64,000 nt of DNA from Streptococcus sp. LPB0220 (GTDB taxonomy: Bacteria; Bacillota; Bacilli; Lactobacillales; Streptococcaceae), in NCBI RefSeq assembly GCF_008727815.1, contig NZ_CP044230.1:1348001-1412000 (forward strand), read 5' to 3'. The notes beneath the pieces are model-generated. The model was not told where the DNA came from, searched no databases, and was given only the letters and a program-made list of their open reading frames with translations. The translations under genes and the position numbers were made by a program. Shown in pieces: positions 1-64,000 of the stretch; the stretch's first letter is position 1, and each line of letters opens with the position of its first letter.

Positions 1-606
1 GTCCAGCTCTAGTTTTTTTCGTAGTTCCTTGATATAGACATCGATCACCCGGTCAAAAGGAATCTCCTCCGTCTCCTTCCAGACGGCATCGAGGATCTGA
101 GAGCGGGTCCGGGCCTTGCCTTCATGCTGGAGCAAGTATTCCAAGATTTCCAACTCCTTGGCATTCATGGAGATGGCTTGCCCAGCTAGACTGGCTGTAT
201 AGCTCTCAAAATCCACCCGTGCCTCTCCATAGGTGAAGACCCGGGAAGGCTGGAGCTTTTTAAAAATAGCTTCGATACGGACCTTCAAGAGGGACAAGGA
301 AAAGGGTTTTTCCAGGTAGCCGTCCGCCAACTCTCCAAAGGCCGTCAACTTATAGTCTTCGTCATGGAAGGCCGTCAGCATGAGGACAGGGACCGAGCTG
401 GTCTTCCGGATGGTCTTAAGGACCTCCAAGCCATTGAGGATAGGGAGCTGGATATCCAGCAAGACCAGATCTGGCGCTTCTCTGTGAAAGAGGTCTAGGG
501 CCTCCTGCCCATCGCCTGCTTCAAAGATCTCATAGCCACATTCCATGAGATAGTCGCTCATCCCTTCGCGAATCAGGACTTCATCTTCTACGATTAGTAT
601 CTTCAT
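1..606 (-). CDS. vncR: VncR-type OmpR-family response regulator (C-terminus cut by window edge)
   Basis: Two-component response regulator that would bind DNA when phosphorylated by its partner kinase (VncS, expected just outside the window). The 202 visible residues start MKILIVEDE, have the phospho-acceptor Asp51 in LLDIQLP, the switch Thr in MLTAF and the Lys of EKPFS, then a winged-helix DNA-binding domain (KELEILEYLL, FDRVIDVYIKELRKKL). The last residues are missing because the gene runs off the window. The start is set by AAAGGA 6 nt upstream. It lies 72 bp downstream of vex3 with its own promoter. The order vex1-vex2-vex3-vncR is that of pneumococcus, and the sequence resembles pneumococcal VncR as I recall it. 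Role in that locus is debated in the literature, so no phenotype is claimed. Confidence 0.9.
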   Translation of the reverse strand, partial: MKILIVEDEVLIREGMSDYLMECGYEIFEAGDGQEALDLFHREAPDLVLLDIQLPILNGLEVLKTIRKTSSVPVLMLTAFHDEDYKLTAFGELADGYLEKPFSLSLLKVRIEAIFKKLQPSRVFTYGEARVDFESYTASLAGQAISMNAKELEILEYLLQHEGKARTRSQILDAVWKETEEIPFDRVIDVYIKELRKKLELD

Positions 607-634
607 ACACTTTCCTTTTATCTAAGAAACTTCT

Positions 635-673
635 TCTACCTCCTATTATACCCTATTTCTATTTTAGGAAACA
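635..673 (-). promoter_or_regulatory. Promoter of vncR
   Basis: In the 72-bp gap between vex3 and vncR the minus strand has TTGTTT, about 18 bp, then TATAAT. This allows vncR to be transcribed separately from the exporter genes. No start codon with a ribosome site for a small peptide is present in the gap. Confidence 0.55.
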
Positions 674-678
674 ATCTC

Positions 679-2055
679 TTATTCGACATCCACCAAGAGA
701 TCTTTTGGTTTCTTATGCAAGAGCCATTGAGAAGAAAGGATGGATACCAGAATCAAGAGGAGGCCGCCAACCAAAACAATCACCAGCAATTGGCTCGGTT
801 GGATGTCCATATGGAGGTCTGTCAGGGTCTTACTGAAGCTTTCTGCCTCAGCTCCACCACCAAGGTTGGCTGCAGAGGATTCTTGAGCCATTTGTTTGGC
901 AATGCCACTGGTTACGTTCTTAAGCACCGTATCTCCCACAGCTTTGGCAAGAAGTCCTGCAACTCCATAGGAAAGGAGGAAGGCTGGGATGGAAATCATG
1001 ACCAATTCTGCTACGAATTGTCCCGCAATCTGTACCTTAGAGAGTCCTAGAGCCAATAAGATTCCCACTTCTCTGCGACGGGCATTGAGCCACAAGACGA
1101 GGAGAAGGGTGAGAAGCAAGCTAGCAAAGACGAGGCTACCGATAAACAAGTAGTCCGCCACTTGGAACATGCTGCTGATCGATTTTTGCAAGGCCGGGTA
1201 GTTGGAAGAGCTCTTAACCAAGTCATAGAGGTTCCAGTCAATGTCGAGTGCTTTGATTTTTTCGATCAAGGCATCCAGGTCCTGATCCCCCTTGGCAAAG
1301 AAGGTCGCATCCTCATAGGTAGCTGTTTGAACAGTATTGCCATAGAGCTTGGCAGCTGTATCTAGGTCAGAAATGAGCGTATCTTCATACAACTCTTGGG
1401 CGTAAGTCAGAGGAGCTTGGTTCTTCCCTGAGAACAGACCCTTAATGGTCACTTCGACGGTTTCATTGGCCCCTTTTTCATTGTCAGCATCATAGAGATT
1501 GGACTTGAGACGCACCTTATCGCCCACCTTGAGGCCATTCTTTTTCGCCAAATCTTCGTGCATGAGGATTTGGTTTTTATCCTTATCCGTCAGGTGCTCC
1601 CCTTGGACCAGCTTGTAGGCTCCAGAGACAAATTTATCTTCTTTTGAAGAGTCATTGACCCCCGTCACCATCAAGGTGTTCTTGAAGTATTTGGCCCGCT
1701 CTGGAGATTGATTTTGCAGGGTTTCTTCAGTCTCAATGATCTCGTGATCTAGGATATCTGCGATGGCATTGATCCGCTTGATAGAGGAGGTGATCCCCTC
1801 TACCTGGCTGATTTTTTCGATATCTTCTCCTCTGAGATTCCCAGCTCCCCGAGGGGTTCCCGGATTGGTCCTGCGGTTGATCTGCATGGAGAAGCTATTG
1901 GTGATGGATCCCAGGCTTTCCGATGAAGCTTTTTGGGTTGCCCCCTTCATGGAGAGTCCGATCAAGCTCAAGGTCCCCATGAGGAGAATGATGGCAAAGA
2001 GCAGGAGAGACTTGGGCCATTTCCGTGTGATATAAGCAAAAGCATTGCGCAACAT
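679..2055 (-). CDS. vex3: ABC exporter permease Vex3-like (FtsX/MacB type)
   Basis: Membrane subunit of an ABC exporter. The 458-residue protein has one N-terminal membrane helix (about residues 14-36), a long extracytoplasmic MacB-like periplasmic-core region (about 40-295) and three C-terminal helices (about 300-330, 345-375, 425-445) containing the FtsX signature ARRREVGILLALGLSK. It pairs with the second permease and the ATPase upstream in the same strand; gaps are 12 bp and 6 bp, so the three form one operon. GGAGG 7 nt before the ATG supports the start. Length is as for pneumococcal Vex3 (about 459). The substrate is not evident; the family moves peptides or lipids outward or acts mechanically on the envelope. 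Confidence 0.85.
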   Translation of the reverse strand: MLRNAFAYITRKWPKSLLLFAIILLMGTLSLIGLSMKGATQKASSESLGSITNSFSMQINRRTNPGTPRGAGNLRGEDIEKISQVEGITSSIKRINAIADILDHEIIETEETLQNQSPERAKYFKNTLMVTGVNDSSKEDKFVSGAYKLVQGEHLTDKDKNQILMHEDLAKKNGLKVGDKVRLKSNLYDADNEKGANETVEVTIKGLFSGKNQAPLTYAQELYEDTLISDLDTAAKLYGNTVQTATYEDATFFAKGDQDLDALIEKIKALDIDWNLYDLVKSSSNYPALQKSISSMFQVADYLFIGSLVFASLLLTLLLVLWLNARRREVGILLALGLSKVQIAGQFVAELVMISIPAFLLSYGVAGLLAKAVGDTVLKNVTSGIAKQMAQESSAANLGGGAEAESFSKTLTDLHMDIQPSQLLVIVLVGGLLLILVSILSSQWLLHKKPKDLLVDVE

Positions 2056-2067
2056 AGCATTCCCTCC

Positions 2068-2709
2068 TTACTTGCTCTTCTCAACGAGGCTACGGCGACT
2101 CAATTCCAAGACCACATCGGAGGCCTCTGCCACTTCCTTACTGTGGGTGACGACGATGACACATTTTTGGCGTTCCTTGGCCAACTTCTTCAAAATGGCA
2201 ATGATGTCACCAGCTGTCTGTTCGTCAAGGTTTCCAGTCGGCTCATCCGCCAAGATGACAGGTGCTTCTGAAACGAGCGCACGCGCAATGGCTACCCGCT
2301 GTTGCTGCCCTCCAGATAATTGCAGGACATTGCGTTTGATTTGCGTTTCGTCCAATCCCAATTCCAAGAGAATGTCTTTCCCAGCTTGTTTGTTGACCAG
2401 GCGGACATTTTCAAGTGGCGTCAAATAATCAATCAGATTGTAATTCTGAAAGACCAGGGAGACATGGTGCTTGCGGTGGTAGCTAGACCCTTTGGTCTGG
2501 ATGTCCTCCCCATCAAAGAGAACCTGTCCCTTCTTGGGATTGTCCAGACCAGCCAAGAGGGAGAGGAGGGTCGATTTCCCTGCTCCAGACTGACCGATAA
2601 TGCTGTAAAATGTCCCATTTGCGAACTGATAGTTCACGTCTGAGAAGATCTCTTCTTGGTAGCTTTGGTAACTATAGGATACATGTTTGAGTTCTAACAT
2701 AAGTATCAT
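2068..2709 (-). CDS. vex2: ABC exporter ATP-binding protein Vex2-like
   Basis: Cytoplasmic ATPase driving the Vex permeases. About 213 residues with Walker A GQSGAGKS, Q-loop in VFQNYNLIDYLTP, signature LSGGQQQRVAIARAL, Walker B VILADEPTG and the H-loop His in VVTHSKE; it belongs to the MacB/LolD-type class. Two starts are possible: ATG at 2709 has AAGGAG only 2 nt away, while ATG at 2700 (MLELKHVSY) lies 11 nt from it; the second starts where the family normally starts. Sits between the two permease genes in one operon. Confidence 0.88.
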   Translation of the reverse strand: MILMLELKHVSYSYQSYQEEIFSDVNYQFANGTFYSIIGQSGAGKSTLLSLLAGLDNPKKGQVLFDGEDIQTKGSSYHRKHHVSLVFQNYNLIDYLTPLENVRLVNKQAGKDILLELGLDETQIKRNVLQLSGGQQQRVAIARALVSEAPVILADEPTGNLDEQTAGDIIAILKKLAKERQKCVIVVTHSKEVAEASDVVLELSRRSLVEKSK

Positions 2710-2715
2710 TTCTCC

Positions 2716-3978
2716 TTAACTCATTTTTGTTAATATTTCTTTTGGGCTCTTGCGCCAGATCATGCTGGTAGTTACACCGAGCGACAAAAGGATCAAGCAC
2801 AAGAGGCTAGCATAGGCGATTCCTAAGGAAAGGCCTTGAGGGACTTGGTTGAGCAAGTCTAGGGTCTGCTGTTGACCGGTCTGTCCGACAAACTGCTCTA
2901 AGAAACGATGGCTGACCATCCGCCCGATGAGAAATGCTGGGATCACCGCTAGTAAGGATACCAGCACCACCTCCAAGAGGAACTGTCTAAAGATCCGGCC
3001 CTTACTCTTCCCAATGGATAAGAGGACGCCGATTTCATGGATCCGCTCCCGTGTCCAGAGACTGAGTAAGAGCGATAGAGCACCGGCTCCCGTCACCAGG
3101 AGGACGATCATCATGATCCGCACCAGGCCTTCTAGGGTCTGAGAGGATTCCTTCATCTGGTCAAAGGCCTTGCGATCTTCGACCACGCGTAGAGACTGCC
3201 AATCCAGATCCAAGCTTTTAACTTGCTTCAAGAGGGCATCGATTTTCTCAGGATCTTTGACGCCAAAGGTGACCTGCGTCACTTCTTGCTGACTGAGACC
3301 AAGGAGCTTAGTCGCATCCTCATAAGGGAGGTAGACTTGGTTTTCACTCAAATCAGAGGTCATTCCTGTGAATTTTTCCTGTTTCTTACCTGAAAAGATC
3401 CCTACGATTTTAAAGGTTTGCTCTTTGGCAGGAGTCTCTCCCATCTGAAAGCTGGATAAGGTCAAGGAATCTCCGACCTTAAGCTTGTTCTTCTTAGCCA
3501 ACTCTTGGTGGATCAAGATCTGGCCACGAGCCTTGTCGGATAAGTGTTTGCCTTGCACCAGTTGGAAACTGCTACTGCGGAAATCCAGGTGCTGGTCTGT
3601 CTTCTGGGTAAAGACAGCACCTAGCGCTTGTTTGGCTTCCTGACCCAAATCATCCCGCTCTACCGACTGCTGCCCAGTCACCGCTTCTTTACCAAGAATG
3701 CGAACGGGACTTTCATATTGAGGAACCATGGTTCCTACCCCAGCTATCTGCTGCACCTTTTCAGCCTCCTTCAGAGCAAAGGGCCTATCCCCCTGCTTAC
3801 TGGTCAGGGCAAAGCTGGTCCCAGCCGACTGCTTGATATGTTCCTCCAGTCTTCCTCCTACTTGCATCAGTGAAAAACAGAAATACAAGCAAGAGAGGAT
3901 CAAGAGGAGAATCAGAAAGAGGACCAGATTCCTCGTTCTTTTTCGAGAAATATAGGCTATTGCCTGTTGTAAGAGCAT
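2716..3978 (-). CDS. vex1: ABC exporter permease Vex1-like (FtsX/MacB type)
   Basis: First gene of the vex operon, encoding a 420-residue FtsX-type permease: N-terminal helix at about 17-38, extracytoplasmic domain, and three C-terminal helices with RERIHEIGVLLSIGKSKGRI. An ATG nine codons upstream exists, but GGAGG lies 8 nt before the ATG at 3978 (MLLQQAIAYISRK), which also matches the start of the paralogous vex3 product; I use 3978. Preceded by a 150-bp gap holding the terminator of the sugar operon and a TATAAT on the minus strand. Expected partner of vex3 in a heterodimeric transporter. Confidence 0.85.
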   Translation of the reverse strand: MLLQQAIAYISRKRTRNLVLFLILLLILSCLYFCFSLMQVGGRLEEHIKQSAGTSFALTSKQGDRPFALKEAEKVQQIAGVGTMVPQYESPVRILGKEAVTGQQSVERDDLGQEAKQALGAVFTQKTDQHLDFRSSSFQLVQGKHLSDKARGQILIHQELAKKNKLKVGDSLTLSSFQMGETPAKEQTFKIVGIFSGKKQEKFTGMTSDLSENQVYLPYEDATKLLGLSQQEVTQVTFGVKDPEKIDALLKQVKSLDLDWQSLRVVEDRKAFDQMKESSQTLEGLVRIMMIVLLVTGAGALSLLLSLWTRERIHEIGVLLSIGKSKGRIFRQFLLEVVLVSLLAVIPAFLIGRMVSHRFLEQFVGQTGQQQTLDLLNQVPQGLSLGIAYASLLCLILLSLGVTTSMIWRKSPKEILTKMS

Positions 3979-4082
3979 GATCTCACCCTCCATTTCAAGG
4001 TCCACGACAATACAATGTGGACGCTTTCATCATTTGTTATAGTTATTATAGAAAAGAAATGTGAAATGTTTATGAAATAAAA

Positions 4083-4112
4083 AAAGTTTCCTAGATTTTC
4101 TAGGAAACTTTA
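4083..4112 (-). terminator. Rho-independent terminator of the sugar-transport operon
   Basis: Perfect stem AAAGTTTCCTAGA / TCTAGGAAACTTT with a 4-nt loop; on the minus strand it is followed by a T-run. It ends the transcript from 8304 down to 4160 and separates it from vex1. Confidence 0.85.
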
Positions 4113-4159
4113 TTCGATTTAAATAATATTAGAAAAATATACTTCCCACTTGCTTGACC

Positions 4160-4798
4160 TTATTTTTCAAAGATTTCTCCTTCTTGGATCCTTGAAAAGA
4201 TCTGATCGGTCAGTCGGACATTCAAGAAGCTCCAAAGAGCAAAACCACCAAAGGTAAAGAGATAAATAGCTGTCAGTAACCGTTCAGGACTACTAAGACT
4301 GATATAAACTACTGCTAGATTGAAGAAGACAAGAAAGATGGTTTGAATAGGATTTAAGAGAGCAATGAGGAAACTATTCAGACAGACCTTTCTTGTAGGA
4401 TCTTCAAAGAGGCCGATATAAGGGAAGATCAAGGTCATCCCTCCACATAGAAGAACGATAAAGGGAAGCAAGATCCAAATGCCATACTCACTTAAGAAGG
4501 CCGTATTTGAAAAAAGACAGTAATCCAGATAAAGTAGCACTGATAGTCCTAGACAAGTCAGCCAAATCACTGTCGCTTGCTTGAAATTGGCGCGAAAGAG
4601 ACGGAAAAAATGAAAGACGAGATCCGAATCTTCCCCTTTCAACAAGCGGTGCCACATGGTTGCTAAAGCCGTAAGCGATACACCGATCGTGAGAATCGGA
4701 AGGCAGCAAACGATAAACAAGGTGTTCAAGATAATAATGTCTGTCAACCGGGTCAAGGTCTTGACCAAGCGTCCATTCAATGAAAATAATTTTTGCAT
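4160..4798 (-). CDS. DUF624 (YesL-type) membrane protein of the sugar ABC operon
   Basis: Predicted 212-residue integral membrane protein with about five helices (for example DIIILNTLFIVCCLPILTIG near residues 20-45). The YesL/DUF624 family is nearly always encoded with carbohydrate ABC importers of the YtcQ/LplB/YtcP kind and is thought to assist them; its biochemical role is unknown. The start at 4798 (MQKLFSLNG) has AAGGAG at ideal spacing; longer forms up to 4843 lack a ribosome site. Last gene of the operon, separated from the binding-protein gene by a strong hairpin. Confidence 0.75.
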   Translation of the reverse strand: MQKLFSLNGRLVKTLTRLTDIIILNTLFIVCCLPILTIGVSLTALATMWHRLLKGEDSDLVFHFFRLFRANFKQATVIWLTCLGLSVLLYLDYCLFSNTAFLSEYGIWILLPFIVLLCGGMTLIFPYIGLFEDPTRKVCLNSFLIALLNPIQTIFLVFFNLAVVYISLSSPERLLTAIYLFTFGGFALWSFLNVRLTDQIFSRIQEGEIFEK

Positions 4799-4850
4799 CT
4801 TCTTCTCCTTGTTCTTCATCTCAATTTCTGCTAGTTCCTCCAAGGAAGCA

Positions 4851-4873
4851 CTCAGGGGCCTTAGGCCCCTGAG
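4851..4873 (-). promoter_or_regulatory. Intercistronic hairpin after the binding-protein gene
   Basis: A perfect 10-bp GC-rich stem CTCAGGGGCC / GGCCCCTGAG with a 3-nt loop lies between the lipoprotein gene and the DUF624 gene. No T-run follows on the minus strand, so it is more likely a 3-prime mRNA stabiliser or partial attenuator, which would raise binding-protein expression over the distal gene. Confidence 0.6.
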
Positions 4874-4902
4874 TTACTTACTTGAATCACTTTAGACCCC
4901 TA

Positions 4903-6465
4903 TTACTTCACTTCTTTTTGGTAACGATCATAGGCATCCTGTTGAATCTTCATAAAGTCATCAATGCCCATCTTCTTCAAGGTTGCTTTGTAATCATCCC
5001 AATCCTTTTCGACGCCCCCTTCGACAACCCATTTAGAAGCTTGTTGGGTAACATAGGAGTTGATATCGACATAAATAGAGGACAATTTGTTCAATTCTTC
5101 TTGAGAGTAGATAACATTTGGATAGGCTGGCAAAGCGTATTGTTTCAATTCTTTGTCCATCTTCAATTTGAGGCCATCACCTTGTGTTTGGTCGATGTCG
5201 ACATGACTATTGATATCATCAGACACATATTTTGGTCCAAAGTCACGAAGGGAATTGATCCAAGCCCATTCATCGGCTGATTTACCATCTTTTGGAGCCA
5301 AAACCTTGTACTTGTCGCCATCTTTTTCAGTCGCAATACCAAAGGAGCCATAGAAGTTTTGGATGCTGGCATCATCCGTGTAGAATTTATCCAACCATTT
5401 GAGCAATTTTGCAGGGTCCTTGCACTTATTCGTGATCAGGATTTCATTGCGTCCATAGTTCAAATGATCTGGGTCAGAAATGACATATTGTTTGCCATCA
5501 GGGCCTTTTAATGCTGGGAGAGGAGCATATTCGCTGGCATGTTGGCCAAAGGTTGCATCTGCTGTCCAACCACTTGATACACCGACACGCGCCACACCCT
5601 TGTCCATCCGTTTGGCAACAGACATGGAGGTATCTTCTGTAAAGAGTTCAGGGTCGATCAAGCCTTTCTTGTAGGCTTCATGCATCGCCGCTATCCCTTG
5701 TTTATAACTTTCTTCCGTCCGGAGGTAGACCGGTTTGCCATCTTTGACGGACATTTCATAGGTATTATCTCCACCAAGACGGTTGTTGAATGGCAAGATA
5801 TAAGAGAAGGTCGGGTCAAAGTTACCTGAGCCAAATGGAATTTCATCATTGACATCGCCGTTGCCATTGGCATCCTTGTCCTTGAAGGCTTGTAAAACAG
5901 TCACCAATTCGTCATAGGTTTCGGGCATCTTCAAGCCAAGATTATCCAACCATTTCTTATTAATAAAGAGTTGGTTGCCGACGATTGGCCGCATTGGCAA
6001 TTTCTTAGGCAGGCTGTAAATATGACCATCTGGGTTGGTCACCATGGCTTTTAATTTCGGTTCTTTTTCAAAGGCCTTGTTCAAGTTTGGCATATTATCC
6101 TTGATCAAGTCTTCCAATGGAATGAACATGTTTTGATTCTGAGCAATTTCAGAATCTGTGAAGGCATTGGATCCCAAGAATGCGTCTGGTAAATCTCCAC
6201 TGGCAACAAGAACAGATTTCTTATCCGACCAGTCTGCAGCCACCATGGTATCCCATTTGATCTTGATACCTGATTCCTTGGCTGAATCATCTAGAAAACC
6301 TTTGTGATAGTCTTCCCCCCAATCCGACCAACGAACGGTCGTGATCTTGAAGATGTTTCCATCATTCTTGTCATTGCTTGATTTATTTGTGGAAGCTCCA
6401 CAAGCCGTCAAGCCAGCTAAAGCAGCTGCTCCAAGGAGCAGATAGGCAAATTTCCTGTTTTTCAT
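4903..6465 (-). CDS. Carbohydrate ABC importer, substrate-binding lipoprotein (NgtS/YtcQ-like)
   Basis: Extracytoplasmic solute-binding protein of 520 residues that captures an oligosaccharide and hands it to the two permeases encoded just upstream. Residues 1-22 are a lipoprotein signal (LTAC, lipid-bearing Cys22), followed by a Ser/Asn-rich tether and a family-1-type fold (YSLPKKLPMRPIVGNQLFINKKWLD; DANGNGDVNDEIPFG looks like a Ca-binding loop). AGGAG precedes the ATG by 6 nt. The gene order permease-permease-binding protein-DUF624 is the same as pneumococcal SP_0090-SP_0093, where the system takes up host N-glycan fragments. Substrate here is inferred from that order only. Confidence 0.82.
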   Translation of the reverse strand: MKNRKFAYLLLGAAALAGLTACGASTNKSSNDKNDGNIFKITTVRWSDWGEDYHKGFLDDSAKESGIKIKWDTMVAADWSDKKSVLVASGDLPDAFLGSNAFTDSEIAQNQNMFIPLEDLIKDNMPNLNKAFEKEPKLKAMVTNPDGHIYSLPKKLPMRPIVGNQLFINKKWLDNLGLKMPETYDELVTVLQAFKDKDANGNGDVNDEIPFGSGNFDPTFSYILPFNNRLGGDNTYEMSVKDGKPVYLRTEESYKQGIAAMHEAYKKGLIDPELFTEDTSMSVAKRMDKGVARVGVSSGWTADATFGQHASEYAPLPALKGPDGKQYVISDPDHLNYGRNEILITNKCKDPAKLLKWLDKFYTDDASIQNFYGSFGIATEKDGDKYKVLAPKDGKSADEWAWINSLRDFGPKYVSDDINSHVDIDQTQGDGLKLKMDKELKQYALPAYPNVIYSQEELNKLSSIYVDINSYVTQQASKWVVEGGVEKDWDDYKATLKKMGIDDFMKIQQDAYDRYQKEVK

Positions 6466-6474
6466 GATCTTCTC

Positions 6475-7371
6475 CTATTCTTTCAAGGCCCCTATCATGA
6501 CACCTTGATTAAAGTATTTTTGGACGAATGGATACAGCATCATAATCGGTGCTGTTGAGATAACGATGGCTGCATATTTCATCATATCAGCCTTAATACG
6601 GAGGTCAGAAGCTACCTCCCCTGTTGCTTGCGATTGCAACATTTGATTACTAATTAAGAGACGGCGCAGGATCAGTTGTAGGGGTTGAAGATTTTCATTG
6701 GTCAAATAAATCAGGGCATTGAACCAAGAATTCCAGATCCCTACTGCTGTCCAAAGTCCAATAACGGCAATAATAGCCTTGGACAAGGGGAGCACGATCT
6801 TTCTGAAGTAATGAATGGTTCCGCAACCATCGATCTGGGCGGCTTCCCACATCCCTTCTGGAATACTATTGTTAAAGAAAGTTCGAGCTACAACGATATT
6901 GTAAGGAGATACTGCAAACGGTACGACCATTACCCAGAAGGTGTCGACCAAACCCAATTGTTTCACTGTCAAATAAATGGGAATCAAGCCCCCAGAGACA
7001 AACATGGGAACGATAAAGAAAACACTGACCCATTTCTTAGCAAAGAGGTCCTTTCGCGACAAGGCGTAACCAGCCGGGATATTAATGACCAGGGCAACGA
7101 TGGTCCCTACAACCGTGTAGAGGATGGTGTTGAGATAGCTCTTTAGAAACAAAGGCTGCTCAATCAAGCGTTGATAGCCGTCTAGTCGCCATTCCCTCGG
7201 GATAAACCAAACCTTACCAGTTGCTACATCAGACGGATTACTGAAGGAGGCAATAATGACAAACCACAAAGGGTAGACAATCAACAGAATCAAGCAAATC
7301 GCTAGACCATAGATAAAAATATCAAAGAGGATTTCTGACTTGGTCTTTCTCGCATGTTGAAATAATTTCAC
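6475..7371 (-). CDS. Carbohydrate ABC importer permease (YtcP/AraQ type)
   Basis: Second inner-membrane permease, 298 residues, six predicted helices. The cytoplasmic EAA loop that docks the ATPase is visible as EAAQIDGCGTIHYFRKIVLPLSK. The start is GTG at 7371 with GGAGGAG 7 nt upstream. Sits 9 bp before the binding-protein gene and 15 bp after the other permease gene. No ATP-binding subunit is encoded nearby; streptococcal importers of this class usually share a single MsmK-type ATPase encoded elsewhere, which is an inference here. Confidence 0.85.
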   Translation of the reverse strand: MKLFQHARKTKSEILFDIFIYGLAICLILLIVYPLWFVIIASFSNPSDVATGKVWFIPREWRLDGYQRLIEQPLFLKSYLNTILYTVVGTIVALVINIPAGYALSRKDLFAKKWVSVFFIVPMFVSGGLIPIYLTVKQLGLVDTFWVMVVPFAVSPYNIVVARTFFNNSIPEGMWEAAQIDGCGTIHYFRKIVLPLSKAIIAVIGLWTAVGIWNSWFNALIYLTNENLQPLQLILRRLLISNQMLQSQATGEVASDLRIKADMMKYAAIVISTAPIMMLYPFVQKYFNQGVMIGALKE

Positions 7372-7386
7372 AATTTCTCCTCCTTC

Positions 7387-8304
7387 CTAGAACAATCCCG
7401 TCTTGGTATAGCGTTTCGCAAACCAGTTGACCGACAGTAAGATGATCAAGTTAACCAAGGTATTAAAGAGACCGATCGCTGTCGAGTAACTATATTGAAA
7501 ATTAATCATCCCCACTTTGTAGACATAGGTCGAAATGATTTCACTTCCTGCCAGATTGAGTGGATTTTGCAAGAGCAAGACCTTTTCAAAACCAACACTG
7601 AGTAGGCTTCCTGCTCTGAGAATCAAGAGAATCATCGCCGTTGGTAACAGTAAGGGTAAGTCAATATGACGGATCTTTTGCAATCGACTCGCCCCGTCCA
7701 TAGTCGCTGCTTCATAAAAGGTCGGATCAATGGCTGATAAAGCGGCTAGATAGATGATACTATCCCAACCGATATGTTGCCAGACATCACTCCAGACATA
7801 GACACCTGCAAAGCTACCCGGTTTGGATAAGAGAGCAGGCATCTTTAAGCCGACCAATTTGAGGACATTGGCTAACAGTCCACTACTTGGAGAGAGAAAA
7901 AGAATAATCATCCCACACATGACCATGGTCGAGATAAAATGAGGCAAATAAGTTGTTACTTGAAAGATTTTTTTGAACTTGCCCACACGAATCTGGTTGC
8001 AAATGATGGCTAGAACAATCGGCAAGGGAAAACCAACCAGAATACTGTAAATAGAAATTTTCAAGGTATTCTTCATGGTTGTTGCAAATTGGAAGGATGA
8101 GAAGAACTGGTTAAAATACTTGAGACCAGCCCAAGGACTTCCAAATATCCCAGTAGCGGGAGAGTAATCTTTAAAAGCGATGACTAGACCCGCCATAGGG
8201 ATATAGGCAAATAAAATCAATAAAATAATCGATGGCAGGAGCAGCACATATAAAGGAATATTTTTCTTAAATTTGCTCTGCTTCGCATTTACTTCGCTTT
8301 TCAT
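7387..8304 (-). CDS. Carbohydrate ABC importer permease (LplB type)
   Basis: First gene of the sugar-uptake operon; 305 residues with six predicted membrane helices and the EAA loop YEAATMDGASRLQKIRHIDLPLL. AAGGAGG lies 6 nt before the ATG. Divergent from the sensor kinase gene, with 195 bp between the two starts, a layout that usually means the two-component system controls the importer. The intergenic segment contains several A/T-rich -10-like boxes on the minus strand (for example TATAAA near 8330) but no certain promoter. Confidence 0.85.
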   Translation of the reverse strand: MKSEVNAKQSKFKKNIPLYVLLLPSIILLILFAYIPMAGLVIAFKDYSPATGIFGSPWAGLKYFNQFFSSFQFATTMKNTLKISIYSILVGFPLPIVLAIICNQIRVGKFKKIFQVTTYLPHFISTMVMCGMIILFLSPSSGLLANVLKLVGLKMPALLSKPGSFAGVYVWSDVWQHIGWDSIIYLAALSAIDPTFYEAATMDGASRLQKIRHIDLPLLLPTAMILLILRAGSLLSVGFEKVLLLQNPLNLAGSEIISTYVYKVGMINFQYSYSTAIGLFNTLVNLIILLSVNWFAKRYTKTGLF

Positions 8305-8472
8305 AAGGCCCTCCTTTTCTTTCTCCTCTATTTTATAGGAATCCTTTCCATCTTTATAGAACTTTTTCGTGCATCTTCATTCACTTTTCCGTTTTCTCCA
8401 CACAAAAACATGCACTTTCCCGATTTTTTTTACTTTACTATCGGTTTTGTTCATGAATCCGTTTTCAAATAG

Positions 8473-8481
8473 TGCTATAAT
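8473..8481 (+). promoter_or_regulatory. Extended -10 promoter of the yesMN-type operon
   Basis: TGCTATAAT is a consensus extended -10 box (TGnTATAAT) 18 nt before the kinase ATG. A start point about 7 nt downstream would fall at the ribosome site, giving a very short leader. No good -35 box. Confidence 0.45.
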
Positions 8482-8499
8482 ATATGTGAGGTGCTCATT

Positions 8500-10167
8500 A
8501 TGAAAGCTATTCACAGAAGTACACGAGATCACTCGATTCAATTTTTTTCGCGCCTACTCTTTCTCCTCTTAGTTGTCAATACCTTGATCAACCTTTTGAT
8601 TGGTGGGATTAGCCGAAATTTTATTAAACACCAAAATATGCTCCATTTAGAGGACTCGATTCATATCTATGCGGATTCCTTAAATACAGAGCTTCACTCC
8701 GTTGAGCGTTTTATGTACAGTACCATTAGTCACAACGACTATTTGACAGAGCTCAATACTCCGCTTGATTTCACAAATTTTCATGAAAATCTAAAAAAAC
8801 TGCGGATTGATTTCACGGAGTTTCAGTACCAGATGGATAGCCCCATTACCTTTTTCATAGAGACAAAAGATATCCCACATTTTTTCAACGCTTCCAGTCT
8901 TCAACTGCCCTACCTGGACTATGTACAATTGAAAGATCATCTTAAAACCTATGACAAAGAAACAGACAAGACCCGTCAAAAATGGCAACGAATCAGCCTG
9001 AACCAGCATGATTATCTCTTGAAATCCCTTCATTACAAGGGCAAGGCTATCTATGCCATCATTTCTACCCAGGATATTTTAAGACCCTTGCAAAAGCTCA
9101 ATATTGGAAAAAAAGGGCGCTTATCCATCGAACGCCCCAATCAGATCCATGCTACAGATTCCGTTATTCAAGCCGGTAGCAATCAAACCCACCTGCCTTT
9201 TGATCTGTATGTGACGGTCGATTACGGGGACGTTTTCCGTACAAATATCGTACTTGAAACCCTTCTCTCCTTGGTCCCTTTGATCATCGCCGTTCTCTCT
9301 ACCATTCTGATCCTTTATATTCGTCAACGGATGATCCAACCGATGAAACGACTCACCCAACGCCTTTCTCAGCTAGACGCTGCTTCCACCAAGCTAGATG
9401 TGATCGAAGACCAAGGGATCTTAGAGATCGATCAGGCCAATCACAAGCTCAATCAGGTCCTGATCCATATGAAAGACCTTCAAATTCGAGCCTACCACGC
9501 GCAACTCAACCTCAAAAAAGTCGAACTCAATTACCTCAAAAATCAAGTTCGACCCCATTTTTACCTCAACATGCTTTCCATGATTCACAGCATGCTGCAG
9601 ACCAAGGACTATAAGGAAATCGAGGAGTTGACCAAGGTGACTTCCAACTACTTGCGTCACCTCTTTCAAGCTAACCAAGATTTCAATCGCTTAGTAGATG
9701 AAATCCAACATATCCGAAATTACCTAGAAATCCAAAAAATCCGCTATGGGGACAGCATCCACTTTGACCTGGACTGGGATCCTCATCTGAAAGATGCGGC
9801 TATTCCCCCTCTGCTTTTACAAACCTTTGTGGAAAATGCCATCAAACACGGCTTTTCTTTCCAAGATTCCTTCCACATTCAGCTTTCCATTCATGAAGAA
9901 GCAAACCAACATCTTGCCATTTCTCTTCAGGATAATGGTCCTGGTTTTAGCTCCGCTATCTTACAAGATCTAGAAGAGAAAAAATCCTTAGTCACTGAAG
10001 ATGGCCACCACATTGGTTTGACCAATGCACGGGAGCGACTAGATCTCCTCTATCCAGATCACTACACGCTTCAATTTTCAAATGGATCCCAAGGAGGTGC
10101 CCGCATCCAACTGAGCCTTCCTTATGAACCCTACAAAGGAGACACACATGAATATCCTACTCGTTGA
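8500..10167 (+). CDS. YesM-type sensor histidine kinase
   Basis: Membrane sensor kinase, 555 residues: helix at about 17-38, extracytoplasmic sensor region to about 250, second helix about 253-275, HAMP-like segment, then the LytS/YesM-type His-kinase domain with phospho-acceptor His353 in QVRPHFYLNML, and a C-terminal ATPase domain (FVENAIKHG N-box, DNGPGF G1 box, GLTNARERL). A GTG at 8491 is in frame, but GAGGTG lies 6 nt before the ATG at 8500, which I take as the start. It overlaps the regulator gene by 20 bp. By position and family it should sense a carbohydrate-related signal and control the divergent importer; the closest characterised example I know is pneumococcal TCS07. Confidence 0.87.
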   Translation: MKAIHRSTRDHSIQFFSRLLFLLLVVNTLINLLIGGISRNFIKHQNMLHLEDSIHIYADSLNTELHSVERFMYSTISHNDYLTELNTPLDFTNFHENLKKLRIDFTEFQYQMDSPITFFIETKDIPHFFNASSLQLPYLDYVQLKDHLKTYDKETDKTRQKWQRISLNQHDYLLKSLHYKGKAIYAIISTQDILRPLQKLNIGKKGRLSIERPNQIHATDSVIQAGSNQTHLPFDLYVTVDYGDVFRTNIVLETLLSLVPLIIAVLSTILILYIRQRMIQPMKRLTQRLSQLDAASTKLDVIEDQGILEIDQANHKLNQVLIHMKDLQIRAYHAQLNLKKVELNYLKNQVRPHFYLNMLSMIHSMLQTKDYKEIEELTKVTSNYLRHLFQANQDFNRLVDEIQHIRNYLEIQKIRYGDSIHFDLDWDPHLKDAAIPPLLLQTFVENAIKHGFSFQDSFHIQLSIHEEANQHLAISLQDNGPGFSSAILQDLEEKKSLVTEDGHHIGLTNARERLDLLYPDHYTLQFSNGSQGGARIQLSLPYEPYKGDTHEYPTR

Positions 10168-11692
10168 CGATGATCGTTTTATCATTAAAGCCCTACAGGA
10201 AACCATCCATTGGGAAGCCTTGGGCATTGAGCAGGTATATACTGCCTCCAGTCTGAGCCAAGCCCAAGCCATCATTCAAAGTCACCCAATCGCGCTCATG
10301 ATCAGTGATATCGAGATGCCACAAGGCAGTGGGCTAGATCTCTTAGCCTGGGTCCGGTCAGAAAAATATGATATTCAAACGATCTTCCTCACAAATTATG
10401 CTGATTTCAATTATGCTCAAAAAGCCATTGAACTCCAAAGTTTTGAATACTACCTTAAACCGATTGACCCCGACCGCTTAGAATTTATCATTCAAAAAGC
10501 CCTCAATAAGATCAAGCGCCACAAGAGTGCGACCCAATTAGCCCAGCAAGGGCAAAAAGAAGCTGAATTTTGGCATGACTACTTGCGAAAACCGCGTCCA
10601 TCTCAAGCAGAACAGCTCCTTCAAGAAGTGACAAAACGGGGTTATAGTCCCAAACCACATGAAGGCTACCTCTTGGTCCTCATCACTCTCCACTTAGTTG
10701 AAGAAGACTTTCACCCCAGTGTCCCTTCTTGGCGCTTGCAACTCCGCCATTGTATCAAGGATCTCTCCCTAGATTTCCCTGTCCACTACTGCGCCCTCAG
10801 TAAAATCGAAAGCCAGACCGATCGCTACCTCTGCCTCTTCAAAAAGAATCAGACTACAGAGTGTGCAGACTTCCTAAAGGCTATCCAGCAGAAGATCCAG
10901 CAAGACTTAGACCGATCCTCTATCCTTCTCTATTCAGACGCCATTTCCCTTGAGACGCTCTTGATAAAGGCTCTGCAACTCTGCCAATACAGTGAAGAAC
11001 AAGTCTTCCATTGGAAGAGTATCCACTCCTATGCTTCTTTGGGTCCAGCACTTCAAAAGCCTGCTCATCGGACATCGCTCACTTTTACAAATCAACTAGA
11101 GACAGAACAGCTCCTCCAAATTATCCATAGCTTAGAGACTCAAGATCGCATCCCGCTTTCAGCTCTGAGTGAACTCCAGCTAGACTGGACCCAGCAAATT
11201 GGGATTTATCTGGATAAGAACGGCATTCTCGCCCACAAGTTATTTCAAAACAAACACCATCAATTTCTATTCGAACGGCGGTTTCATGCCATCGAAGCTT
11301 TTGAAGCCTATATCGGGGATTACTGGAGCTCTGCTCGCCATTATGTGATCGATCTAGAACACCAATCCAATCTCATCCAGCGGATCACTGACTACATCGA
11401 TCACCATTACAAGGAGGATATCAGTCGCACCAAGCTGGCAGAGATGGTTTTTCTTAGTCCAGATCATCTAGCACGGATGTTTAAGCGCGACACCGGCGAA
11501 ACCCTGGTGAAATACATCACCGATAAACGGATGGCCGCCGCAAAAGAGATGCTATCGCAAAGCGATACCCCCATTTACCAAGTCGCTCTCCAGGTGGGCT
11601 ATGACAACTACTCCTACTTTACAAAGGCTTTTAAACAAAAGGTCGGCCTCTCCCCAGGAGATTACCGCAAGCAATGCCAAGAAGCCTTTTAA
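10148..11692 (+). CDS. YesN-type response regulator with AraC DNA-binding domain
   Basis: Response regulator of 514 residues. Receiver domain: acidic pocket at Asp7-Asp9, phospho-acceptor Asp54 in MISDIEMP, Thr/Lys switch in IFLTNYADF and YYLKPIDPD. A variable linker of about 250 residues follows, then two AraC-type helix-turn-helix motifs at the C-terminus (ISRTKLAEMVFLSPDHLARMFKRDTG and the following GYDNYSYFTKAFKQKVGLSPGDYR). The start at 10148 is chosen because AAAGGAG lies 6 nt upstream; an in-frame ATG at 10124 lacks a site. Translationally coupled to the kinase. Likely activator of the divergent sugar-uptake operon. Confidence 0.87.
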   Translation: MNILLVDDDRFIIKALQETIHWEALGIEQVYTASSLSQAQAIIQSHPIALMISDIEMPQGSGLDLLAWVRSEKYDIQTIFLTNYADFNYAQKAIELQSFEYYLKPIDPDRLEFIIQKALNKIKRHKSATQLAQQGQKEAEFWHDYLRKPRPSQAEQLLQEVTKRGYSPKPHEGYLLVLITLHLVEEDFHPSVPSWRLQLRHCIKDLSLDFPVHYCALSKIESQTDRYLCLFKKNQTTECADFLKAIQQKIQQDLDRSSILLYSDAISLETLLIKALQLCQYSEEQVFHWKSIHSYASLGPALQKPAHRTSLTFTNQLETEQLLQIIHSLETQDRIPLSALSELQLDWTQQIGIYLDKNGILAHKLFQNKHHQFLFERRFHAIEAFEAYIGDYWSSARHYVIDLEHQSNLIQRITDYIDHHYKEDISRTKLAEMVFLSPDHLARMFKRDTGETLVKYITDKRMAAAKEMLSQSDTPIYQVALQVGYDNYSYFTKAFKQKVGLSPGDYRKQCQEAF

Positions 11693-11700
11693 AACAAGAA

Positions 11701-11738
11701 AAAAACCTTTGAAAAAAGATTTCTTTTCAAAGGTTTTA
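11701..11738. terminator. Bidirectional terminator between yesN-type gene and small membrane gene
   Basis: Stem ACCTTTGAAAA / TTTTCAAAGGT (11705-11715 with 11724-11734), A-rich on the left and T-rich on the right, so it can stop both converging transcripts. It touches the stop codon of the minus-strand gene. Confidence 0.8.
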
Positions 11739-11933
11739 TTTTCTTTTCTTATTGATTTCTTTTTCAATGGCACTAGCAATCTTCTCCACCATATAGGCCG
11801 TCTGGAGATTGCGCAATATCAAGAGGGCCCAAAAACATGCAAAGAGCATTTGACCCGCCATGGTCGCTTCATTGAAAAAATAAGTCTCCATAGCAGTAAA
11901 GACTGCTATCACTGCAAATTGTTTTCTATTCAT
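11736..11933 (-). CDS. Small membrane protein (DUF3272-like)
   Basis: A 65-residue protein with two hydrophobic stretches (about 5-20 and 26-42) and a basic C-terminus ending EKEINKKRK. I associate it with the streptococcal DUF3272 family found beside dnaX, from memory and not from a search. It lies 38 bp downstream of dnaX on the same strand and shares a terminator with the convergent regulator gene. Function unknown. Confidence 0.65.
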   Translation of the reverse strand: MNRKQFAVIAVFTAMETYFFNEATMAGQMLFACFWALLILRNLQTAYMVEKIASAIEKEINKKRK

Positions 11934-11971
11934 AAAATTATTTTACCATGATTCAGTAAAAAATTCATGTA

Positions 11972-13648
11972 TTAATCGTCTTGCAGGGTGATTTTATCGG
12001 ATAAAAAGTGAAATTCCTCAGGGATGACACTTTCCTCTTCTTCTACCACTTCTGCTTTTTGTCCACGCGCCTTAGCCGAAAACTCTGCCCGAATTTGGGT
12101 CCATTCTTCCATCGAAACCGCTAAAATCTCTGGCGAGAAACCGGCTGCATTGCTGAGGATATTTCCAAACATGGTATTGAGGTTGTCCCGCTTCATGGTC
12201 TGTTCAGCATTAAAGGCAGACTCAAAGGCTAAAATAGCGTGATTTTCATTGGCAGCAACCGGCTGGGATCCGATTAAGAGAGCCTTATCCGCACCTGCCA
12301 AGCTCTCGATGATTTCCCCCCAAGCGTTTTGAAGACGGATCAAGTTGGTCCGTGCCAACTCTGGGTTTTCGACCGCCTCTTGTAAAATCGCGTTGACCTT
12401 GTTTCGATCTGCCCGATAGCCCTTGCTCGACTTGGTTGGACGAGTTACAGCTGGTTTTGAAGCAGGAAGACTGCTACCTGCTTGCGCTAACTGTTGCTTG
12501 AGCTGAGCGACTTCCGTCTTCAAGTCTTCCAGCTGAGCCAGGACGTTGGAAGGAACCTCCACAGCCGCTGATTTAGAAACTTGGCCCGTGCTTTCAGCCA
12601 ATTTAATGGTCATCATTTCAGTGTAGATACGCGGTTGCAGACTATTTTTGATGTCCGCCAGACTGGTCGTCGCCTGGTCAATCAGGGCAAAAAGACGGGC
12701 TTGATCGGCTTCAAGATTCGCCGCAAACAAGTCACTATTGTGGGTATTTTCTCCACCTGTCTGGACAATCAAGAGATCTCTCAGATATTGAAGTAAGTCC
12801 GTGACAAAGCGGGCCATATTCTTTCCGTTATCAAAGATAATCGCTAGCTGATCCAGCGCCGCTGTCGCATCATGAGCCAGGATGGCAGCCACATACTGAT
12901 CGAGCGCAGCTAGGCTGATTGAGCCAGTAATCTCTTCAGCGATTGCTGTCGTCAACTCACTACCCGCAGTCAGACTCAGGGCTTGATCCAAAAAGGACAA
13001 GGCATCCCGCATCCCACCTTCAGCGCGCCGTGCGATGATCTGCACAGCATCTGCTTCATAGGCAATCTCTTCAGTAGCTAGGATATTTTCCAAATGGTGA
13101 ACGATATCCGGCAGTTTGATGGATTTGAATTCAAAGCGTTGCACCCGTGACAGAATAGTGGCTGGAATCTTGTGTAACTCCGTTGTTGCAAGGATAAAGA
13201 CCACGTTTTCCGTTGGCTCTTCCAGCGTCTTCAACAAGGCATTAAAGGCCCCTGTTGAGAGCATATGGACCTCATCGATAATGTAGACCTTGTGCTTGGC
13301 TAGACTTGGAGCATAGGTCGACTTGTCGCGAATATCGCGAATTTCATCGACCCCATTGTTGGAGGCTGCATCGATTTCGATAACATCTTCTAGACTCCCA
13401 TTGGTGATGGATTCACAGATATAGCAGTCGTTACAAGGCTCCCCATTGACTTGATTAGGACAGTTCATAGCCTTAGCAAAGATCTTGGCCACACTGGTTT
13501 TCCCAGTACCACGAGGACCCGAAAAGAGATAGGCGTGGCTGATCTTCTCCTGCTCCACTGCCTGTCTCAATGTCCGTGCCACTACTTGCTGGCCGACCAA
13601 TTGGCCAAAGGTCTGGCTACGGTATTTCCGATATAAAGCTTGATACAT
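11972..13648 (-). CDS. dnaX: DNA polymerase III subunits gamma/tau
   Basis: Clamp-loader ATPase, 558 residues. Walker A GPRGTGKTS (about 44-52), zinc-binding cysteines in CPNQVNGEPCNDCYIC (about 64-79), Walker B IIDEVHML, sensor motif TTELHKIPATILSRVQRF, then oligomerisation domain III and a C-terminal tau extension with an Ala/Gln-rich linker. The start codon overlaps the stop of the upstream GAF gene by one base (TAATG), so the two are translationally coupled. I saw no obvious slippery run that would produce a separate gamma form. Confidence 0.95.
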   Translation of the reverse strand: MYQALYRKYRSQTFGQLVGQQVVARTLRQAVEQEKISHAYLFSGPRGTGKTSVAKIFAKAMNCPNQVNGEPCNDCYICESITNGSLEDVIEIDAASNNGVDEIRDIRDKSTYAPSLAKHKVYIIDEVHMLSTGAFNALLKTLEEPTENVVFILATTELHKIPATILSRVQRFEFKSIKLPDIVHHLENILATEEIAYEADAVQIIARRAEGGMRDALSFLDQALSLTAGSELTTAIAEEITGSISLAALDQYVAAILAHDATAALDQLAIIFDNGKNMARFVTDLLQYLRDLLIVQTGGENTHNSDLFAANLEADQARLFALIDQATTSLADIKNSLQPRIYTEMMTIKLAESTGQVSKSAAVEVPSNVLAQLEDLKTEVAQLKQQLAQAGSSLPASKPAVTRPTKSSKGYRADRNKVNAILQEAVENPELARTNLIRLQNAWGEIIESLAGADKALLIGSQPVAANENHAILAFESAFNAEQTMKRDNLNTMFGNILSNAAGFSPEILAVSMEEWTQIRAEFSAKARGQKAEVVEEEESVIPEEFHFLSDKITLQDD

Positions 13649-14145
13649 TAGTTCTTAACTCCAAACATCTTAAAGTCCCAGTTTGTCTTATCGATCAAGA
13701 GAGCGACAAACTCTTCCAAATACTCCTGATCCAGCTGATCGTAGTCAGAGACACATTCTGAGTCCAGGTCTAATACTCCAAGGAGCTGACCGTCCTTGAC
13801 CATAGGCACCACAATCTCACTCATAGCCCGACTATCACAGGAAATATAGTTGGCATGTTGGCGGACATCATCGACAATCATGGTTTTCTGCTCTTGAGCT
13901 GCTTCTCCACAGACACCCTTTCCGAGAGCGATATGGACACAAGAAACACCTCCCTGAAAAGGTCCCAAGATCAATTCCGTTTGGTCATACAAATAAAAAC
14001 CCGCAAAGACCGAACGAGGCAGGGCTTGATTTAAGAGCGCACTGGCATTGGACAGATTAGCCAAGGCATTGGTTTCTCCCATTAAGAGAGCATCTAATTG
14101 AGCCAGCAAGAGCTGGTATTGTGATTCTTTTTCCGAATGTTTCAT
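13648..14145 (-). CDS. GAF-domain free methionine-(R)-sulfoxide reductase
   Basis: Soluble enzyme reducing free methionine-R-sulfoxide. A single GAF domain spans most of the 165 residues, and the three catalytic/resolving cysteines of the fRMsr family are present in [16 protein letters not shown] and ISCDSRA. An in-frame ATG three codons upstream (14154) overlaps the TATAAT box, so it cannot be in a transcript from that promoter; I use 14145. Overlaps dnaX by one base. The same neighbourhood (fRMsr then dnaX) is usual in streptococci. Confidence 0.8.
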
Positions 14146-14152
14146 ACCTTCC

Positions 14153-14161
14153 ATTATACCA
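14153..14161 (-). promoter_or_regulatory. Extended -10 promoter giving a leaderless or near-leaderless mRNA
   Basis: On the minus strand TGGTATAAT is followed after 7 nt by the ATG at 14145. Transcription would begin at or within a base or two of the start codon, leaving no ribosome site in the message. Confidence 0.6.
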
Positions 14162-14202
14162 AATCTTTGCCCAAAAATTAAGCTTCAAACAGCGAAAGAA
14201 AA

Positions 14203-14377
14203 GAGAGTGGGACAGAAATCGGTAATTCGTTAGAATTCGATTTCGTTGTCCCACCTCCGCACAATTGAGTAGGGCTGTAAAAGCTGATGAATTCAGCGTA
14301 GTAGAGCCCACTCAACCACTGCGTCTTGCTCGACAATCCAAAAATAATTGAGAGGCTAGGACTTTTGTCCCAGCCTC
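14203..14377 (+). repeat. Structured intergenic repeat family 1, copy 1 (175 bp)
   Basis: Begins GAGAGTGGGACAG and ends GTCCCAGCCTC. Internal pairing: GTGGGACA / TGTCCCAC with AAATCG / CGATTT and AATTC / GAATT inside it, a TTGAGT-AGGGCT / AGCCC-ACTCAA arm enclosing GCTGA / TCAGC, and a right-end hairpin GAGGCT-GGAC / GTCC-AGCCTC. Near-identical copies lie at 24384-24557 (same orientation) and 57942-58116 (inverted). Confidence 0.85.
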
Positions 14378-14383
14378 CATTAT

Positions 14384-15064
14384 CTATTCATGCCGCCGAT
14401 TGAAGTGAAAGACTTCAAAATATTGAATGGCCCGATAGATTAAAAAGATGGTCAAGATGATGGCCACCAGCCAAATCGTCTTTAGTCCATAAAACTGGAT
14501 CAAGTAGGTCGAAAAGATGGCCCCACAGATGAAACTCCCGATCAGGCAGGTCATAAAGATGGCTTCCCAGAGGAATTTCATCTCCCTGTCTCTAACAAAA
14601 TTTCCATAAGCTACCATGGTTTTCTTGAGATTTCCGGTCATAAAAGAGTGGTTGTAGGCATAGCTACCTACTTCTCCAAATGAGGTCGCTACGATTCCCA
14701 AACTCAGTCCAAAAAAAGGCACGATGAAGACATTTTTTACCGATGCTGGCAAAAATCCCGTCACCAAAGTTGTGAGGATATAGGGCACTAGGGTACTCAA
14801 GCGCCAGACTGAATTATCAATCAAGCGACGCAAGACCGTCATTAAAAAGATCCCCAGCATAAAGGCCAGCATCGTGGCTAACTTCACTTCTACATCTGAG
14901 ATCTGCTGGCCGATCAAACCAACCGATAGAAAGACCACATTTCCCGTCTGGCCTGCCGCCAAGGTCCCACCCCGACAAATAAAGGTATAAGCATCTGAAA
15001 AACCAGCACACATGGTCAATAAACAAGCGAACGCCTTAGTCCGCGAATGAAACTCCCTTTTCAT
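14384..15064 (-). CDS. DUF1275 (YoaK-type) membrane protein
   Basis: Predicted 226-residue membrane protein with about six helices. Starts MKREFHSRTKAFACLLTMCAGFSDAYTF, the typical N-terminus of DUF1275/YoaK proteins (conserved G-x-x-D-A and GGTLAAGQTGNVV segments). Longer in-frame starts exist at 15070 and 15124; AAGGAG lies 7 nt before 15064, the best spacing. No experimentally established function for the family that I know. Single gene, with a family-1 repeat just downstream. Confidence 0.8.
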   Translation of the reverse strand: MKREFHSRTKAFACLLTMCAGFSDAYTFICRGGTLAAGQTGNVVFLSVGLIGQQISDVEVKLATMLAFMLGIFLMTVLRRLIDNSVWRLSTLVPYILTTLVTGFLPASVKNVFIVPFFGLSLGIVATSFGEVGSYAYNHSFMTGNLKKTMVAYGNFVRDREMKFLWEAIFMTCLIGSFICGAIFSTYLIQFYGLKTIWLVAIILTIFLIYRAIQYFEVFHFNRRHE

Positions 15065-15259
15065 TTTCATTCTCCTTAGGAAAAAGAGGGAGTGGTAGAA
15101 AATATTTAAATAAACATTTCCCATACCACCCCCACAAAGTTGATCGAGAACTCTTCTGAGTCTTTTAGCGAATGAAGAGTCTCACCAACTACTGAGACAT
15201 TCCGTAATTCCAACTATTGTTATAGGATTGGAGAGCGATTGCCCTCTTGCTCCCTATCT

Positions 15260-15898
15260 TTATTTTCCTTCACGCGCTTCGTTGAGGATTTTTTCAATCT
15301 TGGTTGTGATCAAGTCAATCGCAACTGTGTTGGTCACGCCCTCAGGAATGATCACGTCCGCATAACGCTTGGTTGGCTCGATGAACTGGTGGTACATCGG
15401 TTTTACTACACCAAGGTATTGCTCAATGACACTATCCAGACTCCGGCCACGCTCCTCCATATCGCGCTTGATCCGGCGAATGATCCGCACATCATCATCC
15501 GTATCAACGAAAATCTTGATGTCCATCAGGTCCCGAAGGCGCTTGTCTTCAAGAACTAAGATCCCTTCCACGATGAAGACATCCTGTGGTTCCTGACGAT
15601 AGGTCTTGCTGCTGCGCGTATGTTCCGCATAGTCATAGGTTGGGATATCCACTGGACGACCTGCCAAGAGTTCATTGATCTGCGCAATCATCAAATCCGT
15701 ATCAAAGGCAAAAGGATGGTCATAGTTGGTCTTGATCCGCTCCTCAAAGGTCAAATGACTTTGGTCCTTGTAATAAGAATCATGCTCAATCATGGCAATC
15801 TTTTCATTCGGGAAATTGGCCAAAATGGCACGAGACACACTGGTCTTTCCACCACCAGAGCCACCAGTAACACCAATAATAATAGGTCTATTTTGCAT
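15260..15898 (-). CDS. udk: Uridine kinase
   Basis: Cytoplasmic salvage enzyme phosphorylating uridine and cytidine with ATP or GTP. 212 residues, P-loop [12 protein letters not shown] at 9-20, the substrate segment [23 protein letters not shown] and [24 protein letters not shown] (nucleoside-binding and lid region). GGAG lies upstream of the ATG. Monocistronic on this strand. The 135 bp downstream holds no clear terminator. Confidence 0.95.
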
Positions 15899-16017
15899 TT
15901 TCTACTCCATTACCTGTAGTCGCCTGAGAAGAAATAGACATCTCAGACATATCTTATCCATTTTACCATATTTTTTCCTAGACATGAATAGTTTTTCAGT
16001 CAGAAATTTGGAAACAA

Positions 16018-16037
16018 AAAGGACCTTGCGGTCCTTT
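16018..16037 (-). terminator. Terminator of the 16040-17131 gene
   Basis: Stem AAAGGACC / GGTCCTTT with a TTGC loop; T-run on the minus strand. Confidence 0.8.
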
Positions 16038-16039
16038 GA

Positions 16040-17131
16040 TTATTTCACTTTTTCTAGTTTTGCAGCAAATTCATTCCCACCACGTAAGACGAGTATATTT
16101 TTTCCACCATTGACAGGTACGAAACAATAATTTGAATTAGCTTGTATATAGACTTCCTTAGCGCTCTTCACTTGATAGCCTTCTGATTTCACCGCTTCTT
16201 GAATTACGTCAAATGTGTGTTCAATCTCTTCTTTAGAAGTCGTGTCTCCATCATACTTTTCTTGATCAGCTAGAGAATAGAATGCGTAAGCCTTGTTATC
16301 GTAATACTTATCACTTATAATTCCATGATCTGAAATCTGAACAGTTGTATTATCTCCTTCTGTCACATTCTTCCATTTTCCAACCATGGCCTTTGGTGTT
16401 TCAACCTTGTGATAGACCAAATTATCTTCAAAGTTTCCTTTGTATGACTTATAAGTTTTCAAGTCGAATAAATCATTTCTTAAAATAATATTGCTTCCGT
16501 CTTTTTGGAGCAAGTTATAGCGTGTGTTCCCACCAGACTTAATCACAACAATTTCTGTCGTCTTCAGGTTAAATTTCTTATCGACATCCGCAAGTGAATG
16601 CAAGTCTGTTGCATTTAACAAAGAAAGTGCTGTATTAAATTCTTTTTTCGCTTCATTCCCCTTGAGAACCTTTTTGATGGTCTCACCACCATTGACTTTT
16701 TGTTTCTTTCCACTTAGTTCATAAGTAACCGGACTAGAATCCGTATTTCTCAACCAAACCCCATCTAGACTTGGTCCACCTGAAAAGAAAAAGAACCAAG
16801 CAAGAGCAATCACTGCGACAAGTCCCGCAACTGCGACCCCAATCTTTGTTTGTTTATTGAAAGAAAATGTCAATTTTTTCGGTCTTGGCACAGGTTGCAA
16901 GGTTTTCGCAGATGGTTGTGGTTGGACAAAACCCGTCTGCTCTTGTGAAAGAGGTGCACTAGGTGCAACAGGTGCTTCTTGAGCAGGAACCTGCGCTTCA
17001 GTTATTGGTGTCGGTGTTTCTTTTCGCTCTACGACAAACTCCCCTTTTTCACGCGCTTCTTGAAATTCTTGCATACTTGGCTTACGACCATTGATCGCTT
17101 CAAAGTATTCAACCCAATCATTTTGATTCAT
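16040..17131 (-). CDS. Anchored protein of unknown function, paralogue 1
   Basis: Not a family I can name. 363 residues with three parts: an N-terminal cytoplasmic motif domain (MNQNDWVEYFEAINGRKPS ... EAREKGEFVVERKE, about 1-38), a Pro/Ala/Gln-rich linker and basic stretch, a single membrane helix (about 98-116), and an extracytoplasmic domain beginning GGPSLDGVWLRN and ending GGNEFAAKLEKVK. The adjacent gene is a diverged copy with the same layout, and both have their own promoter and terminator. Two adjacent ATGs exist; the second (17131) matches the paralogue. The extracytoplasmic part with repeated GxW and ILVLRGG-type strands looks like a lipocalin- or sensor-like beta fold, but this is a guess. 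Confidence 0.75.
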   Translation of the reverse strand: MNQNDWVEYFEAINGRKPSMQEFQEAREKGEFVVERKETPTPITEAQVPAQEAPVAPSAPLSQEQTGFVQPQPSAKTLQPVPRPKKLTFSFNKQTKIGVAVAGLVAVIALAWFFFFSGGPSLDGVWLRNTDSSPVTYELSGKKQKVNGGETIKKVLKGNEAKKEFNTALSLLNATDLHSLADVDKKFNLKTTEIVVIKSGGNTRYNLLQKDGSNIILRNDLFDLKTYKSYKGNFEDNLVYHKVETPKAMVGKWKNVTEGDNTTVQISDHGIISDKYYDNKAYAFYSLADQEKYDGDTTSKEEIEHTFDVIQEAVKSEGYQVKSAKEVYIQANSNYCFVPVNGGKNILVLRGGNEFAAKLEKVK

Positions 17132-17171
17132 CATATCCCCCTTATTGATTCATCATAAAAACTAACCATAT

Positions 17172-17180
17172 TATACCACA
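17172..17180 (-). promoter_or_regulatory. Extended -10 promoter of paralogue 1
   Basis: Minus-strand TGGTATAAT about 40 nt upstream of the start; no convincing -35. Confidence 0.5.
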
Positions 17181-17220
17181 AATTCATGGTCCATTTCGTG
17201 ATTTTCAGAAAATAAAAGAA

Positions 17221-17239
17221 AAGGACCTTTTGGTCCATC
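17221..17239 (-). terminator. Terminator of paralogue 2
   Basis: Stem GGACC / GGTCC, TTTT loop, followed on the minus strand by a T-rich run. Same stem sequence as the terminator of the neighbouring paralogue, so it was probably duplicated with the gene. Confidence 0.75.
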
Positions 17240-17243
17240 TGAT

Positions 17244-18323
17244 TTATTTCACTTTTTCCAATTTTTCGAATAGATGATAGCCCTCTGTGAAAACAAGGAC
17301 TGTCTTCCCTCCATTTACAGGGACATAATAAAAATCAGATCCTAGTTGCTTGTACACGTCTTTCATACTAGTTAGCTGGTAATCTTGGGAATCCACCGCA
17401 TCTTGAAGATCCTCAAAGACCTCATTCACTTTGTCAGCTGACTTTTCTTGATCAAACTTACTGGAAGGCATTTTTTGAAGCTCTTCTAGGGTATAAAAAG
17501 CCGTACCTTCGCTACTATCAAATTCACTATAAGTCAGAATACCACGATCATTTAATTCAAGATAATTGGTTTCGTCATCGTAAGAACGCTCAATTTTCCA
17601 TTTTCCAAGGAGCACTTTTGGAATTTCAGTCTTATGAAAAACAGCATTCTTCTTAAAGCTCTCTGAATGATCACTATAGGTAACCAAATCCATCAAGTCA
17701 TTGGCTAAAATCACATTGGTCCCATTGCTTTGGAGTAGATTATAAACAAGCCCATGCTCGTCTTTAATGATGACAACTTCCCTCGTGTGGAGGTCAAATT
17801 TTCTATCAACATCAGCTAAGGTCTTCAGCTTGGAGTAGTTTAACTGGTTTAAAGCTTTCTGAAACTCTTGACTCGCTTCCTTCCCCTTATAAACTTTTTC
17901 AATCTTATACTTACCATTCGATCGTGGCTCTTCTTGATTTAATTCATAAACGACTGCTGTTGAATCAGCAGGTCCAATCCAGATTCCTTCCAAACTTGGA
18001 GTCGGTTGGAAGAAAAAGAAGTAAGCCAGTACAATAAAGGCTAGTATTCCTACACCTGATAAAGCCCATTTTGTTTGCTTATTCCATTTCACATTAAGGC
18101 GTTTGAAAGCTGGAGCCTCAGGCCTTGACTCAACTTGTAACGACATTTGAACCTTCTCATTTTTCTCTGGTGAGGCTCCTGCTGATGGAACTGGTGCTTC
18201 AGGAACGGTCTCTTTTCGTTCCACTACAAACTCACCATTTGCTCGCGCATCTTGAAACTCTTGTAAACTCGGCTTCCGGTTATGGAGTGCTTCAAAATAG
18301 TCAACCCAATCTTTTTGATTCAT
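17244..18323 (-). CDS. Anchored protein of unknown function, paralogue 2
   Basis: A 359-residue protein with the same plan as its neighbour: N-terminal motif MNQKDWVDYFEALHNRKPS, linker, membrane helix (about 90-108) and extracytoplasmic domain (PTPSLEGIWIGP to YHLFEKLEKVK). The N-terminal 35 residues and the C-terminal VPVNGGKTVLVF region are best conserved between the two; the middle has diverged strongly, pointing to an old tandem duplication with different binding preferences. The IS element inserted upstream has broken a terminator that would otherwise shield this gene from rmlB transcription. Confidence 0.75.
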   Translation of the reverse strand: MNQKDWVDYFEALHNRKPSLQEFQDARANGEFVVERKETVPEAPVPSAGASPEKNEKVQMSLQVESRPEAPAFKRLNVKWNKQTKWALSGVGILAFIVLAYFFFFQPTPSLEGIWIGPADSTAVVYELNQEEPRSNGKYKIEKVYKGKEASQEFQKALNQLNYSKLKTLADVDRKFDLHTREVVIIKDEHGLVYNLLQSNGTNVILANDLMDLVTYSDHSESFKKNAVFHKTEIPKVLLGKWKIERSYDDETNYLELNDRGILTYSEFDSSEGTAFYTLEELQKMPSSKFDQEKSADKVNEVFEDLQDAVDSQDYQLTSMKDVYKQLGSDFYYVPVNGGKTVLVFTEGYHLFEKLEKVK

Positions 18324-18412
18324 CTATTCCTCCTAATCGATAACTGTTTTCAAACTGATCCTATTATACCATACATGGCAGATCCCTCACTCATTTTCAG
18401 AAAATAAAAGAA

Positions 18413-18422
18413 AAAGTCCAAG
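18413..18422 (-). terminator. Left arm of an rmlB terminator split by the IS element
   Basis: AAAGTCCAAG here pairs with CTTGGACTTT at 19873-19882; on the minus strand the T-rich tail follows this arm. The original loop, caattttcta, was opened by the IS insertion. Confidence 0.75.
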
Positions 18423-18486
18423 CAATTTTTGAACTGCACCCCAAAAGTTAGACAGAAAAAAATCTAACTTTTGGGGTGTTTTTATT

Positions 18487-19005
18487 ATGAAATTAACTTA
18501 TGAAGATAAAGTTCAGATCTATGAACATAAAAAACAAGGGCGAAGCTTCAAAGAGCTTTCAAATCAATTTGGGATAAACATTTCTAATCTTAAGTACATG
18601 ATTAAATTGATTGATCGTTATGGAATAGAAATCGTCAAAAAAGGAAAGAATTGTTACTATTCTCCCGAACTAAAACAAGAAATCATTGATAAAGTTCTGC
18701 TTGAAAGTCGTTCACAAATAAAGGTATCTCTAGATTATGCTCTTCCAAGTGTTGGAATGTTGCATAATTGGATAGCACAATATAAGAAAAACGGGTATAC
18801 TATTGTTGAGAAAACAAGAGGAAGGATACCTAAAATGGGACGTAAGCCAAAGAAGAAACCCGAAGAGATGACAGAACTAGAACGTCTTCAAGCAGAAAAT
18901 GAGTACTTGAGAGCGGAGAATGCGGTTCTAAAAAAGTTGAGAGAACTCCGATTGAGGGACGAAAAAGAGCAAGAAGAAAAACGGAAATTGTCCGAGGATT
19001 GGTAA
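18487..19005 (+). CDS. IS3-family transposase OrfA (IS copy 1)
   Basis: 172-residue DNA-binding subunit: helix-turn-helix at the N-terminus ([20 protein letters not shown]), a second HTH ([26 protein letters not shown]), and a C-terminal leucine-zipper coiled coil ([24 protein letters not shown]). The slippery heptamer A-AAA-AAG at 18930-18936 is in frame, and the -1 frame is open from there into orfB, so a -1 frameshift would yield the OrfAB transposase. Overlaps orfB by 7 bp. Confidence 0.92.
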
Positions 19006-19835
19006 CAGAGTTTGCTTTAGAGATTCTTCTAAAGATTATTAAGCTTGCCCGTTCAACTTATTATTATCATTTAAAACAGCTCGATCAAAGCGATAAGGAT
19101 TATGATGTTAAAGTTGAAATTCAATCTATTTTTACTGAGCATAAAGGGAATTACGGCTATCGTCGAATGACTCTTGAATTGAGGAATCGTGGTTTTGTAG
19201 TGAATCATAAGAAGGTCCAACGTCTGATGAAGGTCCTTGGTTTAAGTGCTCGTATTCGTCGTAAACGGAAGTATTCTTCATACCAAGGAGAGATTGGTAA
19301 GAAAGCAGATAATCTTATTCAACGCCAATTTGAAGCAACCAAGCCAATGGAAAAGTGCTACACAGATGTGACCGAGTTTGCCATTCCAGCAAGCAATCAA
19401 AAACTTTATTTATCGCCAGTTTTAGATGGTTTTAATAGCGAAATTATCGCCTATAATCTTTCGACTTCACCGAATTTAGAACAAGTGAAAGCTATGTTAG
19501 ACCAGGCCTTTACTGAGAATCATTACACAAATACAATTCTTCATAGTGATCAAGGATGGCAGTATCAACACCAGTATTATCATCGTTTTTTAGAGGATAA
19601 AGGAATTCAACCGTCCATGTCACGTAAAGGAAACAGCCCAGACAACGGCATGATGGAATCCTTCTTTGGCATTTTGAAATCGGAAATGTTTTATGGTTAC
19701 GAGAATACATTTAAGTCACTTAACCAATTGGAACAAGCTATTGTAAACTATATTGACTATTACAACAACAAACGAATTAAGGTAAAACTAAAAGGACTTA
19801 GTCCTGTGCAATACAGGACTAAATCCTTAACTTAA
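18999..19835 (+). CDS. IS3-family transposase OrfB, DDE integrase domain (IS copy 1)
   Basis: 278-residue catalytic part with the rve/DDE fold: first Asp in CYTDVTEF, second in [10 protein letters not shown], Glu in [14 protein letters not shown], followed by the K/R region [19 protein letters not shown] typical of IS3. The upstream HTH_21 segment is [18 protein letters not shown]. Intact, so the element may be active. Most likely made as the C-terminal part of an OrfAB fusion. Confidence 0.93.
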
Positions 19836-19872
19836 ATTATTTGTCTAACTTTTTGGGGTCAGTACATTTCTA

Positions 19873-19882
19873 CTTGGACTTT
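19873..19882 (-). terminator. Right arm of the rmlB terminator split by the IS element
   Basis: CTTGGACTTT, 6 bp downstream (minus strand) of the rmlB stop codon; partner arm is now 1.45 kb away at 18413-18422. Confidence 0.75.
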
Positions 19883-19887
19883 CTTCC

Positions 19888-20970
<1,083 letters not shown>

Positions 20971-20988
20971 TTAAGTCAATCTTTTTTT

Positions 20989-21236
20989 AGCTTTCCTTAG
21001 GTGAGTACGGACGTCAGCGAACTTCGAAGAAGTTCCATGACTAAATTAAGATACAAAGGGCGTTTGCGGATAAAGTCAAAATAGGAAGTTTGACGCAGAA
21101 TTTTTCGATTCTAGGAAAACTTATCTTTTTGACACAATCCGTAGCCCGTGTTCAATTAGTTTTGAGCCTAATGTCTCAAAACTTCCGAGCACCTGAAACA
21201 AAAATAGTTCAGGTGCTTTTCTCACGGCGGAAAGCT
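20989..21236 (+). repeat. Cloverleaf intergenic repeat family 2, copy A (248 bp, with insert)
   Basis: Outer stem GCTTTCC…GTGAG / CTCAC…GGAAAGC; inner hairpins GAACTTC / GAAGTTC, AGTTTTGAG / CTCAAAACT, and GCACCTGAA / TTCAGGTGC. About 110 bp of extra sequence sits between the first two inner hairpins and is absent from copies B (27233-27363) and C (29471-29602). The element fills most of the rmlC-rmlB gap; the rest (21237-21316) shows nothing clear. Confidence 0.8.
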
Positions 21237-21316
21237 AAGTATATAACTCGCTTCGCTCGTTTATAGCAAAGCTAAAAACTATAGAATGCTTTCTTTGATT
21301 GTTTAAAGAGCTATTC

Positions 21317-21910
21317 TTACAAATCTTCTGCTTTTAGGGGTTTGACGTCTTTGAGCAGTGGGTGGTTCTTGTCTGCTTCTGAGACTTCTGCTTCTGCCAA
21401 GTTTTCCCATTGGATGTCTAGGCTTGGGTCTGCGTAGTTGACAAAAGCATATTTTGGTTTGAGTTCCAATGCCCAGTAATCATTGACTAAGTATGTATAA
21501 GCAACTTTATCTGTCAAAACTTGGAACCCATTGGCTACACCACGAGGGACGAAGATGCCTTTTGAAGCATCGATCACAGTTTGGTAGGTGTTCCCAAAGC
21601 TATCGCCTTCACGAAGGTCTACCCAAGTTCCAAGAACCTTGCCTTCATCTGCTACAGAGATGTACTTGTCCCAAGGCTCTGCATGCAAGCCACGCAAAAC
21701 ATTTTTACGAGAGAATGAAATATTGTTTTGCAACTTGCCTTCCGCAAAGAAGCTTTCAGGGAAGCCAAGAGGAAGCATTTTTTCTTTTTGGAAGTTTTCT
21801 TTAAACCAACCACGGTTGTCCCCACGCACAGGAATATCAAACTCCATCAAGCCTGGGATGGCTTCAATTTTGCGTGCTGCTAATTCTTTATCAAAAAATT
21901 GTTCCGTCAT
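21317..21910 (-). CDS. rmlC: dTDP-4-dehydrorhamnose 3,5-epimerase family protein
   Basis: Third step of dTDP-rhamnose synthesis, a cupin epimerase. 197 residues with DNRGWFKENFQ, the catalytic His in NVLRGLHAEPWDKY, WVDLREGDSFG and the PRGVANGFQVL / YLVNDYW region. Its ATG overlaps the stop of rmlA by one base (TAATG), so the two are coupled. Length is as in streptococcal RmlC/CpsM proteins. Confidence 0.92.
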   Translation of the reverse strand: MTEQFFDKELAARKIEAIPGLMEFDIPVRGDNRGWFKENFQKEKMLPLGFPESFFAEGKLQNNISFSRKNVLRGLHAEPWDKYISVADEGKVLGTWVDLREGDSFGNTYQTVIDASKGIFVPRGVANGFQVLTDKVAYTYLVNDYWALELKPKYAFVNYADPSLDIQWENLAEAEVSEADKNHPLLKDVKPLKAEDL

Positions 21911-22779
21911 TAAGCTTCTCCAATCAAACGGAGCAAATATTGTCCGTATTCGTTTTTCTTCAGTGATTGCGCTAATTCATGGACTTGTTCTTTGGTGATA
22001 TAACCCATGCGATAGGCAATTTCCTCAAGGTTAGCCACTTGGACATTTTGCAAGCGTTGAACAGTTTCGATATATTGAGATGCTTGCAAGAGACTTTCGT
22101 GAGTTCCTGTATCCAACCAGGCAAAACCACGGCCCATGAGCTCAACAGAGAGATCTCCACGCTCCAAATAAGCCTTGTTGACATCTGTGATTTCAAGCTC
22201 GCCACGAGGACTTGGTTTGATGTTTTTGGCAATCTCTACCACATCATTGTCATAGAAGTAAAGTCCAGTCACTGCAAAGTTGGATTTTGGATGTTCTGGT
22301 TTTTCTTCGATAGAGATGGCATTCATATCCGCGTCAAACTCTACCACACCAAAGCGTTCCGGATCTTTGACTTGGTAACCAAAGACAGTCGCTCCTTTTT
22401 CCTTCGCTTCTGCCCGTTGCAACATCTTGGTTAAGCCGTTTCCGTGGAAGATATTGTCCCCAAGGATGAGGGCAACATGATCGTCACCGATAAAGTCTTC
22501 TCCTATGATGAAGGCTTGCGCCAAGCCATCTGGACTTGGCTGCTCTGCATAAGAGAGGGAAATACCAAGTTCAGAACCATCTCCAAGAAGCTCTTCAAAA
22601 CGAGGTAGGTCTTGAGGCGTCGAGATGATCAGGATATCTTTGATCCCAGCCAACATAAGCGTTGACAGCGGATAGTAGATCATTGGTTTGTCATAAATGG
22701 GCATCAATTGTTTAGAAGCCGCACGTGTCAATGGATACAAACGAGTTCCTGAGCCCCCTGCTAAAATAATACCTTTCAT
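21910..22779 (-). CDS. rmlA: Glucose-1-phosphate thymidylyltransferase
   Basis: First step of dTDP-rhamnose synthesis: glucose-1-phosphate plus dTTP to dTDP-glucose. 289 residues; nucleotidyltransferase signature [18 protein letters not shown] at 8-25, [15 protein letters not shown], metal-binding [19 protein letters not shown]. First gene of the rml operon with a clear promoter upstream. Length matches the usual 289-residue family. Confidence 0.95.
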
Positions 22780-22812
22780 AATGTTAGGCCTTTCTACGTA
22801 GTCATTACCCTT

Positions 22813-22841
22813 ATTTTATCATGTTTATATAAAAAAGTCAC
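22813..22841 (-). promoter_or_regulatory. Promoter of rmlA-rmlC
   Basis: Minus strand GTGACT (22836-22841), 17 bp, TAAAAT (22813-22818). The -35 box lies within the 3-prime arm of the terminator of the upstream gene. Confidence 0.6.
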
Positions 22842-22863
22842 CTTGCATTTGTGTTACAAGGTG
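22831..22863 (-). terminator. Terminator of the 22924-23358 gene
   Basis: Minus strand CACCTTG / CAAGGTG stem followed by a T-run; overlaps the rmlA -35 box. Confidence 0.65.
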
Positions 22864-22923
22864 ATGACAGGAGATGAGTGTTGTAGAATTGTTAGCATTG
22901 GTCTTACTCATGATTCAAATAGA

Positions 22924-23358
22924 TTACTGCTCCTTGACTGAGCCGTCTGAAAACCTTACCTTTACTTCAGATTTGGTCGTGCCTTTCCTAGAATCCATAA
23001 AGCTCTGAAATTCCTCATCTTCATTATGATAGACCCCTATCTTCATTTTATGAACATCTTTATCATAGGCTAATTCGTGTTGCTTTGTAGTCCCATCAAC
23101 AAATGTAATTTTGACATCAGCTCCCCATGCGTCTGAAGTAATGGAGCTATAGGATGGGTTTTTAATCTCAATTTCCTCAATTCCCTTGTAAGAATGCTTC
23201 AAGGTCTTTACAAAGCTGACTTCATACTCTCTATTGCGTCGCTTCTCTTCCATTTTTTTGTTCATATGAAACAAAAAGATCCCAACTACCATAAGGAGAG
23301 CCAAAGCGATGACACTCATCATCCTTTTGCTTTTCTTTATAAACTTGATTTTTACCAT
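22924..23358 (-). CDS. Anchored small protein of unknown function (DUF1310-like)
   Basis: 144 residues. An N-terminal basic stretch and membrane helix (about 14-32, MMSVIALALLMVVGIFLF) is followed by a charged extracytoplasmic domain (KTLKHSYKGIEEIEIKNPSY … RFSDGSVKEQ). The pattern resembles the streptococcal DUF1310 family, but I cannot confirm it. AGGAG lies 9 nt before the ATG at 23358; the reading frame extends upstream to 23439 without a ribosome site. Monocistronic. Confidence 0.65.
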   Translation of the reverse strand: MVKIKFIKKSKRMMSVIALALLMVVGIFLFHMNKKMEEKRRNREYEVSFVKTLKHSYKGIEEIEIKNPSYSSITSDAWGADVKITFVDGTTKQHELAYDKDVHKMKIGVYHNEDEEFQSFMDSRKGTTKSEVKVRFSDGSVKEQ

Positions 23359-23442
23359 AAGATAATACTCCTGACTAATGAAGAACCCTTTGAGCTGTAT
23401 CTGACTATCTTTTTTCTCAAAGACAATAACAGCAATCAAAAA

Positions 23443-23464
23443 GAGAGCTTGTCCTGATGCTCTC
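23443..23464 (-). terminator. Terminator after the ZIP transporter gene
   Basis: GAGAGC / GCTCTC stem with a T-run on the minus strand. Confidence 0.65.
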
Positions 23465-23476
23465 CTTTTCAGTTCC

Positions 23477-24303
23477 TTATCCCAAAGCGACGTCTAGGAT
23501 CATCATAATGACAAAGCCAACCATGAGACCCAGGGTCGCAACATCTGTGTTGCCGTTAGTCTGGGAATCTGGGATCAACTCTTCAACCACCACGAAGATC
23601 ATAGCGCCTGCCGCAAAAGAGAGAGCATAAGGCAAGATAGCCGTCATGGATAAGACGGCCACTGCTCCTAGAAGGGCTCCGATGGGCTCGACGATGGCTG
23701 ACATAGATCCCCAATAAAAGGCATTGAGACGGGATTTTCCATCCGTCCGGATTGGGATTGAAAGAGCAGCCCCTTCTGGGATATTTTGCAAGCCAATCCC
23801 AATGGCCAGGCCAACCGCCCCGATAAAGGCTTCTGGACTTGGATTGCTAGCCAGAGCTCCAAAGGCCACCCCAACCGCTAAGCCTTCTGGGAAATTGTGG
23901 ATGGTAATGGCGAGAAAAAGGAGGATTGTTTTAGACAACTTCTTCTCCCGCGGCGTATGGATACTCTCAGCCTCATCAATCTCCTTCGTCATATGAAGGA
24001 GAGGGACGATGGCGTCGATCAAACGGAGGAAAAAACCTCCAGCTAAAAAACCGATAGCCGCTGGCAACCAAGCCAAGCTCCCATAGGAGAGTTTTCCACA
24101 TACTAAATCGACGGTTGCAAGAGGGACCAAAGTGACGCCGCAATCATGACCCCTGCCGCAAAGCCCATCATGATGTCCAGTAACTTACGACTGATATGCT
24201 TAAAGAAAAAAACGATGGCTGACCCGACAATGGTACAGCCCCATGTAAACAATCCTGCGAGAAAGGCCTGTAAGACCACGGATTGCGATTGAAACCAATT
24301 CAT
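23477..24303 (-). pseudogene. ZIP-family (ZupT/GufA-type) metal transporter gene with a frameshift
   Basis: Two frames together encode one normal ZIP protein of about 275 residues. The first part (24303 to 24103) reads MNWFQSQSVVLQAFLAG … GVMIAASLWSLLQPSI and stops; the second, one frame over, continues KLSYGSLAWLPAAIGFLAGGFF … and has the metal-site motifs IHNFPEGLAVG (helix IV) and NIPEGAALSIP (helix V). The break lies near 24090-24108 in GATTTAGTA; one extra T in the ATTT run would restore the frame. Start at 24303 is set by GGGAG 5 nt upstream. Either a recent inactivation, a reversible slip, or a base-calling error; all else is intact. Confidence 0.8.
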
Positions 24304-24383
24304 AACAACTCCCATTTTCTCGATGATTCACTTCTTCTATTCTACTATTTTTAGCCAAATTACGGAAGGTCTTTCGAAAAAAA

Positions 24384-24557
24384 GAGAGTGGGACAGAAAT
24401 CGGTAATTCGTTAGAATTCGATTTCGTCGTCCCACCTCCGCAAAGTTGAGTAGGGCTGTAAAAGCTGATGAAATCAGCGTAGTAGAGCCCACTCAACCAC
24501 TGCGTCTTGCTCGACAATCCAAATACAATTGAGAGGCTAGGACTTTTGTCCCAGCCT
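24384..24557 (+). repeat. Structured intergenic repeat family 1, copy 2 (174 bp)
   Basis: Same orientation as copy 1 and nearly identical over the whole length; right end overlaps the last codons of the FAD oxidoreductase gene, whose stop is within the final CAGCCTAC. Differences fall mainly in loop positions. Confidence 0.85.
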
Positions 24558-25647
24558 ACTTCTTCACATATTGTTCAACTGGATAATCTGCTGGATCTAA
24601 GCGCAGGTTTCCTCCTACCACGAGTTGGGATAGGTGCCACCCAATGAGGGGACCAGTTGTGAGGCCAGACGAACCAAGTCCACTGGCGACATAGAGGCCT
24701 ACTTGATCAGGAACAGCTCCCCAAAATGGTGAAAAGTCACTGGTGTAGGCACGGGTTCCCACGCGCTCCCCGATAACTTCTGCTTGAGCGAGTTCTGGAT
24801 AGTAGGCCAAGGCTTCTGTTTCCATCTGATTCAGCAAAGCCTGATCCACCGTCAGGTCAAAGCCCATCTCATTCTCATGAGTGGCTCCCATACTGATCTT
24901 GCCCTTCTGAAAGGGAATGATATCCAGCTCTCCTTCCGGCATGACCACTGGATAATCAGCAATATCTCGGTCTAGCTGATAATCCCTCAACTGTCCTTTT
25001 TGAGGCCGGACATCAACTTGGTAGCCAAGTGGCTCGAGCATTTGACCCAACCAGGCTCCTGTTGCCAAGATGACTTTGTCATAGCTTTCTCCTGCTATCT
25101 GAAAACCATCCTCTGTAATAGCCAAAGCAACCTCTTCCTTAATCAGTCTTGCGCCACTGGCTTCAAGGAGAGTTTCCGTTAGAAGGGCTCCCTCTACATG
25201 GGCCCCACCTGAGGCATAAAGGAGCTGTTCAAAGCCTTGTAGACCTGGGAATTGTTGGCACACTTCTTCTTTGTTTAAAATCGCTAAGTCTCCGATCAAG
25301 GGAGATTCTTCCCGACGACTCAGCGCCAACTGATAGAGTTCGTCTAATTTTTCTTCCTTTTTCTTGAGGAGATAGACGCCGGTCTGCTGGTAAAAATCTG
25401 TATTAATTCCGTCCTTGGCCAGGTCTTCTACCAATTCTTGGTAGAAATCAGCCCCCAGACGAGCCAGGCGATACCAAGCCTTATTACGCCGTTTAGAAAA
25501 CCAAGGGCTAATAATGCCTGCCGCCGCCTTGGTTGCTTGGCCGACTCCATGGTCATAGACAGTCACATCCACTTGTGCTTCTTTGGATAAATAATAGGCT
25601 GCAGTGGATCCCACGATCCCTGCACCAATAATCGCAACTTTCATCAT
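24556..25647 (-). CDS. FAD-dependent oxidoreductase, DadA/glycine-oxidase type
   Basis: Flavoenzyme of 363 residues in the DAO family. N-terminal FAD-binding motif GAGIVGSTAAYYL, RPQKGQLRDY, and the C-terminal FAD motif LYVASGLGSSGLTTGP. Probable amine or D-amino acid oxidation; substrate not deducible. Two adjacent ATGs (25647 and 25644) are both near GGGG. Six bp downstream of the Nif3-like gene, so trmK, the Nif3-like gene and this gene form one operon. The 3-prime end runs into a family-1 repeat. Confidence 0.82.
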   Translation of the reverse strand: MMKVAIIGAGIVGSTAAYYLSKEAQVDVTVYDHGVGQATKAAAGIISPWFSKRRNKAWYRLARLGADFYQELVEDLAKDGINTDFYQQTGVYLLKKKEEKLDELYQLALSRREESPLIGDLAILNKEEVCQQFPGLQGFEQLLYASGGAHVEGALLTETLLEASGARLIKEEVALAITEDGFQIAGESYDKVILATGAWLGQMLEPLGYQVDVRPQKGQLRDYQLDRDIADYPVVMPEGELDIIPFQKGKISMGATHENEMGFDLTVDQALLNQMETEALAYYPELAQAEVIGERVGTRAYTSDFSPFWGAVPDQVGLYVASGLGSSGLTTGPLIGWHLSQLVVGGNLRLDPADYPVEQYVKK

Positions 25648-25653
25648 GACCCC

Positions 25654-26451
25654 TTAGATATGGTAAAAAGGATTGGTGCTGGCTTGACTGCCAATCACTT
25701 CAATCTCCCAGGCTTCCTCAGCCTTCCACTGATTGAGCTTTTCTACTAGTTTTGACACAAAGAGAACCTCGATATGGTGCCCGGGATCTAAGGCCAAGAG
25801 GCCATCGCTCAGCATGTCCTGAGCCGTGTGGTAGTAGATATCTCCTGTGATATAAACATCTGCTCCCTTGGCGAGAGCATCCTTGTAAAAGGACTGGCCA
25901 CTTCCTCCACAGATTGCGACATGCTTGATAACCCGATCCAAATCCGCCTGATCATAACTGACTATGCGCAAAGCATCTAAGCCAAAGGTTTCTTTAACCT
26001 TGCTAGTCAACTGTCCAAAGGTTTGTGTAGCTACCCGACCGATCCGGCCGATTCCAAGTCCTTCCCCTGTCATACTGAGGGGCTCTGTATCTTCAATTTC
26101 CAAGAGCTGGCAAAACCAATCGTTGAGACCATCTGGGACAATGTCAATATTAGTATGGCTGACGTAGACTGCGATATCATGCTTGATCAAATCGATATAG
26201 ATCTGATTTTGGGCCCGATCAGCTACCAAATCCTTGATGGGACGGAAAATAGGCGCGTGCTTGACGATGATCAAGTCCACCCCATGAGCGATTGCTTCTG
26301 CCACCGTCTGCTCCCGAATATCTAGGGCTACCATGACCTTCTTGATGTCTTTTTGTAGCGTGCCGACTTGTAGGCCACGGACATCTCCCTCCATAGACAA
26401 TTCCTGAGGACAATAGGATTCATAGCGTTTGATGACTTCACTTGCTAACAT
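25654..26451 (-). CDS. Nif3-like dinuclear metal centre protein (YqfO type)
   Basis: 265 residues. Conserved metal ligands are visible in VKHAPIF, SHTNID and DPGHHIEV, and [13 protein letters not shown]. The family (often labelled GTP cyclohydrolase 1 type 2) is widespread, but its true role is unsettled. Overlaps trmK by 14 bp, the common Firmicute trmK-nif3 pair. Confidence 0.88.
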
Positions 26452-27127
26452 GTAGAACCTCCTTGATGTGAGCGATGCGCTCTTCTAACGATGCTCTGGC
26501 AGATTGATTCTCAACTGGGACCTGCTCCAAGGCGAAGGCTAATTTCTCCACTTCCTTGGACCACTTTTGGACAAAGGCTGGAGCTTGTTCCCGCATCAAA
26601 TGGGGACCAAAGCGTAGTTCCTTGGCTGTCAACTCTTGAGAACCGTGTTCCACCACAAGGATCTCATAAAACTTCTCATTTTCTTCCAAGATAGATTCAT
26701 CAACAATGTGGAAATCATGGTCGACTAACCAAGCCCGCAGTTCATCCTCTCGATTATTGGGCTGCAGAACCAAGCGAGAGACATTGGCTAATTTCTCAAG
26801 ACCTGCCGCTAAGATATCTGCAATCAAGCGTCCGCCCATGCCAGCAATGGTGATACAGGAAATGCCGTCTGCTGGTTCAAAGGCAGCCAAGCCATTGGCC
26901 AGACGGACCTCGATCTTGTCCTCTAAACCATTATCGGCGACATTTTGCAGGGCAGACTGATAGGGCCCCTCTACCACTTCCCCTGCAATGGCAGCCTCAA
27001 TCTTACCTTCCTGTAAAAGGGCGATTGGGAGATAGGCATGGTCACTCCCCACGTCCAACAGACGCGCTCCAGCTGGGACGAAGCTAGCCACCAAGTCCAA
27101 GCGATTTGATAATTTTGTAAATTCCAT
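26438..27127 (-). CDS. trmK: tRNA (adenine(22)-N1)-methyltransferase
   Basis: 229-residue SAM-dependent enzyme modifying A22 of tRNA. SAM motif [17 protein letters not shown], followed by [30 protein letters not shown] and LVLQPNNRE (catalytic region of TrmK). First gene of the trmK-nif3-FAD oxidoreductase operon. Ribosome site is weak (AGAAAGAAG). Confidence 0.9.
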
Positions 27128-27186
27128 GTGCTTCTTTCTATACTTTTATTCCATCCTATAGTATACCATGTTTGCACCATTAAAAA

Positions 27187-27204
27187 AAGGCGCAACGGCG
27201 CCTT
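27187..27204 (-). terminator. Terminator of the GST gene
   Basis: AAGGCGC / GCGCCTT stem, 4-nt loop, seven Ts on the minus strand. The 3-prime untranslated region upstream of it contains cloverleaf repeat copy B. Confidence 0.85.
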
Positions 27205-27232
27205 GTCTATTATGGAAAGGTATTACTTTAGA

Positions 27233-27363
27233 CTTTCCTTAGGTGAGTCCGGACGTCAGCGAACTTCTTCAAAGTTCCATGACTAAGTTTTGAGTCTAAT
27301 GTCTCAAAACTTCCGGGCACATGAAACTTATACGTTTCATGTGCTATACTCACGGCGGAAACT
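27233..27363 (+). repeat. Cloverleaf intergenic repeat family 2, copy B (131 bp)
   Basis: Compact form of the element: outer stem ACTTTCC…GTGAG / CTCAC…GGAAAC, inner hairpins GAACTT / AAGTTC, AAGTTTTGAG / CTCAAAACTT and GCACATGAAAC / GTTTCATGTGC. The last stem differs in sequence from copies A and C, yet still pairs perfectly. Confidence 0.8.
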
Positions 27364-27397
27364 CTCGCTATCATCCTCAACAAGCCGATATTAGACT

Positions 27398-28186
27398 TTA
27401 GTCAATTTCCTTATATTCTACTTCCAAGCCACGTTGCACGGCTGGGCGATTGGCAATTTTCTCTGTCCAAGCTTGCAAATGCTTGTATTCCTTTACATTT
27501 AGGAAAATTCCTGCTCGGTCCCAGACCTTGTCTTGGGCGAGACGGCCATACCAAGACCAGATGGCAATATCTGCAATGGTATAGTCATCCCCTGCGATAT
27601 AAGGTTTAGTGGCCAATTCTTTGTCCAGTAGGTCCAATTGGCGTTTGGCTTCCATGGCAAAGCGATTGATGGCATACTCGATTTTTTCAGGAGCATAGTG
27701 GAAGAAATGCCCAAAGCCTCCACCTAAAAATGGCGCAGCCCCTGTCTGCCAGAAGAGCCAGTTGAGCACCTCTGTCCGTTTAGCAGGATCTGTCGGGATC
27801 AATTTTCCAAATTTCTCAGCTAGATACAAGAGAATATTAGCTGATTCAAAGACACGAATAGCTTGATCGCCTGATTGATCCAACATGGCTGGAATTTTCG
27901 AGTTTGGATTGATGGCTACAAAGTCACTACCAAACTGATCTCCCTCACCAATCTTGATCCGATAAGCGTCATAGCCTGCATCCACTCCCAGCTCTTTCAA
28001 TTCCTCCAGCATAATGGTGGCCTTGATCCCATTGGGTGTTGGAAGGGTATAGAGTTGGAAAGGCTGGTCGCCTTTTGGAAGGGTTTGTTCAAAGCGGGCA
28101 CCTGCTGTTGGTTGGTTCAAGCCACCCCAGGCTCCTCCCATTTGGCTCGGTGCTTTCCATACTTCTGGTAATTGATAGTCTGACAT
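27398..28186 (-). CDS. Glutathione S-transferase family protein, YghU-like
   Basis: 262 residues. An N-terminal extension typical of YghU (MSDYQLPEVWKAPSQMGGAWGGLNQPTAGARFEQTLP…) precedes the thioredoxin-like GST domain (FQLYTLPTPNGIKATIMLEEL, INPNSKIPAMLD, RVFESANILLYLAEKFG) and a helical C-terminal domain. Enzymes of this type act on disulfides of glutathione or similar thiols. Monocistronic, ending at a strong terminator. Confidence 0.88.
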   Translation of the reverse strand: MSDYQLPEVWKAPSQMGGAWGGLNQPTAGARFEQTLPKGDQPFQLYTLPTPNGIKATIMLEELKELGVDAGYDAYRIKIGEGDQFGSDFVAINPNSKIPAMLDQSGDQAIRVFESANILLYLAEKFGKLIPTDPAKRTEVLNWLFWQTGAAPFLGGGFGHFFHYAPEKIEYAINRFAMEAKRQLDLLDKELATKPYIAGDDYTIADIAIWSWYGRLAQDKVWDRAGIFLNVKEYKHLQAWTEKIANRPAVQRGLEVEYKEID

Positions 28187-28265
28187 CTTTCTTCTCCTTT
28201 ATTTCGCTACTCTTAGCATATCAAATATCGGCCTCCCTTTCAAAGATCTGCTACGCGAAGGCTAC

Positions 28266-28296
28266 TTGACTTTTTTTGCCAAAATGATAGTATAGA
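28266..28296 (+). promoter_or_regulatory. Promoter of add
   Basis: TTGACT followed after 16-19 bp by TAGTAT/TATAGA, about 30 nt before the start codon. Confidence 0.5.
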
Positions 28297-28322
28297 AAAA
28301 ATACAATTTTAAGGAGAAAACC

Positions 28323-29342
28323 ATGTCCACGATCGATTTTCATAGTTTGGCAAAGACAGAACTTCACTGTCACTTAGACGGTTCCTTATCGCTTCCAATC
28401 ATTCGCCAATTGGCAGCTATGGCCAATATTGACCTACCTGCTAGCGATGAGGAGCTCAAGCACCATGTCACTGCGCCTGCCCACTGTGAGAATCTTTTGG
28501 ACTATTTGGAGGCATTTGACTACATTCGGCCCCTCCTTCAAACTAAGGAAGCCTTGACGCTTGCTGCTTACGATGTGGCCAAGCAAGCTGCTCTGGAAAA
28601 TGTCGTCTACATCGAAGTTCGTTTTGCACCAGAATTGTCCATGGACCAAGGCCTCACCGTCCCAGAAACTATCGATGCAGTCTGCGATGGTCTACGCCAA
28701 GCCCAGGAGGAATTTGGCATTGTTGCAAAAGCCTTAGTCTGTGGCATGCGCCAGTCAGACCAAGAAGTCACCTCTCGCATTCTTGCAGAAGCCAACCAAG
28801 TTATCGATCAAGATTTTGTTGGTTTTGACTTTGCCGGGGATGAGCACAACTACTCTCCAGAAGATATTCGACCCCTAATTGAGCAAGTCAAGAGTTACCA
28901 TCGGCCCATGACGCTTCATGCAGGTGAGTGTCATTGCCCACACTTTGTTGCCCAATCGATTGCATTTGGCATCAAACGCAATGGGCACGTGACGGCTCTA
29001 TCTCATGAACCAGCCTTACTCCAATCCTTTATTGAAAATGGGGTCACTGGTGAACTCTGCTTGACCAGCAACTTACAGACAAAAGCAGCGCCGACTATAG
29101 AAGATTTCCCTTATCTGAAGATGAAAGCAGCCGGTGCTCGGATCAGTATCAATACCGATAACCGGACTGTATCTGATACCGATCTTACCAAGGAATATGC
29201 CCTCTACCATCAGCACTTCCAAACCAAGGAAACTGACTTTTACCAACACAATGTCGATGCCATTCAGGCTTCCTTTGCTAGTGAGGATGAAAAACAAGAA
29301 CTCCTTAGCAAACTAGAAAAAGCCTATGCGGACTATTTATAA
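28323..29342 (+). CDS. add: Adenosine deaminase
   Basis: Purine salvage enzyme converting adenosine to inosine. 339 residues; zinc ligands in LHCHLDGS, the catalytic Glu in LHAGECH, NGHVTAL (His of the GH motif), and [11 protein letters not shown] where the zinc-binding Asp is kept but the following Asp of the classical TDD motif is Asn, a variation I recall from other Firmicute sequences. AAGGAG lies 6 nt before the ATG. Monocistronic with two terminators downstream. Confidence 0.9.
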
Positions 29343-29346
29343 AGGA

Positions 29347-29376
29347 AAAAACTAGCACTTTATGAGTACTAGTTTT
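29347..29376 (+). terminator. First terminator of add
   Basis: AAACTAG-C-ACT / AGT-A-CTAGTTT stem followed by Ts, directly after the stop codon. Confidence 0.75.
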
Positions 29377-29470
29377 TTGAATGGTTAAAAATTATTTTTT
29401 CAATTAAGAACCTATTTTTTTCAGTAAAAATAATGTCTTATTTTTAAAACTATTCAAGTATAAACTAAAA
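29377..29470. other. AT-rich gap before cloverleaf copy C
   Basis: The add-dnaD interval is 317 bp: first terminator, this featureless AT-rich segment, cloverleaf copy C and a second terminator. I see no gene. Confidence 0.6.
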
Positions 29471-29602
29471 ACTTTCCGCCGTGAGAAAAGTGCCTGAAAC
29501 ACTATTGTTTCAGGCACTCGGGAGTTTTGAAACCTTAGGTTCAAAACTAAGTCATGGAACTTCTTCGAAGTTCGCTGACGTCCGTACTCACATAAGGAAA
29601 GT
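29471..29602 (-). repeat. Cloverleaf intergenic repeat family 2, copy C (132 bp, inverted)
   Basis: Outer stem ACTTTCC…GTGAG / CTCAC…GGAAAGT; inner hairpins GTGCCTGAAACA / TGTTTCAGGCAC (1 nt bulge), GTTTTGAA / TTCAAAAC, GAACTTC / GAAGTTC. Lies between two terminators that share the CTAGCACT arm. Confidence 0.8.
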
Positions 29603-29632
29603 TTCTAGGAAGACTTAACCTTCCATCTGCAG

Positions 29633-29661
29633 CTAGCACTCAAATAAGTGCTAGTTTTTTT
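29633..29661 (+). terminator. Second plus-strand terminator after add
   Basis: CTAGCACT / AGTGCTAG with a 6-nt loop, then seven Ts; its T-run touches the stop codon of dnaD. Confidence 0.75.
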
Positions 29662-30343
29662 AATCCTTCCACAAATCCATGGCCTTCAAGAAATCGTCTG
29701 AAACGGTCACATTGCGTGGGTTGGCTTGTTCGCGTTCTTGTAGTTTCGCCTCTACTTGGGCTAGACTGTTGATGCCTTCACTGCGCCAGTTGCGTAAAAT
29801 GGCTTGGATATATTTCCAGTGAGGCTTGCCGTTAAAGACAGCTTCTCGTAATGCTGCCTTGATCACATCTGGATCTGTCTGATCTTCGCGGACAGTCTTG
29901 GTCAGGTCTTCAATCTCAAAAGGTGTCAAGAGTCGCCCAAGTTCTTGTTGGAAGGTTTCCACCAAGTCCTTAATGACATTTCCCTTAGCTGACGCACTTT
30001 GTGCCTTCCCTTGTGATTGGGCTTCTAAAATCTCATCCAAGCGCTCCAGAGCAATGGTCGCATCAAAGATGGCTTCAATCTCGCCATTGAGCTCAATCGT
30101 CCGGTATTGAAGGAGTCCCTTGGTGGTCAAATTGGACATAATCCGATTGACCTCTGTCACCGTTTTTCCTAGATGATTAGCAATCTGATTAGGAGTCAAG
30201 GCCTCTTGACCAGTCGTATTTTGAAGGAAGAAAAACTGCCAAACCAAGTAGTCATCTGCTTGGTCAAACAACTCATGATAATGAAAAAGCAAGGCACTTG
30301 GAAGAACCAAGTTGCCATACTTAAATGCTTGTGAATATGTCAT
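29660..30343 (-). CDS. dnaD: DnaD-domain replication initiation protein
   Basis: Primosome loader with DnaD-type N-terminal winged helix (VWQFFFLQNTTGQEALTPNQIANHLGKTVTEVNRIMSNL) and the C-terminal DnaB2/DnaD tail domain (LLTPFEIEDLTKTV … PHWKYIQAILRNWRSEGI). 227 residues, as usual. Nine bp downstream of metA on the same strand. Confidence 0.9.
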   Translation of the reverse strand: MTYSQAFKYGNLVLPSALLFHYHELFDQADDYLVWQFFFLQNTTGQEALTPNQIANHLGKTVTEVNRIMSNLTTKGLLQYRTIELNGEIEAIFDATIALERLDEILEAQSQGKAQSASAKGNVIKDLVETFQQELGRLLTPFEIEDLTKTVREDQTDPDVIKAALREAVFNGKPHWKYIQAILRNWRSEGINSLAQVEAKLQEREQANPRNVTVSDDFLKAMDLWKD

Positions 30344-30352
30344 AATTCCCCT

Positions 30353-31297
30353 TTATAGGTAACCATAAAATGAAATATCTTTTTCCAATTCTTCCAAGCG
30401 GTAAGGTGTTTCTTGATAAACCGCATAGTTGATCCAATTACTAAAGAAGGTCGTCGCAGCTAGATTCCAACGAATGCGAGGCTCTGTATTAGCGTCATCC
30501 CCATCAAAATAATTCTTGGGAACGTCCGGATCCAAGCCCGCCTTGACATCTCGGTGGTATTCTTTTGCCAGCGTATCGCGATCATACTCCAGATGGCCAA
30601 AGCTATACACCTCACGCATGTCTGGACTGGCAATGATAGAAAGCCCAACTTCATTTCCTTGAGCGATCACTTGAAGATTGCTCTTTTCAAGGACTTCCTT
30701 CAAAGGAATATCTGTATAGCGAGAATGAGGGGCAAGGAAGCGATCGTCAAAGCCTCTCATGAGCAGACTTTCGGGACGCACCACTGCTTGGTCATAGATA
30801 CCCGATAGCTTGTCACAGAGTTCTACTTTTTGAATCCCGTAACGGTGGTACAGTCCAGCCTGGGCTCCCCAACAAAGGTGCAAAGTAGAAAAGACATGCC
30901 GCTTGGACCATTCAAAGACCTGAGTCAATTCTTCCCAGTAGTCCACTTCTTCAAAGTCCATCTTTTCGACAGGTGCTCCTGTCACAATCAAGCCGTCATA
31001 GTAATTATCCTTGATATCCTCAAAAGTCTTATAGAAGCTCTCCAAATGCTCAGCCGCTGTATTCTTGGATTCATGGCTCGCCATGTAGAGGAAATCTACA
31101 TTGATCTGCAAGGGAGTATTGGCAAGGAGCCGTAAGAGCTGGGTTTCTGTCGCAACCTTGGTCGGCATCAGATTAAGAATGAGAACATTCATTGGCCGAA
31201 TATCCTGGTGAGTTGCTCGAACATCATCCATGACAAAAATATTTTCTGAACGAAGAATATCTACTGCAGGTAATTTTTTATCTAGTGTAATTGGCAT
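30353..31297 (-). CDS. metA: Homoserine O-acyltransferase (probably O-acetyltransferase), MetA family
   Basis: First committed step of methionine synthesis: acyl transfer to homoserine. 314 residues; nucleophile Cys in [13 protein letters not shown], catalytic His/Glu in FGHLEYD. The specificity position after GAPV is Glu (GAPVEKMDF); in characterised MetA enzymes Glu there goes with acetyl-CoA and Gly with succinyl-CoA, so acetylation is inferred. GGGAG precedes the ATG by 6 nt. Has its own consensus promoter downstream of apt. Confidence 0.9.
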
Positions 31298-31300
31298 AAA

Positions 31301-31347
31301 AAGCTCCCATCGTGCAAGTTCTTAACTAACATTATATGATAGGAGCT
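31301..31347 (-). terminator. Hairpin between apt and metA
   Basis: Minus strand AGCTCC-TATC … GATG-GGAGCT followed by TTTTT then ATG. A message reading through from apt would fold here, ending at the T-run or hiding the metA ribosome site (GGGAG). The metA promoter -10 lies in the loop. Confidence 0.55.
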
Positions 31348-31359
31348 TATAGTTTTCAA
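31331..31359 (-). promoter_or_regulatory. Promoter of metA
   Basis: Minus strand TTGAAA (31354-31359), exactly 17 bp, TATAAT (31331-31336): almost perfect sigma-A promoter. Start point near 31324 lies past the 5-prime arm of the hairpin, so transcripts made here escape it. Confidence 0.8.
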
Positions 31360-31398
31360 TTATGGTTTTTCTGTAGCCAGTTATAGCATTAGACTATA

Positions 31399-31911
31399 TT
31401 AGTAATGCATCAAGACTTTGTAGTCGTAATCGCCGATCGCTTCGCGACCTTTCAATTCATCCAACTCGATCAAGAAGGCACAACCTGCAACGACCCCACC
31501 GAGTTTTTCGATCATTTCGATGGTTGCTTTCACCGTACCACCAGTCGCTAAGAGGTCATCAACGATGAGGACACGTTGACCTGGTTTGATGGCATCTGCG
31601 TGCATGCAGAGGGTATCCACACCGTATTCTTTTTCGTAGTCAGCAGAAATAACTTCACGTGGCAATTTACCAGGCTTACGAACAGGCGCAAATCCAATTC
31701 CCAACTCAAAAGCTACCGGACATCCAACGATGAACCCACGCGCTTCAGGACCAACGATCATATCGATCTTCTTATCCGTTGCGTATTGAACGATTTCACG
31801 AATCGCATAACTATAAGCATTGCCATCTGCCATCAAAGGGCTGATATCACGGAAGGTAATTCCTTCTTGTGGATAGTTTTCAATACTTGCAATGTAATCT
31901 TTTAAATTCAT
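31399..31911 (-). CDS. apt: Adenine phosphoribosyltransferase
   Basis: Salvage of adenine to AMP with PRPP. 170 residues; PRPP-binding loop [30 protein letters not shown]. Typical length. In streptococci apt normally follows recJ directly; here a toxin cassette separates them. Confidence 0.95.
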
Positions 31912-31949
31912 GGTTAACTTTCTTTCATAAAAAATTTTTTACATTCCAT

Positions 31950-31958
31950 TATATCATG
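31950..31958 (-). promoter_or_regulatory. Extended -10 promoter of apt
   Basis: Minus strand TGATATAAT about 40 nt before the start. Confidence 0.55.
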
Positions 31959-32022
31959 AATTCCACTAACTTGCATCATTTTTTGCCAAATCATTTTCCC
32001 AAGCTCCTGCGTCAAAAGCAAA

Positions 32023-32052
32023 AATCCCACATCCGAAAAATGATGTGGGATT
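32023..32052 (-). terminator. Terminator of the toxin-immunity operon
   Basis: AATCCCACATC / GATGTGGGATT stem with T-run on the minus strand. Related in sequence to the terminator of the second tipC-type gene (35157-35183). Confidence 0.85.
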
Positions 32053-32071
32053 GGAATTGGAAACATGCTTA

Positions 32072-32665
32072 CTATTCTTCTATCAATTTATCGTACTCGA
32101 TTTTCAAATCACCTAGGTTTTTTAAAGAATATCGAGAGCTTCCCCTTTTGAACCAGGTGCCAAGAATGTATTGTTCAGCTACCTTCTTACTTTGCTTTTT
32201 CAACCAAGTACGGTCTTTGCCGTAGGTGGCAAGGTGATCAAGAAGTTGCTGGCCCTCGTAGCTTGTCTCATTAATTGTCAAATAGAGGTCGCTTTGGTAA
32301 AAAATCTTTTTAGAGGCGTTATATTCAAATATCAAATTAACTGATGTATTTTCATCTAATTTGTATTTGTACATATAGAACCAATCCTTATTGCCCCTAA
32401 ACATAGTAACAGCTAGATGCTCCTTTCCCCCAACGGTTTCATCTGAATAAGGATAAGTTTGAAATCCCTCGTCGTCCTTCCAGATGCGATCACTTCCAAT
32501 CGTTTCTGTATAAGGCTTAAACATCACATAGCGCATCATCCCACCATTTTCAGAGTATACGATCTCTTCCATAGGATTTTTGAGGCTCAGGTAGATTCCC
32601 AGCCAATAAAGGCAAAAAAGTAAGATGGGAATCAACCAAACAAATAATTTAAAATTTTGCTTCAT
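32072..32665 (-). CDS. TipC-type immunity protein
   Basis: 197 residues: membrane anchor at about 7-27 (FVWLIPILLFCLYWLGIYL), then an extracytoplasmic domain starting NPMEEIVYSENGGMMRYVMF and ending KNLGDLKIEYDKLIEE. The N-terminal phrase and layout match what I recall of TipC, the immunity protein for the lipid II-cleaving toxin TelC, which must protect from outside the membrane. The ATG directly follows the toxin gene (shared base region at 32665), as expected of a toxin-immunity pair. Closely related to the gene at 35205-35801. Confidence 0.8.
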   Translation of the reverse strand: MKQNFKLFVWLIPILLFCLYWLGIYLSLKNPMEEIVYSENGGMMRYVMFKPYTETIGSDRIWKDDEGFQTYPYSDETVGGKEHLAVTMFRGNKDWFYMYKYKLDENTSVNLIFEYNASKKIFYQSDLYLTINETSYEGQQLLDHLATYGKDRTWLKKQSKKVAEQYILGTWFKRGSSRYSLKNLGDLKIEYDKLIEE

Positions 32666-34374
32666 TATTCATCTTTCTTATATTGCATTTCTTCTTTTTC
32701 CAAACTTTCAATGAATAGGTAGGATGAATTATACTTTTCATGTTCCTTCAGATATTCCATTGATTGTTCTTCCGATGGTGTTTCATAAAGAACTGCATCA
32801 CTTGTTTCTGCAATTATTTTTCCAGAGATCTCATCTGGTACTAAACTAGTAAAAATAGTTGATTTAACTTCCTCCAAGTCAACATTTTGTTTAAATTCTT
32901 TCTCTCTTAAATTTGGAGAGCTTTGCAGATCACTCATGTAATTATTCATCGCTTGCGTATAAGATTGAGTATTCGAAGTCATACGTTTTACAATATTAAC
33001 AGAATCTAAGTCCGCAAGATAATCATCAATTCCAATAATTGGCTCCTTATCGGTCGCATTTCTAGTAGTATCACCTTCCCAGCCTGATAAGTCTTTAACA
33101 TTTTTTCTTCCACCATAAATATCAGCTAAAACAAACCATCTAGGATTTAGATGTGTGGCCATTGTGATAGACTGATGAGTAAAGTCAGCTTTTTGATACA
33201 TACTTTTTGCAACATCATAAACTTCTTCAGACGATATTTTATTATTTGTATATTTTTCCGCAACCCTTTTACTGTATTCCTTTAAGTCATCTTCTTCATA
33301 CCTTCCAATATGTTCATCTGTCCCTGATACTATATGTTGTACATTTAATATATAGTAAAGATGTTTTGACTCCTCTTTACTTAATCCTAGTTCATCCATA
33401 ATTTCATCAAAGCTCTTCTCGAAATGCATAACACCATAAGTTGTTAACTCTTCATAGTAAAAATAATCAACTAAAGAACCCGCAGTTTCATCCCACTTAA
33501 ATCCCGTATATGAGGCGCTTCCAATAATCCTAAGAAGTATGTAATCTTTTTCCTCTTGAGACTTATCTGGGAATTTTTTATCAATGCCATCTCTGACTTT
33601 TATGATTTCCCTTGCCGTCTGCTCGTTAAATCCATACTGCACCATCAGGTTCTGAGCAAACATTGCATCTTCTGGGGACAGATCTTGTAAACTTGGGGAT
33701 TCGCTTACTATTTTTTGAGCCTTTAATTCATCAACCCAAGACATATCTAGCCCATCTGTATAGTAATTACCATTAGCATCAACAACCACTTGACTTAACT
33801 GACTTGCTCCTTGAATAGCAAGTTGAAGAACAGTTAAACTATCTGAGAAAAATGATGCTACCTGTGATACAAACATTTCCAACTCATTAATTTTCTTTGT
33901 CACACTCTGAATTTCTGACTCTAGATTATTTTTTGAGTCAGTCAATTGACGAGAAGTCTCACGATGGGCATCGGAATTAAAAGTTAATTTATTAAAAAAG
34001 CTCTCATGCTCAGCAATCTGTTCATTAACAACTGTTAACATGTCTTCTTTACTTTTTTTGAGAGCTTTTAATTCTTCTAAATCAAGATTTCCATATTGAG
34101 ATACAGGTTCATTTGCTGTTTTATATGAATTCAACTCGATCTGAATATCATCCACTGCTTCCTTGATTTTCGTAATTGCAGGGATAATAATATCGGTAAA
34201 AAGTCCTTTACCCGCAGTATATGCAGCTCCCTGCAATTTACCTGAATCCAAAGAACTTACCAAATAAGCGCAACCATTTGATAATCTTTCTGTAATTTCA
34301 TTTGCAATTTCTATATTGTTTGATAGTGCATCAATTAATGCACTAGATTCTGCAGAACTATATTTCACTCCCAA
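32665..34374 (-). CDS. LXG-domain type VII secretion toxin, TelC-like
   Basis: 569-residue effector. Residues 1 to about 220 are a helical LXG-type secretion domain (SSAESSALIDALSNNIEIANEI…); the rest is a toxin domain. The region DFTHQSITMATHLN … DYLADLDSVNIVKRM contains the Asp-rich stretch I associate with the TelC catalytic domain, which cleaves lipid II outside the cell. Encoded after two small helical partner proteins and before a TipC-type immunity gene, the lapC1-lapC2-telC-tipC order. ATG overlaps the preceding gene by 10 bp. Base composition is more AT-rich than the flanking recJ and apt genes, pointing to acquisition. No T7SS machinery genes are in the window. Confidence 0.82.
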   Translation of the reverse strand: MGVKYSSAESSALIDALSNNIEIANEITERLSNGCAYLVSSLDSGKLQGAAYTAGKGLFTDIIIPAITKIKEAVDDIQIELNSYKTANEPVSQYGNLDLEELKALKKSKEDMLTVVNEQIAEHESFFNKLTFNSDAHRETSRQLTDSKNNLESEIQSVTKKINELEMFVSQVASFFSDSLTVLQLAIQGASQLSQVVVDANGNYYTDGLDMSWVDELKAQKIVSESPSLQDLSPEDAMFAQNLMVQYGFNEQTAREIIKVRDGIDKKFPDKSQEEKDYILLRIIGSASYTGFKWDETAGSLVDYFYYEELTTYGVMHFEKSFDEIMDELGLSKEESKHLYYILNVQHIVSGTDEHIGRYEEDDLKEYSKRVAEKYTNNKISSEEVYDVAKSMYQKADFTHQSITMATHLNPRWFVLADIYGGRKNVKDLSGWEGDTTRNATDKEPIIGIDDYLADLDSVNIVKRMTSNTQSYTQAMNNYMSDLQSSPNLREKEFKQNVDLEEVKSTIFTSLVPDEISGKIIAETSDAVLYETPSEEQSMEYLKEHEKYNSSYLFIESLEKEEMQYKKDE

Positions 34375-34739
34375 GGCAATCGATTCCTTTCTGATATTAA
34401 TTTATCTCTTTGTTCATCCGTATTTCGACGGATCGATTGACTCCATTTTTCTATGTCATCAAAATGGGTTTGCACATATTCGGACATTTGACGACGCAGT
34501 TCTTGATTATTTTCTAACTCCTGAATTCTAAATTGTGTTGACATATCCGATTCTGTTAGTAATGAGTCCACGCCAGAAGACAGCTGTTCAAATTGCTCAG
34601 CTAAATAAAGAACTCTGTTTTCATGGCGCTTCTGTAATAATTTAAAATCATCTTCCTTTTCTTCAAGTTCTATAATTTTTCGAGTCAAAGTAGAGCGCTC
34701 TTTTTCGCTCTTATCTATTTTTTTATTTAATGATTCCAT
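34365..34739 (-). CDS. LXG-effector partner protein (LapC2-like, DUF3958 type)
   Basis: 124-residue coiled-coil protein (KKIDKSEKERSTLTRKIIELEEKED…), no signal peptide. Proteins of this size and character encoded directly before LXG toxins (DUF3958) bind the LXG domain and form the complex recognised by the type VII secretion system. Overlaps lapC1-like by 13 bp and the toxin gene by 10 bp, so the three are translationally coupled. Confidence 0.75.
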   Translation of the reverse strand: MESLNKKIDKSEKERSTLTRKIIELEEKEDDFKLLQKRHENRVLYLAEQFEQLSSGVDSLLTESDMSTQFRIQELENNQELRRQMSEYVQTHFDDIEKWSQSIRRNTDEQRDKLISERNRLPWE

Positions 34740-34999
34740 CTTTGAGATTCCTCTATATCTCTCTTTTCAATTACAGCAGCAATTTGAGGGAACTTGTTGG
34801 CTTGAATTAGAACTGCTTGACTAAATTCGCTAATAGCCTGAAGAACTGAATTTGTTACCTCCTTTCCATTTTCCATTCCTGTAATTTCTTGGGTGTAAGA
34901 AAATGAAACTTGCTGATTTTGCACATTACTGGTATCAACTGAAACCAGCTCACTAATTGCATCTGCAGCTGAAATAGCATTTGATTGTATTAAGGCCAT
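34727..34999 (-). CDS. WXG100-like effector partner (LapC1-like, DUF3130 type)
   Basis: 90-residue helical protein, MALIQSNAISAADAISELVSV…, ending EKRDIEESQRWNH. Matches the DUF3130/TIGR04197 class of small type VII-secreted partner proteins that precede LXG toxins. GGAGG lies 6 nt before the ATG. First gene of the toxin operon, with its own promoter. Confidence 0.75.
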   Translation of the reverse strand: MALIQSNAISAADAISELVSVDTSNVQNQQVSFSYTQEITGMENGKEVTNSVLQAISEFSQAVLIQANKFPQIAAVIEKRDIEESQRWNH

Positions 35000-35023
35000 T
35001 TAATTCCTCCAAATAATTTTTTA

Positions 35024-35041
35024 CTAAGAGATCACTCTTAG
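35024..35041 (-). promoter_or_regulatory. Inverted repeat in the toxin-operon leader
   Basis: Perfect 7-bp palindrome arms CTAAGAG / CTCTTAG around 4 bp, between the promoter and the ribosome site; could be an operator or a small RNA hairpin. Confidence 0.5.
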
Positions 35042-35061
35042 TTTTCCTTTGAGTTAGAAGT

Positions 35062-35070
35062 ATTATAACA
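35062..35070 (-). promoter_or_regulatory. Extended -10 promoter of the toxin operon
   Basis: Minus strand TGTTATAAT about 65 nt before lapC1-like; preceded by AT-rich sequence with no good -35. Confidence 0.55.
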
Positions 35071-35156
35071 TGCTTTTATAATTAAAAAAAGCTTAGTTAG
35101 TAGTATCTAAGCCTCATTGTAACTGATCTCCTATTATATTTATATACACTAAAAAA

Positions 35157-35183
35157 ATCCCACATCTGAAAAAGATGCGGGAT
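35157..35183 (-). terminator. Terminator of recJ plus second tipC-type gene
   Basis: Minus strand ATCCCGCATCT / AGATGTGGGAT (one G-U pair), followed by seven Ts. Confidence 0.8.
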
Positions 35184-35204
35184 AATAATTGTTAGAATAG
35201 CCTT

Positions 35205-35801
35205 TTACTGTCCTTCTATTAATTTGTTGTACTCAATTTTCATATCCCCCAAGTTTTTCAGGGAATAACGGGAGCTTCCGTTTTTAAACCAAGTACCCAG
35301 GATGTATTGTTCGGCGACCTTCTTGCTTTGGTTTTTCAACCAAGTACGGTCTTTGCCATAGGCGGCAAGTTTCTTTAGAAAATCACTACCCTCTACTTCT
35401 TGATCATCCGCATAAAGATAGACTTCTTCTTGAATCAATGCTCTTTTTTTAGAATTGTATTTGAACATCATACGAACCGATACATTTTCTTTTAACTGAT
35501 ATTTATACCTATAAACCCATTCCGAACTGTCCCTAAACATCATGACGGATAGGTCTTCCTGACCACCAACGATTTTATCAGAATAGGGAAAAGTCTGAAA
35601 TCCTTCATCTTCCTTCCAAGGAGCTTCACTTTCGATTGTTTGAGTGTAGGACTTGACAATCATATTTCGCATCATCCCACCATTTTCAGAGTAAACAATC
35701 TCCTCCATGGGGTTCTTGAGACTCAGGTAGATTGCTAGCCAATAAAGAGCTAAAAGTAGGATAGGAGTAAGCCAGAGGAAGTGTTTTAGGTGTTTTTTCA
35801 T
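35205..35801 (-). CDS. Second TipC-type immunity protein, coupled to recJ
   Basis: 198 residues with the same anchor (LWLTPILLLALYWLAIYL) and ends as the 32072-32665 product: NPMEEIVYSENGGMMR at the front, GKDRTWLKNQSKKVAEQYILGTWF at the back. The middle (about residues 100-145) has diverged. Its ATG overlaps the recJ stop by 4 bp (ATGA), so it is translated from the recJ message and not from the toxin operon. An extra immunity gene without a cognate toxin may protect against a variant toxin of neighbours. Confidence 0.78.
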   Translation of the reverse strand: MKKHLKHFLWLTPILLLALYWLAIYLSLKNPMEEIVYSENGGMMRNMIVKSYTQTIESEAPWKEDEGFQTFPYSDKIVGGQEDLSVMMFRDSSEWVYRYKYQLKENVSVRMMFKYNSKKRALIQEEVYLYADDQEVEGSDFLKKLAAYGKDRTWLKNQSKKVAEQYILGTWFKNGSSRYSLKNLGDMKIEYNKLIEGQ

Positions 35802-38023
35802 GAGGCCTGTCCTGTCAGATAATCATAGATTTCACGAACTGTCCCAAGAGCCATCAATTCCTGCTCTTTCACCGTTTGTTTGAGATTTTGGTAGATGGTG
35901 CTTTCAGCGATTTCTCGTTTTTCTGCTGTTTTATTGACCTTCATAATGCCATTTTCAATGGTCACAAAGCCCAACTCTTGGAAGATCTGGATCATTTTGA
36001 CCAATAGGATCTGCTGGATCTTGAGATAGGTTGCTAGTTCTTTGAGTTTGTAACGAACATCGAACTCTGGGTATTGATAAATGGTTTTATAGAGTTTGGC
36101 ATACTGGTCCCTGCTACCGTAGCCTGTCAGATAGTAGGCTTTGGCGATCTCATTTTTGAAATAGACAGCCTGGAAATCATGCTCTTGGAAGATTTGCCGT
36201 AGTTGTTCTAAATCCTCAGGGATATTTCCAACTACAACCGCGGATGTCCCTGTCAAATCTGGCAGTTCTTTAGTAAAATCAAGAATGGGAACACCTGCGG
36301 GGAGGCTGGCATTTTTAGAGCGGATATTAAAGAGCTGCACACCATCCACACGCGCATCAACCAGCATGAGCTGGAGGGTCGTTTGACCATTCCATTGGTT
36401 GACCGACAACTGCACAGCTAGCTCTAGGTCTTGCGCTTGCGCAAACTCTGACTCTAAGCTTCCCAAGCCAAAGGCAACCACCTCAAAGGTCGCATCTTCT
36501 TGAGAAATTTTGAGTTTCAAGTGGGTATTGCCAGCTCCCATCGAGCGTGCCCCTTCTACCTTGAAATTACGGACTAGAAAGACGGGCTTTTTATTGTCCA
36601 TGCCAAATGGACTCAAGCGATCAAAGCTTTTCAAGGTCTCAAGCGTTAGTTCTGTTAGATGCAGTTCCTCGTCGATGGCTAGGGTGGACTTGCTGCTGAG
36701 ATCAATCTCTTGCTCTGCAATGTAATCCGTAAGAGCCTGAGACAGGGCAGGAAGTTGGTCCACCTCCAGCGTCATTCCTGCTGCACCGGCATGTCCTCCA
36801 AAGGCGACAAAGAGCGACCGGTGAGGATCGAGGGCCTCAAAGATATTGACCGACTCAGGACTCCGAGCGCTTCCTTTAGCCCGCCTATCTTCAATACTTA
36901 AAACAACAACTGGCTGATGAAGCTCTTCTAATAGACGGCCGGCGACAATACCAAGGACCCCTGGATTCCAGCCTTCCTTGGCTAAGACCTGGGCGGATAA
37001 GCTTGGATCGACCATGGTTTTGGCTTCGTCATAGATAGCTTGGACGATCTCTTTTCGTTCTTCATTCTTTTGATGAATCATGAGGGCAATCTCGTGTGCC
37101 TCTTCATCGTCAAAACCAGTCAGTAGTTCGATAGCTGGATTAGGGTCATCGAGGCGTCCAAGGGCATTGAGACGAGGAGCAATCTGAAAACCAACTGTTT
37201 CTTCATTGACATCCTCCGGACGAATCCCTGCGATCTCCAAGAGCTCCTGCAAGCCCATGCGCTGGGTATGTTGGAGAACACCCAGACCGTATTTGACCAG
37301 AATCCGATTCTCATCTGTCAGGCTCACCATGTCAGCAATGGTCCCAATTGCTACCAGGTCTAAGAGATCGACTGGTACTTCCTCTAGGAGGGCACAGGCC
37401 AACTTAAAGGCCACACCACATCCTGCTAGATAATGGAAGGGATAATCCGCATCAGGATGCTCCGGATGGATGATCGCATAAGCATCCGGTAAAACCTCTG
37501 GCATAGAGTGGTGGTCGGTCACGATAACATCAACTCCCATCGCTTGGGCCATGGCAATTGCTTGATTGCCCGCGACCCCATTGTCCACCGTGACAATCAG
37601 GGAAATACCTTGCTGCTCGATAAAGTATTTGTAGACACTCTCATTGGGACCGTAGCCGTCTGTGAAGCGGTTGGGTAGGTAGACTTGCACCTCTGCACCC
37701 GTCTGCTCCAAGGTTTCCTTCATAATGGAGGCCGAGGTCATCCCATCCGCATCATAGTCTCCGTAGATGAGGATCTGCTCATAATCTTCGATGGCCCGTC
37801 GGATGCGCTCCACTGCCTTGTCCATATCATGGAGCAAATAAGGGTCGTGTAGCTTTTCCAGCTTGGGTTCTAAAAAGTCTTCTAAATCCTCTTTGGTCTG
37901 AATGCTACGCTCATACAGTAAGGTTGCTACGGACGCTTCTAGGCCTGCTTTTTTAGCAAGGGCTAAAAAGGCCTCATCTGCACTTGGCGAAGCTAACTGC
38001 CAATCGTATTTTGAAGTGATCAT
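35798..38023 (-). CDS. recJ: Single-stranded-DNA-specific exonuclease RecJ
   Basis: 741 residues. DHH-family motifs: ILIYGDYDADGMTSA, VTDHHSMPE, AGCGVAFKLA; DHHA1 domain with FGGHAGAAGMT; OB-fold region and a C-terminal streptococcal extension. 5'-3' ssDNA exonuclease in recombination and mismatch repair. Complete. Upstream is an integrated island whose left end lies in its promoter. Confidence 0.94.
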   Translation of the reverse strand: MITSKYDWQLASPSADEAFLALAKKAGLEASVATLLYERSIQTKEDLEDFLEPKLEKLHDPYLLHDMDKAVERIRRAIEDYEQILIYGDYDADGMTSASIMKETLEQTGAEVQVYLPNRFTDGYGPNESVYKYFIEQQGISLIVTVDNGVAGNQAIAMAQAMGVDVIVTDHHSMPEVLPDAYAIIHPEHPDADYPFHYLAGCGVAFKLACALLEEVPVDLLDLVAIGTIADMVSLTDENRILVKYGLGVLQHTQRMGLQELLEIAGIRPEDVNEETVGFQIAPRLNALGRLDDPNPAIELLTGFDDEEAHEIALMIHQKNEERKEIVQAIYDEAKTMVDPSLSAQVLAKEGWNPGVLGIVAGRLLEELHQPVVVLSIEDRRAKGSARSPESVNIFEALDPHRSLFVAFGGHAGAAGMTLEVDQLPALSQALTDYIAEQEIDLSSKSTLAIDEELHLTELTLETLKSFDRLSPFGMDNKKPVFLVRNFKVEGARSMGAGNTHLKLKISQEDATFEVVAFGLGSLESEFAQAQDLELAVQLSVNQWNGQTTLQLMLVDARVDGVQLFNIRSKNASLPAGVPILDFTKELPDLTGTSAVVVGNIPEDLEQLRQIFQEHDFQAVYFKNEIAKAYYLTGYGSRDQYAKLYKTIYQYPEFDVRYKLKELATYLKIQQILLVKMIQIFQELGFVTIENGIMKVNKTAEKREIAESTIYQNLKQTVKEQELMALGTVREIYDYLTGQAS

Positions 38024-38048
38024 CTAGCTTTTGGTCTCCTCTTTTTCT

Positions 38049-38063
38049 TATCTGAATATTATA
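38049..38063. other. Candidate left attachment core (attL) of the island
   Basis: TATCTGAATATTATA here is repeated exactly and in direct orientation at 50775-50789, just beyond the integrase terminator. It covers the recJ -10 box (TATAAT on the minus strand). Confidence 0.5.
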
Positions 38064-38086
38064 TCACATTGCATAATATAGTTGAA
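38058..38086 (-). promoter_or_regulatory. Promoter of recJ
   Basis: Minus strand TTCAAC, 17 bp, TATAAT with TG extension. If the attachment core is at 38049-38063, the -35 part is supplied by the island. Confidence 0.6.
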
Positions 38087-38163
38087 ATTAATTCGTAAAA
38101 ACCCCATAAAATAAGCATTTTCGGGCTATCTACTATTCAATTATACCGACTTAAACAGTTCAC

Positions 38164-38178
38164 AAAGTTCCTAAAAAG
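38164..38178. repeat. 15-bp direct repeat, island left end
   Basis: AAAGTTCCTAAAAAG, exact copy at 50692-50706 across the integrase stop codon. Flanked here by two GTTCACAAA 9-mers. Either an integrase arm site or an alternative attachment core. Confidence 0.5.
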
Positions 38179-38216
38179 TTCACAAAAAAATACCCCGTAG
38201 GGTATCTATTAAATAA

Positions 38217-38263
38217 TGAGTTCAGTAGGCAAGATTTAGCACCCTCACACGGTGCTTTTTTTT
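38217..38263 (+). terminator. R element 1: conserved motif plus terminator
   Basis: CAGTAGGCAAG then hairpin AGCACC / GGTGCT and eight Ts. First of three related elements (others at 40849 and 42665). The remaining bases to the next gene (38264-38420) hold nothing recognisable. Confidence 0.7.
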
Positions 38264-38420
38264 ATCAAGTATCATAGCCAGCATATGCCTATTCTCAGTG
38301 TAGTTTGTTCAATATTTGTAAAATATAATAAAACGCTTTATTGGCTCACTTAATTCATTAGCAATAAACAAACAGTGATTTCACCTCACTATTTCTTTTT
38401 AAAATAAGGATAAGATTATC

Positions 38421-38747
38421 CTACTTGTCTGATTCGTTAGCATTTTTTCCAAAAAGATAACCTGTCAATGAAAAAATTAATACTTTAATAACTTCTATAG
38501 CATTACTTGCTATATCAGATATTTTTCCACCATGACAAAAAGTTTCCAATAAATAAATTGCCATTATCAATCCAAGACAAATAATAAGTAGCCAGTGTCC
38601 TTTAATTGTATTATAGGTTTCCTTATTAATTTTTCTTTCAAGTATACTTGTTGCAAAATTATCATTTGCTTCTTTTTTTTGTTGTTGTGAAAACTTAGTA
38701 TTAGGAACATCAATTTCTGTTGTTAATTTATTTACTTCGTTAGGCAA
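38421..38747 (-). CDS. Small two-helix membrane protein, candidate PanT toxin
   Basis: 108 residues: hydrophilic N-terminal half (to about 52), then two membrane helices (GHWLLIICLGLIMAIYLLETF and ASNAIEVIKVLIFSLTGYLF). Not a family I recognise by sequence. It overlaps the upstream Panacea-domain gene by 8 bp, the arrangement of PanAT toxin-antitoxin pairs, in which several of the known toxins act on membranes. Toxicity is inferred only from this pairing. Confidence 0.6.
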   Translation of the reverse strand: MPNEVNKLTTEIDVPNTKFSQQQKKEANDNFATSILERKINKETYNTIKGHWLLIICLGLIMAIYLLETFCHGGKISDIASNAIEVIKVLIFSLTGYLFGKNANESDK

Positions 38748-39195
38748 TATAAGGCTCCTCTTGGAATATGTTACTGTCCTCTAAATATGGTTCATCATTT
38801 ATATTAGCTTTGTACCACGCAGTACCTGGTTGATGTGTCATTTCAGATAATCTTATACCATCAATCATTCCATAAGTTTTCCAAACATTATCAAAAATCT
38901 TTTTCACTACTGAACCTGCGGGGAGAGCAATAGTACTATACTTGTTATTTTCAAAATAGTAAAATTCTTTGATATGATTTGCACGATATTTTTTAAATAC
39001 GTTATAAACACTTCTAAGAACAGGGCCATACTGCCAAGTCTCAAAACGTTCGTCAAAAAGTTTTTCTTGCGTCTCTTTTAAATAATCTTTGTAGAAAATA
39101 TAGATCAATTTCTGTAACTTCATCGGCGTAATATCAATATCTTCTGACTTTGCTCTGTCAAGAAACGTATTTGCTACATCTAAAGCTGAAATCAT
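38740..39195 (-). CDS. Panacea-domain protein (DUF4065, SocA/GepA type), candidate PanA antitoxin
   Basis: 151 residues covering one Panacea domain: MISALDVANTFLDRAKSEDIDITPMKLQKLIYIFYKDYL … ERFETWQYGPVLRSVYNVFKKY, the conserved KLQKLIY and WQYGPV motifs. Panacea proteins are antitoxins paired with varied toxins and are frequent on phages and islands. GGAGG before the ATG. Its upstream region was hit by IS copy 2, which inserted next to a TATAAT box. Confidence 0.75.
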   Translation of the reverse strand: MISALDVANTFLDRAKSEDIDITPMKLQKLIYIFYKDYLKETQEKLFDERFETWQYGPVLRSVYNVFKKYRANHIKEFYYFENNKYSTIALPAGSVVKKIFDNVWKTYGMIDGIRLSEMTHQPGTAWYKANINDEPYLEDSNIFQEEPYIA

Positions 39196-39348
39196 TTTAT
39201 ACCTCCTCCTTTGATTACATCAAAATACTCAACAAAGAGATCGATGTTCACTATAATCATTTTTTTGTTAAATGAGTACATTAAAAAATTAAAATACCCT
39301 CACTGTAATTATATCACTGTACTGACCCCAAAAAGTTAGACAAATAAT

Positions 39349-40185
39349 TTAAGTTAAGGATTTAGTCCTGTATTGCACAGGACTAAGTCCTTTTAGTTTT
39401 ACCTTAATTCGTTTGTTGTTGTAATAGTCAATATAGTTTACAATAGCTTGTTCCAATTGGTTAAGTGACTTAAATGTATTCTCGTAACCATAAAACATTT
39501 CCGATTTCAAAATGCCAAAGAAGGATTCCATCATGCCGTTGTCTGGGCTGTTTCCTTTACGTGACATGGACGGTTGAATTCCTTTATCCTCTAAAAAACG
39601 ATGATAATACTGGTGTTGATACTGCCATCCTTGATCACTATGAAGAATTGTATTTGTGTAATGATTCTCAGTAAAGGCCTGGTCTAACATAGCTTTCACT
39701 TGTTCTAAATTCGGTGAAGTCGAAAGATTATAGGCGATAATTTCGCTATTAAAACCATCTAAAACTGGCGATAAATAAAGTTTTTGATTGCTTGCTGGAA
39801 TGGCAAACTCGGTCACATCTGTGTAGCACTTTTCCATTGGCTTGGTTGCTTCAAATTGGCGTTGAATAAGATTATCTGCTTTCTTACCAATCTCTCCTTG
39901 GTATGAAGAATACTTCCGTTTACGACGAATACGAGCACTTAAACCAAGGACCTTCATCAGACGTTGGACCTTCTTATGATTCACTACAAAACCACGATTC
40001 CTCAATTCAAGAGTCATTCGACGATAGCCGTAATTCCCTTTATGCTCAGTAAAAATAGATTGAATTTCAACTTTAACATCATAATCCTTATCGCTTTGAT
40101 CGAGCTGTTTTAAATGATAATAATAAGTTGAACGGGCAAGCTTAATAATCTTTAGAAGAATCTCTAAAGCAAACTCTGTTACCAA
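39349..40185 (-). CDS. IS3-family transposase OrfB (IS copy 2)
   Basis: 278 residues, identical to the OrfB of copy 1, with the full DDE set ([21 protein letters not shown]). Confidence 0.93.
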
Positions 40186-40697
40186 TCCTCGGACAATTTC
40201 CGTTTTTCTTCTTGCTCTTTTTCGTCCCTCAATCGGAGTTCTCTCAACTTTTTTAGAACCGCATTCTCCGCTCTCAAGTACTCATTTTCTGCTTGAAGAC
40301 GTTCTAGTTCTGTCATCTCTTCGGGTTTCTTCTTTGGCTTACGTCCCATTTTAGGTATCCTTCCTCTTGTTTTCTCAACAATAGTATACCCGTTTTTCTT
40401 ATATTGTGCTATCCAATTATGCAACATTCCAACACTTGGAAGAGCATAATCTAGAGATACCTTTATTTGTGAACGACTTTCAAGCAGAACTTTATCAATG
40501 ATTTCTTGTTTTAGTTCGGGAGAATAGTAACAATTCTTTCCTTTTTTGACGATTTCTATTCCATAACGATCAATCAATTTAATCATGTACTTAAGATTAG
40601 AAATGTTTATCCCAAATTGATTTGAAAGCTCTTTGAAGCTTCGCCCTTGTTTTTTATGTTCATAGATCTGAACTTTATCTTCATAAGTTAATTTCAT
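40179..40697 (-). CDS. IS3-family transposase OrfA (IS copy 2)
   Basis: 172 residues, identical to OrfA of copy 1. Slippery A-AAA-AAG is at 40248-40254 on the minus strand. Confidence 0.92.
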
Positions 40698-40848
40698 AAT
40701 AAAAACACCCCAAAAGTTAGATTTTTTTCTGTCTAACTTTTGGGGTGCAGTTCACACACTACACATGTTTTTTCTTTTACAATTTTGATTTTTATAATAA
40801 TTTCTTAATTATTATAGTTGCCAATAAAAAAATGTTTAATAATCAGAT

Positions 40849-40965
40849 ACAAGGCAAGATCCGGCACCCTCACACGGTGCTTTTTTAATTTTCAAAAATG
40901 GTAGACAACCGCGCACCAATGGGTGCTCGACCGCCTACCACATAGTTAAATTATAGCATATCTTG
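40849..40965. repeat. R element 2: motif, terminator and double hairpin
   Basis: Plus strand GGCAAGATCC, hairpin GCACC / GGTGC with Ts, then a second structure: outer arms GGTAG (40900-40904) / CTACC (40935-40939), inner arms GCACC / GGTGC around AATG. Read on the minus strand, TGCTATAAT (extended -10, about 40954-40962) precedes this double hairpin, which ends in ATTTTTG: a possible very short RNA. The same block is at 42665-42780. The remaining bases to 41218 hold no gene I can support. Confidence 0.7.
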
Positions 40966-41218
40966 ACCGTTTTTTCATGTAAAACAGGGTTTATATTATT
41001 GCCAATGATCTATAAACTCAAGTAAAGCTCTTTCCTTGCGCCTGTGATAGTTACTGCTTGAAATAGAAAATATTAAAAATTTATACCCATATTTTGCTTT
41101 AAAGGCTTAAGTGCTCTTTTTTATGAGAAATTGAAATCATCTCAGCATGTCAAGATTAGTAATTATAAATATAATAAATGACTAATCTATAAGTTTTTTC
41201 TCACATAGGTAATTTATT

Positions 41219-41416
41219 TCAATTTACGTCTTCTCTATCCATATTTGGATAGATTTTTTCATTGTTTATTATAAAATCTAAACATTCAATACAGGATTGT
41301 AAGTGAAACAATTCAATTCCTATAAATTCTCTGGATTGAGAGTTTAGTATTTCTTCACAATAGCGTTTTAAATGCCAAATGGTTTTTCTAATTTTTTCTT
41401 CTTTTAAATTAATCAT
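41219..41416 (-). CDS. Possible small protein of unknown function
   Basis: 65 residues, helical and charged (MINLKEEKIRKTIWHLKRYCEEILNS…). No clear ribosome site before the ATG, no recognised family. Lies in the cargo slot between R elements 2 and 3. Could be a chance frame. Confidence 0.35.
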   Translation of the reverse strand: MINLKEEKIRKTIWHLKRYCEEILNSQSREFIGIELFHLQSCIECLDFIINNEKIYPNMDREDVN

Positions 41417-41766
41417 AGGTTAATTGTACAGTAATTTATAATTTCATTGTCTTGATTGAGCTATTTGGTAGGAAATATAAACTATTTTGTTAAAAATATC
41501 AGGAATGGATTTTGGAAATAATCTATTCTGTAAAAAAATTATCTATTCGGAAAAGTAGAAGTGAATTTTCTTAAATACTTTGATTTTCTTAAATGTTTTG
41601 ATTTTTAAAAAATAATCTAAAACTATATTATAATCGAAAATGAAGTTTCGAGAAAATAAGTGTTTTTAGAAAGTTATTTTAGGTATTTTATAAAGTACAA
41701 TATTTCTTGCTTTAAATACTCACTAACTGGTATAATAATACTAAATGGTGAAATTAAGGAGAAATT
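41417..41766. other. AT-rich leader region of the lipoprotein gene
   Basis: No gene. Contains two tandem 18-bp units TTTTCTTAAAT-ACTTTGA and TTTTCTTAAAT-GTTTTGA (41566-41601) and the lipoprotein promoter. Confidence 0.55.
41707..41736 (+). promoter_or_regulatory. Promoter of the island lipoprotein gene
   Basis: TTGCTT, 18 bp, TATAAT with TG extension (TGGTATAAT). Confidence 0.7.
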
Positions 41767-42516
41767 ATGTTTAAAAAGGTAATATGTATAGTTCTTTCGA
41801 CAATTCTATTGGTGGGATGTTCTTCAAACTCAAAAAACACAAATTATGATAGTGAATTCCTTACCTCTTTATCAAAAGGGTTAGATAAAAGATGGAAGGA
41901 TACTGATAAATATCCAGATGAATCAGCAAAAAATTATAAATTATATATAAACGATGAATTAAATGAAGTTAAAGATTATGGTGATAAAAAATTCAAGAAT
42001 GATAAACTGAAAGAATTAGCTATCAGATATATCAATGTTCTTAAAGAGGGCAAGGAAATAGCTTCTAATTTTGGAGCAGATTCTTTTGAAGATCAGTGGA
42101 GTGAACATCAAAATAAACGTTATGAATTATTGGTTGAGATCAATAGTATTTCTGAAATTCCTGTACAAGATAAAGATGGATTAGGTGAAATACTGGCAGG
42201 CGGAAAAGAAGTAAAACGTGATAATGAAGTTCGTAAAGATTTAGAAAATATCATCAATTCTGCAGATTTTAAACAAGATGATAGTAATTCGTATTTACCA
42301 AAATACTCAGCAGTTGTTGAAAATACAACTGGATATGATATAGAGGCTTTAACTGTTGAAGTGAGTTTGTTTGATGAAAATGATGTCTTATACAATACAA
42401 CTTATATAAATGTAAACAATTGGAAAAAAGGTACAAAGGCTAAACTAGAGTTTCTTGATACTGATGACAAAGAAGGAACATACGAATTTTCATTGAAACA
42501 TTATGAAGTCAAGTGA
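41767..42516 (+). CDS. Island-encoded lipoprotein
   Basis: 249 residues. Lipoprotein signal with LVGC and lipidated Cys18, an acidic/lysine-rich helical middle (SLSKGLDKRWKDTDKYPDESAKNYK …) and a C-terminal beta domain (YSAVVENTTGYDIEALTVEVSLFDEND … YEFSLKHYEVK) that resembles FxLYD-type Ig-like domains. Surface lipoproteins carried by phages and satellites often block superinfection; that is an inference. AAGGAG precedes the ATG. AT-rich, own promoter. Confidence 0.75.
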   Translation: MFKKVICIVLSTILLVGCSSNSKNTNYDSEFLTSLSKGLDKRWKDTDKYPDESAKNYKLYINDELNEVKDYGDKKFKNDKLKELAIRYINVLKEGKEIASNFGADSFEDQWSEHQNKRYELLVEINSISEIPVQDKDGLGEILAGGKEVKRDNEVRKDLENIINSADFKQDDSNSYLPKYSAVVENTTGYDIEALTVEVSLFDENDVLYNTTYINVNNWKKGTKAKLEFLDTDDKEGTYEFSLKHYEVK

Positions 42517-42664
42517 TTCTCCGGTATTGTAAAAATTTGATGGCATAAGAGTTCTTTACAAGGCATTAATCCATGATTCTATGATAATTATTTTTTCTTC
42601 TATTCTCTTAGATTTTCTTGATATCTAAGCAAAAATAGAGCTTTTCAGCTCTACTATTTTACGA
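42517..42664. other. Gap after the island lipoprotein gene
   Basis: No gene. Contains a weak plus-strand hairpin TAGAGCT / AGCTCTA (about 42635-42653) that may end the lipoprotein transcript. Confidence 0.5.
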
Positions 42665-42782
42665 GTTCAGCAAGCAAGATCTAGCACCCCTCAAAGGGTG
42701 CTTTTTTTATCTTCAAAAATGGTAGGCGTCCGCGTACCAATGGGTACTCGAAAACCTACCACATATTCAATTATAGCATATT
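42665..42782. repeat. R element 3: motif, terminator and double hairpin
   Basis: Plus strand CAGCAAGCAAG, hairpin AGCACCC / GGGTGCT with Ts, then GGTAGG (42721-42726) / CCTACC (42755-42760) enclosing GTACC / GGTAC. Minus-strand TGCTATAAT follows as in element 2. The inner stem differs from element 2 at a pair (C-G to T-A) that keeps base pairing. From here to 43011 I see no supported gene. Confidence 0.7.
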
Positions 42783-43011
42783 TTATTATAAACAGTCCGA
42801 ATCTTATTGGAGTATAGGGAGTATTCGGAGTTTTCGGACGCCCTAAAAGAAAAAAAAACCGAATAGCTGAAAAAACTGACAAGATAGAGAAAATTAAAAA
42901 TGATAACAAGTTTTTTGAGTAACATTTTTCCCTATTGTGTTTAAAACCATAGCAAATGTTAGCATTTTTTTGTTTTTTCAGTGGGCCAATCACGCGCACT
43001 AATTATCTTTT

Positions 43012-43422
43012 CTATAAAATCTTCGCTAATCGTTCTTTTCCTTTTCTTAGGATCCGGTACATTGTTGGTACTGAAGTATCTATTTTTTCCGCCACATCCC
43101 AGTTCGGCAAGGCTCTGACATAGTATAAGTGTAATACTGTACGTTCTAACGCGTACGGGTTTTTATCGATCATTCTAACGCTTTCCAGACGTTCATTGAT
43201 AACCTTTTCTAGTCGTTCTTCCAAGTCTTCTTTCAACTTAATTGTAGAAACTATTTTGTTTTCAGCATTATTATTAGAACTTTTTTGAAGTGGTGAAGCG
43301 GAAAGATAACTACGCTTATATACCCCACTGTCAAGTGATTCTATTTCTAGTTTAAGCTCCTTTATTTCTTTATCTAGCCATTTTATATTTTCTAGCTTTT
43401 CAATTAATTGCTCTAATTCCAT
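43012..43422 (-). CDS. Phage-type sigma-like regulator (DUF1492 type)
   Basis: 136 residues: N-terminal coiled coil (LEQLIEKLENIKWLDKEIKELKLEIESL) and a C-terminal sigma-70 region 4-like helix-turn-helix (RTVLHLYYVRALPNWDVAEKIDTSVPTMYRILRKGKERLAKIL). This is the pattern of DUF1492/ArpU-like proteins near the end of streptococcal phage and satellite replication modules, where they are thought to control late expression. Confidence 0.7.
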   Translation of the reverse strand: MELEQLIEKLENIKWLDKEIKELKLEIESLDSGVYKRSYLSASPLQKSSNNNAENKIVSTIKLKEDLEERLEKVINERLESVRMIDKNPYALERTVLHLYYVRALPNWDVAEKIDTSVPTMYRILRKGKERLAKIL

Positions 43423-43454
43423 TTATGCCCCTGTCTTCTGAGTACTTTTTATCC

Positions 43455-43631
43455 TTATTGATAAATCACTAATAAGGTAGTCTGTACTGCCATATCTTCA
43501 CTACTGCCAAACGTTGCTTCTGAGATCTTCACATCCACCACTTGAACAGTGGCCATAAAGTCATTTACTTCTTGCTCAAATTCTTCTAATGATTGTTTAC
43601 AGCCACGGCGGATAAATAATTTTGTTTTCAT
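43455..43631 (-). CDS. Small phage-type protein (Cse60-like)
   Basis: 58 residues, MKTKLFIRRGCKQSLEEFEQEVNDFMATVQVVDVKISEATF … LLVIYQ, similar in plan to Cse60-family proteins (MKTK-F, VNxF, V-DIK). AAAGGAG 8 nt before ATG at 43631 decides the start; the frame extends upstream to 43709 into the iteron region without a site. Function unknown. Confidence 0.6.
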   Translation of the reverse strand: MKTKLFIRRGCKQSLEEFEQEVNDFMATVQVVDVKISEATFGSSEDMAVQTTLLVIYQ

Positions 43632-43674
43632 TTGTTTTTCTCCTTTTGTTTTAAATTTTAGACTTATTTCTAAA

Positions 43675-43927
43675 GGTAACTTGGTGGTAACCTGGTTGAT
43701 TCTAACCACGTTACCGCCAAAACCCTTGATATTACTGGATTGGTAACTAGGTTACTCGGGTAACGAGGTTTTCCTATACCCCTAATACTATTTTTTTACT
43801 TTATTTATTATTTTATTCTACCTCCCTTAAACCACGTTACCTACGTTACCGTATAGGGTAAAACCTTGGGGGAGTAGGGTTTAACCGGTAACTTGGTAGT
43901 ATGTTACCCCCTAGTTACCACGTTACC
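43675..43927. other. Iteron-type replication origin of the island
   Basis: Eleven exact GGTAAC/GTTACC hexamers plus one near-match in 253 bp: starts at 43675, 43686, 43710, 43742, 43751 (GTTACT), 43759, then 43836, 43845, 43887, 43903, 43914, 43922. Longer form CACGTTACC recurs three times. The two clusters flank an AT-rich stretch (about 43766-43830). It adjoins the Rep-type gene, the layout of satellite origins such as those of SaPIs. Confidence 0.8.
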
Positions 43928-43931
43928 TTTT

Positions 43932-45524
43932 TTAAAGAAAGGGATCATCTTCAAATAGACTTAATTTCTTGTCTTCCACTTCCTCATGTGGAATAAAACT
44001 ATTAAATCGTTTTGGGTTTGCAACTCGGTAAACTGCCATTACTTCCCCATTAATTTTCTTCTTAGCTGATTCAACCCCTATGGTTTGCAAAGCCTTGCCC
44101 ATTTTGACGTTATTCTTCCCATAAGTTTTTTCACAAATGGCTATAAGATCAGTTCCGTTTGACCTTACCACATAATCAGAACTCTGCAATTCATTTATCA
44201 AATACATCTGAAAGTCATCTAAGGTTTCATTACCGTTATATACTTCTACGTCTTTCCAAATGAACTTTTCCCCTTGCTCTTTGAAATAATCTAGGCTAGC
44301 CAATAAAAATCCTATACAGCCCTCTATTTTGGGAGTTTTATCTTGGTTAGTAAATGCTTCCCAATATTTTTCAAAGGCCTGTTCACGTTCCAAATCAGTC
44401 TCCCCTTTCGGTCTATCCTTGTATTGAATAAGTACTTTACGCCCATTCATTTCATCAGATAGAGATACATTCCTATTAGTATCAATACATAGAACACTAG
44501 TTAGATATACCAAGCCTTGGTTACCTCCCACGTTACGCCCTAGATGGGTTTTCTCGGTTGCTATGATCTTTAGCACGCGCTCTATTTTATCCCCTATAAT
44601 ATCGCCCTGTTCAGTTGCTAAGGCCATCTCTCCACCAGAAAACGTAGCCCAGGCGTTGCTGGCTTCAAATCCCCCAGCGGTAAGGCTATCTAGTTCTACA
44701 TCAATTTTATTAAACAGACCGGATAAAGCGATATGACGCAAGCCTTTTCCTGTCCTAACTCCGGATTTTGCAAGAAAGAAATTGGTCTTACTCTTTAAAC
44801 CACTAGCAACCTGTACCATATAATAGGTCTGTAACAGTGCATTGTGCAGGCTATCAGGATCATCAATAACATAGGTTAGAAACTCCATTGCTACTTCTTT
44901 GCTTTCTATAGCTTGTTCATATTCTACAGGATAGTATTTGAAAAATGATCGTTGGTTATCTATTGTAGTGCGCGTGACGGTGTGGGCTTCCAAATCAATT
45001 ATAAAGTCTTTACCAGCGATTTTATAAAGTTCTAACTTCCTCACTGGTTCAACATGAAAATGTTTGTCAATTCCTTTTAGAATATCCACCACGTAACCAA
45101 TATCATTTTTAAACCCGTAAAACCTTGCAAGGGTTATTTCATCTATTAGTTCTGCTTGCTGGTTGTTTATATCGTAAATACGATTATCAAATATCACATA
45201 CCTACCCAATAAATAATCAATTACCATCTTGGCAAAGGTGGGGAACGTGGTCTTATATGTTACTTTAAGTTCGCCATTAGTTTTTATTTTTACACTGCTA
45301 CAAGAGATAAATTTTTTCTGTTCTCCATTCCTGTCAGCAATATACATCACTTCACTTTCAGGTATTAATATCTTTGTTTTATTATGTTCAATATAATTAA
45401 AACTATCTAATTGATATATATTAGAAAGTTGCTTTTTATAATCAGCCTTATGCTTTGACTGGCCATAATCTTCATCAGTCCAATTCAAGGAAACGACTTC
45501 TTTCAACAGATCAATTATATTCAA
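43932..45524 (-). CDS. Island replication protein, primase/helicase-type
   Basis: 530 residues. A P-loop is visible in LAKSGVRTGKGLRHIAL, followed by SGGEMALATEQGD (Walker B region) and LTSVLCIDTNRNVSLSDEMNGRKVLIQYKDRP, the pattern of D5/SF3-like helicases of phages and satellites. The N-terminal half has no primase motif I can identify. Start is TTG at 45524 with GAGGGG 9 nt upstream; no ATG or GTG fits. Its gene ends 5 bp from the iteron array, so it is the likely initiator/helicase acting there. Confidence 0.78.
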   Translation of the reverse strand: MNIIDLLKEVVSLNWTDEDYGQSKHKADYKKQLSNIYQLDSFNYIEHNKTKILIPESEVMYIADRNGEQKKFISCSSVKIKTNGELKVTYKTTFPTFAKMVIDYLLGRYVIFDNRIYDINNQQAELIDEITLARFYGFKNDIGYVVDILKGIDKHFHVEPVRKLELYKIAGKDFIIDLEAHTVTRTTIDNQRSFFKYYPVEYEQAIESKEVAMEFLTYVIDDPDSLHNALLQTYYMVQVASGLKSKTNFFLAKSGVRTGKGLRHIALSGLFNKIDVELDSLTAGGFEASNAWATFSGGEMALATEQGDIIGDKIERVLKIIATEKTHLGRNVGGNQGLVYLTSVLCIDTNRNVSLSDEMNGRKVLIQYKDRPKGETDLEREQAFEKYWEAFTNQDKTPKIEGCIGFLLASLDYFKEQGEKFIWKDVEVYNGNETLDDFQMYLINELQSSDYVVRSNGTDLIAICEKTYGKNNVKMGKALQTIGVESAKKKINGEVMAVYRVANPKRFNSFIPHEEVEDKKLSLFEDDPFL

Positions 45525-45525
45525 A

Positions 45526-45687
45526 TCACGCGCCCCTCCCTTCTTTGTACTTTTGCATTTTCTTCTTCAGTTTTTTAAGCCTTTTTTGTTCCTTCAGTTG
45601 GTCTAAGGTTGGCGAGTGATCCTTATAATTCTTTTTATCGTGATAATGCCCCCTGCCTTGCGCTGGGTGTACGTTGTATCTACCCAT
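45526..45687 (-). CDS. Small basic protein upstream of rep
   Basis: 53 residues, MGRYNVHPAQGRGHYHDKKN … LKKLKKKMQKYKEGRGA, very basic, with a helical C-terminus. The ATG overlaps the end of the upstream regulator gene by 8 bp and its stop lies 1 bp before the TTG of the rep gene, so it is embedded in a coupled series and probably translated. Unknown function; nucleic-acid binding is plausible from charge. Confidence 0.65.
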   Translation of the reverse strand: MGRYNVHPAQGRGHYHDKKNYKDHSPTLDQLKEQKRLKKLKKKMQKYKEGRGA

Positions 45688-45955
45688 TTTCCACCCCCAA
45701 AAAGATCAAGATATCACTCACTTTATAGTACGCTTTGCGCGTATCTTCCAAGGGTGGTTGGTAACGTTTCAAGCCTTTTTCTTCCCAGCGTTTCAGTGTG
45801 TTGTCTGTTACGTTAAGTTCATCTTTTAACTGCTTTGCTGTCATAAGGCCTAATAGTCTTTGTTCTGGTTGGCTTTTAGATTTTAAAAAATTATCTACCA
45901 GGTCTAAAAGTGCGTGTGATAATTCAAATTCACTTTCTTTACTCAAACTAAACAT
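45680..45955 (-). CDS. MerR/excisionase-type helix-turn-helix protein
   Basis: 91 residues. C-terminal winged helix: MTAKQLKDELNVTDNTLKRWEEKGLKRYQPPLEDTRKAYYKVSDILIFL, characteristic of DNA-binding excisionase/MerR-like proteins of mobile elements. AAGGGGG 6 nt before the ATG at 45955 sets the start; upstream in-frame codons to 46003 lack a site. Overlaps the preceding small gene by 8 bp. Confidence 0.7.
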   Translation of the reverse strand: MFSLSKESEFELSHALLDLVDNFLKSKSQPEQRLLGLMTAKQLKDELNVTDNTLKRWEEKGLKRYQPPLEDTRKAYYKVSDILIFLGVENG

Positions 45956-46127
45956 TTTCATCCCCCTTGATTCCGTTAAGCGAAATCTCTCCACGAATTT
46001 CAAAAAGAATGTCAGAAATGTTATTTAAACCAGCGGTTAGAGTTTTTTCACCCTCCATAATTTCAGCTAAGAAATCTAGTCGATTCATTGCCTTATCAAT
46101 CTTGTTAATCAATTCTGTTTTGTTCAT
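45948..46127 (-). CDS. Small coiled-coil protein
   Basis: 59 residues, MNKTELINKIDKAMNRLDFLAEIMEGEKTL … GIKGDENV. GGAG 6 nt before the ATG at 46127. An upstream extension to 46274 would run through the candidate small-RNA locus and has no ribosome site, so I reject it. Function unknown. Confidence 0.55.
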   Translation of the reverse strand: MNKTELINKIDKAMNRLDFLAEIMEGEKTLTAGLNNISDILFEIRGEISLNGIKGDENV

Positions 46128-46197
46128 GTTGTTCTCCAATCGTTCTTTAAATAATTCAGTACTAAGTCTTATTCGACTTTTAATAAACACCAAAGAA

Positions 46198-46206
46198 TGG
46201 TATAAT
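46198..46206 (+). promoter_or_regulatory. Promoter of a candidate small RNA
   Basis: TGGTATAAT on the plus strand, opposite to the surrounding minus-strand genes. Confidence 0.55.
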
Positions 46207-46212
46207 TTAACC

Positions 46213-46312
46213 ATAAAAATATTTCCTAAAACCCCTACGGCTTGCCTGCTGTCCTGTGTTTTAGTTAATTCCATTTAAGGCTTGTTAGTTGGTTGCTACA
46301 GGCCTTTTTTTT
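46213..46312 (+). ncRNA. Candidate island small RNA, about 100 nt
   Basis: Bounded by the promoter above and a strong terminator (AAGGCTTGT 46277-46285 / ACAGGCCTT 46298-46306, eight Ts). Inside, CTAAAAC / GTTTTAG (46226-46232, 46258-46264) closes a hairpin presenting TACGGCTTGCCTGCTG (46236-46251). That 16-mer occurs exactly once more, in the hairpin before the integrase gene. No plus-strand reading frame here. Confidence 0.6.
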
Positions 46313-46318
46313 GTTGCT

Positions 46319-46504
46319 TCAATAATCTTTTGCAAGCCATTCCATGGCTTTTCTATAAATTGATGTTCTCACTTCACCACAAGTGATTAATTTTTTATAC
46401 GTTACAGGATTTACCCCAATCTCTTTACTTGCTTCTAATGATGTCAGTAACTTGTCAGCTTGTTTTCTCCTCAATGCTCTTGATTCTAAATTACTTACTT
46501 TCAA
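46319..46504 (-). CDS. Small Cro-like regulator divergent from the repressor
   Basis: 61 residues, MKVSNLESRALRRKQADKLLTSLEASKEIGVNPVTYKKLITCGEV…, with a helix-turn-helix-like LEASKEIGVNPVTYKKLI. Start is TTG at 46504 with AAAGGAGG 7 nt upstream. Divergent from the CI-like gene across an operator region: the lysogeny-switch arrangement of phages and satellites. Confidence 0.6.
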   Translation of the reverse strand: MKVSNLESRALRRKQADKLLTSLEASKEIGVNPVTYKKLITCGEVRTSIYRKAMEWLAKDY

Positions 46505-46522
46505 AATAAGTCCTCCTTTCTG

Positions 46523-46566
46523 TAAAGTTTTATTTTACAAGTTTATTTTATAAAGTTTTTCTTTAC
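46523..46566. promoter_or_regulatory. Operator repeats between repressor and Cro-like genes
   Basis: Two 16-bp units, TAAAGTTTTATTTTAC (46523-46538) and TAAAGTTTTTCTTTAC (46551-46566), each with GTAAA/TTTAC-type dyad character, starting 28 bp apart. Likely repressor binding sites. Confidence 0.6.
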
Positions 46567-46591
46567 TTATCAAGAGTTAATAAAAAAAAAC

Positions 46592-46620
46592 TTTACTTTC
46601 GCTAAAAAAATAATTATAAT
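46592..46620 (+). promoter_or_regulatory. Promoter of the repressor gene
   Basis: TTTACT, 17 bp, TATAAT; start codon 18 nt downstream. Confidence 0.65.
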
Positions 46621-46638
46621 GATACTGAGGAAAGAAGT

Positions 46639-47148
46639 ATGAATAATTTAAAAAAATTACGAAAAGAAAATGGATTGACCCAACAACAACTAGCTGACGA
46701 ATTAAATAGCATTTATAAGAACACAAAATCTTATTCAAAAATGAACATTTCAAACTGGGAAAATGAAAAACACTCAATCAGTACATTGAACGCTGAACAA
46801 CTATCAAGTTTTTTTGATGTTCCGATTAGCTATCTATTGGGATATAGTGAATATCCTGATGAATTTTTTGCATTTTCTGAATTGAGAAAGCAAAATAAGG
46901 ATGATTGGGCCAATATAGCAAAATCTAAAATTTTATCCTTAGTAACTAAAACAGATTTAGAGAAAATTAAAGACAAATATATCAAAATGGATGGACCTGA
47001 ATCAGATTGGGAAAGTTACACAATGCTTCTAAGTGCTATAGGGTCATTACCAGATAAAGAAAGCAAAATGTTAACTTTGTTTGCGTTGTTAAGTGATCAA
47101 AAACAGGATTTATTACTAGAGCTAGTTCAAACCATGGTAGATGAATAA
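46639..47148 (+). CDS. CI-like XRE-family repressor
   Basis: 169 residues. N-terminal XRE helix-turn-helix (LKKLRKENGLTQQQLADELNSIYKN … MNISNWENEKHSISTLNAEQLSSFFDVPISYLLG), C-terminal helical domain without a visible Ser/Lys protease pair, so it is probably released by an anti-repressor and not by self-cleavage. GAGGAAAG precedes the ATG. Expected to keep the island silent. Confidence 0.82.
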   Translation: MNNLKKLRKENGLTQQQLADELNSIYKNTKSYSKMNISNWENEKHSISTLNAEQLSSFFDVPISYLLGYSEYPDEFFAFSELRKQNKDDWANIAKSKILSLVTKTDLEKIKDKYIKMDGPESDWESYTMLLSAIGSLPDKESKMLTLFALLSDQKQDLLLELVQTMVDE

Positions 47149-47276
47149 ATGAACCCACGCGCTAATGGTTTATATTGATAATCGCAAAAAGTAGAAACGA
47201 GGTAATAAAAATGGCAAAATGAAACTAGAAAAATAAAAGATTAGGATATTATTTAAAACTTTTAGGAGAAAAAATT

Positions 47277-48092
47277 ATGAAAAAGAAAATTATTACTACT
47301 GCTGTTGTTTTAGCTCTTGCTACTGGTGGAGCGGGCTACTATTTCTTATCTTATGCCCCTCACCAAACTGCAATTAGTCACTTTGAAAAGTCTGTTGATA
47401 CACTTAATGAGAATAATAAAGCAATTGAAAAACAAATTGCTGATACTGAAAAAATCATAAAGGAAAAAGCTGAACCATTAAGAGCAAAGACTTTAGAAGA
47501 TTTAAAAACTGCTGTCAAAGAAGCAAAAAATTCTATTCGTAAAGCTCCAAAAATGGAAAGCGATACACAAAAAATTGAAGATCAAGCGAAAGAAATTGCA
47601 AAACCTGTCGATTATTCTGAAACTCAAAAAAACATCAATGAGAAACTAACAGCTTACCAAAACAGCGTTAAGCAACTAGCACAGATTACAAATCCCAAAG
47701 ATTCTTTTATTGAGGAACGATTGAAAGAAGTCGATACAATCCAAGAAGTGCAACACGCTACAGAAGAAAATGACCCAAACGGCTTATTAAACAAACAAGG
47801 AGGCTATACTGCTTCTATCTATTTTGTAGATAACCAAGTAACTGAACCTGTTGAGGGTGCTAATCTAGTAGATAAGGGAACTGAAGCAGGAGGTGCTATT
47901 GAAGTATACAAGACCAAAGAAGAAGCTGAAAAGAGAAATACCTACCTATCAGCATTTGACGGTGGAGTATTAGACCCTGGATCCCATTACGTGTATGGTA
48001 CTATCGTAATTCGTACCTCATACCACCTCACTGCTAGCCAACAAAAAGCCTTAACTGAAAAAATTTACAATAAACTAATTGAACTAAAATAA
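47277..48092 (+). CDS. Anchored/secreted coiled-coil protein of phage-island type
   Basis: 271 residues: basic start and membrane helix (KKKIITTAVVLALATGGAGYYFL, about 2-24), a coiled-coil region (about 35-145, KSVDTLNENNKAIEKQIADTEKII …), and a globular C-terminal domain (GGYTASIYFVDNQVTEPVEGAN … SHYVYGTIVIRTSYHLTASQQKALTEKIYNKLIELK). I recall similar proteins in lysogeny modules of streptococcal phages. A role in excluding other phages is plausible but not shown. AGGAG precedes the ATG. A tiny broken frame (ATGGCAAAATGA) lies in the 128-bp gap before it. Confidence 0.7.
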   Translation: MKKKIITTAVVLALATGGAGYYFLSYAPHQTAISHFEKSVDTLNENNKAIEKQIADTEKIIKEKAEPLRAKTLEDLKTAVKEAKNSIRKAPKMESDTQKIEDQAKEIAKPVDYSETQKNINEKLTAYQNSVKQLAQITNPKDSFIEERLKEVDTIQEVQHATEENDPNGLLNKQGGYTASIYFVDNQVTEPVEGANLVDKGTEAGGAIEVYKTKEEAEKRNTYLSAFDGGVLDPGSHYVYGTIVIRTSYHLTASQQKALTEKIYNKLIELK

Positions 48093-48446
48093 TTCTTATA
48101 AAATAAATATTATCGCCTATTCTAATTTCAAGGATTATATATCAAACCTTAGCAAACCTTAGCACTTCTATGCTTTAAGGCCTCCGAAAACTCCGATTTA
48201 AACAAAAAAGACGTGTTTTCTCTTTGTTCGCTCTTTGATGATATGGAATAGCGGGCAATATTAGCCCCATATTCGCCAATAGCAACCATCTTTTCATAGG
48301 CCTATTGTGCAAAAACAGGGGAAATTGAAGAATAGAAAGCTGATTTTACAAACTAAAGCGCAATAATTGGGCGAAATTGACAAATAGAAAGGAGCAACCA
48401 TAGACTATGGAACAATACAGAAGAGATATTTTAAAGGTGAGGAACA
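48093..48446. other. Gap before the PemK/MazF-like gene
   Basis: 354 bp. Contains a direct repeat GAAATTGA-AGAATAGAAAG / GAAATTGA-CAAATAGAAAG (48321-48339 and 48373-48391) and an 18-codon frame at 48407-48463 that overlaps the next gene but has a poorly spaced ribosome site. No antitoxin gene. Confidence 0.55.
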
Positions 48447-49220
48447 ATGGATATCAAAAATAAAAAAATACTAAAATCAGCTAAAAATTTTGAACAAATC
48501 TACTCAATATCACAATCAAATAGACGAAGCAATAAGTTTAATTTTTTACCAAATTGGCTAGATAAAGAATCAAATTTATTTTTAGAAGAGGTAAATCATT
48601 GTAAAAAATCCTATTACAGTTTCAAACGGGGTGCCTTAATTTTTGTAGATTTTGGAATTAATATTGGTTCTGAATTATCAAATAGACACTGGGCCGTTGT
48701 CCTAAATAAAAATGATTCTCCGAAATCAAGAAATCTGACTGTACTTCCAATTAGTTCAAAAGAAAAAAAGTTTTCTGTTATGATTGACGAAGTTATACAA
48801 CAAAAATCTAAAAGATTCTTATTACCTATTCTTGACAAAGTTGGTTTTGATTATTTTTCAATTATTCATTATGCACTTACAGAAATTACTCCTTTTGATT
48901 TAGGGAGTGCAAAAGAAATCTATCAGGAATTTTTGATTCAATACGGAGATGTTTACAATTCAGAATCAGCTAAAAAAATCTATGGTAACGGTGCAGGGAT
49001 GGAAAAAGTGGAAAACACTACTAAAAAATTAAAAAATCTTGTTAACCATTATCAACGATTTAATAAAATTTCCTACGCAAAATGTGACCAGATAAAAACA
49101 ATTAGTAAAGACAGAATCATTTACATAAACGAATTGGATCCTTGCGGAAAATTGAAGGTCAATAATGACACCCTAGATAGAATTGATACAAAATTAAAAG
49201 AACTTTACCTAAAAGATTGA
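48447..49220 (+). CDS. PemK/MazF-like domain protein without adjacent antitoxin
   Basis: 257 residues. The PemK/MazF fold is suggested by KRGALIFVDFGINIGSELSNRHWAVVLNKND, TVLPISSKEK and, near the end, YAKCDQIKTISKDRIIYIN … LDRIDTKLKELY. A long insertion (about 120 residues) and an N-terminal extension of about 55 residues make it twice the usual toxin length. The family comprises RNases. No small antitoxin gene lies on either side, so it may be regulated differently or serve as a defence effector. GAGG 4 nt before ATG. Confidence 0.65.
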   Translation: MDIKNKKILKSAKNFEQIYSISQSNRRSNKFNFLPNWLDKESNLFLEEVNHCKKSYYSFKRGALIFVDFGINIGSELSNRHWAVVLNKNDSPKSRNLTVLPISSKEKKFSVMIDEVIQQKSKRFLLPILDKVGFDYFSIIHYALTEITPFDLGSAKEIYQEFLIQYGDVYNSESAKKIYGNGAGMEKVENTTKKLKNLVNHYQRFNKISYAKCDQIKTISKDRIIYINELDPCGKLKVNNDTLDRIDTKLKELYLKD

Positions 49221-49242
49221 CAGTTATTTAAATTTAATCTAT

Positions 49243-49332
49243 AATTAAGTTACTTTGAGGTTTACCCTCATATTTTTTAAACTTTGAGCCTCAGCGCTCC
49301 AGGGAAGTAGCTTAATTGTTACTTCCTTTTTA
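49243..49332 (+). promoter_or_regulatory. Candidate terminator/antiterminator between the PemK-like gene and int
   Basis: Terminator GGAAGTA / TACTTCC (49303-49309, 49320-49326) followed by Ts. Its 5-prime arm also matches AATTAAGTTACTT (49243-49255) through AAGTAGCTTAATT (49305-49317), 12 of 13 bases, giving a mutually exclusive alternative fold. Confidence 0.5.
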
Positions 49333-49487
49333 TTTTATAAATAAAACTCTTGAAATATTGGTGTCTTTTCAAACCCCATATATGCCCCATATCCGTCTTG
49401 TTTTTATTCTGGTACAATTTACCGTCTAACTCCTTAAAATCGAATACAGGGCAAACTGTGAAGCCCTAGCATGATATAAACCACAAA

Positions 49488-49532
49488 CTAAAACCTTTAC
49501 GGCTTGCCTGCTGATGAATTAGAAAGGTTTAG
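49488..49532 (+). promoter_or_regulatory. Integrase leader hairpin covering the ribosome site
   Basis: CTAAAACCTTT (49488-49498) pairs with AAAGGTTTAG (49523-49532), burying the AAAGG site used by the int ATG at 49536. The loop displays TACGGCTTGCCTGCTG (49498-49513), the same 16-mer as in the small-RNA candidate. Confidence 0.6.
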
Positions 49533-49535
49533 ATC

Positions 49536-50702
49536 ATGAATATTACAGAATACAAAAAGAAAGACGGTACAATAGTGTACCGCACCAGCTTATATCTTGG
49601 TATTGATTCAATCACGGGTAAGAAGATTAAAACAACCATTTCAGCTCGTACCAAGAAAGAAATTAAGAACAAGGCTTTACAAGCAAAAGTTGAATTTGAA
49701 AAGAATGGTGCAACTCGTACCGCTTTTACTCAATTTGAAACATACAGCGAATTACTAGATAGTTGGTGGGAAACTTACGCACCCACTATCAAAACAAACT
49801 CTCAAATCGCTATCAAGTCACAGATAGAAAACTATTTACGCCCTGCTTTTGGATCGTACAAACTAGATAAATTGACCCCTGCCATCATTCAGCAACAAGT
49901 GAATAGATGGGCTAGAGATTATAACCAAAATGATGGGGGCTTTAAACGATATGGGCAACTCCATTCCTACAATAAGCGCATATTACAGTATGGAGTTTCA
50001 TTACAAGCGTTAAAGTCCAATCCTGCAAAGAATGTACTAGTTCCCAAAGTCAAGACAGATAAAGCAAAGATCAAGCATTTTACAGATTCTGAGTTAAAAC
50101 AATTCTTCGAATACTTGGATAGCTTGGATCAAAAAAGATTTAAAAATCTCTTCTGTGTCACTCTTTACAAGTTCCTGCTTGCTACTGGTTGCCGTATTAA
50201 TGAAGCTTTGGCGCTGGAATGGGCTGATATTGATCTTGATAATGCTGTTGTTCACATTACAAAGACACTTAATTATAGACTTGAAATTAATAGTCCTAAA
50301 TCAAAATCTAGCTACCGTGATATTGATATTGACCCCAAAACTGTTTCTATGATGAAACAATATAAACATAGACAAACTAAAGAGGCTTGGATACTTGGAA
50401 GAACTGAAAAAGTGGTCTTTTCAGATTTTATCCATGAATACCCAAACAACCGCACTCTTCAAGCAAGATTAAAAATACATTTTAATCGGGCGCAAGTTCC
50501 TGACATTGGTTTTCACGGTTTTCGACACACTCACGCTAGTTTGTTATTAAATGCTGGAATACCATACAAGGAACTCCAGCACCGACTAGGACACTCCACC
50601 TTATCCATGACAATGGACATATATAGTCACCTCTCAAAAGAGAGTGCAAAAAAAGCCGTTTCAATCTTCGAAACGGCACTAAATAATATCAAAAGTTCCT
50701 AA
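49536..50702 (+). CDS. int: Tyrosine recombinase (phage-type integrase)
   Basis: 388 residues. N-terminal arm-binding domain (about 1-55), core-binding SAM-like domain (about 60-165), and catalytic domain with Arg220 (ATGCRINEALALEW), His327 and Arg330 (FHGFRHTH), His353 (LGHSTLSM) and nucleophile Tyr363 (MDIYSH), all intact. Integrates and, with an excisionase, excises the island. The stop codon lies within a 15-bp repeat shared with the island left end. Last gene of the island. Confidence 0.93.
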   Translation: MNITEYKKKDGTIVYRTSLYLGIDSITGKKIKTTISARTKKEIKNKALQAKVEFEKNGATRTAFTQFETYSELLDSWWETYAPTIKTNSQIAIKSQIENYLRPAFGSYKLDKLTPAIIQQQVNRWARDYNQNDGGFKRYGQLHSYNKRILQYGVSLQALKSNPAKNVLVPKVKTDKAKIKHFTDSELKQFFEYLDSLDQKRFKNLFCVTLYKFLLATGCRINEALALEWADIDLDNAVVHITKTLNYRLEINSPKSKSSYRDIDIDPKTVSMMKQYKHRQTKEAWILGRTEKVVFSDFIHEYPNNRTLQARLKIHFNRAQVPDIGFHGFRHTHASLLLNAGIPYKELQHRLGHSTLSMTMDIYSHLSKESAKKAVSIFETALNNIKSS

Positions 50703-50706
50703 AAAG
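50692..50706. repeat. 15-bp direct repeat, island right end
   Basis: AAAGTTCCTAAAAAG, identical to 38164-38178; contains the int stop codon. Confidence 0.5.
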
Positions 50707-50720
50707 GAGAACATTTTTCA

Positions 50721-50766
50721 CTTAAAGATACGTTAATCCCTTATGTATCAGGGCTTTGACGTATCT
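50721..50766 (+). terminator. Terminator of int
   Basis: AAAGATACGT / ACGTATCTTT with an inner CCCT / AGGG pairing; Ts and As follow. Confidence 0.7.
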
Positions 50767-50774
50767 TTAAAATA

Positions 50775-50789
50775 TATCTGAATATTATA
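50775..50789. other. Candidate right attachment core (attR) of the island
   Basis: TATCTGAATATTATA, identical to the repeat over the recJ -10 box. On the minus strand it reads as TGTTATAAT, a now orphan extended -10 box that would have faced recJ before insertion. Confidence 0.5.
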
Positions 50790-51262
50790 ACATGAAAGCC
50801 AAAAATGGCGGGATATAAAAGGTCGACTTATACAAAAACCAAAATCAACATTTTTCGTTATTTTTGTTGCATTTAACTTGACTTATCACACTAAAAGAAT
50901 ATAATAATGTTGATAATAATCTTTTAAATATGCAATGGGATGATTATTCTGTTAAGTTTGCACTGCTTATTATCATTTTATATTATGAAGCGTAAATTTC
51001 TTCCGTTTTTCTATCGAATCATTGTTTTTAGAAAGTTTGTTTCAGGTCCAACCAATCCTCTAGTATGGACAGACTAAAGATAGGATATTGAGGTATGCCC
51101 CCATATTTTCTCAATAGAGGTAAGGTCCTTCTTCTCTAAATACATGTTCAAATAAAGCAACTGATTGTATGGAGCAAAGATCAGGAGTTTTTCAGTTTTA
51201 GGAGATATCACTATATAGAAAAACTTTACGAAATTTATGCAAAAGAAAGGAAATGAGGCCAA
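50790..51262. other. Long leader region of the adhesin gene
   Basis: 473 bp with no gene I can support. Contains the promoter at 50878-50905 and an inverted repeat TATTGAG / CTCAATA (about 51088-51118). A minus-strand frame (51074-51262) is not convincing. Confidence 0.55.
50878..50905 (+). promoter_or_regulatory. Promoter of the adhesin gene
   Basis: TTGACT, 16 bp, TATAAT. This implies an untranslated leader of about 350 nt unless a weaker promoter nearer the gene is used. Confidence 0.6.
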
Positions 51263-54200
51263 TTGAAATTTCTATATAAAAAGATAGTTGCATTTGTAGC
51301 TATCATCGCCGTGGTAGCCTTAGGCTTGTCTGTGATCAAACCTGTTAGCGCGGCTACTGTTTCACCAACCGTCACCAATTTAAAGGCTCAGGCAAGTGGA
51401 CAAAAAGTTATCTTTTCATTTGACTGGGATTTAACTGGTAAATCAGTTAAAGAAGGTGATACGTTTACCATTGATGCTCCAGAAGGTGTCAATATCACTG
51501 AAGTTGCAACTCAATCACTCCAAGCAAATGGAGCTGAAGTCGCAACCATTTCGATGACAAACAAAAAGATTACTTTTACTTTTAAAAAAGCCATCGAATC
51601 CATGAACCAAAACGTTAAGGGTGGTTTCTCATACAAAGCAGAATGGGATAACACTCCGGGAAATCCTGGAAATAAAACGGCTACCTCAAAAGTTGGTTCA
51701 GAATCAGTCGTCATCACACGTCCTGATGGGCCAGGAGTTTTCGAAGCAATCTTAAATAAATATAATCGTACAGGTGATTATGTTTCTAAACAATTCAAAT
51801 TAGACGCATCTGAAAACTATGCATGGATGAATGTTGGAGATGACTATTATCTCACTACTTGGTTCATTCGTATCAACGGAGATGGTAAGAAACAAGCCAT
51901 CACAAACCCTGTTGTGTCAGATAAAATCCAAGCTCCAGCTGTAGATTACTCAAAAATCACTTTTGCTCCTGCTGCAAACCACGCTGCAAGTGAATTCTTT
52001 GTAGGAACTTACTTGAAACCATCCTTCACTTTGAGAAAAGGTGGACAAGTGGTAGCTTCTGGTTGGGACTTCTGGAAACATGTGAAATTCGATGCGGACG
52101 GCAATGGATTTACCGTGAATTTATCAGATGTCAGTGATGTCTTTAAAACAGCATCAAGCGATGAATTGATCGTTGAATACCAAACATTAATTCCTAAGAC
52201 AACCGTTCGCGTTGACAACAATGCTACGTTAACAGCTGATGAAATCAAAACACCATTAAAAGACCCAGCATTCTGGAATAACACAGAATTAAACTTCTGG
52301 GTATCCGGTGATAAAACTATAACTGTTCAAAAAGAATGGGTTGGTGATGAAGAAGCTGACCGTAAAGATATCACAGTTCAATTATTAGCTGATGGTAAAA
52401 AATTAGACGGTATGACTAAGACCTTGACAAAGGCTTCAGGTTGGACTGCAGAATTTTCTAAATTACCAGGGATTAAAGATGGACAACCGATTGTTTATTC
52501 AGTAGAAGAAACGAATACACCTGATGGTTATACTTCAAAAGTTGAACCAATCAATGAGTCGAATGTTATTAAAGTTGTAAACACTTCAAACAAACCAAAA
52601 GTAACTGAAACTACTGCAAATCTTGTTGTTAAAAAAGCTTTCGAAGTAGCCGGTGATCAAGAACATAAACAAGTTCCAATCACAGAAGGTCAATTTGAGT
52701 TTGTCTTGAAAGATGAAAATAATACGGTAGTTGAAACTGCTAAAAATAAAGCAGATGGCACTGTCAACTTCAAGTCTCTAACCTTCAATAAGGAAGGTAG
52801 CTATACATACACTATCACTGAAAACAAGGGTACGGATGCTACTATCAACTATAGTACACAAAGCATCACGGCTACTGTCGATGTGAAAAAAGAAAACGAC
52901 AAACTCGTCGCTACTGTCACTTACTCAGGTGGAGATGGTGAACAAAAAAATACGATCACCAATACTCAAAACAAACCAAAAGTTTCAAATGCTAAAGTGA
53001 CCTTAAACCTTAAAAAAGCATTTGAAGGTGGCGAACTTAAGGGTGATGACTTTGAGTTTGTTGCAAAAGATTCAAACGATAAAGTTGTTGGCACAACCAA
53101 GAACAAAAAAGATGGTTCAATTACTTTTGATAACATCACTGTAGACCATGCTGGTACATTCAAATATACCATCACTGAAACAAAAGGTAGTGACAAGACC
53201 ATTACTTACAGTGATAAAACCATCACAGCTACTGTTGTAGTGGTTGAAAAAGACAACGCTTTGGTTGTAGAACAAGTCACTTACTCTGATGGTGAAAATG
53301 CCACAGATACGTTCACGAACAAAAAAGAAGCTCCTAAAACAGAAAGTGTAACAGCTAGCCTTCAAGTTAAAAAGCTTCTTAAAGAAGGTGAAACAAACTT
53401 ACCGTTGACAGATGATCAATTTGAATTTGTCTTGAAAGAAGGAGACAATACCCTTGAAACTGCTAAAAACAAAGCAAATGGTACTGTAACCTTTAAGGAA
53501 CTTTCTTATACTGCAGAAGGAACACATACTTATACCATTACCGAAAATAAAGGTACGGATGCTTCTATCAACTATAGCACACAAACCATCACTGCTACCG
53601 TTGAAGTGAAGAAAGTAAACGACAAACTCGTCGCTACTGTGACTTACTCAGGTGGGGATACTGAAAAAGGAGATACGTTTACAAATACGAAAACACCTCC
53701 AGCGCCTGTTCCTCCAACAGTGAAACCAACGACAGCTCAATTCAAGGCTAAAAAAGTATTGGCGATCAATGGTTCGAGTGATCGTACATTGAAAGCAAAT
53801 GAGTTTACTTTCCTTCTCAAGGATCAAGCTGGTACGCTCGTTGATACTAAGACAAATGGTGAGAATGGTGATATTCTCTTCAATCCAGTAACCTTTAATG
53901 AAGCTGGTACGTTCACCTACACAATTGTTGAACAAAAACCAGCTACACCGGAATCAGCAATTACTTATGATGAATCTGTTCATTTTGTAACAGTGACTGT
54001 TACAAAAGACGAAAATGGACAATTGAATGCGGATGTGCAATACGACGGTAAAAAGGATACTCCTACTTTTACTAACACGTATACACCTCCAACTCCTGTT
54101 CCTCCAACAGTGAAACCAACGACAGCTCAATTCAAGGCTAAAAAAGTATTGGCGATCAATGGTTCGAGCGATCGTACATTGAAAGCAAATGAGTTTACTT

Positions 54201-55453
54201 TCCTTCTCAAGGATCAAGCTGGTACGCTCGTTGATACCAAGACAAATGGTGAGAATGGGGATATTCTCTTCAGTCCAGTAAGCTTTAATGAAGCTGGTAC
54301 GTTCACCTACACAATTACTGAACAAAAACCAGCTACACCAGAATCAGCAATCACTTATGATGAATCTGTTCATACTGTAACAGTGACTGTCACTAAGGAT
54401 GCAAATGGACAATTGAATGCGGATGTGCAATACGACGGTAAAAAGAATATCCCTACTTTTACCAACACGTATACACCTCCGACACCTCCAACTCCAAGTG
54501 AAAAACAAATTACCACAAGTAAGATTTTAGAAGGTCGTGACCTTCAAGGTGGCGAATTTAGCTTTAACCTTTTGGATGAAAATGGAACTGTTCTTCAGAC
54601 AAAACAAAATGCTGCAGATGGTACAGTGACATTTGATGCGATCGCCTACACGGAAGCGATGATTGGTACTCATAAATATACCATTAAAGAAGTCCTACCA
54701 GCTGATCAGGCAAATATCCAATATGACGAAGGTCAAGTGGATGTCACAGTGACCGTCACAAAAGATGAAGCATCAAACGCTATCCAAGCAGTTGTTTCAT
54801 ACGGTGCGAAGAAAACCTTTATCAATAAGGTCATCCCACCAACTCCACCAACAGTGAATAATCCTGAATTGAAACTTTACACCCTTAGAGTTCGTAAGGT
54901 AGATGAAAAGGGTGATTACCTTGCCGGTGCGGTATTTGGACTCTTTGAAGCGGATGGTGTGACACCTGTTGCAAATCCTTATGGTCAAGGCCAAGCACAA
55001 GCGATTTCTGGTCAAGACGGACTTGCAAGCTTCGTTGGATTTGAAGCTAAAGAGTATGTCATCAAAGAGCTCTCAGCTCCAAGTGGTTACCAACTTTCAG
55101 ATACAACCATCAAGGTCTCTGCAAGCGACTTTGCTTCTGCAACAAACCTTGTCGTTGATAAAGGAAACGTGGTGAATAAACTTCTTCCACCTCCACCATC
55201 AACAGATAAACCATATATTCCAACAACAAGCACAAGCAAACCAAAAACTCCATCATCCAACGGAGATAAGCCGAAGCCTGGTGACAAGCCAAAATCTAGT
55301 GAAACTCCTAAATCTAGTGACAAGCCTAAAGAAGGTAAACGATCTCTTCCTTCAACAGGAACGGAAGATCATTTAGGACTTCTTGTAACTGGTATGACAT
55401 TCGTCGCTACAGCTATTGCTTCTCTGAAACTTAAGAAGAAGGAAGACTTCTAA
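51263..55453 (+). CDS. LPXTG wall-anchored adhesin with pilin-type repeat domains
   Basis: 1396 residues. Signal peptide to about Ala30 (KPVSA); N-terminal adhesin domain (about 31-345); a Cna B-type domain (about 350-445, KTITVQKEWVGDEEADRKDITVQLL); six domains of the streptococcal pilin/isopeptide kind (about 450-1165), each with an F-x-F-x-L-K-D strand and a TYTI-x-E strand typical of Lys-Asn crosslinks; a SpaA-type domain (about 1175-1285, GDYLAGAVFGLFEADG); a Pro/Lys/Ser-rich wall spacer; sortase motif LPSTG at 1362-1366, hydrophobic segment, and charged tail. Start is TTG at 51263 with GAGG nearby. No sortase C or partner pilin is encoded beside it, so it is probably displayed as a single chain. 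Confidence 0.9.
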   Translation: MKFLYKKIVAFVAIIAVVALGLSVIKPVSAATVSPTVTNLKAQASGQKVIFSFDWDLTGKSVKEGDTFTIDAPEGVNITEVATQSLQANGAEVATISMTNKKITFTFKKAIESMNQNVKGGFSYKAEWDNTPGNPGNKTATSKVGSESVVITRPDGPGVFEAILNKYNRTGDYVSKQFKLDASENYAWMNVGDDYYLTTWFIRINGDGKKQAITNPVVSDKIQAPAVDYSKITFAPAANHAASEFFVGTYLKPSFTLRKGGQVVASGWDFWKHVKFDADGNGFTVNLSDVSDVFKTASSDELIVEYQTLIPKTTVRVDNNATLTADEIKTPLKDPAFWNNTELNFWVSGDKTITVQKEWVGDEEADRKDITVQLLADGKKLDGMTKTLTKASGWTAEFSKLPGIKDGQPIVYSVEETNTPDGYTSKVEPINESNVIKVVNTSNKPKVTETTANLVVKKAFEVAGDQEHKQVPITEGQFEFVLKDENNTVVETAKNKADGTVNFKSLTFNKEGSYTYTITENKGTDATINYSTQSITATVDVKKENDKLVATVTYSGGDGEQKNTITNTQNKPKVSNAKVTLNLKKAFEGGELKGDDFEFVAKDSNDKVVGTTKNKKDGSITFDNITVDHAGTFKYTITETKGSDKTITYSDKTITATVVVVEKDNALVVEQVTYSDGENATDTFTNKKEAPKTESVTASLQVKKLLKEGETNLPLTDDQFEFVLKEGDNTLETAKNKANGTVTFKELSYTAEGTHTYTITENKGTDASINYSTQTITATVEVKKVNDKLVATVTYSGGDTEKGDTFTNTKTPPAPVPPTVKPTTAQFKAKKVLAINGSSDRTLKANEFTFLLKDQAGTLVDTKTNGENGDILFNPVTFNEAGTFTYTIVEQKPATPESAITYDESVHFVTVTVTKDENGQLNADVQYDGKKDTPTFTNTYTPPTPVPPTVKPTTAQFKAKKVLAINGSSDRTLKANEFTFLLKDQAGTLVDTKTNGENGDILFSPVSFNEAGTFTYTITEQKPATPESAITYDESVHTVTVTVTKDANGQLNADVQYDGKKNIPTFTNTYTPPTPPTPSEKQITTSKILEGRDLQGGEFSFNLLDENGTVLQTKQNAADGTVTFDAIAYTEAMIGTHKYTIKEVLPADQANIQYDEGQVDVTVTVTKDEASNAIQAVVSYGAKKTFINKVIPPTPPTVNNPELKLYTLRVRKVDEKGDYLAGAVFGLFEADGVTPVANPYGQGQAQAISGQDGLASFVGFEAKEYVIKELSAPSGYQLSDTTIKVSASDFASATNLVVDKGNVVNKLLPPPPSTDKPYIPTTSTSKPKTPSSNGDKPKPGDKPKSSETPKSSDKPKEGKRSLPSTGTEDHLGLLVTGMTFVATAIASLKLKKKEDF
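53705..54484 (+). repeat. Two tandem 390-bp units inside the adhesin gene
   Basis: The units starting at 53705 and 54095 are nearly identical at the DNA level, each encoding 130 residues (PVPPTVKPTTAQFKAKKVLA …). The remaining pilin-type domains of the protein are far more diverged, so this duplication is recent. Confidence 0.88.
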
Positions 55454-55462
55454 GAAACATGA

Positions 55463-55493
55463 AAGATCTAGTCAAACACGACTAGATCTTTTT
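55463..55493 (+). terminator. Terminator of the adhesin gene
   Basis: Perfect 11-bp stem AAGATCTAGTC / GACTAGATCTT, then Ts. Confidence 0.9.
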
Positions 55494-55508
55494 CTTGTAT
55501 TCGGTTAC

Positions 55509-56273
55509 TCAATTCTGAATATTTTGATCTTCATAAAAAACAACTTTCCCATCTTTAACTTTAAATGAGTAACTGATAGAATCGGCGTAACTACCTTTGG
55601 AATAATAGAAATCATAGGCACCATCCGGCAGTTTGCTAGCGTCTAATTTTTTGGCTGCTGCTTTTAAGTCTTTTTCCTTAACGGATACACCATCCTCTAT
55701 ATAAATAGTCATACGGATTAACTCTTGATCGATTAAGGTCTGAAAAGGGATTTGATAGTAACCGGCAAAGTCCTTTTTCCCTTCTTTGAGATTTTGACTT
55801 GCGATACTATCTAGAATTTGCTCCTTCTCATCACGGTTAGAGTTAGATAAAAAACCAAAGAAACTAATAGGAAGACCTAGAGATTGCTTCTTTAATTGTC
55901 CCTCAATTTCCTTCTCCTTCTTTTGGACAGATTGCTGCTTCAAGTACGCTTCCTTATACTCTGGAAGATGGTCACTAGTTGTATCTGTCCAATCATTATG
56001 AAACACCGTATCCGTTTCTAATGTCACTGTTTGTCCATCATAGGTTTTCTCAGAGTAGGTATAAGACACATGATAAGTTGGGATTTCCAAAGCAGTCCAA
56101 TCCAGTTTGTTTATGGTCACATCCCCATGCAGACCAACCTTAGCAAGCTCACTGCTGACAACTTCCTTCGCCTTTTTATAATCACTCGGTTTCATGATCT
56201 TACAACTGGAAAGAAACAGGCAACATAGAATAAGTGGAATTCCTGCGAATAGTTTGAAATAGTTGGGCTTCAT
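55509..56273 (-). CDS. Lipoprotein of unknown function
   Basis: 254 residues; lipoprotein signal ending LSSC with Cys24. The mature part is mixed alpha/beta with a coiled coil near 125-140 (KQQSVQKKEKEIEGQLKKQ). It ends KDGKVVFYEDQNIQN. No family recognised. Same strand as the larger lipoprotein 123 bp upstream; convergent with the adhesin gene. Confidence 0.72.
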   Translation of the reverse strand: MKPNYFKLFAGIPLILCCLFLSSCKIMKPSDYKKAKEVVSSELAKVGLHGDVTINKLDWTALEIPTYHVSYTYSEKTYDGQTVTLETDTVFHNDWTDTTSDHLPEYKEAYLKQQSVQKKEKEIEGQLKKQSLGLPISFFGFLSNSNRDEKEQILDSIASQNLKEGKKDFAGYYQIPFQTLIDQELIRMTIYIEDGVSVKEKDLKAAAKKLDASKLPDGAYDFYYSKGSYADSISYSFKVKDGKVVFYEDQNIQN

Positions 56274-56396
56274 AGCCTGACCTCCTTGCTAAATTCGACC
56301 TAATCGATTAATTTTTTACAGCAGTCATATCTGAACAACCTATGAACCGATTGAAAATTCTAATGATAATTGAGAAGTTCCTATTATATGACATGA

Positions 56397-57875
56397 CTAT
56401 TTTTGAACGACCCATTTTGCATCACCATAAACAACCGTAAATGGTCCATCCCCATCTGTTAAATAGTTAATTTTATATATACCAGATTCTCCTGCTTCAA
56501 GGACTGTTGGCTGTTTGTAATTTAAAGTATTATTCAGCATATAAGCAGATTTGCCATGGCCATCATAGAGATCTACATTTGTATAATCTGGAGTATTTTC
56601 AATACTGAGAGGTGTTGTATTTAATAGGGTGAATTCGACGATCAATCGATGTTGTTTTTTCTTTGTATCGATACGGTCTTGATCATCCTGAACATCCAAA
56701 TTTGGATCGTCTGTTACACTATTCAGTGTAACTTCTAAGCCATTAGCAAATAGAACTGGCTCTCCAATCGCATAGCTTTTAACAGGATTTTTGGGGTTAA
56801 AATTCTTTAATTTTTCTTTTACCTTTTGTCCATCACTATTATTTCCAGATGGGATGGTCCAAAAGATATTATTCTCATCTTGCTTACCATACTGATTATC
56901 CCCCTTCATTTGTTGAGGGATTTGTAAGAGAATAGCCAAGTTTTTTAAATCAATTCGAACATCACCTTGATTTGTCACTTCCATTTCAACCGTGAATTCC
57001 GTAGGCGAAGTTTTACTATAAGCATAACCGGATAATGAGGTTGCCTCGAAATTTTTGTTAACTAACTGTTGTAAAACTGTTGAAAGCATGATATAGGAAA
57101 TATGATCATCTCGATTTATTTCTTTTTCAGCATACCTTTGATGGAATTCATCGAGCCAATCATAGAAGGCTTGATTGAAATCTGACTCATTAGGATTTTT
57201 ATAATATTTATTCCCTCTCGGTAAAAGCTCTGGGAAGTACGTTGGTACCTGAATGCGAATAAATACTTTGTTTCCCTTAACTGCATAGCCCTTTAATTCA
57301 TATTTTTTTCCAAAGCTCAATGCATTCGTCATGAGCTTCAAATACATGGGACCATATATTTTGAGGGGGTACTTCTCACCAAGATATTCCACATAAGTAT
57401 TTGGATCAAAAGTACTACTGTTTTTTTCAATTTTAGGGATAATATAATCGTTCCAGAGTCGAGTATACATATCCTCTTGATTTTTTGCCCCATTGGCCTT
57501 GATTACTGTGTCTATTCTACTTTGATCTACATAGACTCCTTCAACGACCTGCAAAGCTTTTTGAACTCTTCCTTCCTCAGATAGAGAGACTTCATTCGGT
57601 TGCTGTCCATATATTGAAATACCATCGCTATCATCTGACCTCATATATTGTGGAAGTTTTTCAAACGTTATGTATCTGATACTGTTCTTTGCATCCCAAT
57701 CAAATGATGCACCTGGTCCTGTCTTGTCAAAATGAATGTTTTTTCGATCGATTTTCTTCTGTACTTCTTTATTCGAAGAACCTTGTTTTTCTACAGTTCC
57801 TTGTTTGCAGGCACTCAAACATACTGGTATAAGTACCGAACATAAGACAAGGCCCCATTTTATTTTCTTCTTCAT
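56397..57875 (-). CDS. Large lipoprotein with DUF5105/DUF4352-like regions
   Basis: 492 residues; lipoprotein signal LSAC with Cys23. The middle segment resembles the DUF5105 type (YVDQSRIDTVIKANGAKNQEDMYTRLWNDYI), and the C-terminal about 110 residues form a DUF4352-like Ig-type domain (FANGLEVTLNSVTDD … HRLIVEFTLLNTTPLSIE). AGGAGG 8 nt before ATG at 57875 sets the start; the frame extends upstream to 57902 but without a site. Such lipoproteins are common in Firmicutes, function unknown. Confidence 0.72.
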   Translation of the reverse strand: MKKKIKWGLVLCSVLIPVCLSACKQGTVEKQGSSNKEVQKKIDRKNIHFDKTGPGASFDWDAKNSIRYITFEKLPQYMRSDDSDGISIYGQQPNEVSLSEEGRVQKALQVVEGVYVDQSRIDTVIKANGAKNQEDMYTRLWNDYIIPKIEKNSSTFDPNTYVEYLGEKYPLKIYGPMYLKLMTNALSFGKKYELKGYAVKGNKVFIRIQVPTYFPELLPRGNKYYKNPNESDFNQAFYDWLDEFHQRYAEKEINRDDHISYIMLSTVLQQLVNKNFEATSLSGYAYSKTSPTEFTVEMEVTNQGDVRIDLKNLAILLQIPQQMKGDNQYGKQDENNIFWTIPSGNNSDGQKVKEKLKNFNPKNPVKSYAIGEPVLFANGLEVTLNSVTDDPNLDVQDDQDRIDTKKKQHRLIVEFTLLNTTPLSIENTPDYTNVDLYDGHGKSAYMLNNTLNYKQPTVLEAGESGIYKINYLTDGDGPFTVVYGDAKWVVQK

Positions 57876-57941
57876 TCCATCTCCTCCTAATCTCATCCTC
57901 ATTTTACCATCAATCCCCCCTTTTGTCAGTCAAATAGATAA

Positions 57942-58116
57942 GAGGCTGGGACAAAAGTCCTAGCCTCTCAATTATTTTTGGATTGTCGAGCAAGACGCAG
58001 TGGTTGAGTGGGCTCTACTACGCTGATTTCATCAGCTTTTACAGCCCTACTCAACTGTGCGGAGGTGGGACGACGAAATCGAATTCTAACGAATTACCAA
58101 TTTCTGTCCCACTCTC
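57942..58116 (-). repeat. Structured intergenic repeat family 1, copy 3 (175 bp, inverted)
   Basis: Reverse-oriented copy, nearly identical to 24384-24557. Located between the lipoprotein gene and the 3-prime end of the GNAT gene (58118), so it can serve as the end of the miaA operon transcript. Confidence 0.85.
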
Positions 58117-58117
58117 T

Positions 58118-58522
58118 TTATTTCATATAAATCATCCCTGTACATGCTTGCTCTGAAAGTTCGACAAAGCCGAGGGACTGGTAAAAGGCTAAATTTTTCT
58201 CGCTACGTTCAGTGGCAAGAAGCCGTTGGTAGACATTTGGGAAGGTCGCTAAAGCCTCTGTTAAGAGTTTCCTTCCGATACCTTGACGCTGGTGATCTGG
58301 TCGTACCAAAAGGTCCTGCACAAAAATGACAGAGTGGCCATCACCTACCAAGCGAATGTAGGCGACGAGCTCGTCCTCATCATAGACGGCTAACTGCCAG
58401 AGACTGGCTTTGACAGCTTCTTCTAGCATGGTTGGGTTGTTGGTATAATTGGTCCAGCCGACCGAACTGTATAATGCGAGTAGGTCTGTCATCGCTGGAA
58501 TTTCTTTTTTATAATCTAACAT
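58118..58522 (-). CDS. GNAT-family N-acetyltransferase
   Basis: 134 residues with the acetyl-CoA loop VRPDHQRQGIGRKLLTEAL and preceding strand VIFVQDLLV. Substrate unknown. AAGGAG 5 nt before the ATG; directly follows the methyltransferase gene (1 bp gap), so it is last in the miaA-hflX-rnz operon. Confidence 0.85.
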   Translation of the reverse strand: MLDYKKEIPAMTDLLALYSSVGWTNYTNNPTMLEEAVKASLWQLAVYDEDELVAYIRLVGDGHSVIFVQDLLVRPDHQRQGIGRKLLTEALATFPNVYQRLLATERSEKNLAFYQSLGFVELSEQACTGMIYMK

Positions 58523-58523
58523 C

Positions 58524-59234
58524 TTAACTCCTTTTTAAGCTATAGTGCTGGAAGAAGGCGATATCCCGATAAGGGGACTCTTGGCAAACGGCCAGCTCCA
58601 TTTTGAGCATAGACTCTCGCCAGCCTTCTTGGCCCTTGAAGCGATTATCCTGCAAGGCATAAAAGACACGGATCCCTTGGTAGTCCTGAACTTCGAGGGC
58701 TAGATCGTCTACTGCTCTATCTAGATCATAGGCCTGTGCCAAGCCCATGGAGTGGGTTTCCAGGTCTTGACCGGCTAAGAGATCAAGCGCCTTCTGAGTA
58801 TCATTTTCAAAGACGACGGTCTGCAGGACGCGGCCAACCTCATTGTGCTTGACGATAGAGAGCAGGCCTCCTGGTTTCAAGAGACGGGTGAATGCCTTGA
58901 GAACCACCTTGCGATCCTCTACATACTCCAAGACATTGTGGCAGAGGATGACATCAAAACTGGCATCTTCAAAGCTCTCTATTTGGTCCAGACTCCCAAC
59001 GAGTTGCTGGTAAGGATGATCCTGGACCCGCAAGGCCACCATTTCCTCATTGGGCTCCACAGCAAGGACTTCATTGTCTTGTGCCAGGTGGTTGGCCACG
59101 AGACCGAAGCCACTGCCGAAATCAAGCACCCGTTTACCTTTTATGTCTTTTAATTGATCAAAAAGGATATCATAATAGATCTGTCCCCAGGGTTGCCGGA
59201 GGTTTTCTAAATAAGCTTGAATATTCGCGGCTAT
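58524..59234 (-). CDS. Class I SAM-dependent methyltransferase with an ATA start position
   Basis: SAM-binding motif VLDFGSGFGLVANHLA, acidic loop LAVEPNEEM, motif IV FDVILCHNVLEYVEDR. The first standard start codon (GTG at 59129) lies at the very beginning of motif I and would remove the usual N-terminal helices. The frame continues upstream (… NIQAYLENLRQPWGQIYYDILFDQLKDIKGKR …) to ATA at 59232-59234, which lies 6 nt after AGGAGG, the exact place of a start codon. This gives 236 residues. So either ATA is used, or an ATG has mutated and the gene is poorly expressed. The ribosome site overlaps the stop of the upstream SDR gene. Confidence 0.75.
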   Translation of the reverse strand: MAANIQAYLENLRQPWGQIYYDILFDQLKDIKGKRVLDFGSGFGLVANHLAQDNEVLAVEPNEEMVALRVQDHPYQQLVGSLDQIESFEDASFDVILCHNVLEYVEDRKVVLKAFTRLLKPGGLLSIVKHNEVGRVLQTVVFENDTQKALDLLAGQDLETHSMGLAQAYDLDRAVDDLALEVQDYQGIRVFYALQDNRFKGQEGWRESMLKMELAVCQESPYRDIAFFQHYSLKRS

Positions 59235-59244
59235 CGATCTCCTC

Positions 59245-60000
59245 CTATTTGTAATTAAACATCTTGCTGGCTAGCTTGTCTGAGATGCGTGGGAAAAGGG
59301 TATAGAGCTTGTGGGTCAGGTTCAAAAGCCAAGGCAGATTGAGTTCGCGTTTTGCTTTTCCAAAGTTCTTCACGATCTTCTTGGCTACAAAGTCGGGTTC
59401 CAAAATGTAGCGTTCCACAGCCTTGATATAGCTTCCATCGGGGTCTTCCTGGTCAAAGAAAGTAGTCCGAATGGGGCCTGGATTGACCGTCGTCACATGG
59501 ACACCAAAGGGCATCAGTTCTAACCGCAGGGCATTGGAGAAGCCGATGGCTGCAAACTTAGTAGCTGAATAAAGGCTGGATTTGGCAGTTGCAACGAGCC
59601 CCGCCATGCTGACGATGTTGACGATGTGTCCCTTGCCTGCTTCCTTCATGTGAGTACCCATCAAGCGTGAAAGCTGCATGAGGGCAAAGGTATTGACCTC
59701 AAACATGGCATGAATCTGCTCATTGGTAATCTGGTCAAACTCTTCAAAAATCCCATAGCCTGCGTTGTTGACCAAGATATCAATCTGTCCATAGCGCTGA
59801 TAGAGCTCTTCTACCAAATCTTGGACGGCTGAGGAATCAGTGATATTGATCCCGATGCATTCAGCTTGAGGATGACTGGCATAGAGCTTTTCCAGTTTTT
59901 CTTGATTTCTACCAAGGAGAATCAGCCGATCTTCAGGGAGGAGCTTGACCATTTCTTGGGCCAAGCCTCCACTTGCTCCTGTTATGAGAATGGTTCGCAT
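59245..60000 (-). CDS. Short-chain dehydrogenase/reductase (DltE-like class)
   Basis: 251 residues. NAD(P) motif TGASGGLAQEMV, NNAGYG, catalytic Ser in VSMAGLVA and YSATKFA (Tyr-x-x-x-Lys). Start at 60000 (MRTILITG) is set by GGAG 7 nt upstream; the longer frame to 60105 is within rnz. One bp from the rnz stop. In streptococci this gene normally lies between rnz and recJ; here 21 kb of accessory DNA follows before recJ. Confidence 0.88.
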   Translation of the reverse strand: MRTILITGASGGLAQEMVKLLPEDRLILLGRNQEKLEKLYASHPQAECIGINITDSSAVQDLVEELYQRYGQIDILVNNAGYGIFEEFDQITNEQIHAMFEVNTFALMQLSRLMGTHMKEAGKGHIVNIVSMAGLVATAKSSLYSATKFAAIGFSNALRLELMPFGVHVTTVNPGPIRTTFFDQEDPDGSYIKAVERYILEPDFVAKKIVKNFGKAKRELNLPWLLNLTHKLYTLFPRISDKLASKMFNYK

Positions 60001-60001
60001 C

Positions 60002-60931
60002 TTAGATCTCCACTTCTTCCAAATCTTTGACGACATAGACATTTTCAAAAATGCTGGATGCATCCTTGCGCAATTGGCTGATGTCTTTTGATAAGAAGCG
60101 AGCACTAATATGGTTCAAAAGAAGGCGCTTGGCTCCAGCTTCACGCGCCACTTCTGCTGCCTGCATATTGGTCGAGTGGCCGTGTTTACGAGCAATATTC
60201 TCATCACCCTTGCCATAGGTGGACTCATGGACCAAGACATCCGCATTGACTCCAAGGCGGACGCTGGCATCCGTCTTTCTGGTATCTCCAAGGATCGTGA
60301 TAATCTTACCAGGCCGAGGGGCTGAAATATAATCCGCAGCAATGATCTTAGTGCCATCCTCCAGGGTGACATCTTGTCCATTTTTGACCTGGCCAAAGAG
60401 CGGTCCAAAGGGAACACCCGCTGCCTTGAGCTTGTCCGCATCCAGCGTTCCTTCGAGTTCCTTCTGCATGATCCGGTAACCGACGCAGAAAATGGTGTGG
60501 TCCAAAGCTTCCGCATAAACTGTGAATTTATCAGTTTCTAAAATCTTGCCCAGAGAATGCTCATCGAATTCATGAAAATGAATGCGGTAAGGCAGGCGAG
60601 AGCCTGATACGCGAAGACTAGTCATCACAAAGGATTTGATCCCTACTGGTCCATAGATATCCAGATCCGTCTGCTCTTCATTGGCCTGAAAGGCCCGACT
60701 AGAGAGGAAACCTGGCAAACCAAAAATATGGTCTCCGTGTAGGTGAGTGATAAAGATCTTGCTAACCTTTCGCGGACGAATGGTCGTTTCTAAAATTTGA
60801 TTCTGTGTCGCTTCGCCACAATCAAAGAGCCAGACTTCATTAATCTCGTCCAGCAATTTGAGCGCTAGGCTCGATACATTACGGGCTTTTGAGGGTTGCC
60901 CAGCTCCCGTTCCTAAAAATTGAATGTCCAT
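60002..60931 (-). CDS. rnz: Ribonuclease Z
   Basis: tRNA 3'-end endonuclease, 309 residues. Metallo-beta-lactamase motif [16 protein letters not shown], further ligands [30 protein letters not shown] and [10 protein letters not shown]-terminus [21 protein letters not shown] is typical. Three bp gap to the upstream gene; part of the miaA operon. Confidence 0.94.
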
Positions 60932-60934
60932 TGT

Positions 60935-61564
60935 CTACTTTCTATCTATATAAATCATGGCCGTCCGGTTCTCTGAACGGAAAGAAAGGTTGCCTGGGTA
61001 GGCTTGCGCTAACTCGAGGAGCTCTTCTTGGTTATAGCCTGACAGTTTTAAGCGTCCATCTTCCAAAGTCATCAAGTCAGTCAGAGCGGAGAGGGCTTCT
61101 GTTTTAGTGACCACTTCAGGGCCGGCCTCTTGCAGACAGATCTTGCCATCTTTTTCAAAGACCAAACAATGCGGAAAGATCTCTGCGACTTCAAATAAAA
61201 TGGCAGGAGTGATATCCTCTGCTGGATGTTCAGCAAAGACACAGGCTAGCTCTTCATTTACGTAAGCCAATCCATAAGACTTACCTGATAAGTTGAGGCG
61301 GATAAAGGGCTTTCGTTCATCAAAGGTTTGCTGAACTGTGAATAAGTCAAATGCCCGACTCAAGTCCAAGAAATAATCCATGGCCTCCTTTGGGCTCTTC
61401 TTTTGGTAGAGCTCAGCGAAATAGGCGTTGATCACACTTGGGGGAGGCGTAATCACACGGAGACGCAATTCCTCAGGGATCGTGCTTAAAAGATTGGTCA
61501 GATAGACCTGATCGAGACTGGTATAGCCTCCATATTTTATTGCTAAATCAACGTAATCCGTCAT
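60935..61564 (-). CDS. Conserved streptococcal protein of unknown function
   Basis: 209 residues starting [26 protein letters not shown]. No domain I recognise. Always found, as far as I recall, between hflX and rnz in streptococci (pneumococcal SP_0673 is also about 209 residues). GGAAG 6 nt before the ATG at 61564, overlapping the end of hflX by 17 bp. Confidence 0.75.
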   Translation of the reverse strand: MTDYVDLAIKYGGYTSLDQVYLTNLLSTIPEELRLRVITPPPSVINAYFAELYQKKSPKEAMDYFLDLSRAFDLFTVQQTFDERKPFIRLNLSGKSYGLAYVNEELACVFAEHPAEDITPAILFEVAEIFPHCLVFEKDGKICLQEAGPEVVTKTEALSALTDLMTLEDGRLKLSGYNQEELLELAQAYPGNLSFRSENRTAMIYIDRK

Positions 61565-62795
61565 AAAATTCTTCCAACTTCCACTTATTTTTCTCTGCGA
61601 TATAGCCTTGAATGGCCTCGATGTCTTCTTCAAATTCGCGCTGGTCAATGATCGCAACTGTTTCTAGATCATGTGTTCGATAAGATTTTGAAAAGGGAAC
61701 GCGAATGGTAAAGGGAACAAAGAGCTCTCTCAGTTTTTCTAGAAGCAACGCCTGGAGATCTTCACGGGCTGTCTCAGAGCGCGCTGAAATCAAGCTAAAC
61801 GGTGTCTGGGTTGGAGTAAAGTCTGCTACTTTATCTGCTTTGTTGTAAAGCGTCAAGCGAGGGATCTCCAACATATCCAGGTCCTTCATGATCGAAAGCA
61901 CGGTCTTTTCATGTTCTTCATGATTGGGATCAGACGCATCGATGACATGGACCAGAAGGTCTACATTCTTACTTTCTTCCAAGGTCGACTTAAAGCTCGA
62001 TACCAGCTCTGTTGGTAGATCTTGGATAAAGCCAACCGTATCGGTCAGCGTCACTTGCAGATTGCCTGTTAGGTGGATGCTCTTGGTTGTGGCGTCCAAG
62101 GTCGCAAAGAGTTCATCGGCTTCATACTGGCTCTTACTGGTCAACTGATTCATAATAGTCGACTTTCCTGCATTGGTATAGCCGATCAGACCAATCTTGA
62201 AGACAGGTGATTCCAAGCGTTTTTCACGAAGGGTTTCCCGGTTCTTTTCAACTGCCTTGAGCTGACGCTCGATATCGGTGATTTGATTACGAACGCTCCG
62301 GCGGTTCAACTCCAACTGACTTTCCCCTGGACCACGAGAACCAATTCCCCCAGCTTGACGGCTGAGCATGATCCCTTGACCGACAAGACGTGGCAAAAGG
62401 TATTTGAGTTGGGCCAAGTGCACCTGCAACTTCCCTTCATGACTCCTAGCCCGCATGGCAAAGATATCTAAAATCAACTGCATCCGGTCAATGACCTTAA
62501 CCCCAAGGATTTCTTCTAAGTTGACATTTTGACGGGGGGTTAGGCGGTTATTGACCACCACGGTCGTAATCTCATCTGCTTCGACCATTTGAGCGATTTC
62601 TTCTAGTTTTCCTGAGCCGACAAAGGTCTTGGTGTCGTATTTCTCCCGCTTTTGTGTATAGGAGCCCCGGACATCTCCACCAGCTGTTTTAGCCAGGCTC
62701 GCCAACTCCTCCATTGACATGTCAAAATTGTCCATGCCTTGAAGTTCCACACCGACCAAAAGGATGCGTTCTTGTTTCTTTTCTGTTTCAATCAT
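61548..62795 (-). CDS. hflX: Ribosome-associated GTPase HflX
   Basis: 415 residues. N-terminal nucleotide-binding domain, helical linker [24 protein letters not shown], and the G domain: G1 [10 protein letters not shown]3 DTVGF, G4 [11 protein letters not shown]5 ISA. Rescues stalled ribosomes by splitting them. Start at 62795 ([18 protein letters not shown]); in-frame ATGs upstream lie inside miaA. Overlaps miaA by 8 bp. Confidence 0.93.
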
Positions 62796-63675
62796 GCTGT
62801 AAAAACTCCTTAACATCTGCAAGAACCTGCTTCTTGAAGTGGGGGGCAGAAATGGCGTAAAAGGTCACTTCCATTCGATTTCGAAACCAGGTCAGCTGCC
62901 GTTTAGCAAAGCGCCGCGTATTGCGCTTGAGGATCTCACTGGATTCCTCAAGGCTCTGCTCTCCCTTAAAGTAAGGAAAGAGTTCCTTGTAACCAATGCC
63001 TTTAGCTGCCTGAACCTCCGGATGGTCATCATAGAGCCACCGGGCTTCATTCAGCAAGCCATCCTCTAGCATGCGATCTACTCGGCGATTGATGCGATCA
63101 TAGATCAAGGACCGGTCATCATCTAGACAGATGAGATAGGGTTCATAATCGGTTTCTTCGTTTGCGAGGTCCTGCCCAAAATGCGCAATTTCAAGAGCTC
63201 GCATGGACCGACGGCGATTGATCTGAGGAATCACAAGTCCTTGCTCCGCTACCCTTTGGTACAAGTCTTCGTCCGACAGCACGTCCAATTGAGCACGATA
63301 GGCCAGAATCTCTTCATGAGGAACTTCACCACCTAGATGATAACCTTCGAGCAGACTTTGGATGTAAAGGCCTGTCCCACCTGCAATGATAGGAAGCTTG
63401 CCTCGGGCTGTGATCTCTTCAATCGCAGTCTTGGCTTCTCTTACAAAATCAAAAGCCGAGTAAGACTCGGTCACCTCCCGCACATCGATCAAATGATGGG
63501 GAGCTGCTGCTTGCTCTTCTGGTGTCGCCTTGGCTGTTCCAATATCCAGCTTGCGATAGACTTGTTGACTATCGCCACTGATAATTTCACCATTGAAGGC
63601 TTGCGCCAAATCGATCGCAAGAGCTGTCTTTCCAACCGCGGTCGGTCCCACAATCACAATTATCTTGGTTTTCAT
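62788..63675 (-). CDS. miaA: tRNA dimethylallyltransferase
   Basis: Adds an isopentenyl group to A37 of tRNAs. 295 residues; P-loop GPTAVGKT near residue 10, [49 protein letters not shown] precedes the ATG at 63675 (a longer frame starts at 63690 without a site). First gene of the operon that runs to the GNAT gene at 58118. Confidence 0.94.
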
Positions 63676-63715
63676 CGTTTTTCCTTGCAAAATTCACGTT
63701 TTTTCGTTACCATAT

Positions 63716-63724
63716 ATTATAACA
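63716..63724 (-). promoter_or_regulatory. Extended -10 promoter of the miaA operon
   Basis: Minus strand TGTTATAAT about 40 nt before the miaA start. Confidence 0.55.
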
Positions 63725-63758
63725 TAAATATTTAAAGTTCAGAAAAGGAGAAATTCTC

Positions 63759-63929
63759 ATGGCTAAAGGATTTGGTAAAGGTTTTGTTACTGGTGTTGCT
63801 GGTACAGTTGCTGCTGTCGCAGGTGCAGTTTACACATTCAAGAAGAAAGTAATCGAACCAGAAGAACAAAAAGCAGCTTTCATCGAAGAAAACCGCAAAA
63901 AAGCAGCACGTCGCCGTGTCTCACACTAA
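63759..63929 (+). CDS. Small DUF3042-type protein
   Basis: 56 residues: MAKGFGKGFVTGVAGTVAAVAGAVYTFKKK … RRRVSH, a Gly/Ala-rich hydrophobic helix (about 8-26) followed by a strongly charged tail. This matches the DUF3042 family of Firmicute small membrane proteins, function unknown. AAAAGGAG 7 nt before the ATG, own terminator, divergent from miaA. The codons look like those of a highly expressed gene (GGT, GCT, AAA). Confidence 0.82.
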   Translation: MAKGFGKGFVTGVAGTVAAVAGAVYTFKKKVIEPEEQKAAFIEENRKKAARRRVSH

Positions 63930-63936
63930 TCATTCA

Positions 63937-63966
63937 AAAAGCTCCGGGAAACCGGAGCTTTTTTTG
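63937..63966 (+). terminator. Terminator of the DUF3042-type gene
   Basis: AAGCTCCGG / CCGGAGCTT, GAAA tetraloop, seven Ts. Confidence 0.92.
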
Positions 63967-64000
63967 TGTGGTTGTTAGTTGCTTTTACATTTTAATAAGT

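Follow-up and report, generated by a model that had tools for sequence, protein, structure and literature searches.

The entry of a mobile element into a promoter raises the question of what becomes of the gene behind it. In the window, by which we mean the whole stretch of 64,000 nucleotides analysed here, this question is posed by recJ (35798–38023, minus strand; RecJ_OB, DHH, DHHA1 and ssDNA-exonuc_C domains), upstream of which lies a segment (38049–50789) that is a phage satellite in the genome of an oral streptococcus of the Streptococcus parasanguinis group. The account that we consider likely is that tyrosine recombination brought a satellite of the Javan378 type into the -10 box of recJ and that recJ transcription was retained.

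Identity and borders of the island

The stretch 43012–50702 is 97.5% identical over 7,691 bp to Javan378, a satellite phage whose host is S. parasanguinis POW10 (GenBank MK448461), and this places the island among the streptococcal satellite prophages of the Javan records; as Javan378 is already in GenBank, the island type is not new. The likeness covers the nine genes annotated in Javan378, the first being int and the last the DUF1492 gene, whereas the Javan378 record comes without ends or flanks giving its site and without the cargo that the island carries at 38.1–43.0 kb.

The sequence-only reading had taken the element for a satellite with att sites, inserted at the recJ -10 box and bearing two pairs of 15-bp repeats, and our comparisons support this, both pairs being exact and located where it had placed them. 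The outer direct repeat TATCTGAATATTATA stands at 38049–38063 and 50775–50789; a search of the window allowing up to 2 mismatches found 3 copies against 0.28 expected by chance, and in the 2.13-Mb genome the exact repeat occurs only at the two island ends (reversed control, 0). These outer repeats are the attachment core, which on the minus strand reads TATAATATTCAGATA, starts with the recJ -10 hexamer TATAAT, followed by 9 bp, and is duplicated at both island ends. The attL core (38049–38063, minus strand) is preceded on the island side by an extended -10 TG (38065–38066), within a left end (38064–38200, minus strand) that combines a putative outward-facing promoter upstream half with arm-type repeats. 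The attR core (50775–50789, minus strand) retains, together with 50790–50792, the old recJ extended -10 TGTTATAAT, now facing the int terminator; between int and attR a hairpin (50722–50770) that folds in both directions could terminate transcription of int and from the displaced recJ promoter. The inner repeat AAAGTTCCTAAAAAG is found on the plus strand at 38164–38178, where it is conserved in the relatives G302, G186 and G187 introduced below, and at 50692–50706, where it overlaps the last codons and the stop codon of int. Its presence at both ends of all four related satellites compared argues for the earlier proposal that it serves as integrase arm sites.

The sequence-only reading had also called for alignment with island-free strains and for a search in other streptococci, and had named an empty-site junction unlike either repeat pair as its refutation. 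The island is absent at recJ in 17 of the 18 S. parasanguinis-group genomes read, and in one empty site (G030) both flanks are joined at the core, agreement with the window reaching 38066 on the recJ side (94.6%) and starting at 50775 on the far side (89.6%); since the empty sites match the outer repeat, the proposal withstood this test. A related satellite occupies the same recJ place in another host, G302, whose own core TATCAGCATATTATA stands at both ends. The cores are thus host-matched, TATCTGAATATTATA occurring twice in the window and TATCAGCATATTATA twice in G302, and the empty recJ sites of three further genomes (G063, G216 and G254) have the G302 core. Integrase relatives (E 1e-5) were seen at only two of 43 recJ loci in the stretches read, namely those of the window and of G302. 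The literature searches listed no paper describing a satellite at recJ, though the insertion sites in Supplementary Data 3 of PMC6813308 may include recJ. An A in TGATATAAT at 9 of the 17 empty recJ sites was considered as an excision scar and set aside, being indistinguishable from plain mutation.

Gene content, hairpin modules and a resident prophage

Pfam and PHROG matches confirmed five assignments made from the sequence: the tyrosine integrase (49536–50702, plus strand; PF00589, PF14659; 99% in Javan378), the CI-type HTH repressor (46639–47148, plus; PF01381, 5.7e-11; phrog_8), the MerR/Xis-like HTH protein (45680–46003, minus; PF13411, 5.3e-6; phrog_10458, phrog_66), the phage-type DNA helicase or Rep (43932–45524, minus; phrog_5609, E 3.5e-181; 90.9% in Javan378) and the DUF1492/ArpU-type regulator (43012–43422, minus; PF07374, 8.5e-11; phrog_36). 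The proposed CI/Cro switch held for its CI half; the Cro-like half is a 61-aa ORF divergent from the repressor (46319–46504, minus), Cro-like by position and lacking a Pfam match. Beside the helicase gene lies a candidate replication origin (43676–43930), in which 12 iteron-like GTTAC/GTAAC words (43676–43926) surround an A+T-rich stretch, the adjoining 33 bp being 91% A+T; elsewhere in the 64 kb such words number at most 3 per non-overlapping 295-bp window, which favours the iteron origin suggested earlier. The island thereby displays the Gram-positive PICI features of an integrase with flanking direct-repeat att sites, a divergent regulatory module (the CI-type gene and the MerR/Xis-like gene) and a replication gene with a putative iteron origin. 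As claimed from the sequence, the island proteins scanned gave no match to capsid, portal, terminase, tail or lysis families, nor to families of small terminases or capsid-size redirection genes, which only some PICIs possess.

The remaining genes include a membrane-anchored, coiled-coil-like protein (47277–48092, plus; 93% identity in G302 and G186), a MazF/PemK-like protein (48447–49220, plus; PF02452, 2.1e-11; phrog_1412, phrog_1936, the best PHROG being labelled antitoxin mazE-like), an 84-aa ORF (43455–43709, minus) matching a PHROG of no known function (phrog_17627, 2.3e-4), and a lipoprotein-like 249-aa cargo gene with an FxLYD domain (41767–42516, plus; NF038353; phrog_34415). An IS3-family insertion sequence occupies 39318–40754 on the minus strand (orfA 40179–40697, orfB 39349–40185), and for all 7 plasmid records matching the island the best-matching stretch falls inside it. 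Next to an antitoxin-like SocA/Panacea-domain cargo gene (38740–39195, minus; PF13274, 3.9e-19; NF047745 below its cut-off) stands a 108-aa ORF with hydrophobic stretches and no family match (38421–38747, minus), by position a possible partner of it. The IS3 insertion, the SocA/Panacea and MazF/PemK-like genes and the repeated hairpin modules had gone unremarked in the sequence-only reading. PADLOC, run on 8 island proteins, matched 2, both of a general HTH or coiled-coil kind, and among solved structures the best match for the helicase reached E 0.15.

The hairpin modules lie on the minus strand. The first (42633–42785) consists of TGCTATAAT, 7 bases, a 41-nt palindrome and terminator-like hairpins on the plus and the minus strand; the second (40841–40964) of TGCTATAAT, 8 bases, the palindrome and a plus-strand terminator-like hairpin; and a third, partial one (38188–38266), which lacks the palindrome, of a terminator-like hairpin for each direction. 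On its minus strand the first module resembles Rfam RF02591 at 43 bits, below the gathering score of 64; the metK locus discussed below scored 19 bits, and no Rfam match up to E 0.1 came from the S. pyogenes satellite Javan519, a record that stops at a CDS. Across 18 sequences of the palindrome 98.5% of cells are paired, and 13 cells are changed on both sides, where shuffles give 5.7 (none of 500 reaching 13) and slid versions 0–2; only 2 pairs show such two-sided changes, as in 441 of 500 shuffles. A small RNA might be read into this pattern, and a DNA palindrome would produce the same pairing. A role as packaging site found no support, the exact palindrome pattern being unmatched in viral contigs. 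The arm block pattern was likewise without a match there. Among phage records the palindrome query drew in only Javan375 and one chance-level match, and a longer module query only five satellite records.

A prophage near 680 kb of the same genome has terminase, portal, head and tape-measure genes. It was found through PF04466, whose single match in the genome lies inside it; a terminase (TIGR01547) and a portal (TIGR01538) were recognised there as well. The lack of matches in own-genome searches with PF04860 (portal) and PF03354 (terminase) therefore did not mean that phage genes were absent. No similarity between prophage and island was detectable in the 20 kb read. By its gene content the island would replicate through its helicase and iterons, be controlled by CI and Xis, and be packaged by a helper phage.

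The probable promoter at the recJ junction

The empty recJ promoters lack a clear -35 and have the form TGnTATAAT. The island end at recJ also supplies TGn, with a -35 no better than in empty sites (on the island side at best 3 of 6 positions match; three empty sites score 3, 3 and 4). The island had been credited with bringing the -35 half of a new promoter; this was not supported, there being no recognisable -35 on either side at recJ and an extended -10 TG on both. These scores are crude hexamer counts, and promoter function is read from sequence throughout. Because TGn precedes TATAAT in the empty sites and at the island end alike, recJ probably keeps a working promoter after insertion. 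In the mechanism that we propose, the tyrosine integrase would recombine attP into the -10 box core, duplicating it and giving the promoter a different upstream half; the former one, left at attR, would point into the int terminator; recJ would stay transcribed because host promoters appear to be of the extended -10 kind and the island end sets TGn before TATAAT.

An alternative is that the integrated island silences recJ and that excision in growth or stress turns the gene on, giving a conditional DNA-repair phenotype of the SpyCI kind. The island does lie 5' of a DNA-repair gene as the SpyCI elements do, and recJ is a recombination gene. According to PMC4129442 and PMC3430984, SpyCIM1 of S. 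pyogenes switches mutL off while integrated, and related islands are located at uvrA and recF. However, mutL there is separated by the island from a promoter upstream of mutS (PMC3430984), whereas in the window the -10 box and TG are kept at the junction, as also in G302 and at pflA; we regard such a switch as unlikely. On the block of target transcription typical of SpyCI, the sequence shows an extended -10 apparently kept on both sides at recJ. It is also conceivable that the satellite is decayed and immobile and has been kept by chance. The IS3 element inside it, the failure to find a link to a helper and the ends without int at metK and at an Snf2 helicase gene, suggestive of satellite decay in the species, would fit this, but the reading frames of the integrase, the repressor, the helicase and the DUF1492 regulator are uninterrupted, the att cores are exact, the satellite of another strain is 97.5% identical and presence is polymorphic, all of which make decay quite improbable. 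Retained recJ transcription behind a Javan378-type satellite thus remains our preferred account.

Related ends at pflA, metK and an Snf2 helicase gene

The left end of the island (38045–38265) recurs with 89% identity in G302 and with 77–84% at pflA, metK and an Snf2 helicase gene, and the junctions at all these places and at recJ read TGnTATAAT. At the pflA -10 box, satellites with integrases 82–84% identical to that of the island are present in 2 of 22 genomes, those of S. parasanguinis CC87K (G187, L082) and S32 (G186, L081). Their junction is TGTGATATAAT, the 20 empty sites having TGTTATAAT (18) or TGATATAAT (2). They resemble the island in the integrase and in both ends, but differ in their target gene; the window's helicase is unmatched in the loci read, and CI is 42% identical over 69 aa in S32 and unmatched in CC87K. 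Little else is shared among the parts compared. In IMG/VR one locus (L344) has an integrase 82% identical, the others listed reaching at most 64% over the best segment.

At metK an int-less copy of the outward-facing left end adjoins the -10 box in 13 of the 18 group genomes and is missing from 5. Among the 30 best of 284 metK loci, 13, all in the 18-genome group, have at least 240 nt of the left end, 3 have a weak 48-nt match and 14 none. The Snf2 helicase gene has an int-less left end at its -10 box in 5 of the 18 genomes; of 22 loci, 5 carry at least 91 nt of it, 1 carries 13 nt and 16 none. By the crude -35 count satellite end and empty forms both score 4 at pflA. Counter to our own view, it gives the satellite end a slight advantage at metK and the Snf2 gene (4 of 6 against 2–3).

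It seems from these junctions that a satellite clade targets extended -10 boxes and leaves its end as a host promoter. At pflA, where the satellite bears an integrase, and likewise at metK and the Snf2 gene, where none is present, the left end would act as the upstream half of a promoter. In its full form, to which we give about an even chance, the attB for a clade of streptococcal satellites with integrases 82–100% identical to that of the island would be the extended -10 box found in housekeeping promoters; as attP would carry TGTGATATAAT, insertion would swap the promoter upstream half without killing the promoter, and this survival would let the integrase use several genes sharing little beyond TGnTATAAT. 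Satellite bodies would later be lost, the end remaining as the host promoter at metK and the Snf2 gene. These int-less ends could instead stem from a host leader captured by a satellite, or from a separate small repeat that was the source of all copies. The metK ends have no int nearby, about 317 bp in G000 replace 186 bp of other sequence in G191, a replacement and not a simple insertion, and among the loci compared neither metK nor the Snf2 gene had a full satellite. Against such an origin, arm-type repeats and terminator-like hairpins like those at satellite ends are present at both genes, in most cases with the palindrome too, and the metK end is absent from 5 of the 18 group genomes; we consider it rather unlikely.

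Streptococcal islands in front of repair genes are already known: PMC4129442, in which recJ does not occur, describes SpyCI at mutL and places SpnCI and SmiCI at the promoter of uvrA. The island shares with them the streptococcal host and the position 5' of a DNA-repair gene, and differs in its target, recJ, and in a core that starts with the -10 box. In SpyCIM5, as PMC3430984 describes it, the interrupted gene is likewise fed by an island-borne promoter, there a cryptic one within a broken int, here the att end itself. Use of several sites also has precedents, since SmiCI, with integrases that have 98% homology, is found at either manA or uvrA (PMC4129442), and pneumococcal satellites of integrase category I occupy five chromosomal locations, section 10 of PMC6813308 reporting no shared -10 box. 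Here the att core starts with a -10 box, an apparent extended -10 is kept on both sides and int-less ends stand before other host genes, which together give a testable account of how closely related integrases can use different genes and of how a satellite might leave a promoter in its wake. At metK, the left end stands just upstream of a SAM-III riboswitch.

Content and relatives of the island

The island (window 38049-50789) is genuine and clearly bounded, and belongs to a class of satellites already known. Both pairs of 15-bp repeats reported by the sequence-only reading are exact and lie at the positions it gave them, and the outer pair (attL core 38049-38063 at recJ; attR core 50775-50789 beside int) represents the sole copies in the 2.13-Mb genome. 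On the + strand, going inwards from attR, a tyrosine integrase and a MazF/PemK-like gene come first, then a gene for a membrane-anchored, coiled-coil-like protein and one for a CI-type repressor. The - strand carries a small ORF divergent from the repressor and genes for a MerR/Xis-like protein, a DNA helicase of phage type and a regulator of DUF1492/ArpU type, with an iteron-like cluster between the last two. Cargo lies between the DUF1492 gene and attL, and comprises a lipoprotein-like gene, an IS3 element and, at 38421-39195, a SocA/Panacea-domain gene next to a small ORF for a hydrophobic protein; this gene and its neighbour form a possible toxin-antitoxin pair.

The best megablast match among phage records is Streptococcus satellite phage Javan378 from S. 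parasanguinis POW10, which is 97.5% identical over 7,691 bp, the entire Javan378 record, while the remaining 34 phage records matched at most 10% of the query. The island is thus of a satellite kind already described, and comes close to being a described satellite itself; from this match we take the host to belong to the S. parasanguinis group. From its record name, we take Javan378 to derive from the streptococcal satellite survey PMC6813308. S. parasanguinis is not named in that survey's main text, as far as it was available. A 720-bp segment covering most of the MazF/PemK-like gene (48624-49343) is 91.6% identical to Javan433, Javan439 and Javan440, full-length phage records of S. pseudopneumoniae, which may be a sign of satellite-phage exchange. 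At the same place at recJ another Streptococcus genome, G302, carries a related but mosaic satellite (integrase 93–94%, DUF1492 82%, repressor 42% over 69 aa), in which the window helicase has no match. Across the four satellites compared (the window, G302, S. parasanguinis S32 and CC87K), TTTTTAGGAACTTTGTGAACTG recurs at all left ends and AAAAGTTCCTAAAAAGGAGAAC at all right ends, as would be expected of integrase arm sites, the role proposed earlier for the inner repeats.

Occupied and empty recJ promoters

A search with the pattern TGNTATAATATTCAGATAAG, allowing up to 2 mismatches, matched in 89 of 284 Streptococcus genomes; recJ promoters of very different sequence would escape it. Forty places from this listing, picked as likely recJ promoters, were fetched (five stretches were shorter than 16.1 kb, at contig ends) and compared together with G030, G302 and the window. 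recJ adjoins the match at all 43 loci, and within the stretches fetched an integrase relative is found at recJ only in the window and G302. Eighteen genomes encode a RecJ of 97% identity or more (for most, measured over the first 360–400 residues), and 17 of them have no island at recJ. Empty-site strains, proposed earlier as the means of locating the junction, thus exist: the join is seen directly in G030, where the sequence on the recJ side matches the window as far as 38066 and that on the far side does so from 50775 on. Both cores of G302 are TATCAGCATATTATA, the version found in G063, G216 and G254, and this co-variation speaks strongly against a chance repeat as the explanation of the cores.

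In the recJ direction the core reads TATAATATTCAGATA, and therefore starts exactly at the -10 hexamer; the att design couples integration to the -10 box. The island junction at recJ is TGTGATATAAT, and the empty promoters of the S. parasanguinis group read CATGATATAAT (9/17) or CATGTTATAAT (8/17). Just before TATAAT, 9 of these sites accordingly have A and 8 have T, and the island end has A; the A at empty sites may be the scar of an excision or an ordinary mutation. Farther out, upstream of the core, the empty promoters vary among strains.

The proposal that the island brings the -35 half of a new promoter was not supported: in a simple hexamer count (matches out of 6), the island side reaches 3 for its best -35, versus 3, 3 and 4 in three empty sites, and the host half at attR scores 3. 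Since the island side offers no better -35 than the empty sites, we read the recJ promoter as an extended -10, with the island providing the required TG. The displaced host half, TGTTATAAT, is directed at a hairpin near attR that folds both ways (-23.5 and -20.2 kcal/mol). We infer that recJ would stay on with the island integrated, unlike in a SpyCI-like block, where the target is off. Rescue of mutL by an island promoter is described in the accessible part of PMC3430984, and S. thermophilus satellites that excise in PMC13376191, in the part available. Streptococcal island targets listed in the portion of PMC4129442 available comprise mutL, uvrA, manA, rpsD, recF and metE, with recJ absent from it. 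In the papers on such islands examined, as far as their text was available, recJ was not found as a satellite target, and the literature searches showed no report of recJ or -10-box targeting by this satellite clade.

The same end at pflA, metK and a Snf2 gene

A genus-wide search with the outward-facing left end (38045-38265) gave matches in 75 of 284 genomes. Among 17 fetched left-end loci, the junction is at recJ in 2, metK in 11 and a Snf2 helicase gene in 2; of the others, one is at a gene we take to be efp and lacks the promoter part, and one is at no named gene. At pflA (TIGR02493, slightly below cut-off, on a fragment), the integrases in CC87K and S32 are 82–84% identical to that of the island; of 22 genomes, 2 carry a satellite at this site and 20 are empty, the latter with TGTTATAAT in 18 and TGATATAAT in 2.

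At metK (TIGR01034), at least 240 nt of the left end occur in 13 of the best 30 of 284 loci, the window's own genome included, and all 13 carriers fall within the 18-genome group; 3 other loci of these 30 have a weak 48-nt match and 14 have none, one of which (G064) has little upstream sequence. No satellite body was found at metK, where homology of the window's genome (G000) to G191 breaks 317 bp before resuming at the -10 box, G191 having 186 bp of different sequence instead. Just past this box begins a match to the SAM-III riboswitch (33.8 bits, under the gathering score of 45). Directly upstream of the riboswitch match in G000 lies an int-less left end (G000:C1:906440-906860; L230:11440-11860), which includes the palindrome, the terminator-like hairpins and the arm repeats. 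In front of the Snf2 gene (NF053675, pilus-regulating Snf2 helicase; a fragment, under cut-off), 5 of 22 genomes have 91 nt or more of the left end, 1 has 13 nt and 16 have none; no island protein was found beside this gene in three 20-kb stretches, from G183, G239 and G241, or in the G184 stretch. Int-less copies of the satellite end exist elsewhere in the host group.

All pflA, metK and Snf2-gene junctions with the satellite end read TGnTATAAT. In the -35 count used for recJ, the satellite end scores 4 at each of these three genes, and the empty sites score 4 at pflA, 2 and 3 at metK and 3 at the Snf2 gene, so that a mild -35 gain is possible at genes other than recJ.

Hairpin module, candidate helper and neighbouring gene

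A 41-nt palindrome occurs twice in the island, in 42633-42785 (after the DUF1492 gene) and 40841-40964, and behind each copy comes a hairpin resembling a + strand terminator; the former module additionally has a terminator-like hairpin on the - strand, and both hairpins recur next to attL. The two window palindromes are preceded by TGCTATAAT, and 18 distinct copies have a -10-like word 7 or 8 bases ahead (TGnTATAAT in 6, TGCTACAAT in 1, TGTTATCAT in 10 and TATTATTAT in 1). Of the 18 pairs in the palindrome, 2 are changed on both sides, so support for pairing is real but narrow. The module also matches Rfam RF02591, at less than the gathering score; it may be a gene for a small RNA, or no more than terminators plus a palindrome.

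The search for a helper phage did yield a resident prophage, at about 672–692 kb of the same genome (G000:C1:672000-691990, L424), with a PBSX-type terminase, SPP1-type portal, major head protein and tape measure; similarity to the island was not detected, as the 20 kb compared gave no match to 12 proteins (island genes and neighbours) or to island DNA. Packaging of the island by this prophage is a possibility only.

Next to the island, 51263-55453 encodes a large surface protein in which the streptococcal pilin isopeptide linkage domain matches six stretches. Sequence for the first 445 residues of this protein is likewise present next to recJ in G030 and, in G302, on the far side of the island.
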